Part shown: piece after piece, positions 1 to 64,000 of the stretch
Numbering within the stretch: the first letter of the stretch is position 1
Layout of the letters: every line of letters begins with the position of its first letter
NCBI RefSeq assembly: GCF_003362805.1
Contig: NZ_QNQT01000001.1
Span: 186,001 to 250,000 of the forward strand
Direction of reading: 5' to 3'
Length of the DNA stretch: 64,000 nt
Source of the DNA: Neobacillus piezotolerans
GTDB taxonomy: Bacteria; Bacillota; Bacilli; Bacillales; Cytobacillaceae
Position numbers and translations under genes: made by a program
Notes under the pieces: model-generated
Seen by the model: only the letters and a program-made list of their open reading frames with translations
Databases searched by the model: none
What the model was told of the DNA's origin: nothing

Positions 1-48
1 CCGGACCTTGAGGAGATTTTCATGCATTACTATGAAAAGGAGGAGTAA
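1..48 (+). CDS. ABC transporter ATP-binding protein, C-terminal end (partial)
   Basis: Fifteen codons and a TAA stop run in frame from the window edge. The peptide (PDLEEIFMHYYEKEE) is the usual C-terminal tail of the ATPase subunit of ABC-2 type drug or bacteriocin exporters. Its last codons contain the AAGGAGGAG ribosome binding site of the permease that starts 5 bp downstream, so the three genes form one operon. The rest of the gene lies outside the window, so the substrate cannot be judged. Confidence 0.7.
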   Translation, partial: PDLEEIFMHYYEKEE

Positions 49-53
49 CCGCC

Positions 54-845
54 ATGAATATTTATTTGCACGAGCTGAGGGCTTATCGTAAATCAGCGAC
101 TCTGTGGACGTGCGCCATGATTGGCCTGGTTCTCCTGTTCCTGTCGATGTTTCCGTCGTTTTCGAGGGAGGCGGCGGAGTTTAAACTAGTGCTGGAAGGC
201 TTTCCGGATGCCGTCAAAAAGGCATTGGGTCTCTCTTTGGAAACAATCACTACACTGTTGGGATTCTATTCTTATGTTTTTCTGTACGTCGCGCTTTGCG
301 GAGCGATTCAGGCGATGAATCTTGGGGTTTCGATTGTTTCAAAAGAGGCTCGGAACAAAACGGCGGATTTTCTTTTGACAAAACCGGTTACCCGTACAGA
401 GGTGATCACTGCCAAGCTATTGGCGGCAGTGACAGCTTTGATGATAACCAATATAGTCTTCATGGCCGCTTCGTTTGTCATTGCTTCGATGGTAGCCTCC
501 GAAGGTTTCAGTCTAAAACTGTTTTTGATGATTACGTTGACGCTGTTTTTTATTCAGTTGATTTTTCTGGCGCTTGGAACAATGATTTCCGTGGTCGCGC
601 CAAAGATTAAGTCGGTTTTGTCTGTCTCCCTTGGAACGGTTTTTTCCTTTTTTATCATTGGGATGTTCGCCGGGGTAACAGACGATGATGTGCTAAAGTA
701 TGCTTCGCCGTTTAAATATTTTGAACCAGCCGAAATTGTAAGAAACTCAAGCTATGATGGGGAATTCCTTGGCATCGGCATAGGAATCGTAATTGCGGCG
801 ACTGCTGCCAGCTATGTAATCTTCGCGAAGAAAGATGTCCACTAG
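54..845 (+). CDS. ABC-2 type transporter permease
   Basis: A 263-residue membrane protein with about six hydrophobic segments. The central cytoplasmic motif SKEARNKTADFLLTKPVTR is typical of ABC-2 permeases that pair with a BcrA/YtrB-like ATPase and export lipophilic or peptide compounds. The ATG follows an AAGGAGGAG site lying inside the end of the ATPase gene. It is paralogous to the next gene (same EERDKTAEFLFSKPVSR-like motif, same C-terminal KxDV/KRDL ending), so the exporter is probably a heterodimer of two permeases with one ATPase. The substrate is unknown. Confidence 0.85.
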   Translation: MNIYLHELRAYRKSATLWTCAMIGLVLLFLSMFPSFSREAAEFKLVLEGFPDAVKKALGLSLETITTLLGFYSYVFLYVALCGAIQAMNLGVSIVSKEARNKTADFLLTKPVTRTEVITAKLLAAVTALMITNIVFMAASFVIASMVASEGFSLKLFLMITLTLFFIQLIFLALGTMISVVAPKIKSVLSVSLGTVFSFFIIGMFAGVTDDDVLKYASPFKYFEPAEIVRNSSYDGEFLGIGIGIVIAATAASYVIFAKKDVH

Positions 846-884
846 CTGTACCGCCGCCAAATTTTGCCGAATGGAGGTTTCGAT

Positions 885-1679
885 ATGAATATCGTTTTCA
901 GGGAATTGAAGGCGCACCGAAAATCGCTAATATTCTGGTGCCTCGGTGTCATCTTGATGGTCGTCTCGGGCATGGGAAAGTATGGCGCGATGTCCGGTTC
1001 CGGGCAATCAATGAATGAATTGATGGAAGGGATGCCAAAGGGGCTCCAGGCCGTTTTGGGCGTTGGCGGCCTTGACCTTTCTACCGTCTTGGGCTATTAC
1101 GGCATCCTGTACTTGTATATAGCAATCATGGCCGCGATCCATGCTGTTATGCTGGGAGCCACGATTATTGCGAAAGAAGAACGGGACAAAACGGCTGAGT
1201 TTCTGTTCTCAAAACCAGTTTCGAGAAGGAGAGTCATCACAGGCAAGCTATTCGCCGCCTTTGTCCAGGTTGCCATTATCAACCTCGTTGCGTACCTGTC
1301 ATCAATCTTGAGCGTTTCACGATATGATGGCGGACCTCATGTGGAAGGTGATATTGCTACCCTCATGATTGGGATGTTCCTTTTACAGCTCATTTTTCTG
1401 TCGATTGGAGCGGCGACAGGGGCTGTACAAAAGAAGGCCGGAAAAGCGGGAGCAACAGCAGCGGCCATTATGCTGGCAACATTTATTTTGTCAGTCGCCA
1501 TCGACATGAACGATAAGATAGAACCATTGAAATACTTCACGCCTTTTAAATATTATGAAGCGAAAGAATTATTGTTTGGAGCCGGTTTCAGCGGGGCATT
1601 TGTTCTACTTTCGGCCGCCATCGCAGCCGTGTTGACCGCTGTCACTTATATCAGCTACCAAAAACGGGACTTGAATTAG
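885..1679 (+). CDS. ABC-2 type transporter permease, paralogue of preceding gene
   Basis: A 264-residue polytopic membrane protein beginning MNIVFRELKAHRKS, like the preceding MNIYLHELRAYRKS. The ATG at 885 is chosen because GGAGG (873-877) sits 7 bp upstream; an in-frame TTG at 864 lies ahead of that site. The motif KEERDKTAEFLFSKPVSRR marks the cytoplasmic loop of ABC-2 permeases. It is last in the operon, 39 bp after its partner's stop, and is followed about 125 bp later by a terminator. It is expected to form the transmembrane pore with the upstream permease. Confidence 0.85.
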   Translation: MNIVFRELKAHRKSLIFWCLGVILMVVSGMGKYGAMSGSGQSMNELMEGMPKGLQAVLGVGGLDLSTVLGYYGILYLYIAIMAAIHAVMLGATIIAKEERDKTAEFLFSKPVSRRRVITGKLFAAFVQVAIINLVAYLSSILSVSRYDGGPHVEGDIATLMIGMFLLQLIFLSIGAATGAVQKKAGKAGATAAAIMLATFILSVAIDMNDKIEPLKYFTPFKYYEAKELLFGAGFSGAFVLLSAAIAAVLTAVTYISYQKRDLN

Positions 1680-1683
1680 GGGG

Positions 1684-1779
1684 AGAGCCGATGATTTGCG
1701 CTGCCTGGTTTATCGGACGATTAAAGATGCGGGCATTCCGATAGAAAATCAATGGGTAAAAGCGGCTGTGGAAGTTTAA
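1684..1779 (+). pseudogene. Short coding-like remnant after the ABC operon
   Basis: An open stretch ending in TAA reads ADDLRCLVYRTIKDAGIP followed by IENQWVKAAVEV. Its amphipathic composition looks like a protein C-terminus rather than random translation. There is no good ATG; a TTG at 1696 sits about 9 bp after a GGGGAGA-like site, which would give 27 residues. It may be a tiny gene or the 3' end of a deleted one. The family is not recognised. Confidence 0.25.
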
Positions 1780-1804
1780 GAGTAAATAAACATCATAGAA
1801 TTTA

Positions 1805-1837
1805 GGGAGAGAAGTGCTAGCTCTTCTCTCTTTTTTA
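1805..1837 (+). terminator. Rho-independent terminator of ABC exporter operon
   Basis: A perfect 8-bp stem GAGAGAAG/CTTCTCTC with an 8-nt loop is followed directly by six T residues on the plus strand. Confidence 0.85.
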
Positions 1838-1852
1838 TCCGCTTTTTTAAAA

Positions 1853-1882
1853 CCAAAAAAAGCCCCCTGATTTCTCAGGGGG
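1853..1882 (-). terminator. Rho-independent terminator of the S8 protease gene
   Basis: The stem CCCCCTGA/TCAGGGGG (1863-1882) is followed, on the minus strand, by a run of about eight T residues (the A-run at 1854-1861). It lies 37 bp beyond the protease stop codon, facing the terminator of the ABC operon. Confidence 0.85.
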
Positions 1883-1918
1883 AAGGTAGGAAGTCTAGAT
1901 TGGACTAATTGGATCGGA

Positions 1919-4900
1919 TTAATTGATTACAATCTTATGGGTTGTTGAATTGGTTGCACCTTTGTCGTCCGTAACTGTCAACGTGACGGTATAGGTGCCT
2001 TTCTTATTAAATGTGTGATCAACAGTCGTCCCGGTTCCGGTTGTTCCATCACCGAAGTTCCACTGATAGCTTACTATCGTTCCATCCGGGTCGCTCGATT
2101 GCGAACCATCGAATTTCGCAGCCTTTTTCATCTTGGCTGTTGCCTCGCCTTTGATTACTGCGATTGGCGCTTTGTTCTCTGCAGGAGGATCAACCTGGCC
2201 GCCGCCGGCAGTTACATACAACTTTCCTGGCGCGACTGCTTCAACTTGGTTCCCCGATTGATCTGCTACCCGGACTACGATAACGCCGCCTTCCATTGTA
2301 AGCGAAGCAGGAGTTGTGTAGGATCCTTCATAATGTCCAGGGGACGTTTCGGTCATTGTGATTCCATTGCCGCTGGAAGGCATCAATGGCAACTCAATCC
2401 GGAACGAAGCGTTAAGCCCTGGTTCACTGTCGAAGGATACCTGTACGGTTTCACCTGCACTAATGTGTACATCGGCAGCTGGTGAAATGTTTGTAATCTC
2501 TGGCGCGCTAAGATCAACAACTACATTACGAATAACAGTAGTTGTGTTGCCCGCGCGGTCGGTTGAGGTTACAGTAATCTCATTTTCACCGGCGTTGACT
2601 AGTATTTTGTGTGAGAACGTACCGTCGGCGTTCACTTTTACCGGTTGGCCGTTCACTGTTAGGTTATCAAAATGTTCATCGGTTGTTGTCCCTGTTACAT
2701 GAACCATTTCGACATTTGTTCGGTAATCCTGAACTGGTGCGGTAACATCAAGGGCCGGTGCTGTCTGATCCAATGTGACGGTAGTAGGCTCGGAACGATC
2801 GGAAATTTTTCCGTTCACAACTACTTCAACGGACAATTCGTTCGCACCCGCATGGAGCGTTGTCGGGATGCTGAACTTGCCTTTTTCAACAGTGCCAGTA
2901 CCAACCTGTTCTGTACCGTTGAACAGTTTCACTGTCGAACCATTTACTTGAGAAGTTCCGGTTACCGTAACATTTTCATCCTTTGTAAAGGAGCCGTTTG
3001 CAGGAGAAGTGATCACTGGCGCGCCAACAGGGTATTGGACAATCGCGCGGATCATGTAGTTCCCTTCGGCTGCAGGAGATTGGCTCCATGCGCCGCTGAT
3101 TCTTTGCCAGCTGCGTAAAGCATTCGTGCCGCTTTCATCCGTAGCCAACCCTGGTGTGTTAGGATTCGCGAATGTTTGGATATACACAACGTAGAAATCT
3201 CCTTCAATCATTACCGGTTCTTGGAATTTTACCGTTGTCCATGTGCCATCGCGTTTAGCCGTTCCGTTGAGTGGGCCCGCGAGTTGTCGGCCTGGTGAAC
3301 CATTGGCACCAGTAGCGTCATAGATTGCGTATTGGAATGCTGTACCGCCCGGAACCGGCCATTCTGTATCCCAGAAGCGGAACATTGCGCCTGTTACCTG
3401 CGCCGCGCCATTTTCAGGCGTCATGCGAACAGCCCAGGCATTGCCGGCTGCGTTCCATGCGCGTGCATTCTCAGCTGTACCGTCATCATATCCGATTGTT
3501 CCTTCAAATCCGATAAATGGTTTCAATGCTACATTCGCTTCAACTGATCCATTTCCTGTAACCGTGACAGTTGAATTCTTATTGTAGTATTGGTCGGCTG
3601 AAACCGCGAGTGTGTACGTTCCTTCGAGTACTTCAAGGGAGAATGCACCGTTTTGATCTGTTCTTACAGGTGCGATACGGGCATCTTCCATGACCATTAC
3701 AGTTGCATTCGCGATTGGTTCGCGGGATCTTTCATCCGTCACTACACCCGTAATGATGCCGTGTGGAATCGGTTCAAGTGTAAAGCTGACTGATGTATCC
3801 CTTCCGTCAACAATCGTGATAGGACGGGTTTGTGGATAGAATCCATAGGCGTCAGCGCGAATGTTGTAATCTCCGGCCATATGAATCATGCTAAAGCGTC
3901 CGTTACTTGCATCCGTTCTTGTAGAACGGCCAGTTTCAAGGACAGTAACTGTCGCATTGGCAGGCAAGCTTTGCAGCCCAATTCCGCCTTGTGGCTGAGC
4001 CGGCAATGCATCCTTTTCCGTTCTGGACAGTTTTACCGCTGGTGCTTCATCAGTTGGCTTCGGTTTAACCATTGCCTGGGAGTCACCTTCAACCGCTCTT
4101 TCGAACTTTTGTGGTGCTACAGATGCCAATACGGCAAAGTTATCGATATACCATCCGAGTTTTACGACACTGCCATCGGATGTAACTCGGAATCTTACCT
4201 GAACCTGCTGGCCCGCATAGGAGGCTATATCGTAAGAAACTGTCGACCAGTTCTTGCCGTTTGTTGAGTGGCTAAACATGCCAAGCTGGGTCCAGGTTGT
4301 TCCGCCATCTTTTGTAATTTCGACGTAGCCTTTATCGTAGTTTGTTTCCAGCTCATACCAGTGCGAGAATGCGAGTGTCGCGTTATTTACCTGTGATAGG
4401 TCGATAACCGGGGATACGAGCGAAAAATTGCTGCTGCTTTCGTAATTGCCGTCAAGATCGGTTCCCCATACATTTGGAGCGGATAGTGGAACAGGTGCGC
4501 CAGTGCCTGAAGGAGTACCGCGCTCCCACTCATCACGTGTACCGGAATGCGTCCATCCGTTATCCGTATTTCCATCAAAATTGTCGCTGTATATCGTTAC
4601 TGGAGCGGTAACTGAAACGGATACCTCGTTGGAGTTTCCGCTCTCGTTGCCAAAGTAATCCTTTGCTCTTACGACATAGAAATAGGTCTCACCATTGGCT
4701 GTGTTGGAATCTGAAAAACTATTTTCAGTTGTCGTTCCGATTTTTTCATAGCCGCTGCCTGAGACAGATGAACGATAAACATTGTATTCTTTGAAATCTT
4801 TATCAGCAACTGCTGACCAGTTAAGCGATACAATTCCCAGAGAATTAGCCCGGGCGGTTAAGTCTGCTGGAACAGCAGGTGCGACATCATCCGCTCCAAT

Positions 4901-7270
4901 AAGCTCCACATCATCAATATACCAGCCATCCCGTGTCCCGGAACCGTCGGTATGCAGGTTGAAAATGAGATAAACCTGTTCTCCTGCAAATCGTGATAGG
5001 TCAACCAATTGGTTTTTCCATCCGCCACTTGCCCCAGTGAAGGAAGCTAAAGAAACGAATTCATAATTGGTGGATTCCGTTGCTGCATACACGACGCCTC
5101 TGTCATAATTGGTCTCCAGGTTGAACCAGTGCTTGAAGGAGAGAAGTACGCCTCGATTGCTATCCAAGAGATCAATTGGCGGCATCATCATATAGGAGTT
5201 GGAATTGTTGAGATATTGACCGTTAAGTTTGGTTGCGATCAGCTTTGTGCCTGAAGCTGCCGAACCAGGGCCTCCTACAGGAACACCCCATTCCCAGGTG
5301 TTATTTGCTCCACCTGTTGTAAAGCCAGTAATATTTGTTTCGAAGTCTTGCATGTAACCAGGTTTAACACCATTTGAAACTTCGATTGAATACTTATTTG
5401 TTTCAAAACCGTTATTGCCGTAATCGTTGACCCGGATGTAATATTCCGTACCCGCCGTATGCACGAGGAAGTAAGGAATAGAGCCTTCATACACTCCGGC
5501 TTTGTAGTCGCCAGACGTGCGTGACATTGGAATGTATGTCCAGTGCGTGTTGCCTTTAATTCTGGCATACGCTTCTACTGTAACAACGCCAACATTATCG
5601 GATACACTGGCAGTGAATGGTATATCCAAGCCTGTATAGGCCATTGTTACAGGCGTGTGCTCAAGTACTGGCGGCTCGAAGTCATCTCCGGCGGTTGCCA
5701 CACGGCCGGATACTGAACCAAGACCGCTCAGAATGGAGCCTACAGCATCGGCGGCGTTGATTAATCCGCTTCCGTACCCGTTGTTCGGGCTTGTAGGGTA
5801 CTCGGCATCGGTTAATGGTATTGCTGTTGTTTGAATAATGTGTTCAAGTTGGTCAACCGTGAGGGATGAGTTTACTTGAAGCAGCAATGCGGCTAGCGCC
5901 GTTGTATGCGGGCCGGCCATCGATGTCCCGTTCCATCCGCCTTCATAGCCCCCGCCTGGTACAGAGGAGCGTACATTTACTCCTGGCGCGGATACTTCAG
6001 GCTTAATTTCTTGATAAGGAGACGGGCCCCTTAGTGAGAATGAAGCTACTTTGTTGTTGATGTCTGTTGCCCCTGTAGCGAATGATTCCGGATAGTTGGC
6101 GGGATTCGCTACCGACCCAGGGCCGCCTGGGTTGCCAGTGCGGACGTTTCCAGCTGAAAACTCAGGGAAGATTTGTGCCGCGCGCCAGGATTGGACCGTT
6201 GGCCGGAACCACTCGTCAAGGCCAGGGCCGCCGCCCCATGAGTTATTCACAACGTCTGGAGCCATTTCCGGATGTGGGTTGCCGTTTCGATCAATCGGAG
6301 CCATCAGCCATTGCGCACCACGTAAGATAATGTCATCCGTTGTGGATGGATTGAAAATACGGACAGCCATCCATTTTGCTCCGGGTGCGACACCGATTTG
6401 GTTCGTTCCGTTCGCTTCCGAACCAACCATTGTACCCATTGTATGGGTTCCGTGGCCATCCGTATCTACAGGCATGGACGCTCCGCTATGGGGATCAAAC
6501 CAGCTGAGTTCAGGATTGACGACATTGCCGTTAGCGTCGTAGCCACGCCATTTGCGCTGCAATGCAGGATGGGTTAAATCAACCCCTGTATCCAGATTCG
6601 CAACCACTACGCCAGTTCCATCGATACCCATTGCCCATGCTTCAGGCGCATGGACTTGATTGATGTTCCACTCAATATTGCTAGGCTGGATATCCGCGGT
6701 TGCAACCTTTTCCTCAGTAACCGCCGTCTTTTCCGCTTTATCTAGGAACCGCTCTTCGTTAGGAAGAATCTTGGCTACTTCAGCGCGTAAAGCGATCTTC
6801 TCCATAACTTCCTTCGTACTCGTTACAGCCATCGCATTTACGATGAAGAAGCTTTCAAAGCTTTTTACTTGACCCTTTTTTTGCATATTTTCTAAGTATT
6901 TTTCCAAACCATATTGTGTACGGGTTGCTGTTTCACGCAAAGAGGAAATAACAGCGTTACGCATCGCAAGCTTGGCAACGGCTGGAGTTTCTTTTTTCTT
7001 TAGGGATGCTTGATGAGCGTTTTTTGAAACAGTGTCAACATCTGCTTGTTCTTTCATCTTAATGAGGTAGGTTACGTATTCCTCATCCGTGAATTGTTTG
7101 GCTAGTTTAGGAGCGATTTTGTCAGCAACTAGTTGGGGTACGTTTGATTGAAGATCAACCTTTTGCATAGAAGCATTTCCTGTTGCATAAGCCGGGGCAA
7201 CGAGCGTTAGTGTAAGTACGAAAATTAGCCATTGAGAAACCCATTTACGCAATCTCTTGCTTTTTGCCAA
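1919..7270 (-). CDS. Very large secreted S8 (subtilisin-family) protease, bacillopeptidase F-like
   Basis: About 1,783 residues, longer than B. subtilis Bpr (about 1,430). The TTG at 7270 is chosen because AGAGGGAGAGG lies 6-7 bp upstream; an in-frame GTG at 7291 precedes that site. Order of parts: signal peptide (ending APAYA), an I9-like propeptide region to about residue 190, and the S8 catalytic domain. The catalytic triad is Asp227 (NLDTGVD), His273 (DGHGTH) and Ser450 (NGTSMAGP), with an oxyanion Asn in VNNSWGGG. Then come two Peptidase-M6/MAM-like beta domains separated by a fibronectin-III module, carboxypeptidase-regulatory-like repeats, Ig-like bacterial domains, and a C-terminal PKD domain (SSDPDGT, WNFGDG). 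No LPxTG or SLH anchor is visible, so it is probably released. It likely degrades extracellular protein; the beta modules suggest substrate or surface binding. Confidence 0.92.
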   Translation of the reverse strand: MAKSKRLRKWVSQWLIFVLTLTLVAPAYATGNASMQKVDLQSNVPQLVADKIAPKLAKQFTDEEYVTYLIKMKEQADVDTVSKNAHQASLKKKETPAVAKLAMRNAVISSLRETATRTQYGLEKYLENMQKKGQVKSFESFFIVNAMAVTSTKEVMEKIALRAEVAKILPNEERFLDKAEKTAVTEEKVATADIQPSNIEWNINQVHAPEAWAMGIDGTGVVVANLDTGVDLTHPALQRKWRGYDANGNVVNPELSWFDPHSGASMPVDTDGHGTHTMGTMVGSEANGTNQIGVAPGAKWMAVRIFNPSTTDDIILRGAQWLMAPIDRNGNPHPEMAPDVVNNSWGGGPGLDEWFRPTVQSWRAAQIFPEFSAGNVRTGNPGGPGSVANPANYPESFATGATDINNKVASFSLRGPSPYQEIKPEVSAPGVNVRSSVPGGGYEGGWNGTSMAGPHTTALAALLLQVNSSLTVDQLEHIIQTTAIPLTDAEYPTSPNNGYGSGLINAADAVGSILSGLGSVSGRVATAGDDFEPPVLEHTPVTMAYTGLDIPFTASVSDNVGVVTVEAYARIKGNTHWTYIPMSRTSGDYKAGVYEGSIPYFLVHTAGTEYYIRVNDYGNNGFETNKYSIEVSNGVKPGYMQDFETNITGFTTGGANNTWEWGVPVGGPGSAASGTKLIATKLNGQYLNNSNSYMMMPPIDLLDSNRGVLLSFKHWFNLETNYDRGVVYAATESTNYEFVSLASFTGASGGWKNQLVDLSRFAGEQVYLIFNLHTDGSGTRDGWYIDDVELIGADDVAPAVPADLTARANSLGIVSLNWSAVADKDFKEYNVYRSSVSGSGYEKIGTTTENSFSDSNTANGETYFYVVRAKDYFGNESGNSNEVSVSVTAPVTIYSDNFDGNTDNGWTHSGTRDEWERGTPSGTGAPVPLSAPNVWGTDLDGNYESSSNFSLVSPVIDLSQVNNATLAFSHWYELETNYDKGYVEITKDGGTTWTQLGMFSHSTNGKNWSTVSYDIASYAGQQVQVRFRVTSDGSVVKLGWYIDNFAVLASVAPQKFERAVEGDSQAMVKPKPTDEAPAVKLSRTEKDALPAQPQGGIGLQSLPANATVTVLETGRSTRTDASNGRFSMIHMAGDYNIRADAYGFYPQTRPITIVDGRDTSVSFTLEPIPHGIITGVVTDERSREPIANATVMVMEDARIAPVRTDQNGAFSLEVLEGTYTLAVSADQYYNKNSTVTVTGNGSVEANVALKPFIGFEGTIGYDDGTAENARAWNAAGNAWAVRMTPENGAAQVTGAMFRFWDTEWPVPGGTAFQYAIYDATGANGSPGRQLAGPLNGTAKRDGTWTTVKFQEPVMIEGDFYVVYIQTFANPNTPGLATDESGTNALRSWQRISGAWSQSPAAEGNYMIRAIVQYPVGAPVITSPANGSFTKDENVTVTGTSQVNGSTVKLFNGTEQVGTGTVEKGKFSIPTTLHAGANELSVEVVVNGKISDRSEPTTVTLDQTAPALDVTAPVQDYRTNVEMVHVTGTTTDEHFDNLTVNGQPVKVNADGTFSHKILVNAGENEITVTSTDRAGNTTTVIRNVVVDLSAPEITNISPAADVHISAGETVQVSFDSEPGLNASFRIELPLMPSSGNGITMTETSPGHYEGSYTTPASLTMEGGVIVVRVADQSGNQVEAVAPGKLYVTAGGGQVDPPAENKAPIAVIKGEATAKMKKAAKFDGSQSSDPDGTIVSYQWNFGDGTTGTGTTVDHTFNKKGTYTVTLTVTDDKGATNSTTHKIVIN

Positions 7271-7522
7271 TACATTTCCTCTCCCTCTCACTTAAAATTT
7301 TCTTTTTTAAAAACAGAGTAATAGACAGACCTCCTTTCTTTTAACAAGAGTAAAGGAATCTGAATATTTAGACAACATTAAAAAATATGCTTCTTTTCGT
7401 ATTTTGGAAGGATTTTCCCAATATGGTAAATGGGTACATTGTTATTGTAGTAGAAAGAAAATGAAACAACAGGTGAGTAAGTTTCAAAGAAGCAACAATA
7501 GCTTTTGGGAGGAGAAGGAGAA

Positions 7523-7627
7523 GTGAAAATACTACAGGATACCATATTTTACCTAGAGGAGATTCGACAAATGCCGTATATCTGCCGTGAGAGCCGTCCA
7601 GACAACCAACAGGTGCGTTTTAACTAA
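7523..7627 (+). CDS. Possible small protein of 34 residues with a strong ribosome binding site
   Basis: A GTG at 7523 follows an excellent GGGAGGAGAAGGAG site (7508-7520) and opens a 34-codon frame (MKILQDTIFYLEEIRQM...) ending in TAA. The site is much better than expected by chance in this AT-rich spacer. No family is recognised. It is either a real small protein or the surviving 5' end of a lost gene; the next 230 bp on the opposite strand also look like a remnant. Confidence 0.35.
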   Translation: MKILQDTIFYLEEIRQMPYICRESRPDNQQVRFN

Positions 7628-7630
7628 GAT

Positions 7631-7858
7631 TTACGTTGCTTTATCAGCCAATTGATCAATTTTAACTGTCAGCCCCGGCAACATACACATTCCTCCCAAT
7701 TCTACAAAATCCGTTTCTATCGGCCTTAATTTTAAATGCCGGGAATCCGTAATATATACCTCAAAAGTCAATAATGAAGGGATCAAACGGACGATAAAAT
7801 TGATACGTTCGGATGCAAATCCGAAGGTGAGGAACATTTTAGTGATTTGAAGAAACAC
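7631..7858 (-). pseudogene. Unrecognised 75-codon coding-like fragment
   Basis: This minus-strand frame has protein-like composition near its C-terminus (EVYITDSRHLKLRPIETDF, then GGMCMLPGLTVKIDQL). It has no ribosome binding site before the GTG at 7858 or the ATG at 7837. It ends 3 bp from the stop of the small plus-strand frame. It may be the 3' part of a decayed gene; no family is assigned. Confidence 0.25.
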
Positions 7859-8368
7859 GCAACGAAAGAGTTTTATAAATACTAAGTTTATATTGTGGGA
7901 GGTTATTTAGAAAAAAATTTCCCAAGAAATTTTAGTGATTGATAGGTTTCATTGCATGTAATTGATTTCATATTAACATTTGATAAAAAAACCTAAAAAA
8001 CAAACCGATTTTTTTAATAGAAATTGTTTCCAAACGATTAATTTAAGTGTTTCTAACTCCTTATCCATTATCCAATAAAGAATTGCCCCAGCTCTTATGG
8101 TACGAATATACGGCTAGCTGGCCAAACATACAGCTCCTTAGTTTATACTGAAGCACCAAAAGTGAGATAGGATTTCTTTGACCACACCCTCTTTTGATGC
8201 TAGAGGATTTGATATTAAAATAAAGTATTTTAATTGTTGCCAATAGTATATAATTGCAATAAAAGTAATATTTCGACAGTAGAAATGTTAATTAGTCAAA
8301 ATTTGCATAAGAGTGTGGATTACGCAAAACTGCCAATGAAATTTTTATTGCTTTAGGGGTGTAGAAAA
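7859..8368. other. AT-rich intergenic stretch before the signalling operon
   Basis: About 510 bp with no supported gene. A 60-codon minus-strand frame at 8061-8243 has no ribosome binding site. The base composition becomes markedly AT-rich here and stays so to about 19.7 kb. A TATAAT-like hexamer near 8246 lacks a convincing -35, so no promoter is called. Confidence 0.4.
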
Positions 8369-10879
8369 ATGAGTATGACTGAAAAAATCAACATTCTATT
8401 GGTAGATGACCGCCCTGAAAACCTTTTGGCTATGGAAGCAATTATTGAGCAAAGCGACTACCAAATAATTAAAGCCTTTTCTGGGGAAGAGGCCTTAAAG
8501 TATTTACTTAAGTTTGATTTTGCTTTGATTTTGCTTGATGTCCAAATGCCTGATTTGGATGGATTTGATACGGCCAAAATCATTAAGGCGCGGGAGAAAA
8601 CCAAAAATGTTCCAATTCTATTCATAACAGCGAATAATTTGGATTCTGAGTATATTTTTAAAGGGTATTCAGTAGGCGCTATCGATTATATTTTAAAGCC
8701 ATTTGATCCTTTTCTCCTGAAGGCAAAAGTAGATGGGTTTGTCGAGATTTATAGATTAAATCAGCAGATTCTTCAACAATCCATTCGGTTAAAGGAGAAA
8801 ACAAAGGAACTGCAAGAAATTAATTTGGAATTGGAAAATTCAACTTCTAAATTGAGAAAATCGGAAGCTTTGGCAAATGTAATAAGCGAAACCTCTCTTG
8901 ATACGATGATCAACATAAATGAGTCAGGTTCAATAGTAAAGGTAAATCCAGCCATTTATAAAATGTTTGGTTATGAAGAACACGAAATCCTTGGCGAAAA
9001 AATTTCTTTATTATTTTCATATCAATCAAACCGAGCAATAAAAGAAATTTTAAAAGCGATCGAACGGTTGGAAACTATTATTGGCAATGAAAATAATAAA
9101 GAGTTAACTGCTTTAAGGAAAGATGGCACAGAATTCCCGGTTGAAATACAAATAGGGAAAAGGTTTGTTCAAAGTGAGTTCATTGTGGCTGTTACAATTA
9201 GGGATGTTACAAGTAAGAAAAAATATGAAAAAAACTTGAAGCATATGGCGTATCACGACTGGTTAACCGATCTTCCCAACCGCAGATATTTTACAAAACA
9301 ATTACGGGATATGATTTCAGAGGCGAAACAATCAAATGAACAATTGGCTCTCCTGTATATTGATATGGATAGTTTAAAATATATTAACGATTCTCTGGGA
9401 CATATTATAGGCGATAAAGTGATTCGGGAATTTGCTGAAAGGCTGAAAAAATTTATAAATAAAGAAGACTTCATTGCAAGAATTGGCGGAGATGAATTCA
9501 ATATCATTTTAAGCAAAACAAATAGAGAGCAAGCAATCGATATTGCAGAAACAATTTTGGAAGATTTCACAACGCCGATCTTTTTTGATACATACGAATT
9601 GTTTATTACAGCCTGCATTGGGATAAGTATTTTTCCTTTCGATGGTGAAGACTCCATTACATTAATGAAAAATGCTGATGCTGCTTTATACCGTGCTAAA
9701 CAGCAGGGGAATCACAAATACAAAATGTTTCATTCCGGAATTAATATGCAGTCCTATCGGTCTTTTATTTTGCGAAATGATCTTCGGAAGGCAATTGAAA
9801 GAAATGAGCTGAAATTGGTTTACCAACCGCGTATAGATATAGCAACAGGCAGGGTGACCAGTGCTGAAGCGCTTCTACGCTGGCAGCATTCAGATTGGGG
9901 ATTAATTTCTCCCCAAGAGTTTATTCCGCTTGCGGAAGAAAGCGGGCAAATTGTAGAAATAGGAAACTGGGTCCTTGAAGCTGTATGCCAACAAATTCAG
10001 GACTGGAAAGAAGCGGGGTTGCCTATCGTTCGAATCGCTGTTAACTTTTCCGCGCAGCAATTTTTACAAAAGGACCTTTTGAAAACCTTTGCTCAGATTA
10101 CGAAGGAGAGAGAAATTAGTCCAAAAATGCTGGAAGTGGAAATTACAGAAACGGTGATTATGGGGAATGAGTCCAACATTATAAAAACATTGAACGGCTT
10201 AAGGGAAATGGGAATCTGGATAAGCATAGATGACTTCGGCACAGGCTATTCCTCACTTAGCTATTTAAGGAGCCTGCCGGTACAGTCGTTAAAAATTGAC
10301 AGGTCTTTTATAATAGACGCTTCAAATTGCATTCCTTTAATTTCAACGATTATTTCACTCGCCAAAAGTATGGATTTAACTGTAGTGGCTGAAGGAGTGG
10401 AAACAGAAGAACATTTGAATTTATTAAGAGACCTGAAGTGTGATGAATTCCAGGGATACTTAGTAAGCCCTCCAATATTTCCAAAGGAGTTCGAAAGCTT
10501 TCTAATAAATATTGGGCCAGTAATAAACCATAAAGGTCTAATTCAGCCAGTTGCTGAAAAAAAACAGGATAAAACGGTTCAAACATACACCCCAATTGAA
10601 AAGCAAAGTGCAAATTTAAATAAGGATATACTGACTGCCGCTTTAAATCGGACAAGGGATGTGTATATGATTTCAGCCAGGGAAATGGACGTCTTCGAAT
10701 TACTTGTTGAGGGATTGAGCAATAAAGAAATTTCCGAACGGTTATTTATTAGTGAACATACAGTTAAAAACCATATTACGCGTATTTTTCAAAAGCTGAC
10801 TGTAAGTGACCGTTTGCAAGCCATGGCAAAACTCTATCAAGCCTGCATTGAAGAGGGCAAAAGCCATCAATTACATTAA
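8369..10879 (+). CDS. Response regulator with PAS, GGDEF, EAL and C-terminal LuxR-type HTH domains
   Basis: 836 residues. Domains in order: REC (1-125, phospho-acceptor Asp57 in LLDVQMPD, Lys in ILKPFD), coiled linker, PAS (about 165-285), GGDEF (about 295-455, intact RIGGDEF at 373-377), EAL (about 465-710, E500-A-L, then DDFGTGYSS, KIDRSF and AEGVET), and a LuxR-family HTH (about 772-832, GLSNKEISERLFISEHTVKN). Both catalytic signatures look complete, so it could make and degrade c-di-GMP, while the terminal HTH should bind DNA. ATG 8369 follows AGGGGTG. It is first in an operon with the hybrid kinase (22-bp gap) and CheR, so the kinase is the likely phosphodonor. Combining all five domains is unusual; single c-di-GMP enzymes normally lack a LuxR domain. 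Confidence 0.93.
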   Translation: MSMTEKINILLVDDRPENLLAMEAIIEQSDYQIIKAFSGEEALKYLLKFDFALILLDVQMPDLDGFDTAKIIKAREKTKNVPILFITANNLDSEYIFKGYSVGAIDYILKPFDPFLLKAKVDGFVEIYRLNQQILQQSIRLKEKTKELQEINLELENSTSKLRKSEALANVISETSLDTMININESGSIVKVNPAIYKMFGYEEHEILGEKISLLFSYQSNRAIKEILKAIERLETIIGNENNKELTALRKDGTEFPVEIQIGKRFVQSEFIVAVTIRDVTSKKKYEKNLKHMAYHDWLTDLPNRRYFTKQLRDMISEAKQSNEQLALLYIDMDSLKYINDSLGHIIGDKVIREFAERLKKFINKEDFIARIGGDEFNIILSKTNREQAIDIAETILEDFTTPIFFDTYELFITACIGISIFPFDGEDSITLMKNADAALYRAKQQGNHKYKMFHSGINMQSYRSFILRNDLRKAIERNELKLVYQPRIDIATGRVTSAEALLRWQHSDWGLISPQEFIPLAEESGQIVEIGNWVLEAVCQQIQDWKEAGLPIVRIAVNFSAQQFLQKDLLKTFAQITKEREISPKMLEVEITETVIMGNESNIIKTLNGLREMGIWISIDDFGTGYSSLSYLRSLPVQSLKIDRSFIIDASNCIPLISTIISLAKSMDLTVVAEGVETEEHLNLLRDLKCDEFQGYLVSPPIFPKEFESFLINIGPVINHKGLIQPVAEKKQDKTVQTYTPIEKQSANLNKDILTAALNRTRDVYMISAREMDVFELLVEGLSNKEISERLFISEHTVKNHITRIFQKLTVSDRLQAMAKLYQACIEEGKSHQLH

Positions 10880-10901
10880 AAGCACGAATTGGGAGCGGGA
10901 A

Positions 10902-13900
10902 ATGAAAATCAAATCAAAAATGCTATTGGGGCTTAGTTCCAAACCTATTCTAGTTGTCCTTATAATTATAATAGGTTTGCTGGAAGTTACGAGTATTAAT
11001 AAATTGAATAAAGTTACTATAAACAATTATGAAATTTCTTTATTGGCCGAAGAAGTGCATAGGGATTTTAAGAATGAGGCCATTAGTTTAAGAAATATTA
11101 TCGTATTTACTAATGATGAATTGAGGCAAAAGGAATTATCCCACTTACAGATAAAAAATAATTCGTTAAATACAAAAATAGTTTATCTTGAACGTATGGT
11201 GCAAACAAAAGAACAAAGAGAAATTATTGAAGACATTCAAATGACTAACAGGGAATTTAACTTATATAGAAGCAAGGTAATCAGCCTTGTTTCAGAAGGA
11301 AAAAAGGAAGAAGCATCCACTTTAATCAGTGAAGAAGGGCATGCCATTCAAGAAAAATTAACTGCTGACCTCACTTTGCTTACCAATAGTTTACAAGAAA
11401 ACTTGACTGCATCATATAATAATGCCACGAAAAATATCCAGAAACTTATTGTTGTTTTGAGCTTAATCGCCTTATTAAGCATTATTCTTTCGGCCAGCTT
11501 TATTGTGAGAACCGTATGGGGCATTGCGTTTCGCTTAAGCAACGTATCTTCTATCATGAGCGACATTGCTAACGGAAAACTGGATTTAGGAACCCGGATT
11601 AATGTAAATTCCAAAGATGAAATAGATGATGTCGCAAAAGCGTTCAATCATTTAGCGGAATCCCTTGAGCAAAAAGTTAAACTTGAAAAAAGTTTATTAT
11701 GGAACAAATCGAATATAGCTGAAATTAATGCGGAATTAGTAGGTTTACATGGTTTGAAAAACCTGTCGGAAGCCTTCCTGAAAAAAGTTGCACCTTTAAT
11801 GGAGGCCTCCATGGGTAGTTTTTATGTAAAGGAAATGAATGATTCCACTAGCGAAACCCGCTATACACGATTTGCCTCATATGCAATGAATAAAGACTAT
11901 CAGGATACCTTTACCTTGGGGGAAGGGCTGATTGGGCAAGCAGCGGAAGAGAAATCTTCCATACTTCTTACCAAAATCCCTCCTCAGTACCCCAAAGTGA
12001 AATTCGGGGTTGGTGAGATGTCCGTGATGAATCTTTATGTGGCCCCTTTAAAAGTTGAAGATAATGTTGTTGCCATTTTGGAATTGGCTTCACTAAAACT
12101 TTTTACCAAAGAACATCAAACATTTTTAGAAGAATTAATAAAACTAGTGGCGATTATCCTTGAAAAAGAAATGGATAGAATTCGATTGGCCAGGATATTG
12201 GAGGAGACACAAAGTTTGATGGAAGAAGTTCAGGTGCAATCTGAAGAACTTCAATCACAGCAAGACGAACTAAAATTGATAAACGAAGAGTTGGAGGAAC
12301 AGACAATAGTACTCCGCGAATCTGAGGTGAAACTTCAGGTTCAACAGGAAGAACTTGAACAGACGAATTTTGAATTAAAGGAAAAGACTCTCATATTGGA
12401 AGATCAGAATAAGAAGTATGCTTTGAAAAACAAAGAACTCGAAAATGCCAGAAAACTACTCGAGGAAAAAGCAAATCAGCTTGCGATAAGTTCAAAATAT
12501 AAGTCTGAGTTTCTAGCAAATATGTCGCATGAATTAAGGACCCCGCTAAACAGCTTGCTTATCCTATCAAAATTATTGTCGGAGAACCGTGATGGAAATC
12601 TTACAGAGAAGCAAGTGGAGTTTTCTAAAACAATCCATTCTTCCGGGGACGATTTATTATCACTCATTGACGATATTCTTGATTTATCGAAGGTTGAATC
12701 TGGGAAAATGAATATCCAGCCTGTCCAAATGAAAATGCAGTCTATTATTGAAGTACTTGAATCCCGATTCCAGCCATTAGCGAATGAAAAAGGATTGAAA
12801 TTTACAATTATCCTTAAGGACGACGCGCCTTATACATTTTATACGGATGAAAAACGCTTGCTTCAAGTATTGAACAATTTATTATCCAATGCATTTAAAT
12901 TTACTGATAAAGGAGAAGTAAGGTTAGAGATTAGCTCCACTTCTAATGCAATAAATGGCATCGAATTTAAGGTAATGGATACGGGAATCGGGATTGCGAA
13001 GGATAAGCATGACCTCATCTTCGAGGCGTTTCAACAAGTGGACGGCACAACCAGCCGGAGATACGGGGGAACAGGGTTGGGCCTTTCGATTTGCAGGGAA
13101 ATGGCAAATTTATTGGGAGGCCGTATTCGTGTAGATAGTGAAGAGGGTAAAGGAAGTACCTTTATGTTCAGTTTGGAAGAATATAACCCACAAATACAAA
13201 ATGGGCGCGGTTCAGAGGGAAAAGAGGAAGTGGCGGCGGGTTTGGAAACTTCCAATGTTGATGTAAATACCGAAATAACTGCATCGCAACCCGTTCATCC
13301 AAATAGAAAGATTAACGCCTACAATGGACCTAGGGACCAAGTTAAAAGAATTTTAATCGTTGATGATGATAAAAGGCAGCGTAATGCTTTGATGGAATTG
13401 ATAGGAAATATGAATATTGTCATTAAAGCTGTCTCTACTGGCAAAGAAACAGTGGAAGAATTGAAAGTCAATCAATTCGACATATTGATTATGGATTTAG
13501 GATTAACCGATTCAGATGGATTTGAAATACTGAAAAAAATAAAAGAGAACAGTGATAACGATCAATTAAAGATAATCATCTATACGGGTAGGGACCTATC
13601 TTCAAAAGAAGAAATGGTTCTAAATCAATATGCCCACACCATTATCATTAAAGATAATATGGCGCCTCAGCGGCTAGTGGAAGAAATTAAGATACATTTA
13701 AATAATTTTAAAACCGATACTGTCCAATCCGAATCATTTGAGGATGTATCGAATAATCCTTACCCTCGGCTGAATGGGATAAAGGTTCTGCTAGTTGATG
13801 ATGATGTTCGGAATGTTTTTGCAATCTCAAGTTTTCTGGAACAGTATGGGGTTACGATTGCCTTTGCCGAAAATGGCCGTGAATGTCTTCAATTAATGAA

Positions 13901-14177
13901 CACCAATCCTGATTTTGATTTAATTTTAATGGATATAATGATGCCCGAAATGGATGGTTATGAAACAATAAAAGCTATTAGGGCTATGGGTGATTTTGAT
14001 TCATTGCCAATTATTGCTTTGACTGCCAAGGCGATGAAGGAAGACCGAGAGAACTGTATGGAAGCTGGCGCGTCCGATTATATTGTAAAACCATTCAACC
14101 CTGAGCAATTAATCTCGTTAATACAAGTATGGCTTTATCCTCAAGAAGGTAATAAAAATGGATTTGACAAAAACTGA
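10902..14177 (+). CDS. Hybrid sensor histidine kinase with HAMP, GAF and two receiver domains
   Basis: 1,091 residues from the ATG at 10902, which follows GGGAGCGGG; an upstream in-frame ATG at 10806 lies inside the previous gene. Parts in order: TM1 (about 13-30), an extracytoplasmic helical domain of about 150 residues (4HB/CHASE3-like), TM2 (about 180-205), HAMP, GAF (about 265-420), a long Glu/Gln-rich coiled coil, HisKA (MSHELRTP, His543), HATPase_c (DTGIGI, GGTGLGLS), REC1 (Asp865, MDLGLTDSDG) and REC2 (Asp1011, MDIMMPEMDG, Lys in IVKPFN). It reads on into cheR with a 20-bp overlap. The layout resembles RsbK of the B. cereus group, a hybrid kinase methylated by a linked CheR protein. 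The ligand is unknown. Confidence 0.9.
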   Translation: MKIKSKMLLGLSSKPILVVLIIIIGLLEVTSINKLNKVTINNYEISLLAEEVHRDFKNEAISLRNIIVFTNDELRQKELSHLQIKNNSLNTKIVYLERMVQTKEQREIIEDIQMTNREFNLYRSKVISLVSEGKKEEASTLISEEGHAIQEKLTADLTLLTNSLQENLTASYNNATKNIQKLIVVLSLIALLSIILSASFIVRTVWGIAFRLSNVSSIMSDIANGKLDLGTRINVNSKDEIDDVAKAFNHLAESLEQKVKLEKSLLWNKSNIAEINAELVGLHGLKNLSEAFLKKVAPLMEASMGSFYVKEMNDSTSETRYTRFASYAMNKDYQDTFTLGEGLIGQAAEEKSSILLTKIPPQYPKVKFGVGEMSVMNLYVAPLKVEDNVVAILELASLKLFTKEHQTFLEELIKLVAIILEKEMDRIRLARILEETQSLMEEVQVQSEELQSQQDELKLINEELEEQTIVLRESEVKLQVQQEELEQTNFELKEKTLILEDQNKKYALKNKELENARKLLEEKANQLAISSKYKSEFLANMSHELRTPLNSLLILSKLLSENRDGNLTEKQVEFSKTIHSSGDDLLSLIDDILDLSKVESGKMNIQPVQMKMQSIIEVLESRFQPLANEKGLKFTIILKDDAPYTFYTDEKRLLQVLNNLLSNAFKFTDKGEVRLEISSTSNAINGIEFKVMDTGIGIAKDKHDLIFEAFQQVDGTTSRRYGGTGLGLSICREMANLLGGRIRVDSEEGKGSTFMFSLEEYNPQIQNGRGSEGKEEVAAGLETSNVDVNTEITASQPVHPNRKINAYNGPRDQVKRILIVDDDKRQRNALMELIGNMNIVIKAVSTGKETVEELKVNQFDILIMDLGLTDSDGFEILKKIKENSDNDQLKIIIYTGRDLSSKEEMVLNQYAHTIIIKDNMAPQRLVEEIKIHLNNFKTDTVQSESFEDVSNNPYPRLNGIKVLLVDDDVRNVFAISSFLEQYGVTIAFAENGRECLQLMNTNPDFDLILMDIMMPEMDGYETIKAIRAMGDFDSLPIIALTAKAMKEDRENCMEAGASDYIVKPFNPEQLISLIQVWLYPQEGNKNGFDKN

Positions 14178-15012
14178 CAATAATCATAATTCATTGGATG
14201 CCTTGGAAAAGATAGAAATTGACTTGCTTTTACAAGCAATTTATTCATGGTGCGGGTATGATTACCGAAATTACTCTTATAATTCAATTAGGAGAAGAGT
14301 TTGGAATAGGGTCCACGCTGAAAAATTGACAACTATTTCAGGACTGATTGAAAAGGTATTACATGACTCTGCCTGTTTAAAAAGGCTAATTTCCGATTTC
14401 TCTATAAATGTTACAGAGATGTTTAGGGATCCTTTGTTCTTCAAGGAATTTAGAGAAAAGGTAGTACCAATACTTCGAACTTACCCCTCAATTCGCATTT
14501 GGCATGCGGGATGTTCGACGGGGGAAGAAGTTTTTTCTATGGCAATGCTATTGCACGAGGAAGGTATTTATGAAAAAGCCAAAATATATGCCACAGATAT
14601 AAACTCTGACGTTCTAAAGGCGGCCAAATCAGGCGTTTTTTCGCTGGAAAATATGAGGAAATACACGAATAATTATATTGCTTCCGGTGGGGAGCGATCC
14701 TTTTCGGATTATTACCAAGTTACTGGTGATGGAGTGAAATTTCATTCGTTTTTATCAAAGAATATCGTGTTCGCGCAGCATAACTTGGTAACCGACCGTT
14801 CCTTTAATGAATTTCATGTGATTTTCTGCAGGAATGTTTTAATCTATTTCAATAAAGATTTACAGCAAATGGTACACAATCTTTTTTACGAAAGTTTAAG
14901 CATGCTTGGATTCCTTGGATTAGGTGATAAGGAAACGATTTCTTATACCGAAAAAGCGGAGTGCTTTGAGAATGTCAGCCATGGACAAAAGCTTTATAGA
15001 AAGATTAGATAA
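14158..15012 (+). CDS. CheR-type protein-glutamate methyltransferase
   Basis: 284 residues. It has the CheR N-terminal helical part, then FSINVTEMFRDP, the SAM-binding segment IWHAGCSTGEEVFSMAM, and FCRNVLIYF, all diagnostic of CheR. It uses S-adenosylmethionine to methylate glutamates on a signalling partner. The gene overlaps the kinase by 20 bp and no chemoreceptor, CheA or CheB is nearby. The expected substrate is therefore the adjacent kinase, as for RsbM and RsbK of B. cereus (inference). A terminator follows 12 bp after the stop, ending the three-gene operon. Confidence 0.92.
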   Translation: MDLTKTDNNHNSLDALEKIEIDLLLQAIYSWCGYDYRNYSYNSIRRRVWNRVHAEKLTTISGLIEKVLHDSACLKRLISDFSINVTEMFRDPLFFKEFREKVVPILRTYPSIRIWHAGCSTGEEVFSMAMLLHEEGIYEKAKIYATDINSDVLKAAKSGVFSLENMRKYTNNYIASGGERSFSDYYQVTGDGVKFHSFLSKNIVFAQHNLVTDRSFNEFHVIFCRNVLIYFNKDLQQMVHNLFYESLSMLGFLGLGDKETISYTEKAECFENVSHGQKLYRKIR

Positions 15013-15024
15013 CGATTATTAATG

Positions 15025-15051
15025 AGGACCTATCACAAAGGTCCTTTTTTT
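15025..15051 (+). terminator. Rho-independent terminator of REC/kinase/cheR operon
   Basis: The 7-bp stem AGGACCT/AGGTCCT with a 7-nt loop is followed by seven T residues. Confidence 0.88.
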
Positions 15052-15306
15052 GTTTTTCCCGAAAGAAATTGAATAGGAAGGGAGGCCTATTCTTCACTAA
15101 CAAGAGGAAATAGGAAGAGGGGGGGATTATTTTTTCCGACAAAATTATACATAATCAAAGTAGTTTACAACACGGAGACGTCGTTTAAAGAGTTAACGGC
15201 CTAGATTAGATGTGGGAAGATAGCTCTTGTGGAGCGTGAGCGTTAAGCTTGTAGTCATTTAGTGCCTGGATCTATAAAAATAATCTGCTATCGGGGGATT
15301 TGAAGG
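15052..15306 (+). other. Leader region of the PAS-GGDEF-EAL gene
   Basis: About 250 bp without a coding frame. The 15175-15290 part is less AT-rich than its surroundings and has several short complementary segments, so a structured leader is possible. The conserved GEMM-I c-di-GMP riboswitch core was looked for and not found. No promoter is called. Confidence 0.3.
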
Positions 15307-17511
15307 ATGAGTATGCTTAAAACGTTATTTAAACCTGAAAAAAAAATTACCTGCAAATCTACTCGAACAGTAATGGGTAGACCTATGGATACCACAGGTG
15401 GTTTTATGGATACGGCTAATAACGCCAAAGATAATGAAACAATTTTAAAAATAGAAAAAAGCTTGGATATGGCCCACGAAGTAGCAAATATAGCTAGTTG
15501 GGATTATGAAACTGATCGTGATTATGTCTTTGGATCTGAAGCATTGTTTTCCATACTTGGTATGAATCAGCATAAGATGATAGACACCACTTATCCAAAT
15601 ATGCTTGAGATGGTTCTAGAAGATGACCGTAATGTGTTTGACTATCATTTCCAGAATACCAAGAAGACTGGGAAAAGAATGGAGCTTAAATTTAGGGTCA
15701 AGCGGGCCGATGGTACGATGATAACGGTACAACTGAGAGCAGAGGCTATAAAAGACGAAAATGGTAAGGTATCCCGGATCTTTGGGGTTTTGAGGGATAT
15801 TTCAAATGATCTATTGAAAGAAACCAAATTGAAAGAAAGTGAAGAGAAGTTAGAGAAGATTGCAAGCAGCCTGGATGTTGGTATATGGTCATATGACTTT
15901 GAATTAGAACGAATGGTGTATGTTTCACACGGGGTTGAGGCGATAACCGGTGAAAGAAATGAACTTTTGCTATTGGGTGAAAGAAAATGGAAGGATTATA
16001 TACATCACGAAGATTTAGAAAAATATCAAAGCAACTATAGTAAACTCCGACAAGCCAAAACAATTATTCACCAATATAGGATAATTGATGTGTATGGGAT
16101 TGAGAAATGGATAGAGGATCGGGTATTCCCAATAAGCAACTCAAGAGGGGAACTTATTAGACTTGATGGAATTGTGCAGGATATTAGCGAAAGAAAATTG
16201 CTCGAAGAAAAAATGAATTATTATGCCTTCCATGACAATTTAACTGATTTGCCAAACAGGAGAAAGTTGATTGAAGTTTTAACCGGAATGGTATCATGTC
16301 ATAATAAATTTTCTTTATTGTATATCGATTTGGATATGTTTAAAAATGTAAATGACCGTTTAGGGTCCAGAATTGGGGACCAGCTCCTCCAAGAACTTAC
16401 TAAACGGCTAACCGCCAAATATACTAATTTAGGGGAGTTCTATCGAATAGGTGGAGATAAATTTGCGCTTATTTTAAGACAAATGACCGAACCTTCCAGA
16501 TTAAACTTAATTGGAAGGGAGATTATTGATTCAATTAGACAGGTTTTTTATATAGAAGGGTTTGAAATCCATATTACAGCAAGTATAGGAATGAGCATCC
16601 ATCCTACAGATGGACAAACAGTAGAGGATTTAGAATTGAACACAGAGGTTGCTTTACGGAGGGCTAAAGAACTTGGAAAGAATAGGCTGCAGCTTTATAC
16701 GGAGAGCCTAAGTATTGAAACGTTTAAATTGTTTTCTTTGGAAAGTGATTTAAGAAAGGCCATATTACTGGAAGACTTTATATTGCATTATCAGCCAAGA
16801 GTAAATACTTTAACGGGCGACGTAGTGGCTGCCGAGGCACTCATACGATGGAATCATCCCTTATTTGGGTTGATTTCTCCTGCCGAATTTATACCCATAG
16901 CTGAAGAAAGCAACCTGATAGATCAAATTAGTTTCTGGGTGATTGAACAAGTTTGCAAGGTACAAAGACAATTGATTCAAAGCGGAGATAACATAGTTCC
17001 AGTTTCAGTGAATCTGTCAGCAAAAACCATAATGAGAGCTGATTTGATTCCAACCATTCTTAATTATTTGGAGAGATACGGAATCGAGCCAAATTTATTG
17101 GAAATTGAGATTACAGAAAACACGATGATTAAAGCGGAAATGGCAGCTATATCTGCAATCGAAAAGTTAAAAGAAATCGGCATTGCAATTTCATTGGATG
17201 ATTTTGGAACAGGTTACTCTTCTATCAGCTATTTAAAAAAGTTTAAGGTGAATTATATAAAAATAGATCGGTCATTTATTACAAGTATGCTCGTGAGTCA
17301 GGAAGACGCACGCATAGTAGAATCAATTCATTTATTAGCGAAAGGATTTAATTTAAAGGTAGTGGCCGAAGGAGTGGAGACTACAGAGCAATTAAAAAGG
17401 TTAAAACAATTAAATTGCCATTATATACAGGGCTATTTATTTAGTAAGCCAATAGATGAAGAACAATTTTTAAAGATTATATCGAACAATTCTAGACTTC
17501 TATATGCTTAA
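15307..17511 (+). CDS. PAS-PAS-degenerate GGDEF-EAL protein, probable c-di-GMP phosphodiesterase
   Basis: 734 residues, soluble. PAS1 (about 55-175, with a PAC motif FGVLRDISND), PAS2 (about 178-300, DGIVQDISER), GGDEF-like domain (about 310-470) and EAL (about 475-725). The cyclase signature reads RIGGDKF (382-386): Lys replaces the catalytic Glu, so cyclase activity is doubtful and the domain may only bind GTP. The EAL half is complete (E510-A-L, EITENTMI, DDFGTGYSS, KIDRSF, AEGVET), which predicts c-di-GMP hydrolysis. ATG 15307 has GGGGG 8 bp upstream; ATG 15313 with AAGGA is an alternative start. It stands alone between the kinase operon and a FapA-like gene. Confidence 0.9.
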   Translation: MSMLKTLFKPEKKITCKSTRTVMGRPMDTTGGFMDTANNAKDNETILKIEKSLDMAHEVANIASWDYETDRDYVFGSEALFSILGMNQHKMIDTTYPNMLEMVLEDDRNVFDYHFQNTKKTGKRMELKFRVKRADGTMITVQLRAEAIKDENGKVSRIFGVLRDISNDLLKETKLKESEEKLEKIASSLDVGIWSYDFELERMVYVSHGVEAITGERNELLLLGERKWKDYIHHEDLEKYQSNYSKLRQAKTIIHQYRIIDVYGIEKWIEDRVFPISNSRGELIRLDGIVQDISERKLLEEKMNYYAFHDNLTDLPNRRKLIEVLTGMVSCHNKFSLLYIDLDMFKNVNDRLGSRIGDQLLQELTKRLTAKYTNLGEFYRIGGDKFALILRQMTEPSRLNLIGREIIDSIRQVFYIEGFEIHITASIGMSIHPTDGQTVEDLELNTEVALRRAKELGKNRLQLYTESLSIETFKLFSLESDLRKAILLEDFILHYQPRVNTLTGDVVAAEALIRWNHPLFGLISPAEFIPIAEESNLIDQISFWVIEQVCKVQRQLIQSGDNIVPVSVNLSAKTIMRADLIPTILNYLERYGIEPNLLEIEITENTMIKAEMAAISAIEKLKEIGIAISLDDFGTGYSSISYLKKFKVNYIKIDRSFITSMLVSQEDARIVESIHLLAKGFNLKVVAEGVETTEQLKRLKQLNCHYIQGYLFSKPIDEEQFLKIISNNSRLLYA

Positions 17512-17555
17512 ATTTTTTTATAAGGCAACCCCTGACAGTATTTAAAAAGGAGGGT

Positions 17556-17600
17556 ATGGAAATTATCCAGGCCTCTTCAGAAACTGGAGAAGAAACTTAG
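17556..17600 (+). CDS. Possible 14-residue leader peptide before the FapA-like gene
   Basis: ATG 17556 lies just after AAAAAGGAGGGT and opens MEIIQASSETGEET, stopping at TAG 17598-17600. That stop overlaps the AGGAG ribosome binding site of the next gene, an arrangement that could couple translation. The spacing between AGGAGG and the ATG (2 nt) is shorter than usual, so this may be chance. Confidence 0.2.
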   Translation: MEIIQASSETGEET

Positions 17601-17611
17601 GAGTGACATTC

Positions 17612-19588
17612 ATGAAAAAATTTAGAATAGTTACCAGTTCGTCGGTGCTAGATGCAATAAAAATCGGTTCTGCCCAATTAGGAGTATCAGAAGACCAAGT
17701 AAAATACCATGTTATAACAAATATTAAATCTATCTTTGGTAAAAGAAAAGTTACTGTGCTTTTATCCATTAAGGATGAAAAGGCACTATTTAGAAAAAAT
17801 AATGTTTCTATCAAAAAAACAGGGTATAAAAAATTGTTATTTAGAGCTTCGTTTCCGAAAGAAATATACGAGGGAAAAGTATGGATAAAGGGTGGACGGG
17901 TCTTTTCAAGAAATGGAAAAGATCATTTTCCTTCGCTGTACCCTTGCGAAGGTGTAGAAATTCATATCAATGGACAAGTGAAAACCGATCAAACGATTAT
18001 AACGGAAATCGACAAGGTTGAACTTAGGACCACACAAAAGGAAATTAAAACTCAATATAGTTTGGAGCCTTCACCAGATAGAATGGAAGTTCTTTTAAAA
18101 ATCCAACCTGGATATATCATAAGCCAAAAGGTGTGTGACTCTTCTCCAATGCGTTCTTTGCAGATTAAAGTACGGGAAGAAAAGAAGTTCCTTCCGATTG
18201 AGATAGATAAAATTCACAACGAACTAACTCGCAGCTATAGCGCAACGGTTCTCCTGGACAACCTATACATGGCATGTTCCTCTGAAGAAGAAAACATATT
18301 TGTAATTGCTAGAGGAACTCCTGCTATTCCAGGAAAAAATGGTACATTTATCCCTAATAATAAAATTAAATATGAATCTGTTCAGGAGAATGGAGCAACA
18401 AATAAAGTGGGTATCAAATCTTATCCAATTGTTCAGGAAGGCGATATTATTGGACATATTGAACAACCGCATTCAGGCCAAGTTGGATATGATGTTTTTG
18501 GAAATACGATACATATAGAAGAAGATTACCATCCTATAGACGTTAGGACTGGAAACGGCGTCCTTTATTTAAAAAATCAAAATTTAATAGTAGCGAAGAA
18601 ATCTGGTCGGGTTTCTATTGTTTCTGTCGGCAATTCGCTTATGTTTGAAATAATCCCAGTCCACAATTTACACAAAAACATCAACAAGGAGACCGGTTCT
18701 GTCAGTTTGGATGGGGATGTAATTATAACTGGCGATGTAGAAGATGGAGTGACAGTAGAAGCTAGCGGCAATGTCTTTGTAGCTGGAAGTGTGTATAATT
18801 CAACTATTCGAGCCAATGGAGACGTTACAATTAAAGGAAATGCAAACAATTCTAAGTTATTCTCTGGATGGGATTCTAAAAAATCCGATGAGGTTATTTC
18901 CATTGGAAAGGAAACGCATGATTTACTATTCAATTTGATTTCCGCAATAAATCAATTGACATCAAATCCAGCGTTTTCAAAAAGCGACCTTGCCAAAAAA
19001 GGATTTCAGCCCCTAATAAAACTTCTTGTCGGAATGAAATTCACTGAGCTTCCTTCTCTCATTCAGAAGCTTAAAAAGGTCGATATTAAGCCAACTGGTT
19101 GGAATGATCTTATCAAAACCCTGGATCTTATTTTTTTGAAAAATAATCCTTCAGTTAAATCAATCAGCCACTTGAAAAGAATTGCAGCCAATATCGATAA
19201 TAAAATTATTTTACTTGAGATCGAAACAGCAAAGGAAACATGTATTACCGTTAAAAACGCCTTTTATTCCGAAATAAGCAGCAATGGGAGCACCATCATT
19301 ATGGAAAAGGCCCTATTATCAAAAATACGATCAGAAAAATCTATTAAGGTAAGAGTGGCTAAAAATAGCGAGATTCGAGCCGGGGAAAAAATCACTGTTT
19401 ATGAAGCAGACAAAAATACTATTTTAACAGTTCAGGAAGAAAAGGGTTCTATTGAGTCCGAGATTTTATGGCCAAACATAATAATAAAGTTTGGTGAAAT
19501 TGCAAAGAAAATCTCCAGTCCGAAGAAAAGGGCGATATTTCGCCTTAAAGATAACGGGCTTATTATTGAAAAAAGTATTGCATCATAA
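17612..19588 (+). CDS. FapA family (DUF342) polymerising beta-helix protein
   Basis: About 658 residues. The ATG at 17612 is preferred because AGGAG (17599-17603) is 8 bp upstream; a GTG at 17603 overlaps that site. The N-terminus (SSSVLDAIKIGSAQLGVSE) is a Jag_N-like module common in Firmicute FapA proteins. The middle carries the DUF342 signature region (ARGTPAIPGKNG, IGHIEQPHSGQVGYDVFG, NKETGSVSLDGDVIITGDV) with glycine/valine repeats of a parallel beta-helix, and the C-terminus has a second short beta part. FapA-type proteins have been tied to flagellar assembly and cell-surface or kinase-linked processes; the exact role here is unknown. Its position after two c-di-GMP proteins suggests a shared surface or motility output (inference). 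Confidence 0.8.
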   Translation: MKKFRIVTSSSVLDAIKIGSAQLGVSEDQVKYHVITNIKSIFGKRKVTVLLSIKDEKALFRKNNVSIKKTGYKKLLFRASFPKEIYEGKVWIKGGRVFSRNGKDHFPSLYPCEGVEIHINGQVKTDQTIITEIDKVELRTTQKEIKTQYSLEPSPDRMEVLLKIQPGYIISQKVCDSSPMRSLQIKVREEKKFLPIEIDKIHNELTRSYSATVLLDNLYMACSSEEENIFVIARGTPAIPGKNGTFIPNNKIKYESVQENGATNKVGIKSYPIVQEGDIIGHIEQPHSGQVGYDVFGNTIHIEEDYHPIDVRTGNGVLYLKNQNLIVAKKSGRVSIVSVGNSLMFEIIPVHNLHKNINKETGSVSLDGDVIITGDVEDGVTVEASGNVFVAGSVYNSTIRANGDVTIKGNANNSKLFSGWDSKKSDEVISIGKETHDLLFNLISAINQLTSNPAFSKSDLAKKGFQPLIKLLVGMKFTELPSLIQKLKKVDIKPTGWNDLIKTLDLIFLKNNPSVKSISHLKRIAANIDNKIILLEIETAKETCITVKNAFYSEISSNGSTIIMEKALLSKIRSEKSIKVRVAKNSEIRAGEKITVYEADKNTILTVQEEKGSIESEILWPNIIIKFGEIAKKISSPKKRAIFRLKDNGLIIEKSIAS

Positions 19589-19696
19589 TCGGCTGAAACG
19601 ATTCTTTATTTTTGCTAAATCTAGCAGGTCTATTAACGAGAAAATATTACAGGCCAGAAAACAATCTTGTTTTTTGTAACAAAAATAGCTTTAGCT

Positions 19697-19713
19697 TGTA
19701 ACATGGCTGTTAC
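19697..19713 (+). promoter_or_regulatory. WalR (YycF) binding site
   Basis: TGTAAC-ATGGC-TGTTAC fits the WalR consensus TGTWAH-N5-TGTWAH at every defined position. It lies just upstream of a TATGAT -10 hexamer (19724-19729), overlapping the place where a -35 would be, as expected for an activated promoter. The gene served is a LysM-3D wall protein; B. subtilis yocH, of the same architecture, is a known WalR target. Confidence 0.8.
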
Positions 19714-19762
19714 ATTAAGTTGGTATGATATTCCTACAAAGGAAGTTAAAGGGGAATAGACA

Positions 19763-20326
19763 TTGAAAAAGACCATCGTGAGCTTAATCACAGCCATTGT
19801 TGTACTTTTTGGATTTTCGAATCCTTCTTTAGCCGCAAAAAATACATATAAGGTTCAAAACGGTGATAGCCTTTGGGGCATTGCCAAGAAACATAACATA
19901 ACCATCCAACAATTAATAACATGGAATAATTTGAAATCAGATAATATCCAGCTAAATCAGGTTTTAAAAGTCAGTGGCACGGAAGCGGCGCCTGGGAAAA
20001 AGCCCGCTGCCAAACCGGCAGCTGCGCAAAAGGGCTACAAAGAAATTACAGTGAAGGCGACAGCCTACACAGGAAGCTGCAAAAGCTGCAGCGGCATCAC
20101 TTCCACAGGCATCAACCTGAAAAAGAACCCGAACGCGAAAGTCATATCAGTCGACCCAAATCTGATTCCGCTCGGAACAAAAGTATATGTCCCAGGCTAC
20201 GGCGAGGCGATTGCCGGCGATAAAGGATCCTCGGTCCGAGGCAATAAAATCGATGTATTTATCCCGGACCACAAAAAAGCGCTTCAATGGGGAACGAAGA
20301 CAATAAAGATTAAAGTGTATTATTAA
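19763..20326 (+). CDS. LysM and 3D domain cell-wall protein, YocH-like
   Basis: 187 residues starting at TTG 19763 after AAAGGGGA. It has a signal peptide (cleavage after SLAA), one LysM peptidoglycan-binding module (about 29-72, YKVQNGDSLWGIAKKHNIT), a Lys/Pro/Ala linker, and a C-terminal 3D domain (VDPNLIPLGTKVYVPGYG, then the AGDKGSSVRGNKIDVF segment). 3D-domain proteins are lytic transglycosylase/amidase-like wall remodelling enzymes related to MltA and RpfB. A WalR box upstream places it in the wall-homeostasis regulon, matching B. subtilis yocH. The TGG of the usual DTGG motif is replaced here by KGS. Confidence 0.85.
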   Translation: MKKTIVSLITAIVVLFGFSNPSLAAKNTYKVQNGDSLWGIAKKHNITIQQLITWNNLKSDNIQLNQVLKVSGTEAAPGKKPAAKPAAAQKGYKEITVKATAYTGSCKSCSGITSTGINLKKNPNAKVISVDPNLIPLGTKVYVPGYGEAIAGDKGSSVRGNKIDVFIPDHKKALQWGTKTIKIKVYY

Positions 20327-20329
20327 GAT

Positions 20330-20362
20330 GAGCTTGCCGTGATGACGCGGCAGGCTCTTTTT
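20330..20362 (+). terminator. Rho-independent terminator after the LysM-3D gene
   Basis: The 10-bp stem GAGCTTGCCG/CGGCAGGCTC (one G-U pair) is followed by TTTTT. Confidence 0.85.
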
Positions 20363-20459
20363 ATGTAAGTAATAGCGAGACATCTTTCATGCTCCGGAAG
20401 TCTATCCGTCCCATGAAAGAGGCGTACATACATGTTGTTAGCTTTTCTGAAAATTTGTT

Positions 20460-20478
20460 CTATAATTATCAATTATAG
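20460..20478 (+). promoter_or_regulatory. Perfect 8-bp inverted repeat overlapping a -10 element, probable operator
   Basis: CTATAATT-ATC-AATTATAG is a perfect palindrome with a 3-bp centre, 35 bp upstream of the regulator gene. Its left arm contains TATAAT, which can serve as the -10 box. A bound dimer here would block its own promoter, suggesting autoregulation by the downstream wHTH protein (inference). Confidence 0.45.
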
Positions 20479-20513
20479 CAGGTCTTTTATTTACTTAAAA
20501 AAGGGTGAGCTCT

Positions 20514-21842
20514 TTGAAAATAACTGTTGGGGTAATCGGGCCGGAGGATTCAGTGAATCACATTCTGAACTTCGCAGAATCGTTTGACGGCCTCGAATTG
20601 ATTCCTTTTTATTATGATGATTTAAGCCAAATAGATAACATTGTCCATCACAACCAGCCCCTGGTGGACCAATGGTTTTTTTCCGGGCAGGTTCCCTACA
20701 CCTATGCGGTTGCAAAAAATCTGGCCACTGAAGAAAACAGTTATTATCCGCCTCTTTATGGAGCGAGTTTGCTGGGCAAAGTGGTGGAAGCCAACCTGGA
20801 AATGGATAAAGTGTTAAAAGTGATCAGCCTTGACACTATTCAGGAAGAGGAACTAGATACAACAAAGCGGTTTTTCTCTTTGCAGGATTTAAAAGTTTTT
20901 TCTTACTCTTATCCGGACTATCGCCCAAATGAAGAAATCATTCGTTTCCATCAGCAATTGTATGAAGAAGGAAAGTCGGAAGTCGCATTCACTTGCCTTA
21001 GGGGAGTGTACGATTCGTTAATAAAACTAGGGATTCCGTGTTACCGGATATTCCCTTCCCAATTATCGATCTATTTCGCCTTAAGGATATTGAAGGAGAG
21101 GGGGGAATCATCCCTTTATCAGCGGTCCCAGTTGGCATTGCTTGGGATTGAAATGATCCAGGCTGAAACGAATGACGAGTTCTTCAATTCCTATGAACAT
21201 AAACATAAAGAATTGAACTTGAAAAGCCTTCTGATTGAAATTGCCGAGCGGGTAAATGGGTCGTTTGTCCAGATTGGTGACGGGCTCTATTTTATTTATA
21301 CCACGCGCGGCGAGATTGAAATTAAGATTGATAAAAAGGATCTTTATCATTTGATTGACACGGTTTACTCGCGGACGAACTTTAAACTGAGAATTGGCCT
21401 CGGATACGGCATCACAGCATTGCAGGCGGAAGAAAACGTCCAGGCCGCATTCCGGCATGCAAGGAAGCGCCAGGATCCAGCAATTGTGCAGGTCGATGAA
21501 AACAGGCAAGTGACAGAGTTCATTTCCGATAAGGATGACTTAACGATTTGCTTTCAGAATTGGACAAGTGATGGCTGGGCCGAAAAGCTGAGGAAGTCGA
21601 ATATTTCTCCATCATCACTCTCAAAAATACAGGCGCTGTCCAATTTTTATAAGAAAATGGAAGTTAACTCCCATGACGTGGCTGTCTGGCTTGGAAGCAG
21701 TGAGCGGAATGCGAGGCGAATCCTTTTGGAAATGGAAACACTCGGGCTCGCTAAAAGCAAAACAGTCAGGCTGGACGATTCAAAAGGCCGGCCGCGGAAA
21801 GTGTATAGATTGCTACTGAATGAACAGGCAGGGAAACCATGA
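20514..21842 (+). CDS. Putative transcriptional regulator with cyclase-like middle domain and C-terminal winged helix
   Basis: About 442 residues. The TTG at 20514 is chosen because AAGGGTG lies 5 bp upstream; a GTG at 20505 overlaps that site. The N-terminal part (VGVIGPEDSVNHILNF) looks like a ligand-sensing alpha/beta domain. The middle (residues about 240-320, RIGLGYGITALQAEENVQAA) resembles the nucleotidyl-cyclase/GTP cyclohydrolase III fold without an obvious active site. The C-terminus (DVAVWLGSSERNARRILLEM) is a winged-helix DNA-binding domain. It precedes the abg-like operon in the same orientation with a terminator between, so it is the likely regulator of that operon. No named family is assigned with confidence. 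Confidence 0.65.
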   Translation: MKITVGVIGPEDSVNHILNFAESFDGLELIPFYYDDLSQIDNIVHHNQPLVDQWFFSGQVPYTYAVAKNLATEENSYYPPLYGASLLGKVVEANLEMDKVLKVISLDTIQEEELDTTKRFFSLQDLKVFSYSYPDYRPNEEIIRFHQQLYEEGKSEVAFTCLRGVYDSLIKLGIPCYRIFPSQLSIYFALRILKERGESSLYQRSQLALLGIEMIQAETNDEFFNSYEHKHKELNLKSLLIEIAERVNGSFVQIGDGLYFIYTTRGEIEIKIDKKDLYHLIDTVYSRTNFKLRIGLGYGITALQAEENVQAAFRHARKRQDPAIVQVDENRQVTEFISDKDDLTICFQNWTSDGWAEKLRKSNISPSSLSKIQALSNFYKKMEVNSHDVAVWLGSSERNARRILLEMETLGLAKSKTVRLDDSKGRPRKVYRLLLNEQAGKP

Positions 21843-21864
21843 TTTTCCTGCCTGTTTTTTTTAT
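21823..21864 (+). terminator. Rho-independent terminator of the regulator gene
   Basis: AACAGGCAGG/CCTGCCTGTT with further A-T pairs inside is followed by eight T residues. The left arm lies within the last codons of the gene. Confidence 0.85.
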
Positions 21865-21881
21865 TTTTTGCGAGTCCAGGT

Positions 21882-21909
21882 TTGAATATTCGGTTAATTT
21901 ATGTATAAT
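21882..21909 (+). promoter_or_regulatory. SigA-type promoter of the abg-like operon
   Basis: TTGAAT (21882-21887) and TATAAT (21904-21909) are separated by 16 bp, about 70 bp upstream of the first amidohydrolase gene. Confidence 0.6.
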
Positions 21910-21978
21910 TTTTTTAAGGGAAACTAAATGGCAAGTTTCCGAAATTGGACTACATACTTTTGTAAAGGAGAATCTTGA

Positions 21979-23277
21979 ATGACTGGCAGCTTTGTAAAAG
22001 AACTAACCCCACTCCTGCTTGAATGGCGGCGGTCGTTGCACAAACTTCCCGAATTGGGTTTCCTGGAGTACATAACAACATACCGGGTCGGCAGGTTGCT
22101 GGAAGAGATGGGCTTCACCCTCCATATTGGAAAAGACGCGCTGAACGAGGATTCACGGCTTGGATTGCCGGATAATCAGTTCATAGAGGAAAAAGAAAGA
22201 CAGGCTTCCGAGTGGGGGGTCGAGAATGAGTGGCTCGAAAAAATGCGTGGCGGAAATACTGGCATAGTCGCAATCTGGGATACGGGGAAACCGGGCGACC
22301 ATGTCGCATTCCGCTTCGACATTGACGCACTTCCGATAAAAGAATCAACGGGCGACAGCCACTTTCCTTCGACGAACGGATTCGTTTCAGGTGAAAACAA
22401 TGTTATGCACTCTTGCGGGCATGATGGGCATACAGCCATCGGACTCGGAGTCGCTAAATTCATTTTGTCAAACAGTGATTCATTAAAAGGGAAATTCACA
22501 CTCCTTTTCCAGCCTGCCGAAGAGGGCGGACGCGGAGCGAGGGCGTTGAGGGACAAAGGCTGGCTAGATGATGTTGACTATTTTTACTCAGGGCACATCG
22601 GGATTCATTCCTTGCCAGTCGGAACGATTGCCGCTTCTACGGAAGGATTTCTTGCTTCCGTCAAATACGATGTCACTTTTAAAGGGATATCATCCCACGC
22701 CGGGATGCATCCGGAAAAAGGAAGAAATGCACTCTTGGCTGCCGCTACCGCCGCCACGAATCTATACGCGATTCCTCGGCACCATGATGGAATTACAAGG
22801 GTTAACGTCGGCAGGCTTATCGCGGGCAGCGGGCGCAATATCATTCCGGAAGACAGTTACATGGAAATTGAAGTCAGGGGAGAAACGCAGGAAATTGGCG
22901 ACTACATGGCGATACATGCAACCCGGATCATAAAAGCTGCGGCCGAGATGCATGATGTGTCCTTTGTGATTAAGCCGGCCGGTATAACCGAGGTTCTTGT
23001 ATGCGATGAGGAGCTGATTCCAAAAATTCAGGAATGGTGTTCAACGAGCGAGTTTGTAAAGGAAGTACTGCCATCTGTCACGGTCGCCGGTTCAGAGGAT
23101 GCGAGCCTGCTGATGAACAGGGTTCAGGAGAGGGGCGGGAAAGCAACCTATATTCTTTTTGGGACAAAACTTAATCATCCGCACCATCACCCTGAATTTG
23201 ATTTTGAGGAAGAAGTTTTACCGGTTGCTGTTGATGCCTTTATCAGTATCATAAAAGGCGGCTCATCCAATGACTAA
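21979..23277 (+). CDS. abgA: M20 amidohydrolase, p-aminobenzoyl-glutamate hydrolase subunit A-like
   Basis: 432 residues, close to E. coli AbgA (436). Metal and catalytic motifs of the M20 family are present: HSCGHDGHT, QPAEEGGRG, the dimerisation/lid region KGISSHAGMHPEKGRNAL, and a C-terminal HPHHHPEFDF. An insertion between residues about 50 and 100 (GLPDNQFIEEKER) is typical of AbgA rather than of simple N-acyl amino acid hydrolases. It is followed by AbgB-like and AbgT-like genes, so the set probably imports and cleaves p-aminobenzoyl-glutamate or related folate breakdown products or acyl-amino acids. ATG 21979 follows AAAGGAG. Confidence 0.85.
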   Translation: MTGSFVKELTPLLLEWRRSLHKLPELGFLEYITTYRVGRLLEEMGFTLHIGKDALNEDSRLGLPDNQFIEEKERQASEWGVENEWLEKMRGGNTGIVAIWDTGKPGDHVAFRFDIDALPIKESTGDSHFPSTNGFVSGENNVMHSCGHDGHTAIGLGVAKFILSNSDSLKGKFTLLFQPAEEGGRGARALRDKGWLDDVDYFYSGHIGIHSLPVGTIAASTEGFLASVKYDVTFKGISSHAGMHPEKGRNALLAAATAATNLYAIPRHHDGITRVNVGRLIAGSGRNIIPEDSYMEIEVRGETQEIGDYMAIHATRIIKAAAEMHDVSFVIKPAGITEVLVCDEELIPKIQEWCSTSEFVKEVLPSVTVAGSEDASLLMNRVQERGGKATYILFGTKLNHPHHHPEFDFEEEVLPVAVDAFISIIKGGSSND

Positions 23278-23338
23278 AATATGGGCCTTTGCAGGGAAAG
23301 AAGCTGCTGGCAAGGAAGATTTAGCGCCCGAACGGTGA
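23270..23338 (+). CDS. Possible 22-residue frame overlapping the abgA stop
   Basis: ATG 23270 overlaps the last codons of abgA and opens MTKIWAFAGKEAAGKEDLAP, stopping at TGA 23338. It has no independent ribosome binding site and would depend on coupling. It fills part of a 150-bp gap that is otherwise empty, in an operon whose other junction is tight, so it may be a relic of a lost gene. Confidence 0.2.
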   Translation: MTKIWAFAGKEAAGKEDLAPER

Positions 23339-23427
23339 TGGCCAGGGGGTTCTTTGGTCACTAGAAGAATAGTTAGTTCGGCATTGAATGCGTATCATTA
23401 TTTTTATTAAAAAATAGGAGGGATTGG

Positions 23428-24864
23428 GTGTCCAGCAACTTTGTAAAAGACTACCTGTCTAAGAAAAAGAAAGATTTCGAAAGGATTAGCGAGTACATTT
23501 ATTTCCATCCCGAAACGAGATTCGAAGAGTACGAGTCCGCGGAATTTTTAGCAGCGGAATGTGAAAAAGCTGGTTTCCAGGTTGAAAGGAACGCAGGCGG
23601 TATCGATACAGCCTTTGTTGCCACTTACGGAAGCGGCGCTCCTGTCATCGGGTTCCTTGGGGAATTCGACGCCCTGTCCGGCCTCGGCCAGGAACCGAAT
23701 AAAACAAGCTATGAGCCAACGGAAAAAAATGTCGGCCACGGCTGCGGCCATAACCTGCTAGGCACGGGCGCTTTCGCGGCGGCCTGCGCGGCCAAAAAAT
23801 TCCTCGAAGACAATGGCCTACCGGGAACGGTCAAATTTTTTGGCTGTCCTGGTGAAGAAGGCGGTTCGGGGAAAACGTTTATGGTCAGGGAAGGCGTCTT
23901 TGACGGCGTCGATGCCGCTTTGACATGGCATCCATCCCCGGCGAACTGCATCATGAGCCTATCAAGTCTGGCAAACTATCAGGTATATTTCCGCTTTAAG
24001 GGGATATCTTCCCACGCGGCGAATTCTCCCCACCTCGGCCGGAGCGCGCTTGATGCTGTCGAGCTGATGAATGTGGGCGTAAATTACCTGCGTGAACACA
24101 TTATCCCAGAAGCTAGAATCCATTATGCGGTCACGAATACCGGCGGGATTTCTCCGAATGTTGTCCAGGCAAATGCCGAAGTCCTTTATTTGATCCGCTC
24201 GCCGAAGGTCAAGCAGGTCGATGAGATTTATAAGCGGGTCTGCAAGATTGCCCAAGGCGCGGCGTTGATGACGGAAACCGAGCTTACAATCGAGTTCGAT
24301 AAAGCGTGCTCCAATTATATCCCGAACCGTAGTTTGGAAAAGATTTTATACGAAAGCCTGCAAGAAGCCGGCATCGAAAAGCCGGACGAAAATGAAATCG
24401 CTTACGCGGAAAGCCTTTGGTCCACATTGTCGGAAGGCGAACAAGAAAGCTATCTAGATATTTTAAGAGGATTTGGCTACAAAGGCGACGGCAGCGAGTT
24501 TGAGGGAAAATACCTCGCCGAAACGATATCGGAATATGAACAGAGTGACGGCATTCTTCCGGGTTCGACCGATGTATCGGATGTAAGCTGGGTGGTACCG
24601 ACAGCCCAGGTGACAACATCAACATCGGCGCTTGGCACCCCGCTCCACACTTGGCAAATGACGGCCCAGGGAATTAGCAGCTATGCACATAAAGGGATGC
24701 TCCGCGCGGCGGAAGCAATGGCCCTGGCGGCGATTCGGCTTTTTAAAAACAAGGAAGAGCTTGAGCCGGTAAAACAGGAATTCAAGAAGTTCCAGGAAAA
24801 GAATCCTTACACATGCCCAATTCCAGGACATGTCCATCCGTCGAAAATACAAATCCATTCATAA
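23428..24864 (+). CDS. abgB: M20 amidohydrolase, p-aminobenzoyl-glutamate hydrolase subunit B-like
   Basis: 478 residues, close to E. coli AbgB (481). It starts with GTG 23428 behind AGGAGG (23417-23422). M20 motifs: GEFDALSGLGQ, GHGCGHNLLGTGA, CPGEEGGSGK, FKGISSHAANSPHLGRSALDA, and a late GSTDVSDVSW segment characteristic of AbgB-type enzymes. AbgA and AbgB work together as a heteromer in E. coli to split p-aminobenzoyl-glutamate into p-aminobenzoate and glutamate; the same gene order here supports that role. The exact substrate in this organism is not shown by sequence. Confidence 0.87.
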   Translation: MSSNFVKDYLSKKKKDFERISEYIYFHPETRFEEYESAEFLAAECEKAGFQVERNAGGIDTAFVATYGSGAPVIGFLGEFDALSGLGQEPNKTSYEPTEKNVGHGCGHNLLGTGAFAAACAAKKFLEDNGLPGTVKFFGCPGEEGGSGKTFMVREGVFDGVDAALTWHPSPANCIMSLSSLANYQVYFRFKGISSHAANSPHLGRSALDAVELMNVGVNYLREHIIPEARIHYAVTNTGGISPNVVQANAEVLYLIRSPKVKQVDEIYKRVCKIAQGAALMTETELTIEFDKACSNYIPNRSLEKILYESLQEAGIEKPDENEIAYAESLWSTLSEGEQESYLDILRGFGYKGDGSEFEGKYLAETISEYEQSDGILPGSTDVSDVSWVVPTAQVTTSTSALGTPLHTWQMTAQGISSYAHKGMLRAAEAMALAAIRLFKNKEELEPVKQEFKKFQEKNPYTCPIPGHVHPSKIQIHS

Positions 24865-24890
24865 TCAAGCCATAAATCTAGGGGGAAACC

Positions 24891-26411
24891 ATGGAAAATA
24901 CGACCAAGAAAACAGGGGTTTTTCAAAAAATACTGAACGGCATTGAGAGGGTGGGGAACAAACTACCGGATCCGTTTATCCTGTTTGCGATGTTAGCGCT
25001 TCTTGTCATTGTCGCCTCGGCTATCTTCAATGCATTTGGGGCTACTGTCATCCATCCCGGTACAGGGGAAAAACTTGCGGTTAAAAGCCTTGCATCAGCG
25101 GAGGGACTGCAATATATCCTGACGTCCATGCTGGATAACTTCACAGGATTCGCGCCGCTCGGACTGGTCCTTTCGATGATGCTCGGTATCGGGCTTGCCG
25201 AGAAGGTGGGATTGCTTGATTATGCGATTAAAAAGACAATTCTGAAGTCACCGCCCGCGCTGATTACGTACACAGTCGTTTTCGTCGGGATTATGGGAAA
25301 TATCGCGTCCGACGCGGCGATGGTGCTGATTCCGCCGCTTGCGGCAATGGTCTTTTACAAAGTTGGGCGCAACCCGATTGCTGGTTTGGCGGCAGGGTAT
25401 GCAGCGGCTGGCGCAGGTTTTACCGCGAACCTGCTCATTGCCGGTACGGACGCTTTGCTTGCGGGCATTTCGACTGAAGCAGCAAAAATCATTGACAAGG
25501 ATATGGTTGTAACCCCGGTCGACAACTGGTATTTCAATAGCGTTTCAGTGTTTGTCCTGACAATTGTCGGTGGACTTGTCACAACGAGATTCATCGAACC
25601 GCGCCTTGGGAAATACAAAGGTGATGTGGTGGAGGAGGCCGTTGCCGAAGACCCTCCAAATGCAAGCAAAGGATTGCGGAATGCGGGCATTGCAGGCCTT
25701 CTATATATTGCGCTTATCCTGTTGGTCATCTTTTTGCCGAACAGCCCTTTGCGCAATGAGGACGGCGGGCTGATCCCGTCTCCGTTCCTGTCTGGGATTA
25801 TCCCAATCATTCTCTTCTTCTTCATAATTATTGGTGTTGTTTATGGCATGACTGTCGGGAACATCAAATCAAGCAAGGACGTTGCCGGCTATATGGCTGA
25901 GTCCATGAAGGATTTGGCGGGCTATATTGTTTTGATTTTTGCGATCTCGCAATTTATTGCCTACTTCAGCTGGTCGAACATTGCGACATGGGTAGCTGTA
26001 AATGGAGCGCAATTCCTGAAAGATATCGAATTTACCGGAATCGGATTAATCATCGGGTATATCATATTTACCGCCCTTTTGAACTTTCTCATTACATCGG
26101 GATCGGCCAAGTGGGCGTTGGAAGCGCCAGTTTTTGTCCCGATGTTTATGCAGCTAGGCTATCACCCAGCGTTCACGCAGGCAGCTTACAGGATTGCGGA
26201 CTCATCGACCAACATCGTCACACCGCTCATGCCCTATATGGTCATCATCCTGTCATTCATGCAAAAATATGACAAAAAGGCTGGAATGGGAACCTTCATT
26301 GCCCTAATGCTCCCGTATTCCATCACCTTCCTGCTATCCTGGATCATCCTTATTCTAGTATTCTACTTCCTCGGAATCCCATTTGGTCCGGGAATCTACC
26401 CGTTGCTGTAA
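24891..26411 (+). CDS. abgT: AbgT family transporter (p-aminobenzoyl-glutamate type)
   Basis: 506 residues with about 11-13 membrane segments. AbgT family features: the N-terminal GIERVGNKLPDPFILFAML, MMLGIGLAEKVGLLD, the re-entrant AGAGFTANLLIAGTDALLAG, and a C-terminal SGSAKWALEAPVFVPMFMQL with RIADSSTNIVTPLMPY. E. coli AbgT imports p-aminobenzoyl-glutamate; some relatives export sulfonamides. It lies 26 bp after abgB with AGGGGGA before its ATG, so the cognate hydrolases probably act on what it imports. Confidence 0.9.
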   Translation: MENTTKKTGVFQKILNGIERVGNKLPDPFILFAMLALLVIVASAIFNAFGATVIHPGTGEKLAVKSLASAEGLQYILTSMLDNFTGFAPLGLVLSMMLGIGLAEKVGLLDYAIKKTILKSPPALITYTVVFVGIMGNIASDAAMVLIPPLAAMVFYKVGRNPIAGLAAGYAAAGAGFTANLLIAGTDALLAGISTEAAKIIDKDMVVTPVDNWYFNSVSVFVLTIVGGLVTTRFIEPRLGKYKGDVVEEAVAEDPPNASKGLRNAGIAGLLYIALILLVIFLPNSPLRNEDGGLIPSPFLSGIIPIILFFFIIIGVVYGMTVGNIKSSKDVAGYMAESMKDLAGYIVLIFAISQFIAYFSWSNIATWVAVNGAQFLKDIEFTGIGLIIGYIIFTALLNFLITSGSAKWALEAPVFVPMFMQLGYHPAFTQAAYRIADSSTNIVTPLMPYMVIILSFMQKYDKKAGMGTFIALMLPYSITFLLSWIILILVFYFLGIPFGPGIYPLL

Positions 26412-26772
26412 CATGGTGATCAGGGAACGTTAACGATTTTTTCATAACTTGCCTCCCATCTCCAGAACCCTTTATCAGTGGATGGAAGTGGTGGAGGCAA
26501 GTCCACGATTCTTGAAGGCTTTTGAAAAAGGAAGTTCTTAATTGAATTTTAGTGGAATGGATTCGGAGAATGGGCATATTCTCCGATTTTTTGTGATTGC
26601 GAAAGGATTTCGCGGTTTGTACTCCACTTAATCAGAATATACAAGGTGGTTCCAACTTTAGTCGTATAAATTTACGGGACATAAGGAGAAAAGGATTTTG
26701 GTCCAATGGGTGATTTTTAGGAGTGAGTTTCAATTATAATGAAGGTACAAAATAGTAATAGGGGCGGTCGTT
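26412..26772 (+). other. Intergenic region with two hairpins
   Basis: About 360 bp without a supported gene. A long imperfect hairpin with arms CTTGCCTCC/GGAGGCAAG spans about 26442-26502 and has no T-run. A terminator follows at 26562-26592. A TATAAT hexamer lies near 26735, upstream of the VOC gene, without a clear -35. Confidence 0.4.
26562..26592 (+). terminator. Rho-independent terminator downstream of the abg-like operon
   Basis: The stem CGGAGAAT/ATTCTCCG with a 6-nt loop is followed by ATTTTTT. It is about 150 bp after the abgT stop. Confidence 0.75.
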
Positions 26773-27441
26773 ATGGAATTTACTAAACTTTCATTGTTGG
26801 CTTCCAATTTAACAGAAATGAAGAATTTCTACAAAAATGTACTTGAGTTACCAATCTCCTCTAAATCGGTTAAGGAGTTTACTGTTCATGTTGGGCAAAC
26901 AGACCTGCATTTTCGCGAAAGTAATGATGGTAATCCTTTTTACCATTTCGCAATTAATATTCCCGAAAATAAATATAACGAAGCTGTAGCTTGGGCCAAA
27001 TCTCGGGTTTCACTAAACAGTGAGGATGGGAGAGATGAAGTTCATTTTGCCAGTTGGAATGCACATGCGTATTTTGAAGATCCTTCAGGAAATATCGTGG
27101 AGTTAATAGCCCGGCATAATTTACCGAACAGGACCAACAACAACTTTTCTTCACAAGATTTCCTTAATGTAAGTGAAATAGGAATTGCCGTGGATGAAGT
27201 AATCCCCTTTGTGAGGAAACTCAATGCGCTAGGGTTTCCTAATTGGAAGAACGACAGTGAAGGCTTGACGCCTGTTGGTGATGAAAATGGTTTGTTTATT
27301 GTTGTGAAAACAGAAAGAAAATGGTACTTTTCTGACAAAAATGCACGATTTTACCCTGTTGAAGTGTTTTTGAATGGAGGAAAAGTGGCATTTAAAAAAA
27401 TGGAAGATAAAGTTGAAATCATTTATGATGGACCGAAATAA
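26773..27441 (+). CDS. VOC (glyoxalase/bleomycin resistance/dioxygenase) superfamily protein
   Basis: 222 residues with two consecutive VOC beta-alpha-beta-beta-beta units: residues 1-115 (FTKLSLLASNLTEMKNFYKN ... YFEDPSGNIVELIAR) and a second, less conserved half from about 130. The EDPSGNIVEL ending of the first unit is the usual metal-site strand. Substrate and reaction cannot be told; related proteins are lyases, dioxygenases or resistance proteins. It is a single gene, with the next promoter about 90 bp after its stop. Confidence 0.75.
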   Translation: MEFTKLSLLASNLTEMKNFYKNVLELPISSKSVKEFTVHVGQTDLHFRESNDGNPFYHFAINIPENKYNEAVAWAKSRVSLNSEDGRDEVHFASWNAHAYFEDPSGNIVELIARHNLPNRTNNNFSSQDFLNVSEIGIAVDEVIPFVRKLNALGFPNWKNDSEGLTPVGDENGLFIVVKTERKWYFSDKNARFYPVEVFLNGGKVAFKKMEDKVEIIYDGPK

Positions 27442-27527
27442 GAATGTTAGATGGGATTTGAAACAGAATTCTTTAGAAAAAATTTATTATATGGTTGTCC
27501 TCTCCAAGTATTTCCCCTATTACGGAG

Positions 27528-27556
27528 TTTTTAAAGGGTAACGGAAATGCTATAAT
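27528..27556 (+). promoter_or_regulatory. Probable SigA promoter of the M20 amidohydrolase gene
   Basis: TATAAT (27551-27556) has a weak -35 TTTTTA (27528-27533) at 17 bp spacing, 55 bp upstream of the gene's start. Confidence 0.4.
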
Positions 27557-27610
27557 ATTGTCAGAAGATTTTAAAGATACATAATTCACTTACATAATGG
27601 AGGGATTGGC

Positions 27611-28825
27611 TTGTTGGAGAAATGGAATGCAAGATTGGAAGAATTGTTTGGGGAGATGGTTGAGTGGAGGCGGGATTTCCACATGAATCCCGAACTTTCA
27701 TTTGAGGAAGTTAGGACGCCGCGGAAAATTGCCGATTATCTCGAGAGTCTTGGAATTGAAGTTAGAACCGGTGTTGGGGGCCGCGGAGTTGTCGGGACCA
27801 TCCGGGGCGGCAAACCGGGTAAAACGATTGCTTTAAGGGCGGATTTTGATGCACTTCCTATTGATGATCAAAAAGACGTTCCATATAAATCGGCTGTTCC
27901 GGGGGTAATGCATGCTTGCGGTCATGACGGGCACACAGCGACGCTCATGGCGGTCGCGAAGGTGCTGAGTGAAAACCGTGAACATCTGCATGGGAATGTG
28001 GTTCTTCTTCATCAGCATGCGGAAGAGGTGGCTCCGGGCGGCGCGGCCGCGATGATTGCGGATGGCTGCCTTGACGGTGTTGATGTTGTGTTCGGCACAC
28101 ATTTAAACGCGAGCCTCCCTTATGGATTGTATGGCTATCGAAAGGGTCCGATGATGGCTGCGGCTGACCGTTTTGTCATAAAAATTAACGGAAAAGGCGG
28201 GCACGGAGCGTATCCGCATGAAACGGTCGATTCCATTGCGATAGGCACCCAGATTGTCAATCAGCTTCAGCATATCGTCTCGCGCCTCGTTGATCCGCTG
28301 AAACCGGCGGTTGTTTCGGTCGGCTCCTTCCATGCGGGCAATGCCTTTAATGTCATTGCCGATTCGGCTGAGATTACGGGAACGGTCAGGACTTTCGATC
28401 CAGAAGTGCGCGACCAGATTGAAAGAGATTTAAAAACCATTGTGGATGGGATTTGCGCGGCATTCCACGCCAGCGCTGAAATCACCTATGAGCGGGGCTA
28501 TCCGCCGGTGGTTAACCACGAGGCGGAGACAGACGTTTTCTTCGATGTAATGAAAAAGGCGGTCGGCGGGGAAAAACTTGTGGAGCTCGACCCAAAGATG
28601 GGCGGCGAGGATTTCGCCTATTATCTTCTGGAAAGGCCGGGGATGTTTTTCAACACGGGAGCTGAGAATCAGGAAGTCGGCGCATGCTATCCGCACCACC
28701 ATCCGAAATTTGATTTTGATGAACGCGCGATGGCCTTGGCAGGGCAGGCATTCCTTGCAATCATCCATCATTATCTACTGGAGCAGGCGGAGAACGAAGC
28801 CGCGGTTGCTGTGGAATCAGTTTAA
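27611..28825 (+). CDS. M20 family N-acyl-amino acid amidohydrolase (YhaA/HipO-like)
   Basis: 404 residues starting at TTG 27611 after GGAGGGA. M20D motifs are complete: WRRDFHMNPELSFEE, RADFDALPIDD, MHACGHDGHTATLM, HQHAEEVAPGGA, GKGGHGAYPHETVDS, and HHHPKFDFDERA near the C-terminus. It is expected to hydrolyse N-acetyl- or other N-acyl-amino acids, or aromatic amides (hippurate type), using two divalent metals. It is only distantly similar to the AbgA-like gene 4 kb upstream and is transcribed alone. Confidence 0.88.
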   Translation: MLEKWNARLEELFGEMVEWRRDFHMNPELSFEEVRTPRKIADYLESLGIEVRTGVGGRGVVGTIRGGKPGKTIALRADFDALPIDDQKDVPYKSAVPGVMHACGHDGHTATLMAVAKVLSENREHLHGNVVLLHQHAEEVAPGGAAAMIADGCLDGVDVVFGTHLNASLPYGLYGYRKGPMMAAADRFVIKINGKGGHGAYPHETVDSIAIGTQIVNQLQHIVSRLVDPLKPAVVSVGSFHAGNAFNVIADSAEITGTVRTFDPEVRDQIERDLKTIVDGICAAFHASAEITYERGYPPVVNHEAETDVFFDVMKKAVGGEKLVELDPKMGGEDFAYYLLERPGMFFNTGAENQEVGACYPHHHPKFDFDERAMALAGQAFLAIIHHYLLEQAENEAAVAVESV

Positions 28826-28849
28826 TTGTAGTGGGTATTTGTTACTTAA

Positions 28850-28890
28850 AAACAAGCCGTAAATCTGTTTGATTTTCGGCTTGTTTTATT
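28850..28890 (+). terminator. Rho-independent terminator of the M20 amidohydrolase gene
   Basis: AACAAGCCG/CGGCTTGTT with a 17-nt loop is followed by a T-rich run. Confidence 0.8.
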
Positions 28891-28900
28891 TTGGCCCCTT

Positions 28901-28928
28901 TTGGCAGAAAAATCTTGTAAAATAAACT
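28901..28928 (+). promoter_or_regulatory. SigA-type promoter of the threonine aldolase-like gene
   Basis: TTGGCA (28901-28906) and TAAACT (28923-28928) at 16 bp spacing, 30 bp before the start codon. Confidence 0.45.
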
Positions 28929-28957
28929 AGACAACATTCAAAGGAGCGAAATTCTTT

Positions 28958-29986
28958 ATGTACAGTTTTAAAAATGATTATGGTGAAGGGGCGCACCCAA
29001 GGATTTTGAATGCGCTGATGGAGACGAATTTGGTGCAGGAGGACGGTTACGGGGAGGATTCTTTTTCAAAAAATGCGTCTGAGCTTATAAAAGCTAAACT
29101 CGGCCGGAACGATGTCGATGTTCATTTGTTGTCTGGCGGAACCCAGACGAACCTCATCGCGATTTCAGCTTTTTTGCGGCCGCATGAAGCAGCCATCGCA
29201 GCGACCACCGGCCATATTGCGACGCATGAAACCGGCGCCATTGAAGCGACCGGCCATAAAGTGATTACTGTGGAAACGGCGGATGGCAAGCTTACTCCAG
29301 ATCTTGTAAAAGCAGTGGCAGACGGCCACACCGATGAGCATATGGTCAAGCCTAAATTAGTGTACATATCGAACTCAACGGAAATCGGATCTATTTATTC
29401 GAAAAAGGAGCTTCAGGATTTGAGGGGAGTTTGCGAATCGCGCGGTTTCATTCTTTTTATGGATGGCGCCAGGCTTGGCTCAGCCTTGTGTTCCGAAGAA
29501 AATGATCTGAACCTTGAAGATTTGCCAGGGCTCGTCGATGCTTTTTATATAGGGGGAACAAAGAACGGTGCCCTTTTGGGAGAGGCGCTTGTGATTTGCC
29601 GCGAACGGCTAAAGGACGATTTCCGCTACCACATGAAGCAGAAAGGAGCCTTACTCGCAAAAGGACGGCTGCTCGGCATCCAGTTTCAGGAGCTTTTCCG
29701 TGACGGCCTCTTTTTTGAACTTGCGGAGCATGCGAACCGGATGGCCGGGCTAATTCGGAATGCTTTGGAAAAAGAGGATACTCGCTTCCTGACACATTCC
29801 CCGTCCAATCAGCTTTTTCCGATTCTGTCTAACAAGCTGATTGCCGAACTTCAAAAAAAGTATGCCTTCCTAATCTGGGAGAAAGTTGATGAGCATTCTT
29901 CGGCGGTGCGGTTCGTCACCTCATGGGCAACAAAGGAAGAGGCTGTGAACGAATTGATTGAGGATTTTAAAAGGATGAAGTTATAA
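28958..29986 (+). CDS. Low-specificity threonine aldolase / beta-eliminating lyase family protein
   Basis: 342 residues, PLP-dependent fold type I. Visible features: NDYGEGAHPRIL at the N-terminus, the cofactor loop SGGTQTNLIA, HETGAIEATGHKV, FMDGARLGSAL (Asp contacting the PLP ring), and the Schiff-base lysine in YIGGTKNGALLGE. It likely cleaves L-threonine or L-allo-threonine to glycine and acetaldehyde, or acts on related beta-hydroxy amino acids. ATG 28958 follows AAAGGAGCG. It is monocistronic. Confidence 0.85.
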   Translation: MYSFKNDYGEGAHPRILNALMETNLVQEDGYGEDSFSKNASELIKAKLGRNDVDVHLLSGGTQTNLIAISAFLRPHEAAIAATTGHIATHETGAIEATGHKVITVETADGKLTPDLVKAVADGHTDEHMVKPKLVYISNSTEIGSIYSKKELQDLRGVCESRGFILFMDGARLGSALCSEENDLNLEDLPGLVDAFYIGGTKNGALLGEALVICRERLKDDFRYHMKQKGALLAKGRLLGIQFQELFRDGLFFELAEHANRMAGLIRNALEKEDTRFLTHSPSNQLFPILSNKLIAELQKKYAFLIWEKVDEHSSAVRFVTSWATKEEAVNELIEDFKRMKL

Positions 29987-30091
29987 AGGAAAAGAGTATC
30001 GAGTTAAGGTTTGGTGAAAAAATTTTTTATCGGCTTTCGTTTAATCCCGGGAAGGGTTTGAAGCTGTCAGCATTCTTAAATAAGCCACAAG

Positions 30092-30127
30092 AAGGAACCC
30101 TTTCAGGAAATGGGGTTCCTTTTTTTG
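30092..30127 (+). terminator. Rho-independent terminator of the threonine aldolase-like gene
   Basis: AGGAACCC/GGGTTCCT is followed by seven T residues, about 105 bp after the stop. Confidence 0.85.
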
Positions 30128-30179
30128 AGGACAGCAACAATTGAGTAAACAGTCATATTACATCATCAAATAAACTACC

Positions 30180-30208
30180 TTGACTGTCATAGTAATATCG
30201 TGTAAATT
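30180..30208 (+). promoter_or_regulatory. SigA-type promoter of the PadR operon
   Basis: TTGACT (30180-30185) and TAAATT (30203-30208) are 17 bp apart, upstream of the AAGGAGGTGG ribosome binding site. Confidence 0.6.
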
Positions 30209-30233
30209 ATTGGTAAGGAGGTGGAAAGCTCCA

Positions 30234-30560
30234 GTGAGTCTAAAACTCTCGTCCGATTTATTAAGGGGACACACAGATACGATTATCCTCAAACTGTTGA
30301 TGAGCGGGGATAAATATGGGTATGAGATATCCAAATTGGTCCATACAGGGTCGAATGGCCTTTATGAACTGAAAGAAGCGACGATGTATTCCAGCTTGAA
30401 AAGGCTGGAACAGGAAGGAAATATTACTTCTTACTGGGGGGATGAAACGCAAGGGGGCCGCAGGAAGTACTATCAGCTGACTGACAAAGGCAGAACGACA
30501 TACACGGAAAACAAAAGAACTTGGGAATATGCCAAAGAAATCCTTGATTCATTACTTTGA
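30234..30560 (+). CDS. PadR family transcriptional regulator
   Basis: 108 residues from GTG 30234, the usual PadR length. An upstream in-frame ATG at 30180 would place the start inside the promoter and ahead of AAGGAGGTGG (30215-30223). Winged-helix features: LLRGHTDTIILKLLMSGDKY, YGYEISK, ELKEATMYSSLKRLEQEG, and the wing GGRRKYYQLTDKG. PadR proteins are repressors, often autoregulated and often cotranscribed with a HAAS-type protein, as here: the next gene starts 17 bp after this stop. The inducer is unknown. Confidence 0.9.
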   Translation: MSLKLSSDLLRGHTDTIILKLLMSGDKYGYEISKLVHTGSNGLYELKEATMYSSLKRLEQEGNITSYWGDETQGGRRKYYQLTDKGRTTYTENKRTWEYAKEILDSLL

Positions 30561-30577
30561 AAGGTGGAAAAAACGGC

Positions 30578-31294
30578 ATGAGTGACAAATTAAAAACATA
30601 CCTGGATGGCATCTTTTCTTCTTATGAGGACATTAACGCAATTAAGGAGATTAAACTGGAGCTTTACCAAAATCTACTGGAAAAGATGGATGATTTGAAA
30701 CGTGAGGGTTTGTCGGAGGAAGCCGCTTATCATAAAACGATAGATTCGATTGGAGACATTTCGGAAATTGTTGAAGCGATTCACGATAAAACGAGGGAGC
30801 TGCACCAAAGGGTGGGGATGGATCTATCGAAGAGCAACATGCCGAATTCGGATTTCACATCAGTGAAAGTCCATGACGGCAAGTTCAACTACAGCAATCT
30901 CGAGGGCAGTGACTTCACCGGTTCGGACTTATCGAACAGCTCTTTTAAATGCAGTAATTTAGACAATGCAATATTCGACCGGGCAAATCTAAGGGGCGCA
31001 AAATTGAACAAGTCCAATTTAGGCGGAGCAAGTTTTAAGGAAGCCATATTGGATGATACAGATTTTTCTTACTCCAACTTATCAGGAGTTTGTTTTGACA
31101 ATCAAACCTTCAATGGGACAATTTTTAATGATGCGGGGTTAAAAGGAACATCTTTTAAAAATGCTGTCTTCCGAAATGTTTCTTTTAAAACAAATGTGAA
31201 GAAAACTGTATTTGACGGTGCTACCATGGATAAATTGACTTATGCCATTCTAAAGGGGAATAAGGCAAATCTGGATAATGTCACTGTTGTTTAA
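30578..31294 (+). CDS. HAAS-like N-terminal domain fused to pentapeptide repeats
   Basis: 238 residues from ATG 30578, which follows AAGGTGG; an in-frame TTG at 30557 lies upstream of that site. Residues 1-75 form a helical HAAS/DUF1700-type domain (DKLKTYLDGIFSSYED ... GLSEEAAYHKTIDSIGDI) that normally accompanies PadR regulators. Residues 85-235 are pentapeptide repeats of the A(D/N)LXX/SXFXX kind (NLEGSDFTGSDLSNSSFK, NLRGAKLNKSNLGG), which fold as a right-handed quadrilateral beta-helix. Usually the HAAS domain is attached to membrane segments; none are present. It is probably a PadR-linked sensory or scaffold protein, function unknown. Confidence 0.8.
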   Translation: MSDKLKTYLDGIFSSYEDINAIKEIKLELYQNLLEKMDDLKREGLSEEAAYHKTIDSIGDISEIVEAIHDKTRELHQRVGMDLSKSNMPNSDFTSVKVHDGKFNYSNLEGSDFTGSDLSNSSFKCSNLDNAIFDRANLRGAKLNKSNLGGASFKEAILDDTDFSYSNLSGVCFDNQTFNGTIFNDAGLKGTSFKNAVFRNVSFKTNVKKTVFDGATMDKLTYAILKGNKANLDNVTVV

Positions 31295-31344
31295 TAGCTT
31301 CTTCTCCAATCATTGATTTGCCATTTTCATGGCGATACGAAAAA

Positions 31345-31394
31345 TAAGGCGGCAGGCCGCTCAGCTTGTAAGGCATTGAGCAACGGCCGCGCCA
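31345..31394 (-). terminator. Probable terminator of the kyn operon
   Basis: Just after the kynA stop, the minus strand can form an imperfect GC-rich hairpin (GGCGCGGCCG...TTGCTCA paired with TGAGCGGCC...GCC). It is followed by TTATTTTT. Confidence 0.5.
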
Positions 31395-32240
31395 TTATAA
31401 GGTCGTCCGGATATCCCAAAGTTCGGGGAAAAACCGCTGGTCGAGCACCTTTTTCAGGTAGCCGACTCCGGACGAGCCGCCAGTGCCGGTTTTAAAGCCG
31501 ATGATCCGCTCGACCGTTTTCATATGGCGGAATCGCCATTGCTGAAGGCAGTCTTCGATATCGACAAGTTTTTCACCGAGTTCATATAGCTCCCAATTTG
31601 CCTTTGTGTTTTTGTACACACTCATCCACGCGGCCCGTACCGAATCGTTTTCCTTATAAGACTTCGTTACGTCCCGGGCCAGGATTTCTTTGTCGATTGG
31701 AAATCCTGCTTTATGCAAAGCATGGATGGCGGCATCATAGATGCCCGGGGCTTCATACGCTTTCAATAGCTCGGCATGAAGTGCCGGGTCTTTTTTATAG
31801 ATTTGCAGGATATGGCTGTTCTTATAGCCAAGCGCGAATTCGATCATCCGATTTTGGTACGATTGGAAGCCGGACGCCTGGCCAAGCGTTTCGCGGAATT
31901 CCATATACTCGGACGGTGTCAGCGTCGACAGAACATCCCACGCTTGGATGACCTGCATCTGAGTCTTGGTGACACGTGCCAGGCATTTCTGCGCGGCGGA
32001 AAGATTATCGGCCTTGATTGCGGCAATCGCCGCCTTCAGTTCGTGAATAATCAGTTTCATCCACAGTTCACTGACCTGGTGGATGATGATGAACAGCATT
32101 TCATCATGGTGGCCTGATAGCCTCTTTTGGGCCGAGAGGATTTTATCAAGCTGCAGATACTCGCTGTATGTCATATTGTTAGTAAAATCAGTAAGAATTC
32201 TTGTTTCGCCGGTTGTTGGGTTTTGGTCGTCTAGAACCAT
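31395..32240 (-). CDS. kynA: Tryptophan 2,3-dioxygenase
   Basis: 281 residues, normal for bacterial TDO. Family motifs: [35 protein letters not shown] (substrate pocket and distal His), [33 protein letters not shown], and [20 protein letters not shown] with the proximal heme ligand His. It is a heme enzyme that opens L-tryptophan to N-formylkynurenine, the first step of the kynurenine pathway. ATG 32240 follows AAGGAGG. It is third in the kynU-kynB-kynA operon, 84 bp after kynB. Confidence 0.97.
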
Positions 32241-32324
32241 TTCGAACCTCCTTGGTGTTTTCCGGCACGCTTGTCAGGTGCCCTAAGCCCAGAGCATGGG
32301 CCGATTTTTACAAAAAAACCCCTT

Positions 32325-32954
32325 CTACAGCTTCCTGATGACCGCGCGGACCGGGCTGCCATCCGCATCCTTGAGGGCAAGCGGGAGGGCGATTAGGTCG
32401 TAGTCCCCGTCTTCGACATCGTCGAGCATGAGGTTTTCGAGAATATGGATGCCGTGGCGATACAGTGCGTGATGGGCCGCCATGTCCTTGCTGTCGAGCG
32501 GGTCGACTGACGGAACATCGACGCCAAGCAGCTTTACGCCTTTTTCTCCTAGATAAGCCGCGATATCAGCTGTGAGTTCCTGAATTCGTTCCGGGAAGTG
32601 GTCCGGGTTGTTCGGGATGGACGTTTTTAGTAGCAGCCGTTCGGCTCCTTCAAGGTCAAAGCGCCGGAGCGTTTCGGCATTAAGCTTTTCAAAAGAAGAG
32701 ACGTCGATTACGCGCGCCGGGCCAATGAACACGCTGATGTCGAGGCCAAGGATCCTTTCACCGTCATTGTCAAAATGAAAGGGCGCGTCAACATGTGTGC
32801 CTGTGTGGAGGCTGGTTGTGATCCTGCCAATATTAACAGATCCGGTCTGTTCTTTTGTGAATGCAGTTTCATAATTGAACGGCGTGTCGCCTGGCCAGTG
32901 GCCGATCCCGTTATGAAGGGGCTGTGAGATATCGATCCACTTGTTTTTTGTCAT
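32325..32954 (-). CDS. kynB: Kynurenine formamidase (arylformamidase)
   Basis: 209 residues, cyclase-like fold. The metal-binding motif [12 protein letters not shown] is diagnostic; [18 protein letters not shown] is at the N-terminus and [18 protein letters not shown] carries further active-site residues. It hydrolyses N-formylkynurenine to kynurenine and formate. The start overlaps the kynU stop by 4 bp, so translation is coupled. Confidence 0.96.
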
Positions 32955-34222
32955 GCCACAACTCCCCGCTTGTTTTCAAATTGTTTGTATTTCTCCTCGT
33001 CCATGATTGTTTTCAGGATTTGGACTGTTTGCCATACTTCTTCAAACGAATTGTATAGGGCGACTGGGGCGAGCCGGATTCCATTCGGAGCCCGAAAATC
33101 GGGTATGACTCCGTCCGCCTTCAGCGCCTTGCAAATCCTCGGAGCTTCCGGGTGTTCAAGAAAAACATGCCCGCCGCGCCTTTCCTCGTCCAGCGGGTTC
33201 CGGACAATGAATCCGTGGCCGTCAAGTTCTGTCGTGATGAGTTCCATTAAATAGCCGGTGAGCTTGAGCGATTTTTCACGGATTTTTTCCATGCCGATTT
33301 CATTGAACATCGACAGGGAGCCTATGATTGGCGCCATGCTGAAAATATTCGGAGTGCCTATCTGGTAGGCGCCTGAATCGGCTGCAGCATTAAGCTCATG
33401 CTCCATATCGAATTGCTTCTCCTTGTTGGAGCTGAACCAGCCGGCAAGTCCCGGCTGTTTTCCAAAATGCTTTTTGTTTACATACAGTCCCGCCGTCGCA
33501 CCGGGACCGCCATTCAAATGCTTGTAATGGCACCAGAAAGCAAAGTCGACATCCCAGCTAGTCAGGCTGTGGGGGATCGAGCCGATTGAGTGGCACAGGT
33601 CGAAACCGATGGGTATTCCGCGCATATGGGCTTCTTTTGTTAAAAGCTCCATATTAAGAATCTGGCCGCTCCGGTACAGGATGCCGGGCAGGACAATCAA
33701 GGCAATTTCATCGGTCATTGCTGAAATGATGTGTTCTTCATTAAGTGTATGGCCGTCGTTGCTTTTTACTTGAATTAGATGGGTTGCGGGATCGAAACCT
33801 TTCAGCTTCAGCTGGCTTTGAAGCGCGTAAATGTCGCTCGGGAAATTCAGTTCGTCAGCAAGGATTTTCGTCCGTCTCCCATTTGGCTGATAAAAAGTGG
33901 CCGTGAGCTGGTGAAGGTTTACCGTAGTCGAGCCTGTGACAATGACTTCGCCTTCATCCGCGCCGACAATGGGCGCTACCTGATTCCCCAGATTTTCGGA
34001 AAGATAAAACCATGGACGCTCTCCTGTCGTCCAGCCGTCGATACCATGCTCTTTCCAAGCTTCAATCATACCAAGCAATGATTGTTCCGCCCGTTTCGAT
34101 AAAAGTCCGAGCGAATTGCCATCCAAATAAATTTTGTTACCGCTTACATAAAATTCATTCCTGTAGCCTGCGAGAGGATCCTGATGGTCAAGTTCCCTGG
34201 CATACTCGTATGTATTTATCAT
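32951..34222 (-). CDS. kynU: Kynureninase
   Basis: 423 residues, PLP fold type I. Motifs: [53 protein letters not shown] (phosphate binding), [12 protein letters not shown], and [19 protein letters not shown] with the cofactor lysine. It cleaves kynurenine to anthranilate and alanine. It is first in the operon, driven by a clear promoter. Without any downstream enzyme for 3-hydroxykynurenine here, the pathway as seen stops at anthranilate. Confidence 0.96.
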
Positions 34223-34258
34223 CGGTTTCCAACCTTTCGGAATCTTCCTTCAATTTAG

Positions 34259-34288
34259 AGTATAGTCTGTTTGCCGAAGGTGCGTCAA
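34259..34288 (-). promoter_or_regulatory. SigA-type promoter of kynUBA
   Basis: Read on the minus strand: TTGACG (34283-34288), 18-bp spacer, TATACT (34259-34264). It is 37 bp upstream of the kynU start. Confidence 0.7.
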
Positions 34289-34437
34289 AAATATCAATGG
34301 GAAAGTGTTTTCGGTTTTTAAGTTATTCTTTAGAACTCGACAGTGCCGGAAGAATATTCTGGCATTTTGTTTGTTAGTATACCTCGTACAATGGGTTTAA
34401 AAAGAAAACGGATTTTGGGCGTCTCAGGGATTAAAGA

Positions 34438-34464
34438 AGTGGAATTTGCATAAATTTCCACTGT
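34438..34464 (+). other. Inverted repeat in the leader of the MFS transporter gene
   Basis: AGTGGAA...TTTCCACT forms a hairpin, followed by GTTTAGTGGCTTTTTATT. It could be an attenuator or a terminator of a short leader RNA, about 70 bp upstream of the transporter start. Confidence 0.3.
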
Positions 34465-34532
34465 TTAGTGGCTTTTTATTAGGGAAAAGGCCAAAAGGAG
34501 GTCTAAAACAAAAAAACAACAGGAGGAAAATT

Positions 34533-36002
34533 GTGAGCAAACCAGTAGAAGGATTAACTGAAGAGGCTATTACGGTAGTCGATTCACGCGTTGCAAAAAA
34601 GTCAATGATTGGGACATCGGTTGGGAATGCAGTGGAATGGTTTGATTTTGGTATTTATTCGTTTTTGGCCGTAACGATGGGGAAGGTTTTTTTTCCTGAA
34701 GTAAATCCTTCCTTTCAATTGATTTATGCTTTCGCGACTTTTGCGGTTGCATTCATTGCCCGCCCGATCGGAGGCTTATTCTTTGGGATGATGGGCGACC
34801 GGATTGGCCGGAAGAAGGTATTGGCTTTCACGTTAATTTTAATGGCGGCGGCTACGTTAAGTATCGGGCTGATCCCGAGTTATGCATCAATTGGGATTAC
34901 GGCGCAGGTATTGCTGTTGATTGCAAGGCTGGTACAAGGATTTTCTACGGGAGGAGAATATGCCGGTGCAATGACTTACATTGCCGAAACGACGCCGGAT
35001 AAAAAACGGACTTTCATGGCTAGCGGCCTGGAAGTAGGCACTCTCGTGGGTTTCATTGCTGGAGCAGCCTTGGTTACATCTTTAACTTACATATTGGGGC
35101 CTGAAACTATGGTAGCCTGGGGCTGGCGGATTCCGTTTATTATTGCAGCTCCGCTTGGTCTGGTCGGATTTTACCTGCGCAACCGTTTAGAGGAAACACC
35201 GGCATTTGAAGCGATGAACGAATCGATTGAAGATGGAAATGAGCGAACTTCCCTCGCGGAGATATTCATCGGTCATTGGAAATCGCTCCTGATTTGTACA
35301 GGCATTGTCATTTTTTATAACGTGATGGTCTATACCGTTCTTACCTATATGCCGTCCTATTTATCAGAGGACCAAGGATATGGGGAACAAACCGGGCTCC
35401 TCTTGCTGATCCTTGTTATGATCGCAATGATTCCGTTGATTATGGCGATGGGCTATTGGAGTGATAAAATAGGCAGAAACCGTATCCTGACCGGAGCGCT
35501 GATTGCGACAATTGTCCTCAGCATCCCTGCATTTATGCTGGTCCGGTCCGGGAATATCGTTGGAGCCTTTTTCGGATTATTCATCCTGGGAGCACTTTTA
35601 TCCGCTTTTCAAGGCTCACTCCCGGCAACTCTGCCTTCATTATTTTTTACAAGAGTTCGGTATGGAGCACTAGCTATTACGTACAATACATCTACTTCAT
35701 TGTTTGGGGGAACAACCCCCTTAGTCGTTGCGTGGCTCGTTGCGGTAACAGGTAACAAAATGGTGCCAGCCTATTATCTGATGGGCATATGCGCCTTCGG
35801 ACTCATTATCGTTACCCTGTTTGTAAAAGAGACAGCTGGGAGGTCGCTGCGTGGTTCCGCGCCGGTAGTAGAACATCCAAGAGAAGCCAAAGAGGTATTA
35901 AAACATCCAAGGAAAGCGTTTTGGTGGATTGAAGAACTCAGGAAAGGAAAAGATGGCAAGGTTGACGATAAGCTCGTCACAGGCATTTTGAATAAGCACT
36001 AG
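34533..36002 (+). CDS. MFS transporter, metabolite:H+ symporter (ProP-like) family
   Basis: 489 residues from GTG 34533, chosen for AGGAGG at 34521-34526; an upstream in-frame ATG at 34446 has no such site. Twelve membrane segments. MHS-family signatures: GNAVEWFDFGIYSF, FIARPIGGLFFGMMGDRIGRKKVL, LVQGFSTGGEYAGAMTYIAE and PEETPAFE-like RLEETPAFEAM. E. coli ProP takes up proline and betaines; relatives carry citrate, dicarboxylates or aromatic acids. It lies divergent to kynUBA, so an aromatic substrate is possible, but the sequence itself is closest in style to osmoprotectant carriers. Confidence 0.85.
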   Translation: MSKPVEGLTEEAITVVDSRVAKKSMIGTSVGNAVEWFDFGIYSFLAVTMGKVFFPEVNPSFQLIYAFATFAVAFIARPIGGLFFGMMGDRIGRKKVLAFTLILMAAATLSIGLIPSYASIGITAQVLLLIARLVQGFSTGGEYAGAMTYIAETTPDKKRTFMASGLEVGTLVGFIAGAALVTSLTYILGPETMVAWGWRIPFIIAAPLGLVGFYLRNRLEETPAFEAMNESIEDGNERTSLAEIFIGHWKSLLICTGIVIFYNVMVYTVLTYMPSYLSEDQGYGEQTGLLLLILVMIAMIPLIMAMGYWSDKIGRNRILTGALIATIVLSIPAFMLVRSGNIVGAFFGLFILGALLSAFQGSLPATLPSLFFTRVRYGALAITYNTSTSLFGGTTPLVVAWLVAVTGNKMVPAYYLMGICAFGLIIVTLFVKETAGRSLRGSAPVVEHPREAKEVLKHPRKAFWWIEELRKGKDGKVDDKLVTGILNKH

Positions 36003-36075
36003 TTGTTTTTTCTGGTTTTTAAAAAAAACCTTAGGGAATAGGAATACTGTAACACTCACTAAGGGAGATGTAGGA

Positions 36076-36708
36076 ATGACCATAAAAGCGCTCGTTTTGA
36101 ATTGCAGCTTGAAGGACAGTACGCAGCCATCCAATACCCGCGCGCTGATAGATGAGATTGTCAAGATTTTTAATCAGAACGGCGTCGTAACGGAAGTGTT
36201 GAGAATGGCTGATTATAGCATCGGCTTTGGCGTTACCAACGAGGCGGTGAATGACAACGACCAATGGCCGGAGATTTTTGAAAAAGTGAAGCAGGCGGAT
36301 ATCCTCTTGCTTGGTTCTCCAATCTGGCTTGGCGAACAGAGCAGCCTGGCCACGTTGGTTGTTGAAAGATTGTACGGCGGCAGCAGCTTGACCAACGAAA
36401 AAGGCCAATATCTCTACTACAACAAAGTAGGCGGAGTGGTGGTCACCGGAAATGAAGACGGTGCGAAAAACGTTTCAAGCTATCTAATTTATGCACTGTC
36501 GCATATCGGGTTCACGATTCCTCCGAATGTTGATACGTATTGGGTAGGTGAAGCCGGTCCTGGTCCTTCTTTTATTGAAGCAAAAGGAAATCAAAACGAG
36601 TTTACGGTCCAGCATGCAAAAATTGCGGCTTACAATTTATTGCACTTTGCCCGTCTGTTGAAGGAACATCCGATTCCTGCGGAAGGGAATGTAATTGATT
36701 CCGAATAA
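36076..36708 (+). CDS. Flavodoxin-fold NAD(P)H-dependent FMN reductase-like protein
   Basis: 210 residues. The N-terminal strand and phosphate loop VLNCSLKDSTQPSNTRALID, the LLLGSPIWLGEQSS motif and GGVVVTGNEDGAKNVSSYL are typical of the NADPH-dependent FMN reductase/flavodoxin_2 superfamily. It likely binds FMN and reduces quinones, azo or nitro compounds, or acts as a flavodoxin-like carrier. It follows the MFS gene by 73 bp in the same direction with AAGGGAG before its ATG; cotranscription is possible. A strong terminator follows. Confidence 0.8.
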   Translation: MTIKALVLNCSLKDSTQPSNTRALIDEIVKIFNQNGVVTEVLRMADYSIGFGVTNEAVNDNDQWPEIFEKVKQADILLLGSPIWLGEQSSLATLVVERLYGGSSLTNEKGQYLYYNKVGGVVVTGNEDGAKNVSSYLIYALSHIGFTIPPNVDTYWVGEAGPGPSFIEAKGNQNEFTVQHAKIAAYNLLHFARLLKEHPIPAEGNVIDSE

Positions 36709-36756
36709 GCAGCCATTTGAAAGTGTAAAGTCCAAACAGCAAATAACAATTCAGTT

Positions 36757-36795
36757 GCAGTCCAATTTTTATGAATTGGACTGCTTCTTTTTTTG
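36757..36795 (+). terminator. Rho-independent terminator after the FMN reductase-like gene
   Basis: A perfect 11-bp stem GCAGTCCAATT/AATTGGACTGC is followed by TTC and seven T residues. Confidence 0.9.
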
Positions 36796-36909
36796 AAAAT
36801 AAAAATTCGGCAAATAAGAAGATAAATTATTTGTTTTAGTCAAAAAGACTTAGAGTTGAATAGCGTTAGCATGAGACCGAGTAATCATTTTTCTAATATA
36901 GTAATCCGC

Positions 36910-36963
36910 TTTACAAAACCTTAAGATTATCTTGTCAGACTCTTAACAAATCCTCCTTATAAT
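36910..36963 (+). promoter_or_regulatory. PhoP-box promoter of the 5'-nucleotidase gene
   Basis: Four TTHACA-like hexamers occur in exact 11-bp steps: TTTACA (36910), TTAAGA (36921), TTGTCA (36932) and TTAACA (36943). A TATAAT -10 box follows at 36958-36963. Tandem TT(A/C/T)ACA repeats just upstream of the -10 are how B. subtilis PhoP-activated promoters look. The downstream gene is a secreted nucleotidase, a natural phosphate-starvation target. Confidence 0.8.
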
Positions 36964-36998
36964 CACACTGTATTTATTTTTAATAAGGGGGAAAATTC

Positions 36999-38618
36999 AT
37001 GGCTTTTTTAAGCAACAAAGTAGTAGCTGCTTCTTTGTCAGTTAGTTTATTGATGACTGGGATGATTGGCAGCTCAGTTTCAGCTAAGGTTCCACCCGGT
37101 GTTGAGAAGAAAGAGAATGTAAAAGTACAAATATTGAGCGTGAACGACCTTCACGGCAAAATCAATGTAAGTGAACAGCTGAAAAATGATCCAAACACCT
37201 ATGGAAACGCAGCTTTCCTTGCTACATATCTTCGCAAGCATGAAAAAACGAATGAAAACACGCTGATTGTACATTCCGGGGACATGGTTGGAGGAAGCCC
37301 GCCCGTATCGGCTCTCTATCAAGATGAACCTACCGTTGAAATCATGGAAACAATCGGATTTGATGTTGGAACGCTTGGCAACCACGAGTTTGATGAAGGT
37401 GTCGACGAGCTGCTTCGATTAACCAATGGCGGAGACCATCCGAATGGAACAGTTGACTATGACGGCATCGATTTTCCAATGGTAGCGGCCAACGTAGTTT
37501 ATAAGGACAGCGGAGAACTGGTACTGCCGCCATACTATATTAAAAATGTAAAAGGGCAGAAGATTGGCTTCATCGGCGTTACGACTACCGAAACACCAAA
37601 CATGGTCGTAGCAAAAGGAATCACCAATGTTGAATTCACAGATGAAGCAGAAGCGATCAACAAGTATGTCCCGGAACTAACCAAGCGTGGGGTGGAAGCG
37701 ATTGTTATGCTGGCACACGTTCCTGGAAGCCAGGCCGGTGAATCTGCAACAGGGGATATTGCTGAGTTGGCCACAGAAATTAACGATAAGGTCGATGTAA
37801 TTTTTGCTGCCCACAATCATCAAAAGGTTGATGCAACAGTAGACAATAAGCTGATTGTACAAGCCGGGGAATATGGAAAGGCCTTTGCTGATATCGATCT
37901 TGAAATTGATCCAGTGACAGGAGATATTGTTAAAAAAGAGGCCGAAATCGTGGATGTCATCCAACAGGGAGTCACTCCGGACCCTGAGGTTTCCGCCATT
38001 TTGGAAAAATACTCAACTGCGATCGCGCCTAAATTGAATGAAGTCATCGGGCAGGCAGCCAACTTTATGCAAGGCGGTTATATCACAAAAAATCATTTTG
38101 GCGACAACGCACTTGGGAATCTGATTGCCGACGGAATGAATGCTGCAGCGGGAAGTGACTTTGCCATGATGAATGGCGGCGGGATCCGTGCCAACCTGAA
38201 TGCGGGAGAAATTACGTGGGAAGAATTGTACAATATCCAGCCATTTGGCAATACATTGGTTACAATCGAAGTACAGGGATCAGAAATGGATGAAATTGTG
38301 AATGCGCAAATTTCTTCCTACGGCCCAGATGCCTCCATTGGCGGCTTCCATTACAAATGGGATAGCGCAACCGGCAAAGTGACTGAAATCACCTTGGCTG
38401 ATGGGGCTCCAATTGATCAGAACGCAATGTACACACTGACAGTCAACAACTACATGTATGATCATTACTCTGACAAATACAAGCTTCGTGCCTACGGCGA
38501 AAATCCTGTTCAGGGGCCGGAAGACCTGCAAGCAACTGTTGATTTTGTAAAGAGCTTCACATCTCCAATCACTTACGAAGCTGAAGGACGCATCATCAAT
38601 ATTTCAGCAGCGCAATAA
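36999..38618 (+). CDS. Secreted 5'-nucleotidase / UDP-sugar hydrolase family metallophosphoesterase
   Basis: 539 residues. Signal peptide ending SVSA; metallophosphatase domain about 40-320 with NDLHGK, SGDMVGG, GNHEFD and AHNHQ metal motifs; 5'-nucleotidase C-terminal domain about 350-535 with GDNALGNLIADGM, NGGGIRANL and the stacking segment YNIQPFGNT. It releases phosphate from nucleotides (and perhaps UDP-sugars) outside the cell. The four-repeat Pho box indicates induction under phosphate limitation. No LPxTG or SLH anchor is seen; coding-like sequence continues in frame after the stop, hinting that the ancestral protein was longer. Confidence 0.9.
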   Translation: MAFLSNKVVAASLSVSLLMTGMIGSSVSAKVPPGVEKKENVKVQILSVNDLHGKINVSEQLKNDPNTYGNAAFLATYLRKHEKTNENTLIVHSGDMVGGSPPVSALYQDEPTVEIMETIGFDVGTLGNHEFDEGVDELLRLTNGGDHPNGTVDYDGIDFPMVAANVVYKDSGELVLPPYYIKNVKGQKIGFIGVTTTETPNMVVAKGITNVEFTDEAEAINKYVPELTKRGVEAIVMLAHVPGSQAGESATGDIAELATEINDKVDVIFAAHNHQKVDATVDNKLIVQAGEYGKAFADIDLEIDPVTGDIVKKEAEIVDVIQQGVTPDPEVSAILEKYSTAIAPKLNEVIGQAANFMQGGYITKNHFGDNALGNLIADGMNAAAGSDFAMMNGGGIRANLNAGEITWEELYNIQPFGNTLVTIEVQGSEMDEIVNAQISSYGPDASIGGFHYKWDSATGKVTEITLADGAPIDQNAMYTLTVNNYMYDHYSDKYKLRAYGENPVQGPEDLQATVDFVKSFTSPITYEAEGRIINISAAQ

Positions 38619-38714
38619 ATAGGGCTGATGGCTTTGCCACCTGGTTACGGCGTAACAGTTTATAACGGGAAAAATTTCTATGTATCCCAAAAAGCATTGA
38701 ATCTGTCAAAATAA
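38619..38714 (+). pseudogene. In-frame coding-like tail beyond the nucleotidase stop codon
   Basis: Directly after the TAA at 38616-38618 the same frame stays open for 31 codons and ends at TAA 38714. From an internal ATG at 38628 it reads MALPPGYGVTVYNG then KNFYVSQKALNLSK. The composition is protein-like and there is no ribosome binding site before that ATG. It is most simply the remnant of a lost C-terminal module of the nucleotidase. Confidence 0.35.
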
Positions 38715-38728
38715 TAGCTTGAAAAATT

Positions 38729-38764
38729 GTGCTTCCCAGATCATCTGGGGAAGCACTTTTTTTA
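38729..38764 (+). terminator. Rho-independent terminator of the 5'-nucleotidase gene
   Basis: GTGCTTCCCAGA/TCTGGGGAAGCAC hairpin followed by seven T residues. Confidence 0.88.
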
Positions 38765-38952
38765 TTTACGACTTTAGTCAGTGGAGCTCGCGATAGCGAG
38801 CGTAACATAAAACACCTGCTATGCAGGGGCGCGTCGGAATTTCATAAAAAGAACGTTATTTTTATTTATAAAGAACTTCTTGTGTGCTACTTTTGGATAA
38901 ATACGGTAAAATGGAGTGAGTACAATATTTTCAAGTGGGAGTGGGGAGAAAA

Positions 38953-41550
38953 TTGATTTTTGTGGGAAATAGGAGAAATGTGTTGGCGAGGGTATCCGTG
39001 CTTCTTTTACTTTTTTCATTGCTGTCCCCGGTTTCAACAGGAATTGCTGCGAGTGATGTTACGCCTCCGAAGCTTACAAGTTTATCGCTTTCCGGGACAG
39101 AAGCTACAATGCGCGAATCAATCACCCTGAGCGCGGAATTGCTGGAAGAAGAGTCAGGGGTGGATGTTGCTTATGCATATTATTCTGGTCCAACCGGCGG
39201 TTCAAAGACTGTCTATTTAATTTACAATGATGAGACTGCAAATTATGATGGAACATTCGATGTTTCTACATATGATGATGCGGGCCAGTGGAAACTTTCA
39301 TCCGTTTATTTAAAGGACAAACAGGGGAATGGATATCGGATTTATCATCGAGAGACTCCGTATCAAGGTTCAAACTATGAATATCGGAATCTATCCCAGT
39401 ACAATATTGAAGTGTATGGCACCTTGGTCGATGATACCGCCCCGAGGCTAGGTGATTTTTCTATTTCCTCATCAAGCGCAAATGGCGGAGAGTCGATTAC
39501 ATTATCAGCGGATATTATTGAAGAAGGGTCTGGGGTTGAGTATGTTCACCTAAGCTATGTCCCCCCGGGTGGCGATAGTGAAAGCGGCAAACCGATTGAG
39601 CTGTCTTATAACGAGGAAACCGGAAAGTATGAAGGCAGTTTTTATGCTGATCCGTATGATCTTCCTGGAACTTGGTCGATTGGCACGATCCAAATGGGGG
39701 ATAAGCTCTATAACCATTATACTTACCGGAATGGGGAGACACCGTATGATGGGGGTTACTACGAAGTAACTGATTTAAGTGCTTATAATATAGAAGTTGT
39801 AGGAACTGTAGGGGATACTACACCACCGCAATTGAATGGATTTTCCGTTTCACAAACAACAATTATCCAAGGGGAACAAGTACATCTGTCGGCGGACATT
39901 GTTGACGAACTGTCCGGGGTGGAGCAAGTTTTTGTTTATTATTCGACTCCTCTTGGCCGCTACGATACAAGAGATGTAGAGTTATTCTATAATCCTGGGA
40001 CTTCCAGGTATGAAGGGGTATTGGCGATAAGCGAATCCGACCCAGCCGGCAGCTGGCCGCTCTATGGGATTGAAGTTGTTGATCAAAAAGGTAATTTCTT
40101 TATGTATTATAATAGTTTGGAAGGTTCCAAAGGCCGGACGTTTGAACACAGGGATATGTCTCATGCCAATATCCTTGTGAAGGCGCCGGATACCTCTGCA
40201 CCTGAAACATCGATTGATGTCCAGGGCCAGGAAGGCGTTAACGGCTGGTATGGTTCGAGCGTGACTATTTCACTCACCGCTGCCGACAATGGTGCCGGTG
40301 TGGAAAAAACGCTTTACCGAATCAATGGAGGAGAATGGCTCGAATATGCCGGCACGTTTAGTCTTTCAACAGATGGTACAACGAATGTTGAATTTAAGAG
40401 CATTGACAATGCCGGCAATGAAGAAAGTGTAAATGCGAGGACAATCAAAATCGATACACTAAAACCAGTGACTGCAATCGGTGATATTCCTTCATATCCG
40501 GTAAAAGTAGATGTGCCGCTTTCCTTTTATGCTCTAGATGAAACGTCCGGCATTGCAAGGACGGAGTACAGAGTGAACGGAGGAAATTGGATCCAATATG
40601 TGTCTCCAACTTATGTAAGAACTGAAGGAACAAATACTGTGGAATATCGAAGTCTTGACATGGCGGGCAATGCCGAGGATGTAAAGAAAGTTGAGTTCAT
40701 TATCGATAAAACTGCTCCTACGACTAGTTCTTCCGTCAAGGATGGCTGGACCAACGGTGATGCGGAAGTAAGCCTGACAGCTGCTGATACCATTTCCGGC
40801 GTGGCAAAAACCGAATACAGGCTAAATGGAGGAAGTTGGGCCGTTTACACGAGTCCAGTCATGATAAGCGGACAGGGCATAAATACCTTTGAGTACAGAA
40901 GTATTGACAAGGCTGGCAATGTTGAAGCGACAAAGCAGGTGGAGGTTAAAGTCGATAAAACAGCCCCGATGACCACTACTTCCTTCAAGGATGGCTGGTA
41001 TAATAGCGATGCAACTTTAAGCCTTGTAAGAAGCGATTCCCATTCGGGGGTAGCCAAAACCGAATATAGGCTTAATGGCGGTGCGTGGGCAACATATACT
41101 GGCAGCATTGTTGTCCCTGCTGAAGGAATCAATACACTGGAGTACCGCAGTGTGGATTTTGCAGGCAATTGGGAAGACATCAAAACCGTGCAAGTGAAAA
41201 TTGATAAAACCAGGCCATCTTTGAATGTTACGTTTAATCCGTCTGTCATTATTGGCAACACCGGCAAGCTTGTCTATGTGAAGGCTAATGTGGATGCGCG
41301 GGATGCCTTGTCCGGCATTGCTTCGTTCGAACTGGTGTCAATCACAAGCAGCCAGCCCGATGTCGTGAATGGTAAGAAAATACCTGAACCGGATATACAG
41401 GGTGCCGAATACGGAACTGCCGACACAGACTTTTATTTGCGGAATGAAATAAGCGGTTCGGACCGAGTCTATACCATTACGTATAAAGCGTTTGACAACG
41501 CCGGAAACACGACTGTAATTGCGTCAACTATTATGGTGAAAAAGAAATAA
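38953..41550 (+). CDS. Large secreted protein with Ig-like and OmpL47-type beta repeats
   Basis: About 865 residues. The TTG at 38953 is preferred since GTGGGGAG ends 4-5 bp upstream; a GTG at 38935 precedes that site. Signal peptide ending GIAA. Three N-terminal repeats of about 120 residues begin D(V/D/T)T(P/A)P and contain ESITLSAELLEEESGV, ESITLSADIIEEGSGV and EQVHLSADIVDELSGV. Four OmpL47-like repeats of about 85-90 residues follow, each with (G/N)VAKTEYRLNGGSW-like and NTxEYRSxDxAGN motifs. A last Ig-like part ends YKAFDNAGNTT. No enzyme domain or wall anchor is visible. It probably acts as an extracellular adhesin or matrix protein; function unknown. Confidence 0.8.
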   Translation: MIFVGNRRNVLARVSVLLLLFSLLSPVSTGIAASDVTPPKLTSLSLSGTEATMRESITLSAELLEEESGVDVAYAYYSGPTGGSKTVYLIYNDETANYDGTFDVSTYDDAGQWKLSSVYLKDKQGNGYRIYHRETPYQGSNYEYRNLSQYNIEVYGTLVDDTAPRLGDFSISSSSANGGESITLSADIIEEGSGVEYVHLSYVPPGGDSESGKPIELSYNEETGKYEGSFYADPYDLPGTWSIGTIQMGDKLYNHYTYRNGETPYDGGYYEVTDLSAYNIEVVGTVGDTTPPQLNGFSVSQTTIIQGEQVHLSADIVDELSGVEQVFVYYSTPLGRYDTRDVELFYNPGTSRYEGVLAISESDPAGSWPLYGIEVVDQKGNFFMYYNSLEGSKGRTFEHRDMSHANILVKAPDTSAPETSIDVQGQEGVNGWYGSSVTISLTAADNGAGVEKTLYRINGGEWLEYAGTFSLSTDGTTNVEFKSIDNAGNEESVNARTIKIDTLKPVTAIGDIPSYPVKVDVPLSFYALDETSGIARTEYRVNGGNWIQYVSPTYVRTEGTNTVEYRSLDMAGNAEDVKKVEFIIDKTAPTTSSSVKDGWTNGDAEVSLTAADTISGVAKTEYRLNGGSWAVYTSPVMISGQGINTFEYRSIDKAGNVEATKQVEVKVDKTAPMTTTSFKDGWYNSDATLSLVRSDSHSGVAKTEYRLNGGAWATYTGSIVVPAEGINTLEYRSVDFAGNWEDIKTVQVKIDKTRPSLNVTFNPSVIIGNTGKLVYVKANVDARDALSGIASFELVSITSSQPDVVNGKKIPEPDIQGAEYGTADTDFYLRNEISGSDRVYTITYKAFDNAGNTTVIASTIMVKKK

Positions 41551-41588
41551 GTTAATATTTTTGCAGTGCAATAATAGCTTTTTTAAAG

Positions 41589-41622
41589 AAGAGTTTGCCC
41601 CTTTTCAGGCAAGCTCTTTTTG
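41589..41622 (+). terminator. Rho-independent terminator of the beta-repeat protein gene
   Basis: AGAGTTTGCC/GGCAAGCTCT (one G-U pair) with an 8-nt loop, followed by TTTTTGT. Confidence 0.85.
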
Positions 41623-41736
41623 TATTCTCCTCGAAGTTCCCTCTCCCCGAATTCATTTTAGTGCATTTTATAAAAGAATCGCCCAAAATAGTAAGCTTTT
41701 AAAGGAGTTAACTTTTATTACTGGATAAAGGAAGTA

Positions 41737-41759
41737 TAGTTTAAAAGACTACTAAACTA
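41737..41759 (+). other. Inverted repeat TAGTTTA-N9-TAAACTA
   Basis: A perfect 7-bp inverted repeat about 100 bp upstream of the small gene at 41855. It could be an operator; the protein that would bind it is unknown. Confidence 0.25.
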
Positions 41760-41854
41760 GAACGGAGGGATTGGAGGCGGATGAACCCAGCCTACTTTAA
41801 TTGAATAAGAATCATCCTCAAAGAGAAAACTACAAAAAACTCTGGAGGAAAGTA

Positions 41855-42022
41855 ATGAGAGACAAAATAGTAAAACATCAACATAACCATAATATAAGCG
41901 ACGTTAAAAAGGAAGGGCGATTAGAGGTAAGCGAAATAGATTACGGTCTGGAAGCGGTTGAGAAAGGGACTGATTTCGCGGAAGGAGATCAAAATGACCT
42001 TCCATATTGTGGTGGTTTATAA
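41855..42022 (+). CDS. Small hypothetical protein, 55 residues
   Basis: ATG 41855 follows GGAGG (41844-41848) at 6 bp. The product is highly charged and hydrophilic (MRDKIVKHQHNHNISD, then SEIDYGLEAVEKGTDFAEGD) and ends in CGGL. No signal peptide or membrane segment. Short charged proteins with a YG(L/M)E motif are common in Bacillaceae, but no family is assigned. The 3' end abuts a decayed 3D-domain fragment. Confidence 0.5.
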   Translation: MRDKIVKHQHNHNISDVKKEGRLEVSEIDYGLEAVEKGTDFAEGDQNDLPYCGGL

Positions 42023-42025
42023 AGG

Positions 42026-42127
42026 TTGGTGAAAAAGATTTTTAATATAAAAATAAAATGTTTCATCCCTGACCGCAAAAAAAGTCTTCAGTTGGGATTG
42101 AATACTGTTAAAGTTTATTGCTTAAAT
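42026..42127 (+). pseudogene. Decayed C-terminal fragment of a 3D-domain (YocH-like) protein
   Basis: The frame reads KIKCFIPDRKKSLQLGLNTV followed by KVYC. It lines up with the C-terminus of the intact LysM-3D protein at 19.8-20.3 kb (KIDVFIPDHKKALQWGTKTI then KIKVYY). Just before it, GGTGAAAAAGAT matches the GDKG codons of the 3D motif, but about five codons of the motif and everything upstream are missing. No ribosome binding site is present, so it is a relic. Confidence 0.7.
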
Positions 42128-42129
42128 CG

Positions 42130-42171
42130 AGAGGCTGTTCCAAAAACATATTGGGAACAGCCTCTTTTTTT
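42130..42171 (+). terminator. Rho-independent terminator beside the 3D-domain relic
   Basis: GAGGCTGTTC/GAACAGCCTC stem followed by seven T residues, still placed right after the relic's end as in a functional gene. Confidence 0.85.
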
Positions 42172-42344
42172 GTCAGCATTTTTAACACATTATTCTGTCC
42201 ATGACCTCATATGAATTTAATTATGAAACGATAGGAACACGTATGAAATGGGGTTACTTGCCCGGTATTGCTGTCATGAAGGCAAAAGCAGTGACAGTGA
42301 AGAATAGGAAGCAGTAAAAATAATTCGAGAGAAGGAAAACACTC

Positions 42345-42800
42345 ATGCCAAGCGGAGTTTACAGCATTGATTTGAATGTGCCGATAGAAAAAGTATGGAG
42401 TTTTGTTCGTTTCATTAATAATTGGGCGCCACTTGTCCCAGGGTATATCGAACATGAAATCATAAGCAATACAGAATCTACATGGGCTTTTCAAGGGGAA
42501 TTCGGTTTTATAAAGAAAACAATTGAAATGAAAGTTGAGATTACAAGGTGGGAAGAGCCTGTCAGAGTCAACTTTGACCTAACAGGCCTTTCTGATAACT
42601 TTGCCGGAAACGGCTATTTTAAAGCGGAAAAGCTGAACGGCACTTCCACCCGAATGACCGGCTGCCTGAACATTACAGCATACGGAATAAAAGGGCCAAT
42701 GGCCAACAGCATTTTAAAAAATTTTGTACCACAAACTACTGAAGAACTTACAACTGCCGTCGCGAATAAAATTTTGGAAATTCAAAATCCCAGCGCCTAA
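42345..42800 (+). CDS. SRPBCC (CoxG/START-like) family protein
   Basis: 151 residues with the helix-grip pattern of polyketide cyclase/CoxG-type proteins: SIDLNVPIEKVWSFVRFINN at the N-terminus, WAPLVPGYIEHEII, and a long C-terminal helix. Such proteins bind hydrophobic ligands in a central cavity, and CoxG relatives aid membrane recruitment of CO dehydrogenase. No CO dehydrogenase genes are present here, so the ligand is unknown. ATG 42345 follows GAGAGAAGG. Confidence 0.7.
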   Translation: MPSGVYSIDLNVPIEKVWSFVRFINNWAPLVPGYIEHEIISNTESTWAFQGEFGFIKKTIEMKVEITRWEEPVRVNFDLTGLSDNFAGNGYFKAEKLNGTSTRMTGCLNITAYGIKGPMANSILKNFVPQTTEELTTAVANKILEIQNPSA

Positions 42801-42878
42801 TTTCAAGCTTGGTGGAGCTGAATTAAATCTTATATAGAATGAACCAAAGAATATTACCTGCGGCAGATTCTCACCCAG

Positions 42879-43541
42879 TTATGCGAGTTTAAGAATGATA
42901 GCGAATACGTAATATATCGATAATAGACAAACGAAAATTAAATAGGCCAACATGCTTCGTCTAAATACACGCAGTGAAATTCCGGAAGCGAGAGCGTAAT
43001 GGGAAGCTGTTAATCCGGACAAAATGCCCATGATCAAAAACCATGGCTCATAAAACAAGAGGGACCATAACGCCAGACTATGGACATCAAGGGAAGTCCA
43101 ATCTGTGAATTGAATGGTAATAATACCCGCCAGGTGTAGGGATTTTGTAATCATCCCACTGATTCCATGTACGATTAAAATAGCAGTACAAAAAAGGGTA
43201 GGGATTAGTATGAAAAGGGGGTGGATGTTTTTCCCTCCAATGAACGGCACCCGATTTGGGACAACTCTTCCCAATGGCTTCACAAGGGAAATTAAAATGA
43301 ACCCACAGGCCATGATCAATACCCCGGCAACGTAACTTGCCATTTGCAATGCTTCGGGATTCTCATACTGTCCCGGAAGGCCTATCGTTCCGCCGGCAGC
43401 TTGATAAAATCGGACAAAAACGGCATACATGACTGCCCATAAGCACCCGATGTAAGCTGGCCATACTGCTTTCTTCGACCATTGTTCAAAGGCATTCAGA
43501 CTATCGGTTTGAGTGTCCAAATTGTACATTTTTTCATTCAT
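42879..43541 (-). CDS. Polytopic membrane protein with PFIGGK motif (second of pair)
   Basis: 220 residues from ATG 43541, 8 bp after AGGAGG; ATG 43544 is an equal alternative. About six hydrophobic segments. The conserved stretch GRVVPNRVPFIGGKNIHP matches GEVFPRWFPFIGGKRVP in the gene upstream, and the same G-x-V-x-P-x-x-x-P-(F/x)-(I/L)-x-G-(K/R) stretch is frequent in actinobacterial membrane proteins of unknown function. It starts 17 bp after its partner's stop. Function unknown; it sits downstream of a two-component system in the same direction. Confidence 0.7.
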   Translation of the reverse strand: MNEKMYNLDTQTDSLNAFEQWSKKAVWPAYIGCLWAVMYAVFVRFYQAAGGTIGLPGQYENPEALQMASYVAGVLIMACGFILISLVKPLGRVVPNRVPFIGGKNIHPLFILIPTLFCTAILIVHGISGMITKSLHLAGIITIQFTDWTSLDVHSLALWSLLFYEPWFLIMGILSGLTASHYALASGISLRVFRRSMLAYLIFVCLLSIYYVFAIILKLA

Positions 43542-43557
43542 CATATATTCCTCCTTT

Positions 43558-44619
43558 TTAACCTCTTCCACAAGTGGAACATTGGCCGCGCCGGCGATAA
43601 TAGTAGGCGATCGCGGCCAGCCCAAGAGCCACTCCCCATGGCACCCAAAAAATCATTGGCCCCATAGGTCCCCAGCCTTGACTGTGTAAACTATTTTCCA
43701 TCGACGTGAGATGAAATGCCATTGCGAAAATGCCAGATGTAAAGACAAATCCTGCAGCTGTTATAGCTATGGCAACAATGGAGGCTGGAATGACCGCAAG
43801 CATGATGGGGACTCTTTTTCCGCCAATGAACGGGAACCAGCGCGGAAAAACTTCACCCCATTTTTGGATCAAACCGAGTGTAAGGATACCTCCGGTTATG
43901 CATAAGGAGCCAAAAACCAATTCCGTCACATGTGCCATCGGATTCGCGCTCGAGAACTCCTTAAGGAACTGCGGATCAACTCCTAAAGGAATATCGAGTG
44001 CCCACGCAAAGCGGGTTAACGCGTAAGGAATGGGAGCAAATACTGCAATCATAGTCAGCCATTTTCCCCACCGTACCAATGCGGGAACTTCTCCGCCATC
44101 GGTCCGCCCGCAAAATTTACATGCTTGGCGGGTTTCTCTTTGGTAAATAACAGCGGCCATCATCCAAAGCAGCGCGCCTATTATACAAAAAATTTGATTC
44201 AACATTTGCCAGTTAAACCCGAATTTAAATAAAAATGCATAAGCCATTGCGGAAATTAACATCGTATCAGGAATAAACAGGAGCAGCGCAACAGCAAATC
44301 CCCATAAATAGGCAATAGCAAAACGGCGATAAAAAACATTTAATTGCCGTTTTTGAATGGCATGGCCTAAAACAACGCTAAAAAGGCATAGAGTGGCAAA
44401 AACAATACCGCCAACTTTTGGATGAAGATGGGTAACCATGGCCGTGAACAATCCCATACCGTCATTTTTATACGGATATCCGGCGCCATCCAATAACCAA
44501 TAGAGATGAATTGCCCCATACAGTACCGACCATAATATGGCTGCATGGCCAATCCATGAGGGCCAGCGGTTAACGATTGTTTTTGCTTCATAATTGAGTA
44601 GAGGCGATGTAAGTTTCAA
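43558..44619 (-). CDS. Polytopic membrane protein with PFIGGK motif and two CxxC pairs
   Basis: About 353 residues from TTG 44619, which has AAAGGATGA 5-6 bp upstream; ATG 44628 directly abuts the AAAGG and is less likely. About eight hydrophobic segments; the N-terminal AIHLYWLLDGAGYPY is reminiscent of DUF3995-type membrane proteins. Two cysteine pairs occur, CKFCGRTDGG in a middle loop and CSTCGRG at the extreme C-terminus, suggesting metal or redox function. The motif GEVFPRWFPFIGGKRVP links it to the next gene. It is preceded by a terminator-like hairpin after the histidine kinase, so it may be partly independent of that operon. Function unknown. Confidence 0.7.
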   Translation of the reverse strand: MKLTSPLLNYEAKTIVNRWPSWIGHAAILWSVLYGAIHLYWLLDGAGYPYKNDGMGLFTAMVTHLHPKVGGIVFATLCLFSVVLGHAIQKRQLNVFYRRFAIAYLWGFAVALLLFIPDTMLISAMAYAFLFKFGFNWQMLNQIFCIIGALLWMMAAVIYQRETRQACKFCGRTDGGEVPALVRWGKWLTMIAVFAPIPYALTRFAWALDIPLGVDPQFLKEFSSANPMAHVTELVFGSLCITGGILTLGLIQKWGEVFPRWFPFIGGKRVPIMLAVIPASIVAIAITAAGFVFTSGIFAMAFHLTSMENSLHSQGWGPMGPMIFWVPWGVALGLAAIAYYYRRRGQCSTCGRG

Positions 44620-44640
44620 CGTAATCATCCTTTCTTTTTT

Positions 44641-44696
44641 AAAAACAAATAACCTCACTTTCATCCTAATCCGGAAAGGTTAAAATGAAGGTGAGG
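44641..44696 (-). terminator. Terminator-like hairpin after the histidine kinase gene
   Basis: On the minus strand CCTCACCTTCAT pairs with ATGAAAGTGAGG (one G-U) and is followed by TTATTTGTTTTT. It lies between the kinase stop and the PFIGGK membrane gene. Confidence 0.6.
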
Positions 44697-44713
44697 CTTC
44701 GTTTAAATTTTGT

Positions 44714-46069
44714 TTAATTCGGTAGCTTCTTTTTTTCGTACAGATAGATTTCCGTGCCCTTTGGGGAGCTTGTTATTTTCCAATCTACTTGCATTTCCTG
44801 AAGCATGAGCGACACGATGGAAAGGCCGATGCCAGCGCCTTTATTTTCTGTTGCAACCTCCATACCGGGTCCTTTGTCTTCAATCAAAATGGCTGATGTT
44901 CCTTCGTAATCCACGATTCGGACTCCGATATATAGTCCGGATTTAGCATGTCTTATGACATTTTGATAAAGATTGTCGAGAATGCGCATGAACCAATGCG
45001 GATCGATATTCCAGATTAATGCATTATCGGGCAGATCAATATTTACTTGAAAGCCCTCTTTTTCAAAAACCGGATACCATCCAGCCAATGATTCCCGAAC
45101 GAACCGGATCATATCTGTTTCTTTTCTTTGCAAAGTGTATTTTCCGGCTGATAAAAGTGTGTAGGACAGGAGATTATCGAGCAACTGGCTTAATAGCTCC
45201 ACCTTGCTTTCAATTAAATGAAGTGAATGTTTTCCATTGGACGATAAGAGTTCTTTTTGCAATGAATAGGCATGCCCGCGAATCGCTGTGAGAGGCGTCC
45301 GCAAGTCGTGGGATATGCTCGCAATCAGCTGTTTTCGCAGCGCTTCTTCCTCCTGTTCGTGTTTCCTGCTATTTATCAATTCATCAATCATATGATTAAA
45401 CGCAGTGCCCAGCTGACTAATTTCGTCTGTTTTATTGACTGCTATTTTTTCAGGAATTCCATTATCCTTCGTTTCTGTCATTGCGGTTTGAAGAAGAACA
45501 AGCCGTTTGCGTATATTGAAGAAAAATAACCAAGAGATAAAAAGAAAAAGGCCAAATACGAGAAAAGCGTAGAGCGCCAAATATTTGTCGTCTAAAGGAG
45601 ATAATGTTGGAAGCTCCGCAACGGAGGGAGGTATTTGGAAAACCATGAACCCGTTGCTCTTGTCACTGCCAATATAAGACATAAACGTAATCGGATCTTC
45701 ATCGCTTTTATTCATAAACTCAATACTGTTTTCCAATGTCCATTGACCCGGAATATTTTTTTTGTCAGAAAGGATTAGTTGGGTTTTACCGGACCCGTCC
45801 ACCCAGAACATCCAAGCGAGTGGATATTGTTCCTTTACTGTGCGGAGCTTCTGGTCTATCTTTTCTGGAGCGGCGCCATCCAGTTTAGCTGCTTCCCCAT
45901 GCCACATTTTCTTTAATTTGTTTCTATCCATATACTCGGTTTTTTGTTGAAAGTCCTTGTCCAGAATATAGGACGGCAGTAAATAGGCAGGTAAAACAAA
46001 CGGCCATATGATTAACGCCACAATAATGATCAGCAGATATTTTGCCAAGAGAGAATGCCTGAATTTCAT
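44714..46069 (-). CDS. Sensor histidine kinase
   Basis: 451 residues: TM1 (about 10-32), an extracytoplasmic sensor of about 130 residues (33-160), TM2 (about 165-185), HAMP (about 186-240), HisKA (ASISHDLRTPLTAIRGH, His254), and HATPase_c (N-box DNLYQNVIRHA, G1 EDKGPGM, GAGIGLSIV). It is a typical OmpR-partner kinase. The start overlaps the response-regulator stop by 4 bp, so they form a cognate pair. The stimulus is unknown; the downstream membrane pair may be the output or the sensed system. Confidence 0.93.
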   Translation of the reverse strand: MKFRHSLLAKYLLIIIVALIIWPFVLPAYLLPSYILDKDFQQKTEYMDRNKLKKMWHGEAAKLDGAAPEKIDQKLRTVKEQYPLAWMFWVDGSGKTQLILSDKKNIPGQWTLENSIEFMNKSDEDPITFMSYIGSDKSNGFMVFQIPPSVAELPTLSPLDDKYLALYAFLVFGLFLFISWLFFFNIRKRLVLLQTAMTETKDNGIPEKIAVNKTDEISQLGTAFNHMIDELINSRKHEQEEEALRKQLIASISHDLRTPLTAIRGHAYSLQKELLSSNGKHSLHLIESKVELLSQLLDNLLSYTLLSAGKYTLQRKETDMIRFVRESLAGWYPVFEKEGFQVNIDLPDNALIWNIDPHWFMRILDNLYQNVIRHAKSGLYIGVRIVDYEGTSAILIEDKGPGMEVATENKGAGIGLSIVSLMLQEMQVDWKITSSPKGTEIYLYEKKKLPN

Positions 46070-46740
46070 TGCTTCACCCTATATCCGATTCCCCGGATGG
46101 TTTCAATGATTTGCGGGTCGCTCGGATTTTCTTCTATTTTTTCACGTAAGTGGCGAATATGGACCATCAACGTTTTATCCCCGGCCATATAGGGAGTTTC
46201 CCATATCGCTTCGAAAATTTGCTCTTTAGTAAGAATTTGGTTTGGATGCCGGAGCAAATAAGTGAAAATTTGAAACTGCTTTGCCGTCAGGATGATTTCA
46301 TTATTCGATCTCGTATCGACAATGCGGTTTTGGTCTAAATAAATGCTAAGATGTGATAATTGAAGGTGCTGCACTGAAATCTTTCCAAACCGCCTTAACA
46401 GCACTTCCACTCGGGCCGCCAGTTCATCTGGATGAAATGGTTTCGTCACATAATCATCGGCGAAATGAAGGCCCTGCAATTTATCATCAATTGAGGTCCT
46501 GGCTGAAAGCATAAGAATAGGCGTTTCTGGATGTTCCTTCTTTAGCCTTTGGCCAATCGAGAATCCATCCAATCCAGGAAGCATGATATCAAGGATGGCC
46601 AAATCGATTCCCTCCATATAATTTGCCGCGCCATCACCCGAAGTAAGCCAGGTCACAAGGTAGCCCCGTCTAGTTAAATCCTCGCTGACCCAGGCGCCGA
46701 TTTCCTTATCGTCTTCAATATACAAGAGTTTATTTTTCAT
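46066..46740 (-). CDS. OmpR-family response regulator
   Basis: 224 residues: REC domain (acidic IEDD, phospho-acceptor Asp51 in LDIMLPGLDG, Lys in VTKPFHPDEL) and an OmpR/PhoB winged-helix effector (ILTKEQIFEAIWETPYM, HIRHLREKIEENP, IETIRGIGYRV). It binds DNA when phosphorylated by the adjacent kinase. It is first in the operon, ATG 46740 after AAAGGTAGG. No target site could be assigned by eye. Confidence 0.94.
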   Translation of the reverse strand: MKNKLLYIEDDKEIGAWVSEDLTRRGYLVTWLTSGDGAANYMEGIDLAILDIMLPGLDGFSIGQRLKKEHPETPILMLSARTSIDDKLQGLHFADDYVTKPFHPDELAARVEVLLRRFGKISVQHLQLSHLSIYLDQNRIVDTRSNNEIILTAKQFQIFTYLLRHPNQILTKEQIFEAIWETPYMAGDKTLMVHIRHLREKIEENPSDPQIIETIRGIGYRVKQ

Positions 46741-46991
46741 GATTCCTACCTTTTGTTTAATTTTTATTGGGGATCAAGTTAACTTAATTTGTTCATTAAA
46801 TAATGAAATTTTGATTTAGCCGAGATTTTTGTCGAAATAGTCTATAAGTATTCGATTCTACTCTATCATGGCATTTTCCTTCTTCTTTTAGAAAAGTGCC
46901 TGCCACGTAGTAGAGTCCTATTTGCTCTATTTATTTTTTGAACTACATATAGAAGCCCCGCATCCGAAGGGGGGCAGGGCAAGATCTTTCC

Positions 46992-47861
46992 TTATAAAAT
47001 AATAACCGCTTCATCGGTTTCCAGAAACCGTTTTGCGCATTTAGGGAATACCGCGCCTGTTGCGCACCATTTCCAAAAGAAGTCATTATTGTTTTTGCCA
47101 ATCGCGCCATTTAGCAGCAATCCTGGCAAAATACTCCCAGGAAGCCCTTTGGTGTGATAGGTCCTTCCATCTTCCAAGTCGTTTAGGACAAACACGCCTT
47201 CTATCACTGCCTGTACCTCAAACACGGTGTCGAAATAGAGGTCGAATGCCCGATGCTGTTTTTGGTACGCTTCAAAATCATCTTGAAAACTGAAATCGGG
47301 ATCATGGATATGTGGGAAATGGAGGAGAATAAGGGCATTTATTGCGGTTTCCCCGATTTTTATATCGGACTTATAAATTTCGATATATTCCTTCACAATA
47401 GGGAACCAGTCCGTTCCCGCCTTGCGGTCAAGCCAGTGGACAAAGGTTTGAAGTTCTGAAAGAAGTTTTTCAGTTTCACGCCCGGTTTTTGATATCGGAA
47501 TTCTGCTTGAGAGATGGGTCGTGAGGAATTCTTCCCAGAAGAGCGGGGTACATGCCTTCCAGGAAGGGGGGCATAAATCTTCAAGATAATCAGTGAGATA
47601 ATTTGAGAAGTGGAAGAGAAATTCATTCCGGATGGGGTCTTTCGGCTTGCCGATTTTGTAGGCAATAAGATCGTCTCCATAAAAGAGGGCAATCGCGCGG
47701 TTTCTCATTTTAAATGCGGAACCGATTTGGAGTTTTTTAAGGAATTTTTCGCGTGTTTCGGTCTCGGTTAGGGGGATGGCAAATTGGTGGACCTGCAATT
47801 TTTCGCAGCAATGTTCCGCGGCTAATCTGCTTCCGCAGCTGCATAACGGCCTTTTTCTCAT
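46992..47861 (-). CDS. SEC-C motif-containing hypothetical protein
   Basis: About 289 residues from ATG 47861; in-frame TTG codons at 47873 and 47885 are possible starts, and none has an ideal ribosome binding site. The N-terminal RPLCSCGSRLAAEHCC is a SEC-C-type zinc-binding motif (CxCGS...CC), as in the SecA tail. The rest, about 260 residues, is a helical domain with no recognised family (HWLDRKAGTDWFPIVKEYIE). It is likely cytosolic, possibly an adaptor. Its 3' side has a GC-rich hairpin (about 46955-46980). Confidence 0.6.
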   Translation of the reverse strand: MRKRPLCSCGSRLAAEHCCEKLQVHQFAIPLTETETREKFLKKLQIGSAFKMRNRAIALFYGDDLIAYKIGKPKDPIRNEFLFHFSNYLTDYLEDLCPPSWKACTPLFWEEFLTTHLSSRIPISKTGRETEKLLSELQTFVHWLDRKAGTDWFPIVKEYIEIYKSDIKIGETAINALILLHFPHIHDPDFSFQDDFEAYQKQHRAFDLYFDTVFEVQAVIEGVFVLNDLEDGRTYHTKGLPGSILPGLLLNGAIGKNNNDFFWKWCATGAVFPKCAKRFLETDEAVIIL

Positions 47862-48081
47862 ACTGTTTTTCAACCTGCTTTCCAAAGGGATTTTAGCCTG
47901 AAGGTGGGGAGAGGAATTGTGGAGTACGTGGCAAGTCCATTATACCAGTAAAACACTAAATTCTGGAAGATGATTTTAGTGTGACACTTGGCGGTTTTGT
48001 GACAATGAACCATATCCACATACGAAGTAATAGTGGTATTAACTCTGCCCGGAACCCAAATAGCTCTGAAAAGAGATTTTG

Positions 48082-48104
48082 GCCCAGGTGCCGGAGACCT
48101 GGGC
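48082..48104. other. Strong hairpin between nat and the SEC-C gene
   Basis: A perfect stem GCCCAGGT/ACCTGGGC with a short loop. On the plus strand it is followed by TTTTAT, but no plus-strand gene ends here; on the minus strand it lies about 50 bp past the nat stop without a T-run. Confidence 0.4.
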
Positions 48105-48154
48105 TTTTATAAAAATGAAACTATTCGACAAATTTCTAGGTGTACCAGCTACCG

Positions 48155-48937
48155 TTATAGCATAAATCCAAATACATCCTTGGCCAATTTTTTAAATTGG
48201 TCCGCATTGATTTCTTCTTTTTCCATCCTTCCATCAGTCCATATTGTGGCCGAATTCCCCGCCAATGTGATGCTTCCTTTATCGGTTAGCCTGGTGATTA
48301 ACAGCCGTTTATTGAAACCGGAAGCTGGGTGGCTGGCAATAATCTGCTGGATTTCGTTTAAGTCAGGTAGATTGGTGACTGTATCCATGGAATTAAAGGC
48401 ATAGCCCTTTTTCCACTCTTTATCCTTATGCTTTAGCTTCATGTACAAGCAATAATCCCCATGTTCACTTGCTTCTTTTTGAACCTTAAATTCGCCGTTT
48501 CTTGATGAAACGGTGTCTCCGTCCAGTGGGACGGGTTTTAGAGGAATGTTGATGCCAAACCCGGTATCCACAAGGTATTGCCGGCGGTTATCCCGAAGGA
48601 GGATGGCTACATGTGTTTTTCCAGTTTCGCTCCACTTCTGCTGCGCTTGGTTAAAAACAACCCCTCGGATTAACCTGGCATCAAAGCCGTTGTCCAAAAG
48701 GAACAAATAGAGGAGGGAATTGAGGTCATAACAAAGGCCGCCCTCATTCCGGTCGAGTATCTTTTCCTTCAGCGATTCCTCCGTAAATTCAGTCGTACTG
48801 CCATTCATAATGCGTACATTTTCAAAGGGAAGCGTCAGCGCGGCCTTTTCAAGTATCGTATCCAGGTTATTAAAGTCTATTGGTTCATCCCTAGGAAACC
48901 CAATTCTTTTGCGGAACATTTTATTCATCGCAGTCAT
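48155..48937 (-). CDS. nat: Arylamine N-acetyltransferase
   Basis: About 260 residues from ATG 48937, 6 bp after GGAGGTG. The catalytic triad is visible: Cys69 (NEGGLCYDLN), His109 (GKTHVAILL) and Asp124 (YLVDTGFG), near the canonical spacing for NAT enzymes. It transfers acetyl from acetyl-CoA to arylamines, hydrazines or hydroxylamines; in bacteria it can detoxify aromatic amines such as anthranilate derivatives. It is monocistronic, convergent with nothing and followed by no clear terminator. Confidence 0.9.
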   Translation of the reverse strand: MTAMNKMFRKRIGFPRDEPIDFNNLDTILEKAALTLPFENVRIMNGSTTEFTEESLKEKILDRNEGGLCYDLNSLLYLFLLDNGFDARLIRGVVFNQAQQKWSETGKTHVAILLRDNRRQYLVDTGFGINIPLKPVPLDGDTVSSRNGEFKVQKEASEHGDYCLYMKLKHKDKEWKKGYAFNSMDTVTNLPDLNEIQQIIASHPASGFNKRLLITRLTDKGSITLAGNSATIWTDGRMEKEEINADQFKKLAKDVFGFML

Positions 48938-48972
48938 CTGACGCACCTCCATACAGCACTTAGTATAATAGG

Positions 48973-49009
48973 AAAAAGAGGGCGGCGCGAATGCGAAGCC
49001 CTCTTTTTA
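48973..49009 (-). terminator. Rho-independent terminator of the metYX-hom operon
   Basis: The stem AGAGGGC/GCCCTCT has T-runs on both strands (TTTTT on minus, TTTTTAA on plus). It is about 40 bp past the hom stop. Confidence 0.85.
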
Positions 49010-49048
49010 ATCGATCGATCCTCATTAACAGCCTCATGGCAAGTAAGG

Positions 49049-50305
49049 TTATATGCCTTTTGGGGAGGCAACCTTTCTTTCCGGGCGTGTTTCGCTAAGA
49101 AGAATATTTTTGAAAAATTCCTTGTTCATTTGTCCATAAAGCTGGTAAATGTTTAATCCCGGGTATACTTCAAGCAGCCTTTCAATATCCTTTTCTTTCG
49201 CATTTACAAAAAGGGCCTCCTTCACCCGTCCGGCCACTTCAATGGAATCAGGAAGGAATACGTGCGTTTGGTTGGTTAAAACAACCCAATCATGATGGAG
49301 GTCTTTTTTAAAACGAACATTTTTTTCCTGTTCATAATAACAGCCATGGTTGACATTAAGCTGTATCAGATCTTCGACAATGGCGCTTGCTGTTGGAAAC
49401 TTTCCGGCGCCTGGCCCTTGCAGTGTGATGTTTCCAACGATATCCGCGTCGATTGAAACGGCGTTTTGGACGCCCTCGACGGAGTACAACGGGTGGGATG
49501 GGCCAACAAGGACAGGTTTAACGGAGCAGCTTAGCCCTCGCACCCCTTTTTCAAGCGAGATCACATGCTTTACGCGGAGCCCCCATTCTGAAAATAAGCC
49601 GATTTCGGAGTTGGAGACCGATGAGATGCCTTTCCTCCTTACTGTTTGCCATTCGGGTTGTTCCCCAAACGCGATTTGGCTTAACACCATCGCTTTATAA
49701 AAAGCGTCGTATCCTTCAATATCATTGGTAGGGTCTTCTTCGGCATATCCTTTCTCTTGTGCTGCTTGAAGTGCCTCTTGGAATGCAACGCCATCCTCCC
49801 GCATTTTGGTCAGAATATAATTGGAGGTCCCGTTGACGATTCCTTCAATCCGTTCGATTTTATTCACATTCAATAGGGTCCTCAGCGTTTGGATTGCCGG
49901 TATTCCTCCGGCGACAGTCGCTTCAAATCCGCAGGCAACATTTTTTTGTGAGGCAAGTTCAAGCAGTTCATTTCCATGGTAAGCAAACATTTCCTTATTC
50001 GCGGTAATGATGTGGCAGCCTCTTTCGATTGATTTCTTCAAATACGAGAAACCTGGTTCCCTGCCCACGATTGCTTCAATGACTACATCAAGCTTTGGCA
50101 GGTTTAAAATGTCTTCGAAATTTGATGTAAGTAGGATGTCATCTTCTGGGAGAGTGTGTTTTTCAATGTTTCTCACTAGAATGCCTGCTACCTTAACATT
50201 TTTGCCGAGGATTGCTCTTAGCCTTGATTGATGGGCTTTTATTGTTTCGTAAACTCCTTTGCCGACTGTGCCAAAGCCCAATAGGGCCACATGGATGTCC
50301 GCCAC
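49049..50305 (-). CDS. hom: Homoserine dehydrogenase
   Basis: 418 residues from GTG 50305 after AAGGAGGAG. NAD(P)-binding GFGTVGKG at 10-17, ITANKEMFAYHG, catalytic region GGIPAIQTLR, GIVNGTSNYILTKM, EKGYAEEDPTNDIEGYDAFYK and a late LQGPGAGKFPTASAIVED. It reduces aspartate semialdehyde to homoserine. The C-terminal 80 residues lack the usual ACT pattern (no V-x-D-x-PGVLA), so threonine feedback may be reduced. It is third in a SAM-riboswitch-controlled metY-metX-hom operon, suggesting an isozyme committed to methionine; a second hom in the thr operon would be expected elsewhere. Confidence 0.95.
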   Translation of the reverse strand: MADIHVALLGFGTVGKGVYETIKAHQSRLRAILGKNVKVAGILVRNIEKHTLPEDDILLTSNFEDILNLPKLDVVIEAIVGREPGFSYLKKSIERGCHIITANKEMFAYHGNELLELASQKNVACGFEATVAGGIPAIQTLRTLLNVNKIERIEGIVNGTSNYILTKMREDGVAFQEALQAAQEKGYAEEDPTNDIEGYDAFYKAMVLSQIAFGEQPEWQTVRRKGISSVSNSEIGLFSEWGLRVKHVISLEKGVRGLSCSVKPVLVGPSHPLYSVEGVQNAVSIDADIVGNITLQGPGAGKFPTASAIVEDLIQLNVNHGCYYEQEKNVRFKKDLHHDWVVLTNQTHVFLPDSIEVAGRVKEALFVNAKEKDIERLLEVYPGLNIYQLYGQMNKEFFKNILLSETRPERKVASPKGI

Positions 50306-50317
50306 ATGATCTCCTCC

Positions 50318-51400
50318 TTAGATTGACAGGGCAGCCTGCGGGATTCCTCCCCATTTTGAAAACTCGGCAAGGAACCCATCGTGCCCAAAATCAGTGCTCA
50401 CTTCAACATAATCCGCTTCTTTCCCTGCCTCTTGGAGGGCTTCCGCAATTTCTTTCACCTTTTCGGGAGGATACAGCAGATCGCCTGTATAGCCTAACAG
50501 CACGGTTTTGGCGGATATCCGCCCGATCGCATTTTTCCAACCCTGCCTGCCCCTGCCTATGTCATGGGAGTCCATCGCCCCGAGCAGGTACAAATAGCTG
50601 TTGGCATCAAAACGTGCAGAAAGCTTTTGGCCCTGGTATTTCAAATAGGATTCTACCTGAAAGGTATCCCCGTCCTTAAGTTCCCTATTAAATCTCTTAT
50701 TGAACAGCTCGCCCGTCCGGTAGGTGACCATTCCGACCATCCTCGCGATTTCCAACCCCGAAATCTGTGTGCCATCTGAATAAAAGCCGCCATTCCAGGC
50801 AGGGTCCCGCATGATCGCATTTCTTCCGATTGCGTTAAAAGCAATTCCGTAATCGCTGAGGGAAGGGGTGACTGCCATGGGAATGATCAGCTCCGCGAAA
50901 TCAGGGTAGGCGGTGGCCAATTCAAGCACCTGCATACCGCCAAGCGACCCTCCGATTGCCGCTTTGATTTTGTCGATGCCAAGTTTCCGGAGCGCCAAAA
51001 CTTGCGAATCGACAATGTCCCGGATTGTTATTTTTGGAAAATCGTACTGATATGGCTGATTTGTCAAAGGGTTCAGGCTGGTCGGGCCGGTTGATCCCGA
51101 ACAGCCTCCGAGTACATTGACTGTTATGACTTCGTATTTGTTTGTATCAATATACATTCCTGGGCCGATCAGGCCATGCCACCAGCCGGGCTGATTTTGC
51201 GTGCCGACTGTATACTGGTTGCCTGTAAGGGCATGGCAGACAAGAATTGTGGGACCGCCTATTTTTCCCGCCCGCTCGAATGCGAGTTCCAAGTCAGGGA
51301 GGACCTCGCCTGATTCAAGCTGTAGGTCTCCAACGTGTATCTTTCCGTATTCCGGAGGTGGCGCCGGTTCAACACTTATTGATAAATCCTCGGCTTTCAT
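50318..51400 (-). CDS. metX: Homoserine O-acetyltransferase
   Basis: 360 residues, alpha/beta hydrolase fold. Oxyanion region CHALTGNQY, nucleophile Ser152 in [21 protein letters not shown] near residue 100, and a C-terminal acid/His pair with FGHDGFL. It acetylates (some MetX enzymes succinylate) homoserine to feed MetY. The start overlaps the metY stop by 4 bp (ATGA); hom follows 12 bp after its stop. Confidence 0.95.
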
Positions 51401-52722
51401 TGCTGAAGCTGCTCTTCAGGCCTTGCTGATTTACCGGTAGCCTGAAAGAATGCCTGGTCTAGATCGTCTTTTAAATCCTTGAGCGATTCAAGCCCGACGG
51501 AAAGCCTAATCAGTTCCTCTGTCACGCCGCTTTTAACAAGGTCTTCTTTACTCAATTGCTGATGTGTTGTGGAAGCAGGGTGGATGATCAGTGATTTTGC
51601 ATCGCCGACATTCGCAACATGCGACCACAAATTGATGTTGTCGATTACTTTTTTACCAGCGTCACGGCCGCCTTTTATGCCAAAAACAATAATCGATCCA
51701 AAACCGCCGCCAAGGTATTTTTTCGCAAGCTCATGGCTTGGGTGATTCTCAAGCCCTGGGTAGGAAACCCAATCGACGGCTGGATGGTTTTTCAAGTATT
51801 GGGCAATTTCAAGTGCATTCTCATTATGCTTTTGAATCCTCAAGTGCAGTGTCTCGAGTCCCTGAAGCAAAAGGAATGCGCTGTGGGGGCTTAACGATGA
51901 GCCAAAGTCCCTCAATAGCTGGACGCGAAGTTTAATGATAAATGCGAGCTGTCCGACATCCTGGGCAAAGCGAATGCCGTTATAGCTTGCGTCAGGCTGG
52001 GTGAAGCCTGGAAACCTCTCACTGTTCCAATCGAACCTGCCTGCATCCACGACAAGGCCGCCGATCGTTGTCCCGTGCCCTCCAATCCATTTTGTCGCTG
52101 AATGGACAACGATATCCGCGCCCCATTCGATTGGCCTGCATGCGTACGGAGAAGCAAATGTATTGTCGATGATGAGTGGAATGCCATTTTCATGGGCGAT
52201 TTTTGCCACTGCTTCGACATCGAATACATTCAGGCTTGGGTTGCCAATGATTTCGCCAAACACAGCCTTTGTTTTAGGTGTGAGGGCTTCGCGGAAGTTT
52301 TCAGGATTCGTCGAGTCGACAAAACGGACTTTGATGCCGAACTTCGGGAGGGTAACGGCGAATAAGTTGTATGTCCCGCCGTACAGGTTTGCCGCGGCAA
52401 CAATTTCATCGCCAGCCTCCGCGATGTTCATGATTGTCAGGGCAATCGCGGCCATGCCGGATGAAACGGCGAGCGCGGCCGCGCCACCTTCCAGAAGGGC
52501 AATCCTTTTTTCCAAAACATCGGTTGTCGGGTTCATGATCCGGGTGTAAATATTTCCGGACTCAGCGAGCGAGAAAAGGTTTTGGGCATGGTCGGTGCTT
52601 TCAAAAACATAAGAAGTGGTCTGGTAAATAGGTACTGCGCGGGATCCGGTTACGGGATCGGGGGTTTGCCCGCCATGCAATAATAGTGTTTCAAGGCCGA
52701 AGTTTTCATTTTGATTTGTCAT
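51397..52722 (-). CDS. metY: O-acetylhomoserine sulfhydrylase (aminocarboxypropyltransferase)
   Basis: 441 residues, Cys/Met metabolism PLP enzyme. The length and the FRPGFTQPD-like [13 protein letters not shown] insert, with [37 protein letters not shown] and the PLP lysine Lys211 in [11 protein letters not shown], fit MetY rather than MetB/MetI. It makes homocysteine from O-acetylhomoserine and sulfide. It is the first gene after the SAM-I riboswitch; ATG 52722 follows TTTGGAGGG. Confidence 0.95.
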
Positions 52723-52782
52723 TTTGTCTTTCCCTCCAAATGGTAGTTCCTAAATGATTTGGGCAGTTAATGGGATTCTTCT

Positions 52783-52820
52783 AAAAATAAAAACCCCCTC
52801 TCCATAAGAAGAGGGGGTTC
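52783..52820 (-). terminator. Riboswitch-controlled intrinsic terminator upstream of metY
   Basis: On the minus strand AACCCCCTCTTC/GAGAGGGGGTT forms a strong stem followed by TTTTTATTTTT. It directly follows the SAM-I aptamer, whose 3' strand (CTCTT) can pair alternatively with the terminator's left part. Confidence 0.9.
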
Positions 52821-52823
52821 CTC

Positions 52824-52931
52824 CTCTTATCTTCCAGGCAAAATGCCTGCAGGAATTAGCACCTTTTCAAGCTTTCGCCTGAAGGTTGCCGGACTTCATA
52901 GGGCCTGACCCTCCGTCACTCTGGATAAGAG
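52824..52931 (-). promoter_or_regulatory. SAM-I (S-box) riboswitch aptamer
   Basis: The minus-strand leader carries the S-box core in order: CTCTTATCCAGAGTGACGGA (P1 and J), GGGTCAGGCCCTATGAAG, CCGGCAACCTTCAGGCGAAA, GGTGCTAATTCC, and the closing GATAAGAG of P1. The kink-turn and GGCAACC/GGTGCTAATTCC elements match the S-box consensus. High SAM should stabilise the aptamer and let the following terminator form, shutting off metY-metX-hom. Confidence 0.96.
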
Positions 52932-52986
52932 ATTGCATATAAAGTTTTTAAATTCATGTCATTTTAACTGCCGTGTGTTATAGAGG

Positions 52987-53016
52987 ATTATAAGTGAGGG
53001 GAATCTCAAAAGTCAA
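52987..53016 (-). promoter_or_regulatory. SigA promoter of the metYX-hom operon
   Basis: On the minus strand, TTGACT (53011-53016), 18-bp spacer, TATAAT (52987-52992). It lies about 55 bp before the riboswitch aptamer. Confidence 0.75.
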
Positions 53017-53040
53017 CCGAAAATTCAAAATTTTTTCTTT

Positions 53041-53463
53041 TTTTATTTTAAGAAGAATGGGTTATAGCCGTTCCAGCTCAGGGGCCGATTCGTGAATGAA
53101 CTGAGTGAGAGGGGGAGTTAATTTGCAAAATTTACTTTGCTATTGGCTCGGTTAATATCTCCAACAAGATTCCTTAGAAACTCCCCAATTACTTATTCAA
53201 CTACACAGAAAAAGGTGCGAAACCTTGTCCTCAAAAGGATATGGTTTCGGACCTTTTTAATTTACATCAGATTGAGACTGTTTTACAGAAGGCCCCCTCA
53301 GTGAAACTTCCAGTCCGGATCGTAACTTTTGTGTTTTACCGAAATCCCCCCAACGAAAGTCATTTGCAATTGGGAGGAAAGGGGGGAAAATAGTAAACTA
53401 GTATTATTGGGTCTTTGGAAAATGTTACGATAGTTTTGTCAATTCAATAGTTGGAGGCGGAAT
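53041..53463. other. Intergenic region with an orphan bidirectional hairpin
   Basis: About 420 bp between the met operon promoter and the SGNH gene. No gene is supported. A 14-bp interrupted stem (AAAGGT-GCGAAACC / GGTTTCG-GACCTTT) spans about 53212-53260, with T/A runs on both sides, looking like the terminator of a gene that is no longer there. A TTG with GAGGGGGAG upstream near 53133 opens only ten codons. Confidence 0.4.
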
Positions 53464-54084
53464 ATGAAACAGCGAATCGTTTTTATTGGCGACAGCATTA
53501 CGTTTTCGGGAAAAACTGAAACCGATCCCATCGGTACTGGCTATGTGCGTTTGCTTCACGATTACTTGAAGGTAACTTATCCGGAACGCAGCCTGGATAT
53601 TTTTAATAAAGGCATAAGTGGAAACCGTGTGAACAACCTAGCCGCGCGTTGGGAGCAGGACGTCCTAACATTGCTGCCAGATTTAGTGTCGATTTCAATC
53701 GGTATCAATGATGTGTGGCGGCAGCTTGATTCTCCGGAAATGGAACAAATTTACCCGGAGCAGTTTGAAGAAATTTATGAAACGATCCTTGCCGATTTGA
53801 AGCTGAAAACAAACGCAGCCATCGTTTTAATGGAACCTACAGTGATTGAGGAAGATATCGAGAGTGAAGGGAACAGGAAGCTCATCCCGTATGTTGAGAT
53901 TGTACATAAATTGGCTGCCCGCCATGGCGCGACACTTGTGCCCACCCATCAGGCGTTTATCGGCTATTTGAAAAAGGGCGGCGTCCATCCCTTGACAACT
54001 GATGGCGTCCATATGAACAGCATGGGGGATATGCTTATGGCTAAGACGTGGATACAGGCGGTTGGGGGATTATTCAACTCCTGA
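53464..54084 (+). CDS. SGNH/GDSL family hydrolase
   Basis: 206 residues. Block I FIGDSITFSG (nucleophile Ser in GDS), block II GISGNRVNNLA (Gly), block III GINDVWRQ (Asn), and block V DGVHMNSMG (Asp/His) are all in place. There is no signal peptide, so it acts in the cytosol, probably as an esterase or lipase-like enzyme (acyl or acetyl group removal from lipids or sugars). ATG 53464 follows GGAGGCGG. Monocistronic with a terminator about 80 bp downstream. Confidence 0.9.
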   Translation: MKQRIVFIGDSITFSGKTETDPIGTGYVRLLHDYLKVTYPERSLDIFNKGISGNRVNNLAARWEQDVLTLLPDLVSISIGINDVWRQLDSPEMEQIYPEQFEEIYETILADLKLKTNAAIVLMEPTVIEEDIESEGNRKLIPYVEIVHKLAARHGATLVPTHQAFIGYLKKGGVHPLTTDGVHMNSMGDMLMAKTWIQAVGGLFNS

Positions 54085-54165
54085 ACTAAAAATGCGTTTG
54101 AATAGTGCGAGGTCATCCTTCTTTCCGTTTCGGAAAGGAGGAGACAATTATAATATGTATTGGTT

Positions 54166-54199
54166 AACGGTCCTTTTTGTGAAAAAAGGGCCGTTTTTT
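54166..54199 (+). terminator. Rho-independent terminator after the SGNH hydrolase gene
   Basis: AACGGTCCTTTTT pairs with AAAAAGGGCCGTT and is followed by TTTTC. Confidence 0.8.
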
Positions 54200-54908
54200 C
54201 TTTTCGGAAATCAATTTTAAGGGGAACCAGGGATTTCTGGGTTATTTTAGCGAAAATTACCCAGATACACACCATCATAAAACACCCAAATGAACGCTTT
54301 TTAAGAGAGTGGGGAATATATCCAGGACATTCGGACAGATATCGAGGATTTTTAAAATATATCCAGGATTTTCGAATGGATATCCATGAATTCAGGTATA
54401 TTACCAGATCTGTCACAATTCATCCGTTTTATGGAATGTGTTTTCCTGAAAAACGGACAGCAAGCCCCGCTGCCATCAAATCCCCGCCCGGATCCAGGTG
54501 AATAATCCGCGTCCCAATCATTTTTAAATATGAACAAAAAGACCAAATTGTTTCATAAAACCTTCACTCTTTCGACATAGATTCCTTCTAAAAAATGTGG
54601 GTTTCTCTACTATACTCGTTATATAAGAATAACACTGTAATAATCGTGAGAAATGGGATATTTATCAAATTTTTGCGGTGGAAGGAGAATGTTACGGACT
54701 AGACAAACGTATGTTAACTACCGCATGTTTACTGGCGGATAGGGCAAATGGGTTTAAACATATAGACGAGGATAATGAAAATCTGATGATATGAATGAAC
54801 CAAAAAGATAAATCTTTAGATGATCCTTTTCCCTTAGGTAGTGATTTTTAGAGAGTTATCGTTTATTATGCCAATAGCCATTTTTAAAGAGGTATTTGTA
54901 TAAGCTAT
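54200..54908 (+). other. Intergenic region with several short coding-like relics
   Basis: About 700 bp without a normal gene. Near its end three short frames follow each other: about 54640-54794 (with ...ANGFKHIDEDNENLMI at the end; first ATG 54711), 54795-54851 (MNQKDKSLDDPFPLGSDF, whose ATG follows the preceding TGA directly) and a third of 11 codons. They have protein-like composition but poor ribosome binding sites, suggesting a decayed gene. The 54205-54540 part shows nothing I recognise. Confidence 0.35.
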
Positions 54909-54924
54909 TGTGAAATATTTCACA
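54909..54924 (+). promoter_or_regulatory. Fnr/CRP-type box upstream of the molybdoenzyme operon
   Basis: TGTGA-AATATT-TCACA is a perfect match to the Bacillus Fnr consensus TGTGA-N6-TCACA, 125 bp upstream of the first gene. Since the operon encodes an anaerobic-type molybdopterin reductase, Fnr activation under oxygen limitation is expected. The -10 region about 30 bp downstream is weak, fitting an activator-dependent promoter. Confidence 0.75.
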
Positions 54925-55049
54925 AAAAAACAAATCTCTTAATGACCATTTTTACGCCATGAGAGTGAAAAGTCTGTTTACACTTTTACTTTTGCTCAAT
55001 CTTGAACAAGATGCTATTTAAGTAAGAAGCTGAAGGGAGTGAATGAAAT

Positions 55050-55271
55050 ATGAAATATATTTTATTCCTGATTGTGATGTCCGTTACACTGCTGGGTTGT
55101 GAGCAACAAGCAGACAACAGTATGAAAGATAAAATTAATTTCGTTCCAAACGAGGAGTATGTTGGCGACCCATCCCCGGAAGTAAACAAGGAAGTGAAAT
55201 TAACGGACGAAGAAAAAGCCGATTTTGAGAAGCTGCAAAAGGAAATCCAAGCGGAAAAAGAGGCCGAATGA
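55050..55271 (+). CDS. Small lipoprotein, first gene of the molybdoenzyme operon
   Basis: 73 residues. The N-terminus KYILFLIVMSVTLLGC is a lipoprotein signal with lipobox LLGC, so the mature protein of about 58 residues would be anchored by Cys16 to the outer face of the membrane. The rest is acidic and helical (KLTDEEKADFEKLQKEIQAE). It stops 1 bp before the chaperone start, so it is cotranscribed. Function unknown; it may stabilise or localise the oxidoreductase. Confidence 0.7.
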   Translation: MKYILFLIVMSVTLLGCEQQADNSMKDKINFVPNEEYVGDPSPEVNKEVKLTDEEKADFEKLQKEIQAEKEAE

Positions 55272-55272
55272 T

Positions 55273-55890
55273 ATGGCTGCCATAAAAGAAACAGTGATGA
55301 CATTAGAAGAACGGTTGTTATATTATCAGTTGTTTTGCCATTACTATCAAGGAGATATGCTCCATTTTGGCTCAGCTGAGTGGAAACAACTTGGAAACAT
55401 TTTAAGAGAATACAAGCTTGCAAGGATAAATGGCGAAGCGGGCAAGGCGATACAATGCCTTGAAGAAGCCGATGCTGATGCCATCCAAATGTTTGAATAC
55501 GACTATAACCGTTTATTTGTTGGCCCGACAAAATTGCTGGCGTCTCCGTATGAATCGAGTTACCGAAACTTCGAGGGAACTGTTTTGCAGCAGGAAACAT
55601 TGATGGTACGCAACTTTTACTATCATGCCGGACTTCAGGTAGCCGAAGAAGGGCAGATGCCAGATGACCACATCCAATTTGAATTGGAGCTGATTCTGCA
55701 TCTCTTAAATGAACGCGATGACCAACTTTATAAGTTATTTTTGGAAAAGCATCTTCTGCAATGGGCTTTCGAACACTGCGCGGGGATTATCAAAAATAGC
55801 AGTAATCCTCTCACCCGTACGATGGGCATTTTATTAAAAGAATTTTTGCGTTCCGAAAAAAAGATGATCGAAGGTGAAGATAGATGTTGA
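55273..55890 (+). CDS. TorD/DmsD-family molybdoenzyme maturation chaperone
   Basis: 205 residues from ATG 55273, 1 bp after the lipoprotein TGA. An all-helical protein with the TorD-type motif YDYNRLFVGPTKLLASPYESSY and PDDHIQFELELILHLL. These chaperones bind the Tat signal of the apo-catalytic subunit and hold it until the molybdopterin cofactor is inserted. The stop overlaps the start of the catalytic subunit by 7 bp, in line with that partnership. Confidence 0.85.
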   Translation: MAAIKETVMTLEERLLYYQLFCHYYQGDMLHFGSAEWKQLGNILREYKLARINGEAGKAIQCLEEADADAIQMFEYDYNRLFVGPTKLLASPYESSYRNFEGTVLQQETLMVRNFYYHAGLQVAEEGQMPDDHIQFELELILHLLNERDDQLYKLFLEKHLLQWAFEHCAGIIKNSSNPLTRTMGILLKEFLRSEKKMIEGEDRC

Positions 55891-58085
55891 CTGAAAACTT
55901 TTCCCGCAGGACGTTTTTAAAAGGTTCCGCGGCCCTAAGTTCTTTGTTGGGCCTTGGAGCAATTGGGAATCAAGCGGTTCGGGGGCTTGTCCCAACCGCC
56001 AAAGCAAAAACGACAGGCAACAAACAGCAATTTTACAATGCCTGCCCGCGAAATTGTTATGATACATGTTCAATTGTGACTACAGTCGAAGACGGAAGAA
56101 TTACGTTTATAACAGGCAATGAAAACAACAAGTATACGAAAGGGCGCCTGTGTGTAAAAGGGAATACGTATCCACGTGTTGTGTACTCACCGGACCGGAT
56201 TAAATACCCAATGAGGCAAAAGGGGCGGGGTTCGGGCAATTGGGAACGGATTAGCTGGGATGAGGCGTATACGATTATTGCGCAGAAAATTCTCGAGATT
56301 AAAAAGGAGTACGGGAGCACGCTGCCAATATGCCTGAATAAGTATTCCGGAAACTTTAACATTCTCAACTATGCAACAGAAGGCATGCTATCGAGTATCG
56401 GTTATACAACAAGAGCCCAGGGCACACCATGCGACCCGGCCGGTTCGGACGCGCAAACATTTGATATGGGAGCAGCCTATAACAACGACCCTGAACAATT
56501 CCTAGATGCCGACTATATCATCCTTTGGGGAGCAAATCCGGCCTGGACGTCCGCACATTCAATGTACTTTATCGAGCAGGCGAAGGAAAAGGGGACTAAG
56601 CTTGTCGTTATCGATCCGCTCATTACCCAAACGGCTTCGAAGGCGGATGAGTATATCCAGATTAATACTAGTACGGATGGCGCGTTTGCACTTGGGATGA
56701 TTCGGTATATTATCGATCATCAACTTTACAATGAAACGTGGGTTCGTAATCATTCCATTGGATTTAATGAATTTGTCTCGTATGTAAAAAAGAATATTAC
56801 TGTTGAATGGGCCTCCGAAAAAACAGGCGTGCCAAAACCAGTGATTGAGCGGATTGCCCGTGAATATGCGACAGCGAAACCGGCGAATATTTGGATTGGC
56901 TTCGGCATGCAGCGCCATACAAATGGCGGTTCAATGGTCCGGGCGATTGATGCTCTTGCTGCAATGACTGGCAATGTTGGAAAAAGAGGCGGCGGCGTTA
57001 ACTATATCGGCGGAGAAACATGGGGCTTTAACTACCACACGATGGGCTTCGGGGTGCCTGAGGGAACAAAGGGCGAAGCTGACCGTTATGTAAACATGAA
57101 CAACTTTGGCGCGCAGGTTCTCGATGCCAATGACCCGCCAATCAAAATGATGTGGATTGCCTGCCGGAACCCGATCGCCCAGGATCCTGAGCCAAATGTC
57201 GTCAAAAAGGCATTCGAGAAAATGGATTTGATTGTAACCGCTGATTTGTATATGAACCAAACGGTTGAGCTTTCCGATATTGTTCTTCCTGTCACAACAC
57301 CGTTTGAGACGGTAGGAGTTAATGTCAGCTACTGGCATTACTGGATGAATGCGAATGAGCAGGCGATTAAACCGCTTTATGAAACAAAGAGTGACCTCGA
57401 AATTGCCATGGGCCTCTCGAAGAAATTAAATGAGCTCGCACCGGGCTCCTGCACATTCCCAGTTTCCGGCTCGCTTGAAGAGTGGGTCGAAAAGGAATTT
57501 AACGATGGCATCAGGGAGTTGTTTGGCGTTAAAAGCTGGGACGATCTGCGCAAAAACGGTGGAACCGTGAAGGCGAAGGATAAGGTGACGGTCGCTTGGA
57601 ATGACTTAAAATTCAGGACCCCATCCGGGAAGTATGAGTTTTATTCGAAAAAAGCAGCTGAATATGGCCATCATCCGCTTCCGGTATTTGTCGAGGAATA
57701 TAAAGCTCCTGAAAATTATCCAATTCGCTCTATTTCCCCGCACTGGAAGCTAGGCATTCATAGCCAATTCCAGCATATTGACTGGCTTGATGCCATCCAC
57801 AGCCATCCGGTTGTCGAAATGCATCCTGATTTGGCGAAGAAGCATGGGATTAAAAACAATGATTTGGTTCATGTGAAAAATGAGGCTGGGTATTTGACAC
57901 TTCCGGCCAAATTAACGAAAACAGTTCCATCTGATACGGTCGTCATGTATGAGGGCTGGTGGAAAGATGTGAATTATACGGAAAACTTCAATGTGAAGGC
58001 AATCCCATCGGATATGGGCGACTATAGCAAAGGACAGCGCGGAATCGCCTTCCATGATAACTTTGTCAAAATCGAAAAAGCGTAA
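55884..58085 (+). CDS. Molybdopterin oxidoreductase catalytic subunit, DMSO reductase superfamily
   Basis: 733 residues. Twin-arginine signal SRRTFLKG (7-14), so it is exported folded by Tat. A [4Fe-4S] site is formed by Cys54, Cys58, Cys62 and Cys90 (CPRNCYDTC ... GRLCVKG). The region where the Mo ligand is expected reads GTPCDPAGSDAQ with Cys183, which suggests a cysteine-ligated molybdenum, as in polysulfide/thiosulfate reductase-like enzymes, rather than the serine of DMSO reductase (inference). The molydopterin-binding C-terminal domain is present (ISPHWKLGIHSQF, VEMHPDLAKKHGI). With FeS and membrane subunits it forms a three-subunit quinol-linked reductase; B. subtilis YyaE is a candidate relative. 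The substrate is not established. Confidence 0.88.
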   Translation: MLTENFSRRTFLKGSAALSSLLGLGAIGNQAVRGLVPTAKAKTTGNKQQFYNACPRNCYDTCSIVTTVEDGRITFITGNENNKYTKGRLCVKGNTYPRVVYSPDRIKYPMRQKGRGSGNWERISWDEAYTIIAQKILEIKKEYGSTLPICLNKYSGNFNILNYATEGMLSSIGYTTRAQGTPCDPAGSDAQTFDMGAAYNNDPEQFLDADYIILWGANPAWTSAHSMYFIEQAKEKGTKLVVIDPLITQTASKADEYIQINTSTDGAFALGMIRYIIDHQLYNETWVRNHSIGFNEFVSYVKKNITVEWASEKTGVPKPVIERIAREYATAKPANIWIGFGMQRHTNGGSMVRAIDALAAMTGNVGKRGGGVNYIGGETWGFNYHTMGFGVPEGTKGEADRYVNMNNFGAQVLDANDPPIKMMWIACRNPIAQDPEPNVVKKAFEKMDLIVTADLYMNQTVELSDIVLPVTTPFETVGVNVSYWHYWMNANEQAIKPLYETKSDLEIAMGLSKKLNELAPGSCTFPVSGSLEEWVEKEFNDGIRELFGVKSWDDLRKNGGTVKAKDKVTVAWNDLKFRTPSGKYEFYSKKAAEYGHHPLPVFVEEYKAPENYPIRSISPHWKLGIHSQFQHIDWLDAIHSHPVVEMHPDLAKKHGIKNNDLVHVKNEAGYLTLPAKLTKTVPSDTVVMYEGWWKDVNYTENFNVKAIPSDMGDYSKGQRGIAFHDNFVKIEKA

Positions 58086-58100
58086 GGAGGAGGGGAGCCA

Positions 58101-58664
58101 ATGGCCAAAAGATTAGGTTTTTTAGTCAATATTGATCGTTGTATCGGCTGCCACGCCTGTGAAATTTCTTGTAAAAGCTTTTATCAGCTTGAACCGCAGA
58201 TGAGAAGGAGAACGGTAAGGGAGCTGCCTGAGGACCTGGTCGGTTCTCCCGTCCGTGCATTTGTATCGACAGCATGCAACCATTGTGATGAGCCTGCCTG
58301 TAAAGCAGCTTGTCCGGTTGGCGCTTATACAAAGCGCGAGGAGGATGGCATTGTTGTCCATAACCAGGAGCTTTGCATCGGCTGCCAAATGTGCGGAAAG
58401 GCATGTCCATATGGCGTACCGCAATACAATCCCGTTAAAAAGAAAATGGACAAGTGCAGCATGTGCTATGACCGGCTTGATGTAGGTGAATCTCCGATTT
58501 GCGTTTCAAAATGCCCGATGGAGGCAATTGAAATCGTCGATTACAATGAAGTCCAGCCGGCAGGTGCGGTAAGCGTGGTTCCGACATTTGCAGATCCGTC
58601 CATTACACATCCAACCACACAATTTATTTTGCCAAAACCGGGCAAGCAGTTTAGGAGGGCCTAA
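58101..58664 (+). CDS. Four-cluster ferredoxin subunit, DmsB/PsrB-like
   Basis: 187 residues with four cysteine groups: CIGCHACEISCK, CNHCDEPACKAACPVGA, CIGCQMCGKACPYG and CSMCYDRLDVGE...CVSKCP. This is the standard electron-transfer subunit carrying four [4Fe-4S] clusters between membrane quinol oxidation and the Mo site. ATG 58101 follows AAGGAGGAGG, 15 bp after the catalytic subunit's stop. It has no signal and would be co-exported with the Tat-targeted subunit. Confidence 0.93.
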   Translation: MAKRLGFLVNIDRCIGCHACEISCKSFYQLEPQMRRRTVRELPEDLVGSPVRAFVSTACNHCDEPACKAACPVGAYTKREEDGIVVHNQELCIGCQMCGKACPYGVPQYNPVKKKMDKCSMCYDRLDVGESPICVSKCPMEAIEIVDYNEVQPAGAVSVVPTFADPSITHPTTQFILPKPGKQFRRA

Positions 58665-58666
58665 CG

Positions 58667-59473
58667 ATGCATGATCTTCCACTTGTCATCTTCACTGTAA
58701 TTTCGCAGCTTCTTTTAGGCGGGTTTGTGGCTTTTTGGTGGCTTGAACGAACAAAAGGCGGCATTTCGAAACATACAGGGCTGCTGATTTTGCTTTCGCT
58801 CCTTGTTCTAGGGGGCATTTCACTTTTGGTATCGATGCTCCATTTAGGCCAGCCGCTGCATGCGTACCGTGCGATCTTGAATTTCGGCGTCTCCTGGTTG
58901 AGCAGAGAGATTGTGTTTTACGGAGCCTTCCTTGGATTCATCCTCCTTTACACATGGTTTTGGTACAAAGAGGATGCCGCAAAGAGGGACATAATCGGAT
59001 GGATTGGTTCCGTTATTGGAGTCATCGCAATCTTTTCATCGGCAAAAATTTATATGATTCCGGCGATTCCAGCTTGGGATAGTGCAAATACATTGTTTGC
59101 CTTCTTTTTAACAGCGCTTTTGCTTGGACCATTGTATGTGGCCGCTTGTTTAGCAATCAGAAGGGAGAAGGCGGTCAATATTTCACGCCTTTCAATTCCA
59201 GCGCTAGTCGCGGCAGCCATTGTCGGGGTTGTCTATTTTTCCACCTTGCTCGCAGGTCTGCCTGAAGCTGTGGAAACAGCGAAATTAACATTCATGCATG
59301 CCTTCTTCTGGGTGAGGGTCGTAACATTCATTGCAGCCTCGGCGCTAATGGTTTTATCGTATAAAATTAGCAAATTTCGGAATGTGAAAATCTATTCGGC
59401 CGCTTTCGCAGTCCTTCTGGCCAGTGAATGTTTGGGCAGGTTTTTATTTTATGAAACAGCGATCCATTTGTAA
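58667..59473 (+). CDS. DmsC-family membrane anchor subunit
   Basis: 268 residues with eight hydrophobic segments. LHLGQPLHAYRAILNF and SWLSREIVFYG are DmsC hallmarks. It anchors the complex and oxidises menaquinol. It starts 2 bp after the ferredoxin stop with GGAGGG upstream, so translation is coupled. Confidence 0.9.
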   Translation: MHDLPLVIFTVISQLLLGGFVAFWWLERTKGGISKHTGLLILLSLLVLGGISLLVSMLHLGQPLHAYRAILNFGVSWLSREIVFYGAFLGFILLYTWFWYKEDAAKRDIIGWIGSVIGVIAIFSSAKIYMIPAIPAWDSANTLFAFFLTALLLGPLYVAACLAIRREKAVNISRLSIPALVAAAIVGVVYFSTLLAGLPEAVETAKLTFMHAFFWVRVVTFIAASALMVLSYKISKFRNVKIYSAAFAVLLASECLGRFLFYETAIHL

Positions 59474-59499
59474 GTAGAACAAGAGAGGGGGGGAAGGAA

Positions 59500-60597
59500 A
59501 TGAATCTATTAACCTGGGTAAATGTCATCGATAAAAAAATGACAGGATTGAGTGTGGAGGCGAATCTTTGTACGAAATTGATTTCTCCAAAAAGCACCTG
59601 TACGGGCTGTGTCGATCATTGTCCCAAAAATAGCATTTCCTTCGCAAATAAGGATATTGTTATCGCTGACAGCTGTGTGGATTGCGGCCTTTGCGGGACG
59701 GTATGCCCAACAGGCGCCATAACAATGAACCAGCCCCCTCTCACCCAATTTGTTCAAGAAGCCATCCATAAAAGCGAGCGGCATGAAAAAGTGTATCTCC
59801 ATTGTGAACGGACGATAGTTTCAAAAAGCCATGCAACAATGGTTGCGGTGCCATGCCTCGGAATGATTCCAAAAGAAGCATGGGTAACATTATTGAATAA
59901 ATGTAAAAATCTATCGATCTATCAGCCTGAACAGGCATGTGGTGACTGTGAAATCAGCACGGGAGAAGAATTGTGGAGAAGGGAACTTAAAGCCGGGGAA
60001 GCGATTAGTTGCCAAAGGATGAGTATTTCCTCCAAAATAAGCGGTTGTAAGGAAAGCGTCAACTATAATGTTGAACGAAGAGATTTTCTTTCTGCTGTCT
60101 TTAAGGAAATGAAATCAACAAATAAACTGGCAATCAAAGAAATGCTGTGCGGCTCTAACAAAGTTCCAACGTACCAAGAGAAACAACAAGGGGACTCCCT
60201 GTCAAAACTAAAAAAAGAATGGAACGAAGTAGGCAGTCAGCTTGTTGAAAAAATGACAAATGAATCCGTATATCCATATATGAATAAGCGATCACTCTTT
60301 TTGGCGGAATTACAGGAAAATGAAACGCTGCTTTATCAAGAGGACATTCGTTTGCCACAAATAAACGAAGATTGCCATTTCTGCGGTGCATGTGCGATTC
60401 TTTGTCCGACGGAAGCCTTGGCAATGAAAACTGAACACGGCCAGCAAACAATTACAGTACAACCGTATAAATGCGTGGACTGCTCTTTATGTGAACAAAT
60501 TTGCTACACAAAGAACATCCAATTACAACGAGCCCAAAACCTAACACTTCTGGAAAATGAAATTACATTAGTAGAGAAGCACGGGCAGGGCTTATAA
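59500..60597 (+). CDS. Multi-cluster 4Fe-4S protein associated with the molybdoenzyme operon
   Basis: 365 residues. Two ferredoxin pairs at the ends: residues 35-70 (CTGCVDHCP, CVDCGLCGTVCP) and about 285-335 (CHFCGACAILCP, CVDCSLCEQIC). Between them is a domain with LHCERT, VPCLGMIPKEAW and CGDCEIS, whose cysteine spacing recalls the MvhD/hydrogenase delta-like electron-transfer fold. It has no signal peptide and should be cytosolic, unlike the other Fe-S subunit's destination. It may supply electrons or help cluster or cofactor assembly. It is the last gene, 26 bp after DmsC. Confidence 0.75.
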   Translation: MNLLTWVNVIDKKMTGLSVEANLCTKLISPKSTCTGCVDHCPKNSISFANKDIVIADSCVDCGLCGTVCPTGAITMNQPPLTQFVQEAIHKSERHEKVYLHCERTIVSKSHATMVAVPCLGMIPKEAWVTLLNKCKNLSIYQPEQACGDCEISTGEELWRRELKAGEAISCQRMSISSKISGCKESVNYNVERRDFLSAVFKEMKSTNKLAIKEMLCGSNKVPTYQEKQQGDSLSKLKKEWNEVGSQLVEKMTNESVYPYMNKRSLFLAELQENETLLYQEDIRLPQINEDCHFCGACAILCPTEALAMKTEHGQQTITVQPYKCVDCSLCEQICYTKNIQLQRAQNLTLLENEITLVEKHGQGL

Positions 60598-60638
60598 ACA
60601 AAGCTATCTCAATCAGATCACGGTCTGCTCAAATCAGG

Positions 60639-61468
60639 TTGAGTGACTTTGTTTGGGCGAAAGCCGGAAAGGAAGTCACTCAAATTCGGTTGAGTGACTT
60701 TATTTGAGCAAAAGCCGGAAAGGAAGTCACTCAAATCCCGTTGAGTGACTTTGTTTGAGCAAAAGCCGGAAAGGAAGTCACTCAAATTCGGTTGAGTGAC
60801 TTTGTTTGAGCAAAAGCCGGAAAGGAAGTCACTCAAATCCCGTTGAGTGACTTTGTTTGGGCAAAAGCCGGAAAGGAAGTCACTCAAATCCCTTTGAGTG
60901 ACTTTGTTTGGGCAAATTTCTGAAAGGAAGTCACTCAAATCCCGTTGAGTGACTTTATTTGAGCAAAAGCCGGAAAGGAAGTCACTCAAATCCCGTTGAG
61001 TGACTTTGTTTGAGCAAAAGCCGGAAAGGAAGTCACTCAAATTCCGTTGAGTGACTTTGTTTGAGCAAAAGCCGGAAAGGAAGTCACTCAAATCCCGTTG
61101 AGTGACTTTGTTTGGGCAAAAGCCGGAAAGGAAGTCACTCAAATCCCTTTGAGTGACTTTGTTTGGGCAAATTTCTGAAAGGAAGTCACTCAAATCCCGT
61201 TGAGTGACTTTATTTGAGCAAAAGCCGGAAAGGAAGTCATTCCAATCCCGTTGAGTGACATTGTTTGGGCAAATTTCTGAAAGGAAGTCACTCAAATCCC
61301 GTTGAGTGACTTTGTTTGAGCAAAAGCCGGAAAGGAAGTCACTCAAATCCCGTTGAGTGACTTTGTTTGGGCAAAATTCGAAAAGGAAGTCACTCAAATA
61401 CTGTTGAGTAACAAAGATTGGGCAAAATCCTGAAAAAAAGTGTCGCGCAAGTTCCGTTAAGCGACAAA
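60639..61468. repeat. Tandem array of about 16 hairpin-forming 51-bp units
   Basis: Units of exactly 51 bp start TTGAGTGACTT and end AAGTCACTCAA plus a 6-bp linker (mostly ATCCCG). Each linker is flanked by perfect 11-bp inverted arms. The 18-22 bp between arms vary (TTTGAGCAAAAGCCGGAAAG or ...GGGCAAATTTCTG...). Units 3-7 and 8-12 have the same order of variants 255 bp apart, a higher-order duplication. The 3' edge (61380-61468) is degenerate. Because 51 is a multiple of 3, both strands stay open by arithmetic alone, which explains a spurious 260-codon minus frame. It lies directly after the Fe-S gene and could act as its terminator. Confidence 0.92.
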
Positions 61469-61519
61469 GATTCCCCAGAAATCCCGAAAATGTGCCGCAT
61501 TCGCTCTTCTAATTCATAA

Positions 61520-61625
61520 TTAATAGATAGGAGATCCGCCGCTCGTTTTCACAAGAGCATGCAAGCGGCGTTCCATTCCAGTAAGGTATCCATATTCGTC
61601 TTTCCCTGATACCGAGCCAAAAAAA
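61520..61625 (-). pseudogene. C-terminal coding-like fragment beside the repeat array
   Basis: On the minus strand the segment reads SGKDEYGYLTGMERRLHALV followed by KTSGGSPIY and a TAA. It is protein-like and ends cleanly, but the frame upstream of it runs antisense through the DinB gene without a start or ribosome binding site. It is probably the 3' end of a deleted gene; the family is not recognised. Confidence 0.3.
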
Positions 61626-61685
61626 TGAAAATAAAAAGTAATTATGCTAATAATAGGTTTTATACAGTTTAAGAGGAGTGAGTTT

Positions 61686-62165
61686 ATGTACAGAACAGTA
61701 AATGACTTTTTGGCTGAGTGGTCCCGTGCAGCAAGTGGAACGATCAGCGTATTGGAGTCTTTAACAGATGAAAAATTAAACCAGTCGATTGTGGAAGGCC
61801 ATAGTTCACTTGGATGGTTAGGCTGGCATTTGGCAGCGAGCATTCCGTTCTTTGCCGGGCAGGTAGGCCTGAATGTATCGTTTCCAGGGGATGTAAAATC
61901 AGTTCCGGACAAAGCAAGCGAGATTGTGGATGCATATAAAAAGGCATCCGAGGAATTGAAAAAAGAAGTGGAAACCAACCTAACCGACGAGAAAATTGTT
62001 GAAGCAGTTGAGTCACTTGGCCAGTTAATGCCAAGAGGTGCTACACTAAGACTGTTTATCGACCATCAGACCCACCATCGCGGGCAAATGACCGTACTTC
62101 TTCGTCAAGCAGGATTGAAAGTTCCTGGCATCATGGGTCCAACTGTAGAAGATCAAATGAAGTAA
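61686..62165 (+). CDS. DinB family protein (putative metal-dependent hydrolase/transferase)
   Basis: 159 residues from ATG 61686, preceded by AGAGGAG at 61671-61677; an upstream in-frame ATG at 61644 lies ahead of that site. Four-helix DinB/YfiT fold with the metal-ligand histidines in GWLGWHLAAS and FIDHQTHHRGQMTVLLRQ, the latter the family signature. Members include bacillithiol and mycothiol S-transferases and damage-induced proteins. The exact role is unknown. Confidence 0.85.
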   Translation: MYRTVNDFLAEWSRAASGTISVLESLTDEKLNQSIVEGHSSLGWLGWHLAASIPFFAGQVGLNVSFPGDVKSVPDKASEIVDAYKKASEELKKEVETNLTDEKIVEAVESLGQLMPRGATLRLFIDHQTHHRGQMTVLLRQAGLKVPGIMGPTVEDQMK

Positions 62166-62172
62166 GTACATA

Positions 62173-62226
62173 AAAGGCTGTCCCATTAAATTCGCAATCC
62201 GGCGATTTTTGGGACAGCCTTTATAT
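62173..62226 (+). terminator. Rho-independent terminator of the DinB gene
   Basis: AAAGGCTGTCCC pairs with GGGACAGCCTTT across a 26-nt loop; the T-rich end follows. It is also usable on the other strand for the convergent LysR gene. Confidence 0.75.
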
Positions 62227-62290
62227 TTGCAAATGCGGCTATTTTCACATTGGTGCGTTTTAATGTCTGCGCCAAACCCAATTACAATTT

Positions 62291-63172
62291 TCACATCTTC
62301 TCATTTACGATTTCCCAAAAATGATGGGCTGCTTTTGAGATTGGTTCATCTTTTAACTTTACAAAGACTGGTTCAACACTAAAATCCAGTTGTTCTAGTT
62401 CGAAAAGCATGGTGTGCCCTAAAAAAGGAGATACATAATCCATTCTGGGAATAATCGATAAGCCCAAGCCTCTGCTTACTAGTGAGACAACCATTGAAAT
62501 ATCTTTCGACTCAATCATAACATTTGGCTTAAGGCCTCTTTGATCAAAAGCGTTAAGGATGTTTTCAGTGAAGGAATATCCTTCCATCGCACCTAACAAT
62601 ATCAACGGGTATTGGACAATTTCCTCCAATGAGGCGCGTTCTGAAAAGGACGACGACCAACCAGATGGGACAATCACGGCGGCTGGCTGCTTTTTAAGTG
62701 TTTTCATACTATACTTTTCACTTTTTCCAGACCGTAGCAGCAACGCGATATCGATTTGCCTCTGTTCCAGTTTTGTTAGTAATTCCTCCGAATTGCCTGT
62801 AATAATTGTGATTTTCACATTTGGAAACTGCGCTCTGAGCGAGCCGATATAGTCGATGGCCATATTCGAACATGCAGACGAAACACCTAATCGCACGGTT
62901 CCAGCTGTACCTTGTTCAATTTCTTGGATTCGCTGTTTCACATCTTCCATTTGAATCAACATTTGCTCTGCATATTGATATAAAAGTTTCCCCGTTTCAG
63001 TAAGCTCCCATTTCTGGCGATACCGCTGGATCAGCGTGGTTCCCAGCTCCGTTTCAAGCTTTTTCAGCAATTGGCTCAGCGGCGGCTGCGCCATATGCAG
63101 CACCTCTGCAGCTTTTGAAATACTTCCCTGCGTTACTATTTCCTTAAAGTAATATAGATGCCGAATATCCAT
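62291..63172 (-). CDS. LysR family transcriptional regulator
   Basis: 293 residues. N-terminal HTH MDIRHLYYFKEIVTQGSISK, AAEVLHMAQPPLSQLLKKLE, then a LysR substrate-binding domain (VRLGVSSACSNMAIDYI, SRGLGLSIIPRMDYV). It is transcribed divergently from the YczE-type gene with a 111-bp shared region, the standard layout of a LysR regulator and its target. The inducer is unknown. ATG 63172 lies after GGGGTTGTGAA. Confidence 0.93.
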   Translation of the reverse strand: MDIRHLYYFKEIVTQGSISKAAEVLHMAQPPLSQLLKKLETELGTTLIQRYRQKWELTETGKLLYQYAEQMLIQMEDVKQRIQEIEQGTAGTVRLGVSSACSNMAIDYIGSLRAQFPNVKITIITGNSEELLTKLEQRQIDIALLLRSGKSEKYSMKTLKKQPAAVIVPSGWSSSFSERASLEEIVQYPLILLGAMEGYSFTENILNAFDQRGLKPNVMIESKDISMVVSLVSRGLGLSIIPRMDYVSPFLGHTMLFELEQLDFSVEPVFVKLKDEPISKAAHHFWEIVNEKM

Positions 63173-63210
63173 TTCACAACCCCGTTATATCCTTCTTAAT
63201 ATGACTGGTT

Positions 63211-63232
63211 TATTAAATATATATTATTAATA
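63211..63232. promoter_or_regulatory. Possible LysR operator in the divergent promoter region
   Basis: TATTAA-N10-TTAATA is an inverted repeat midway between the divergent LysR and YczE-type genes, close to the T-N11-A type LysR box. The region is very AT-rich, so a chance match is possible. Confidence 0.4.
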
Positions 63233-63283
63233 TGTTGAATTCAATGTTATATTTATTTTTATGATTTTGAAAAGAAGGATGTT

Positions 63284-63955
63284 TTGACTCAAATGAATAT
63301 TACGAAACGACTCGCCTTGTACTGTATGGGCTTATTTTTTTTATCGCTAGGAGTTAGCATTTCAATCCAAGCAGGGCTGGGCGTATCGCCAGTGTCCTCG
63401 CTGCCGGTTGCTGGTTCTCTTACGACTGGCATATCTGTAGGTGCTACAACAGTGCTTGCAAATGTTCTGTTTATTATTGTTCAAGTTATTTTAAACAAAC
63501 GCATAGAAATAAGGGAATTTGCAGTTCAATTAATGGTTGCATTCTTGTTCGGATTCTTTATGGATGTCACGCTATTCATCGTTCAACTTCTTCCCACCCC
63601 TGAAACCATTGTTGTCCGTGTACTCTATTTAATCGTAAGTTTATTCATTTTACCGGCAGGCTTGTGTGGTTATTTCAAAGCAAAACTTCCTCTGATGCCA
63701 TACGACGCGTTAACGTATGTGATAAGTGAACGATTCAGATTAAAATTCAGCAGAGCAAAAATTACGAGTGACCTTATAAATGTTGTAGTGGCTGGTTTGG
63801 TATGTCTAATTTTCATACAATCCCTGGGGTCTATTGGAATTGGCACACTGATTGCTGCATATTTCAACGGAAAAATTCTTGGATGGATGCTTGCAAATTA
63901 CGAACGAATATTTGGACAGTGGGTATTTAAAAGTGATAGTCAAGTTGAAGCCTAG
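63284..63955 (+). CDS. YczE/YyaS/YitT family membrane protein
   Basis: 223 residues starting at TTG 63284, about 6 bp after AGAAGGA; ATG 63293 is possible but too far from that site. Five hydrophobic segments; GLFFLSLGVSISIQAGLGVSP at the N-terminus and AKLPLMPYDALTYVISER are typical of the YczE family. B. subtilis YczE affects surfactin/nonribosomal peptide production; other members are predicted transporters. It is probably controlled by the divergent LysR protein. The window ends 45 bp after its stop with nothing recognisable. Confidence 0.85.
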   Translation: MTQMNITKRLALYCMGLFFLSLGVSISIQAGLGVSPVSSLPVAGSLTTGISVGATTVLANVLFIIVQVILNKRIEIREFAVQLMVAFLFGFFMDVTLFIVQLLPTPETIVVRVLYLIVSLFILPAGLCGYFKAKLPLMPYDALTYVISERFRLKFSRAKITSDLINVVVAGLVCLIFIQSLGSIGIGTLIAAYFNGKILGWMLANYERIFGQWVFKSDSQVEA

Positions 63956-64000
63956 AGTGGGTTTTTGAACGGGTTCAAAACTACGAAGAAAAGAAAAAGG

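Follow-up and report, generated by a model that had tools for sequence, protein, structure and literature searches.

Our analysis indicates that the REC-PAS-GGDEF-EAL-LuxR response regulator of Neobacillus piezotolerans is probably the output of a conserved three-gene phosphosignalling cassette, in which it would be controlled by a hybrid histidine kinase and a CheR-type methyltransferase and would act both on DNA and on c-di-GMP. The three genes lie in a window of 64,000 nt (the whole stretch of contig NZ_QNQT01000001.1 that was analysed, whose positions are used as coordinates), in the order regulator, kinase, cheR (Table 1). The regulator gene leads, and the 3' end of the kinase gene and the cheR frame share 20 bases.

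Table 1. Features of the cassette and its 3' flank, in window coordinates
Feature	Position	Strand	Details
Response regulator REC-PAS-GGDEF-EAL-LuxR	8369..10879	+	836 aa + stop, ATG start
Receiver, Response_reg PF00072, aa 9-121	8393..8731	+	Pfam 86.7 bits, cut-off 30.2
Long helix linking REC and PAS, aa 114-173	8708..8887	+	AlphaFold, moderate confidence
PAS_9 PF13426, aa 180-281	8906..9211	+	Pfam 58.5 bits, cut-off 27
GGDEF PF00990, aa 294-449	9248..9715	+	Pfam 157.9 bits, cut-off 23.8
EAL PF00563, aa 469-702	9773..10474	+	Pfam 250.4 bits, cut-off 31.3
EAL-HTH linker, aa 721-746	10529..10606	+	AlphaFold pLDDT under 50; poorly conserved
LuxR-type HTH, GerE PF00196, aa 769-819	10673..10825	+	Pfam 68.1 bits, cut-off 23.5
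Hybrid histidine kinase 4HB_MCP-HAMP-GAF-signalling helix-HisKA-HATPase-REC-REC, RsbK-like	10902..14177	+	1091 aa, Pfam
Kinase signalling (S-)helix, aa about 426-530, putative CheR substrate	12177..12491	+	Alignment
CheR-type methyltransferase, RsbM-like	14158..15012	+	Pfam PF01739, PF03705
Terminator-like hairpin and T run, immediately 3' of cheR	15024..15046	+	Pattern match
PAS-PAS-GGDEF-EAL neighbour, outside the cassette proper	15307..17511	+	734 aa, Pfam

The regulator is encoded in a single frame with zero internal stops, and each of the five domains named in the earlier note exceeds its Pfam cut-off. The Asp57, GGDEF motif, EAL domain and full HTH that it had described as intact are all present, both in the Pfam matches and in an alignment of 28 regulators. 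The phospho-acceptor D57 is encoded at 8537-8539, and the alignment shows D13, D14, T87 and K110 of the receiver to be retained with it. The GGDEF active-site motif is intact (aa 373-377), and the I-site for product inhibition reads NKED, not RxxD, the Arg being missing. In the EAL domain, all nine positions that we take to be catalytic from solved EAL enzymes are intact (E500, N559, E591, E594, D621, D622, K642, E675 and Q695). That the C-terminus is an HTH is upheld by the GerE match and by the helices that AlphaFold places at residues 746-766, 770-780, 785-792, 796-810 and 815-835, with block-mean pLDDT of 84-93 across residues 751-830. Among the best 25 of 141 NCBIfam results for the regulator, no equivalog exceeded its cut-off. 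An assembly error or frameshift fusion is ruled out, as 27 other distinct homologues are uninterrupted from REC to HTH, giving 28 members with the window regulator. One chain thus combines a phospho-receiver with a c-di-GMP enzyme pair and a predicted DNA-binding domain, and the link between second messenger and transcription proposed earlier would be possible in principle.

In 28 of 29 loci, a kinase gene and then a CheR gene lie downstream of the regulator, L037 being the exception; among the 29, the kinase of L161 is split in two frames and the regulator frame of L155 is broken. These co-conserved genes, the likely input of the regulator, were absent from the earlier note. In each of the 17 genomes (of 397 in the order) whose regulator match extends to the HTH end of the model, a CheR of at least 69% identity is also present. 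Beyond these, only G030 has a CheR that similar along most of its length (78%), and this genome contains a relic of the cassette; G125 has a CheR fragment of 71 residues, 75% identical, with internal stops. Five glutamates of the kinase S-helix (E441, E442, E448, E449 and E456) are present in all 37 kinases aligned, a set with 10 members from other kinase-CheR pairs and without L161 (two frames) and L037 (no kinase). Hpt was found neither in the kinase with Pfam nor genome-wide at E <= 1e-3, in a search that may be insensitive.

Judged from sequence, the kinase-CheR pair resembles the methylation-restrained stress sensor RsbK-RsbM of Bacillus cereus. The passages on this system in PMC4574943 describe RsbK as HAMP, GAF, S-helix, HK, CA and REC, and RsbM as an adjoining CheR-type methyltransferase without a partner methylesterase, which methylates the RsbK S-helix and restrains RsbK jointly with REC; direct transfer from RsbK to RsbY is favoured there. 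The window's membrane hybrid kinase has, like RsbK, sensor helices, HAMP, GAF, S-helix, HisKA, HATPase and a C-terminal REC, and it is adjoined by an orphan CheR, no CheB being found among the seven window genes scanned with Pfam. However, its sensor matches the 4HB_MCP model and not CHASE3, and RsbY is a REC-PP2C protein whereas the output here is REC-PAS-GGDEF-EAL-LuxR, in the gene order regulator-kinase-cheR. Two further differences count against the cassette model: the kinase has two receivers against the one of RsbK, and the regulator REC is just 31-33% identical to two RsbY-type RECs.

A pair with the RsbK-RsbM layout is found beside a REC-SpoIIE gene on another contig of the same genome (L194); its kinase is 34% identical to that of the cassette over 922 columns and its CheR 56%. 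A CheR match was present in 121 of 397 genomes, and from these we hand-picked 20 kinase-CheR loci for comparison; their regulators were typed by home-made HMMs and, for L194, L198, L207 and L211, confirmed by Pfam. In eight regulators from related kinase-CheR pairs, the REC is 50-64% identical to the window REC and the output is HK, GGDEF or GGDEF-EAL. In L159 and L160, where the order is kinase-cheR-regulator, the regulators are REC-PAS-GGDEF-EAL proteins without HTH, 61-62% identical to the window regulator in REC and 34-42% in GGDEF and EAL. Their lack of an HTH counts against a cassette model with the HTH as constant output.

The earlier note took GGDEF-EAL enzymes and LuxR-type regulators to be usually separate outputs, but a precedent exists in VieA of the Vibrio cholerae VieSAB system, for which passages of PMC4352251 describe a single chain that combines REC with a c-di-GMP phosphodiesterase domain, ends in an HTH (REC-EAL-HTH) and is phosphorylated by the hybrid kinase VieS from the same putative operon. 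The window regulator likewise has an N-terminal REC with D57, an intact EAL in between and a C-terminal HTH; it also has the GGDEF and PAS domains that those passages do not name for VieA (PMC4352251). VieS carries an Hpt and its operon includes VieB, whereas the window cassette is without Hpt, has two kinase receivers and has cheR as third gene. To our knowledge, CfcR of Pseudomonas putida is without a C-terminal HTH. In passages of PMC6849547, CfcR is a GGDEF and EAL response regulator that requires REC phosphorylation, and the hybrid kinase CfcA, with CHASE3 and GAF, is needed for its activity; these passages name no linked CheR, while the window cassette has one. Both VieA and CfcA-CfcR serve as functional precedents.

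By extension from RsbK-RsbM, CheR would methylate the glutamates of the kinase signalling helix and keep the kinase off, with the kinase's own receiver domains adding to the restraint. A stimulus sensed by the 4HB/HAMP/GAF part would free the kinase, which would then phosphorylate D57 of the regulator directly, without Hpt. Phosphorylation might pair regulators through the REC and the long helix, and pairing could unite the LuxR HTH domains on DNA while setting the GGDEF-EAL block. This block is probably mainly a phosphodiesterase, in which GGDEF could either respond to GTP as a regulator or be a cyclase of low activity free of product inhibition. One signal would in this way be split into direct transcription, family-wide, and a c-di-GMP change in most members. 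The phosphodiesterase activity of VieA is reported, in passages of PMC5498567, to be independent of phosphorylation, so in this regulator, too, the effect of D57 phosphorylation may stop short of the EAL domain. Since the cyclase activity of CfcR does require phosphorylation, according to passages of PMC6849547, the net enzyme direction of the window regulator may be either. It is possible, if on the doubtful side, that the cassette represents a separate class of device, with a methylation-gated kinase, set in the manner of chemotaxis but lacking CheB, and a single regulator that writes to DNA and c-di-GMP, the latter feeding back; such feedback would pass through the GGDEF-EAL block and, in L036 and L143, also through an upstream c-di-GMP-I riboswitch.

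The relative weight of the two outputs was examined in the 28 regulators, that of the window included. This set leaves out L149, which repeats L035, L155, whose regulator frame is broken, and L160, which the extraction filter missed; L159, without HTH, was left out of the identity figures. Mean pairwise identity is 79.5% for REC, 71.1% for HTH, which is thus the second most conserved domain, 58.7% for GGDEF and 55.8% for EAL, with 17.0% for the stretch that contains the linker (aa 712-764). The recognition-helix stretch SEHTVKNH is unchanged in all 28, and D57 is kept in 27. PAS is missing in half of them (14/28), and in the L146 regulator the initial part of REC is missing. Changes to the GGDEF motif or to catalytic positions of EAL occur in seven of 28 regulators (in both domains in L147 and L162), non-independent counts given shared ancestry, and these seven keep the REC pocket, the recognition helix and the downstream kinase and CheR. 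Both motif sets are kept in the other 21, and the I-site RxxD is retained in 22. The EAL signature letters themselves, which lie outside the nine scored positions, read EVL, EIL, ESL, EAT or EAI in seven regulators. In L037, the locus without kinase and CheR, D57 and T87 are both replaced by S, the sole loss of the phospho-Asp; all nine EAL positions and the GGDEF letters are retained there, with N replacing D332 in the GGDEF domain, which argues that the enzyme part can outlast its input. Given the conservation of REC and HTH and the enzyme changes in seven members, the output common to all members appears to be DNA binding, with c-di-GMP turnover as a usual but dispensable one. Part of the higher identity of REC and HTH may be due to the ordinary pace of those folds. 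The emphasis of the earlier note on a c-di-GMP enzyme that also binds DNA was probably the reverse of what this family favours.

LapD is a receptor, and it is among the closest folds to the regulator together with the GTP- or c-di-GMP-bound GGDEF-EAL structures of PA0575, PA0861 and MorA. These folds would suit a c-di-GMP-gated transcription factor, in which the GGDEF-EAL block senses c-di-GMP or GTP, its occupancy controls HTH binding and phosphorylation is a second input. The seven members with altered enzyme motifs fit as well, since REC, HTH and partner genes should be retained where the block still has a role but need not be catalytic. We nevertheless consider such gating unlikely: intact motif sets in 21 members imply that catalysis seems to matter, the low-confidence and unconserved linker argues against tight coupling of EAL to HTH, and L147, in which the GGDEF motif and several of the EAL positions are gone, has also lost residues that were probably needed to bind ligand. 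L147 keeps its HTH all the same, which speaks against the HTH being a protein-contact part or passive remnant of a REC-controlled phosphodiesterase or cyclase like CfcR. The HTH-less L159 and L160 cassettes favour that reading, as does the finding that a GGDEF/EAL regulator can depend on a CHASE3/GAF hybrid kinase, CfcA, for its cyclase activity (passages of PMC6849547), but the invariant recognition helix and the rank of the HTH in conservation make it quite improbable.

Ordinary domain shuffling, a chance fusion in one lineage with no shared function, would agree with the rarity of the architecture. It was found in at least 17 of 397 genomes of the order and at least one of 398 across the phylum (E <= 1e-190), both lower bounds because two candidates were scored per genome; the CheR search, with up to six candidates scored in each of the 397, recovered the same 17. 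The architecture is therefore not common in the order. However, the 17 genomes span 10 families, at least two Paenibacillus contigs among the matches listed also carry it, the partner genes are the same in 28 of 29 loci, and homologues are mostly 50-63% identical to the window regulator. This conservation largely refutes shuffling, which we find barely credible. A scan of genome contigs gave at least 80 loci, of which 32 were inspected for reading frame and 18 by Pfam. We found no publication in the open-access literature naming a GGDEF-EAL-LuxR regulator or the three-gene cassette.

The flanks of the cassette were also explored. Hairpin matches in the region number 5, where chance alone would give 5.6, and a terminator is therefore supported mainly by the location of this one after cheR. 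In 20 of 29 cassette loci, the flanks retrieved contain a second GGDEF or EAL gene. The subtilase upstream of the window cassette (1919-7291) had no match at E <= 1e-10, among the matches listed, in the flanks of 34 loci, some of which overlap or have short flanks and part of which were listed only above 120 bits. Rfam detected no riboswitch ahead of the window regulator. Among 31 loci scanned, a set including L149 and the HTH-less L159 and L160, L036 and L143 are the only ones with a c-di-GMP-I riboswitch just 5' of the regulator, and further riboswitches of this class occur elsewhere in the L143 and L159 loci. A k-mer search for a shared operator in 26 of 30 upstream regions (omitting L153, L154, L155 and L159) gave nothing clearly over the shuffled maxima, a negative that counts against the cassette model. 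A TTAACACTAT-like element (at most one mismatch) is present upstream in L034, L035, L039, L144 and L161 and not in the window; judged by eye, it has an inverted arrangement in some loci. The sigma-70 promoter scan was uninformative (16 matches versus 27.8 in shuffles). The window genome has nine c-di-GMP-I riboswitches, one about 110 bases 5' of a FliM gene and so just ahead of flagellar switch genes, and these nine could read a c-di-GMP change made by the regulator.

The cassette joins two ideas known separately, methyltransferase-restrained kinases such as RsbK-RsbM and regulators with DNA-binding as well as c-di-GMP domains such as VieA. From the comparison of loci, the kinase-CheR module would seem to be a front end that is reused while the output of its regulator is swapped between PP2C, HK, GGDEF, GGDEF-EAL and GGDEF-EAL-LuxR. 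The members with altered enzyme motifs and intact REC and HTH form a natural experiment that could tell an enzymatic role of the c-di-GMP block from that of a sensor or a spacer. For the Bacillales beyond the usual models, the cassette is a candidate link between an external stimulus, transcription and the motile-to-sessile switch.

The regulator gene is an open frame with an ATG start, and Pfam placed REC, PAS, GGDEF, EAL and GerE/LuxR HTH domains, in that order and all five over the cut-off, in its product of 836 residues. The one-frame five-domain protein described in the earlier note is thus borne out, as are its intact Asp57, GGDEF, EAL and C-terminal HTH. In the alignment of homologues, the receiver pocket is complete (D13, D14, D57, T87, K110), and the GGDEF motif (373-377) and nine catalytic positions of EAL are all kept; the GGDEF inhibition site is NKED, not RxxD. 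In the AlphaFold model of the regulator (14-row alignment, mean pLDDT 78.9, pTM 0.39), a 60-residue helix (114-173) joins REC to PAS, the linker 721-746 is of low confidence, the HTH is helical and confident, and the placement of the domains is unreliable because of the low pTM. By fold, the top PDB matches were GGDEF-EAL enzymes, PA0575 and MorA among them, as well as PA0861, whose layout is PAS-GGDEF-EAL. Because of the kinase gene, CheR gene and hairpin lying behind it (see table), the regulator looks like the first gene of a putative three-gene operon.

Coordinates of the features described (window positions unless a fetched locus, L, is named)
Feature	Position	Strand	Remarks
Regulator gene	8369-10879	+
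Hybrid kinase gene			starts 22 bases past regulator stop; 4HB_MCP-HAMP-GAF-HisKA-HATPase-REC-REC (Pfam), 1091 residues
CheR methyltransferase gene	14158-15012		overlapped by last bases of kinase gene
Terminator-like hairpin	15024-15046
PAS-PAS-GGDEF-EAL gene	from 15307		separate, after the cassette
Subtilase gene	1919-7291	-	1790 residues; MAM, glucodextranase-B, carboxypeptidase-regulatory-like and PKD domains
AbgT-type transporter region	21979-28825		transporter amid three M20 peptidases
SAM riboswitch	52824-52931	-	then Cys/Met-metabolism PLP enzyme gene; homoserine dehydrogenase gene further on
Second kinase-CheR module, window genome	L194:3729-8910 (contig C12)		one-REC hybrid kinase, CheR, opposite-strand REC-SpoIIE phosphatase gene
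Relic, genome G030	L193:6444-8296		CheR 78% identical; PAS and GGDEF/EAL fragments; no kinase seen
c-di-GMP-I riboswitch	L036:3096-3178		directly upstream of regulator gene
c-di-GMP-I riboswitch	L143:2361-2443		directly upstream of regulator gene

Eleven regulator loci (L031-L041), taken from among the matches listed in named records, came from Bacillus, Neobacillus, Alkalihalobacillus, Oceanobacillus, Ureibacillus, Lysinibacillus and Paenibacillus, and 17 more (L143-L148, L150-L158, L161, L162) brought the set, window included, to 29. The kinase and CheR genes lie behind the regulator in 28 of these loci. The regulator frame of L155 breaks within the receiver, and the kinase of L161 matches in two frames; decay in nature and sequencing errors are both candidate causes. 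The sole exception is L037, from Paenibacillus barcinonensis, where the regulator stands alone, without kinase or CheR, and carries D57 to Ser, T87 to Ser and D14 to Glu changes. This pattern, a single case, fits what would be expected if the neighboring kinase phosphorylates D57.

The survey of domain co-occurrence suggested by the earlier note was run, and the combination proved rare. Across 397 genomes of the order, a match up to the HTH end of the model was found in at least 17, from 10 families, a lower bound as two candidates were scored per genome; in a phylum sample of 398 genomes, only the window's own regulator passed E <= 1e-190 (again a lower bound, at least one). The architecture is therefore rare yet widely spread. 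A CheR of >=69% identity over most of its length was present in the same 17 of the 397 genomes of the order and in G030, which holds a relic; genome G125 has a CheR fragment of 71 residues, 75% identical, with internal stops. Of the 61 nearest genomes, the window's own among them, four have a regulator that extends to the HTH; two of these regulators are five-domain and two (in G013 and G036) lack PAS.

The cassette kinase-CheR pair can be aligned to a second pair in the window genome (34% identity over 922 columns for the kinase, 56% for CheR), at L194, a module laid out as RsbK-RsbM-RsbY. A later paper restates an earlier observation that RsbK and CheR are associated in genomes (PMC12848376). 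In B. cereus, RsbM is reported to methylate the RsbK signalling helix, methylation and the kinase's own REC jointly hold RsbK off, and direct phosphotransfer from RsbK to RsbY is preferred to an Hpt relay (PMC4574943). Glutamates E441, E442, E448, E449 and E456 of the cassette kinase's signalling helix are found in all 37 kinases compared (27 cassette and 10 related) and are putative methylation sites.

At 20 further kinase-CheR loci, a selection from the genomes' CheR-search matches, the neighboring regulator was REC-PAS-HK in 11, REC-HK in three, of REC-PP2C type in four (SpoIIE by Pfam in two, the other two judged from size and place), REC-GGDEF in one and a relic in one; beyond those 20, L159 and L160 carry a REC-PAS-GGDEF-EAL regulator without HTH. 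REC identity to the window's was 50-64% in eight non-RsbY regulators versus 31-33% in two of RsbY type. As judged from these identities and the differing neighboring regulators, the kinase-CheR front end and the receiver are common to the relatives and the output has been swapped. In the CheR tree (midpoint root, bootstrap not fully settled), the LuxR-type members and the relic form one group (support 100/99), consistent with the LuxR fusion having arisen once.

The window genome has 12 GGDEF and six EAL matches, two of the latter within the window. At 20 of the 29 cassette loci, the flanking DNA retrieved, which is of unequal length, holds a further GGDEF or EAL gene, a raw count. The window genome also carries nine c-di-GMP-I riboswitches: one lies about 110 bases upstream of a FliM and FliN-like pair (L217), another upstream of a transglutaminase-like gene, and another (L216) before a short ORF with prepilin peptidase and TadE-like genes behind it. 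The scan of the window found no riboswitch ahead of its regulator gene. A c-di-GMP-I riboswitch does precede the regulator gene at L036 and L143, so that c-di-GMP would feed back on regulator synthesis there.

Mean pairwise identity among 28 LuxR-type regulators, as raw values not scaled to the ordinary rates of REC, HTH and enzyme folds, was 79.5% for REC, 71.1% for HTH, 58.7% for GGDEF, 55.8% for EAL, 47.3% for PAS (14 members only) and 17.0% for the linker. D57 is kept in 27 of the 28 and the recognition-helix stretch in all. The GGDEF motif is altered in five (L038, L147, L148, L156, L162), the nine-position EAL set in four (L035, L144, L147, L162), and both are unchanged in 21, although these are not independent counts because the members are related. 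In L037, which lacks D57 and the kinase, the motif still spells GGDEF and all nine EAL positions are unchanged. At L147, GGDEF has become GSSAF and several EAL catalytic positions are altered, with REC, HTH, kinase and CheR retained; this is perhaps a natural enzyme-dead regulator. On our interpretation of the identities and motif changes across the 28 regulators, DNA binding is probably the constant output, with c-di-GMP turnover usual but dispensable.

No paper naming the REC-PAS-GGDEF-EAL-LuxR architecture or the cassette was found among the open-access papers searched. VieA is described as a REC-PDE-HTH protein under an Hpt-bearing hybrid kinase (PMC4352251), with phosphodiesterase activity reported to be phosphorylation-independent (PMC5498567), and CfcR as a GGDEF and EAL response regulator whose cyclase activity depends on phosphorylation and on CfcA, a CHASE3/GAF hybrid kinase (PMC6849547). 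The window system would work similarly to VieA and CfcA-CfcR, and every step of the proposed mechanism past the sequence is one that we infer. It is not a VieSAB member, having no Hpt and no VieB and carrying PAS and GGDEF in addition. It does not belong to RsbKMY either, as its regulator differs and its kinase has two receivers. The cassette regulator is real, conserved and rare, a variant that unites two known designs.
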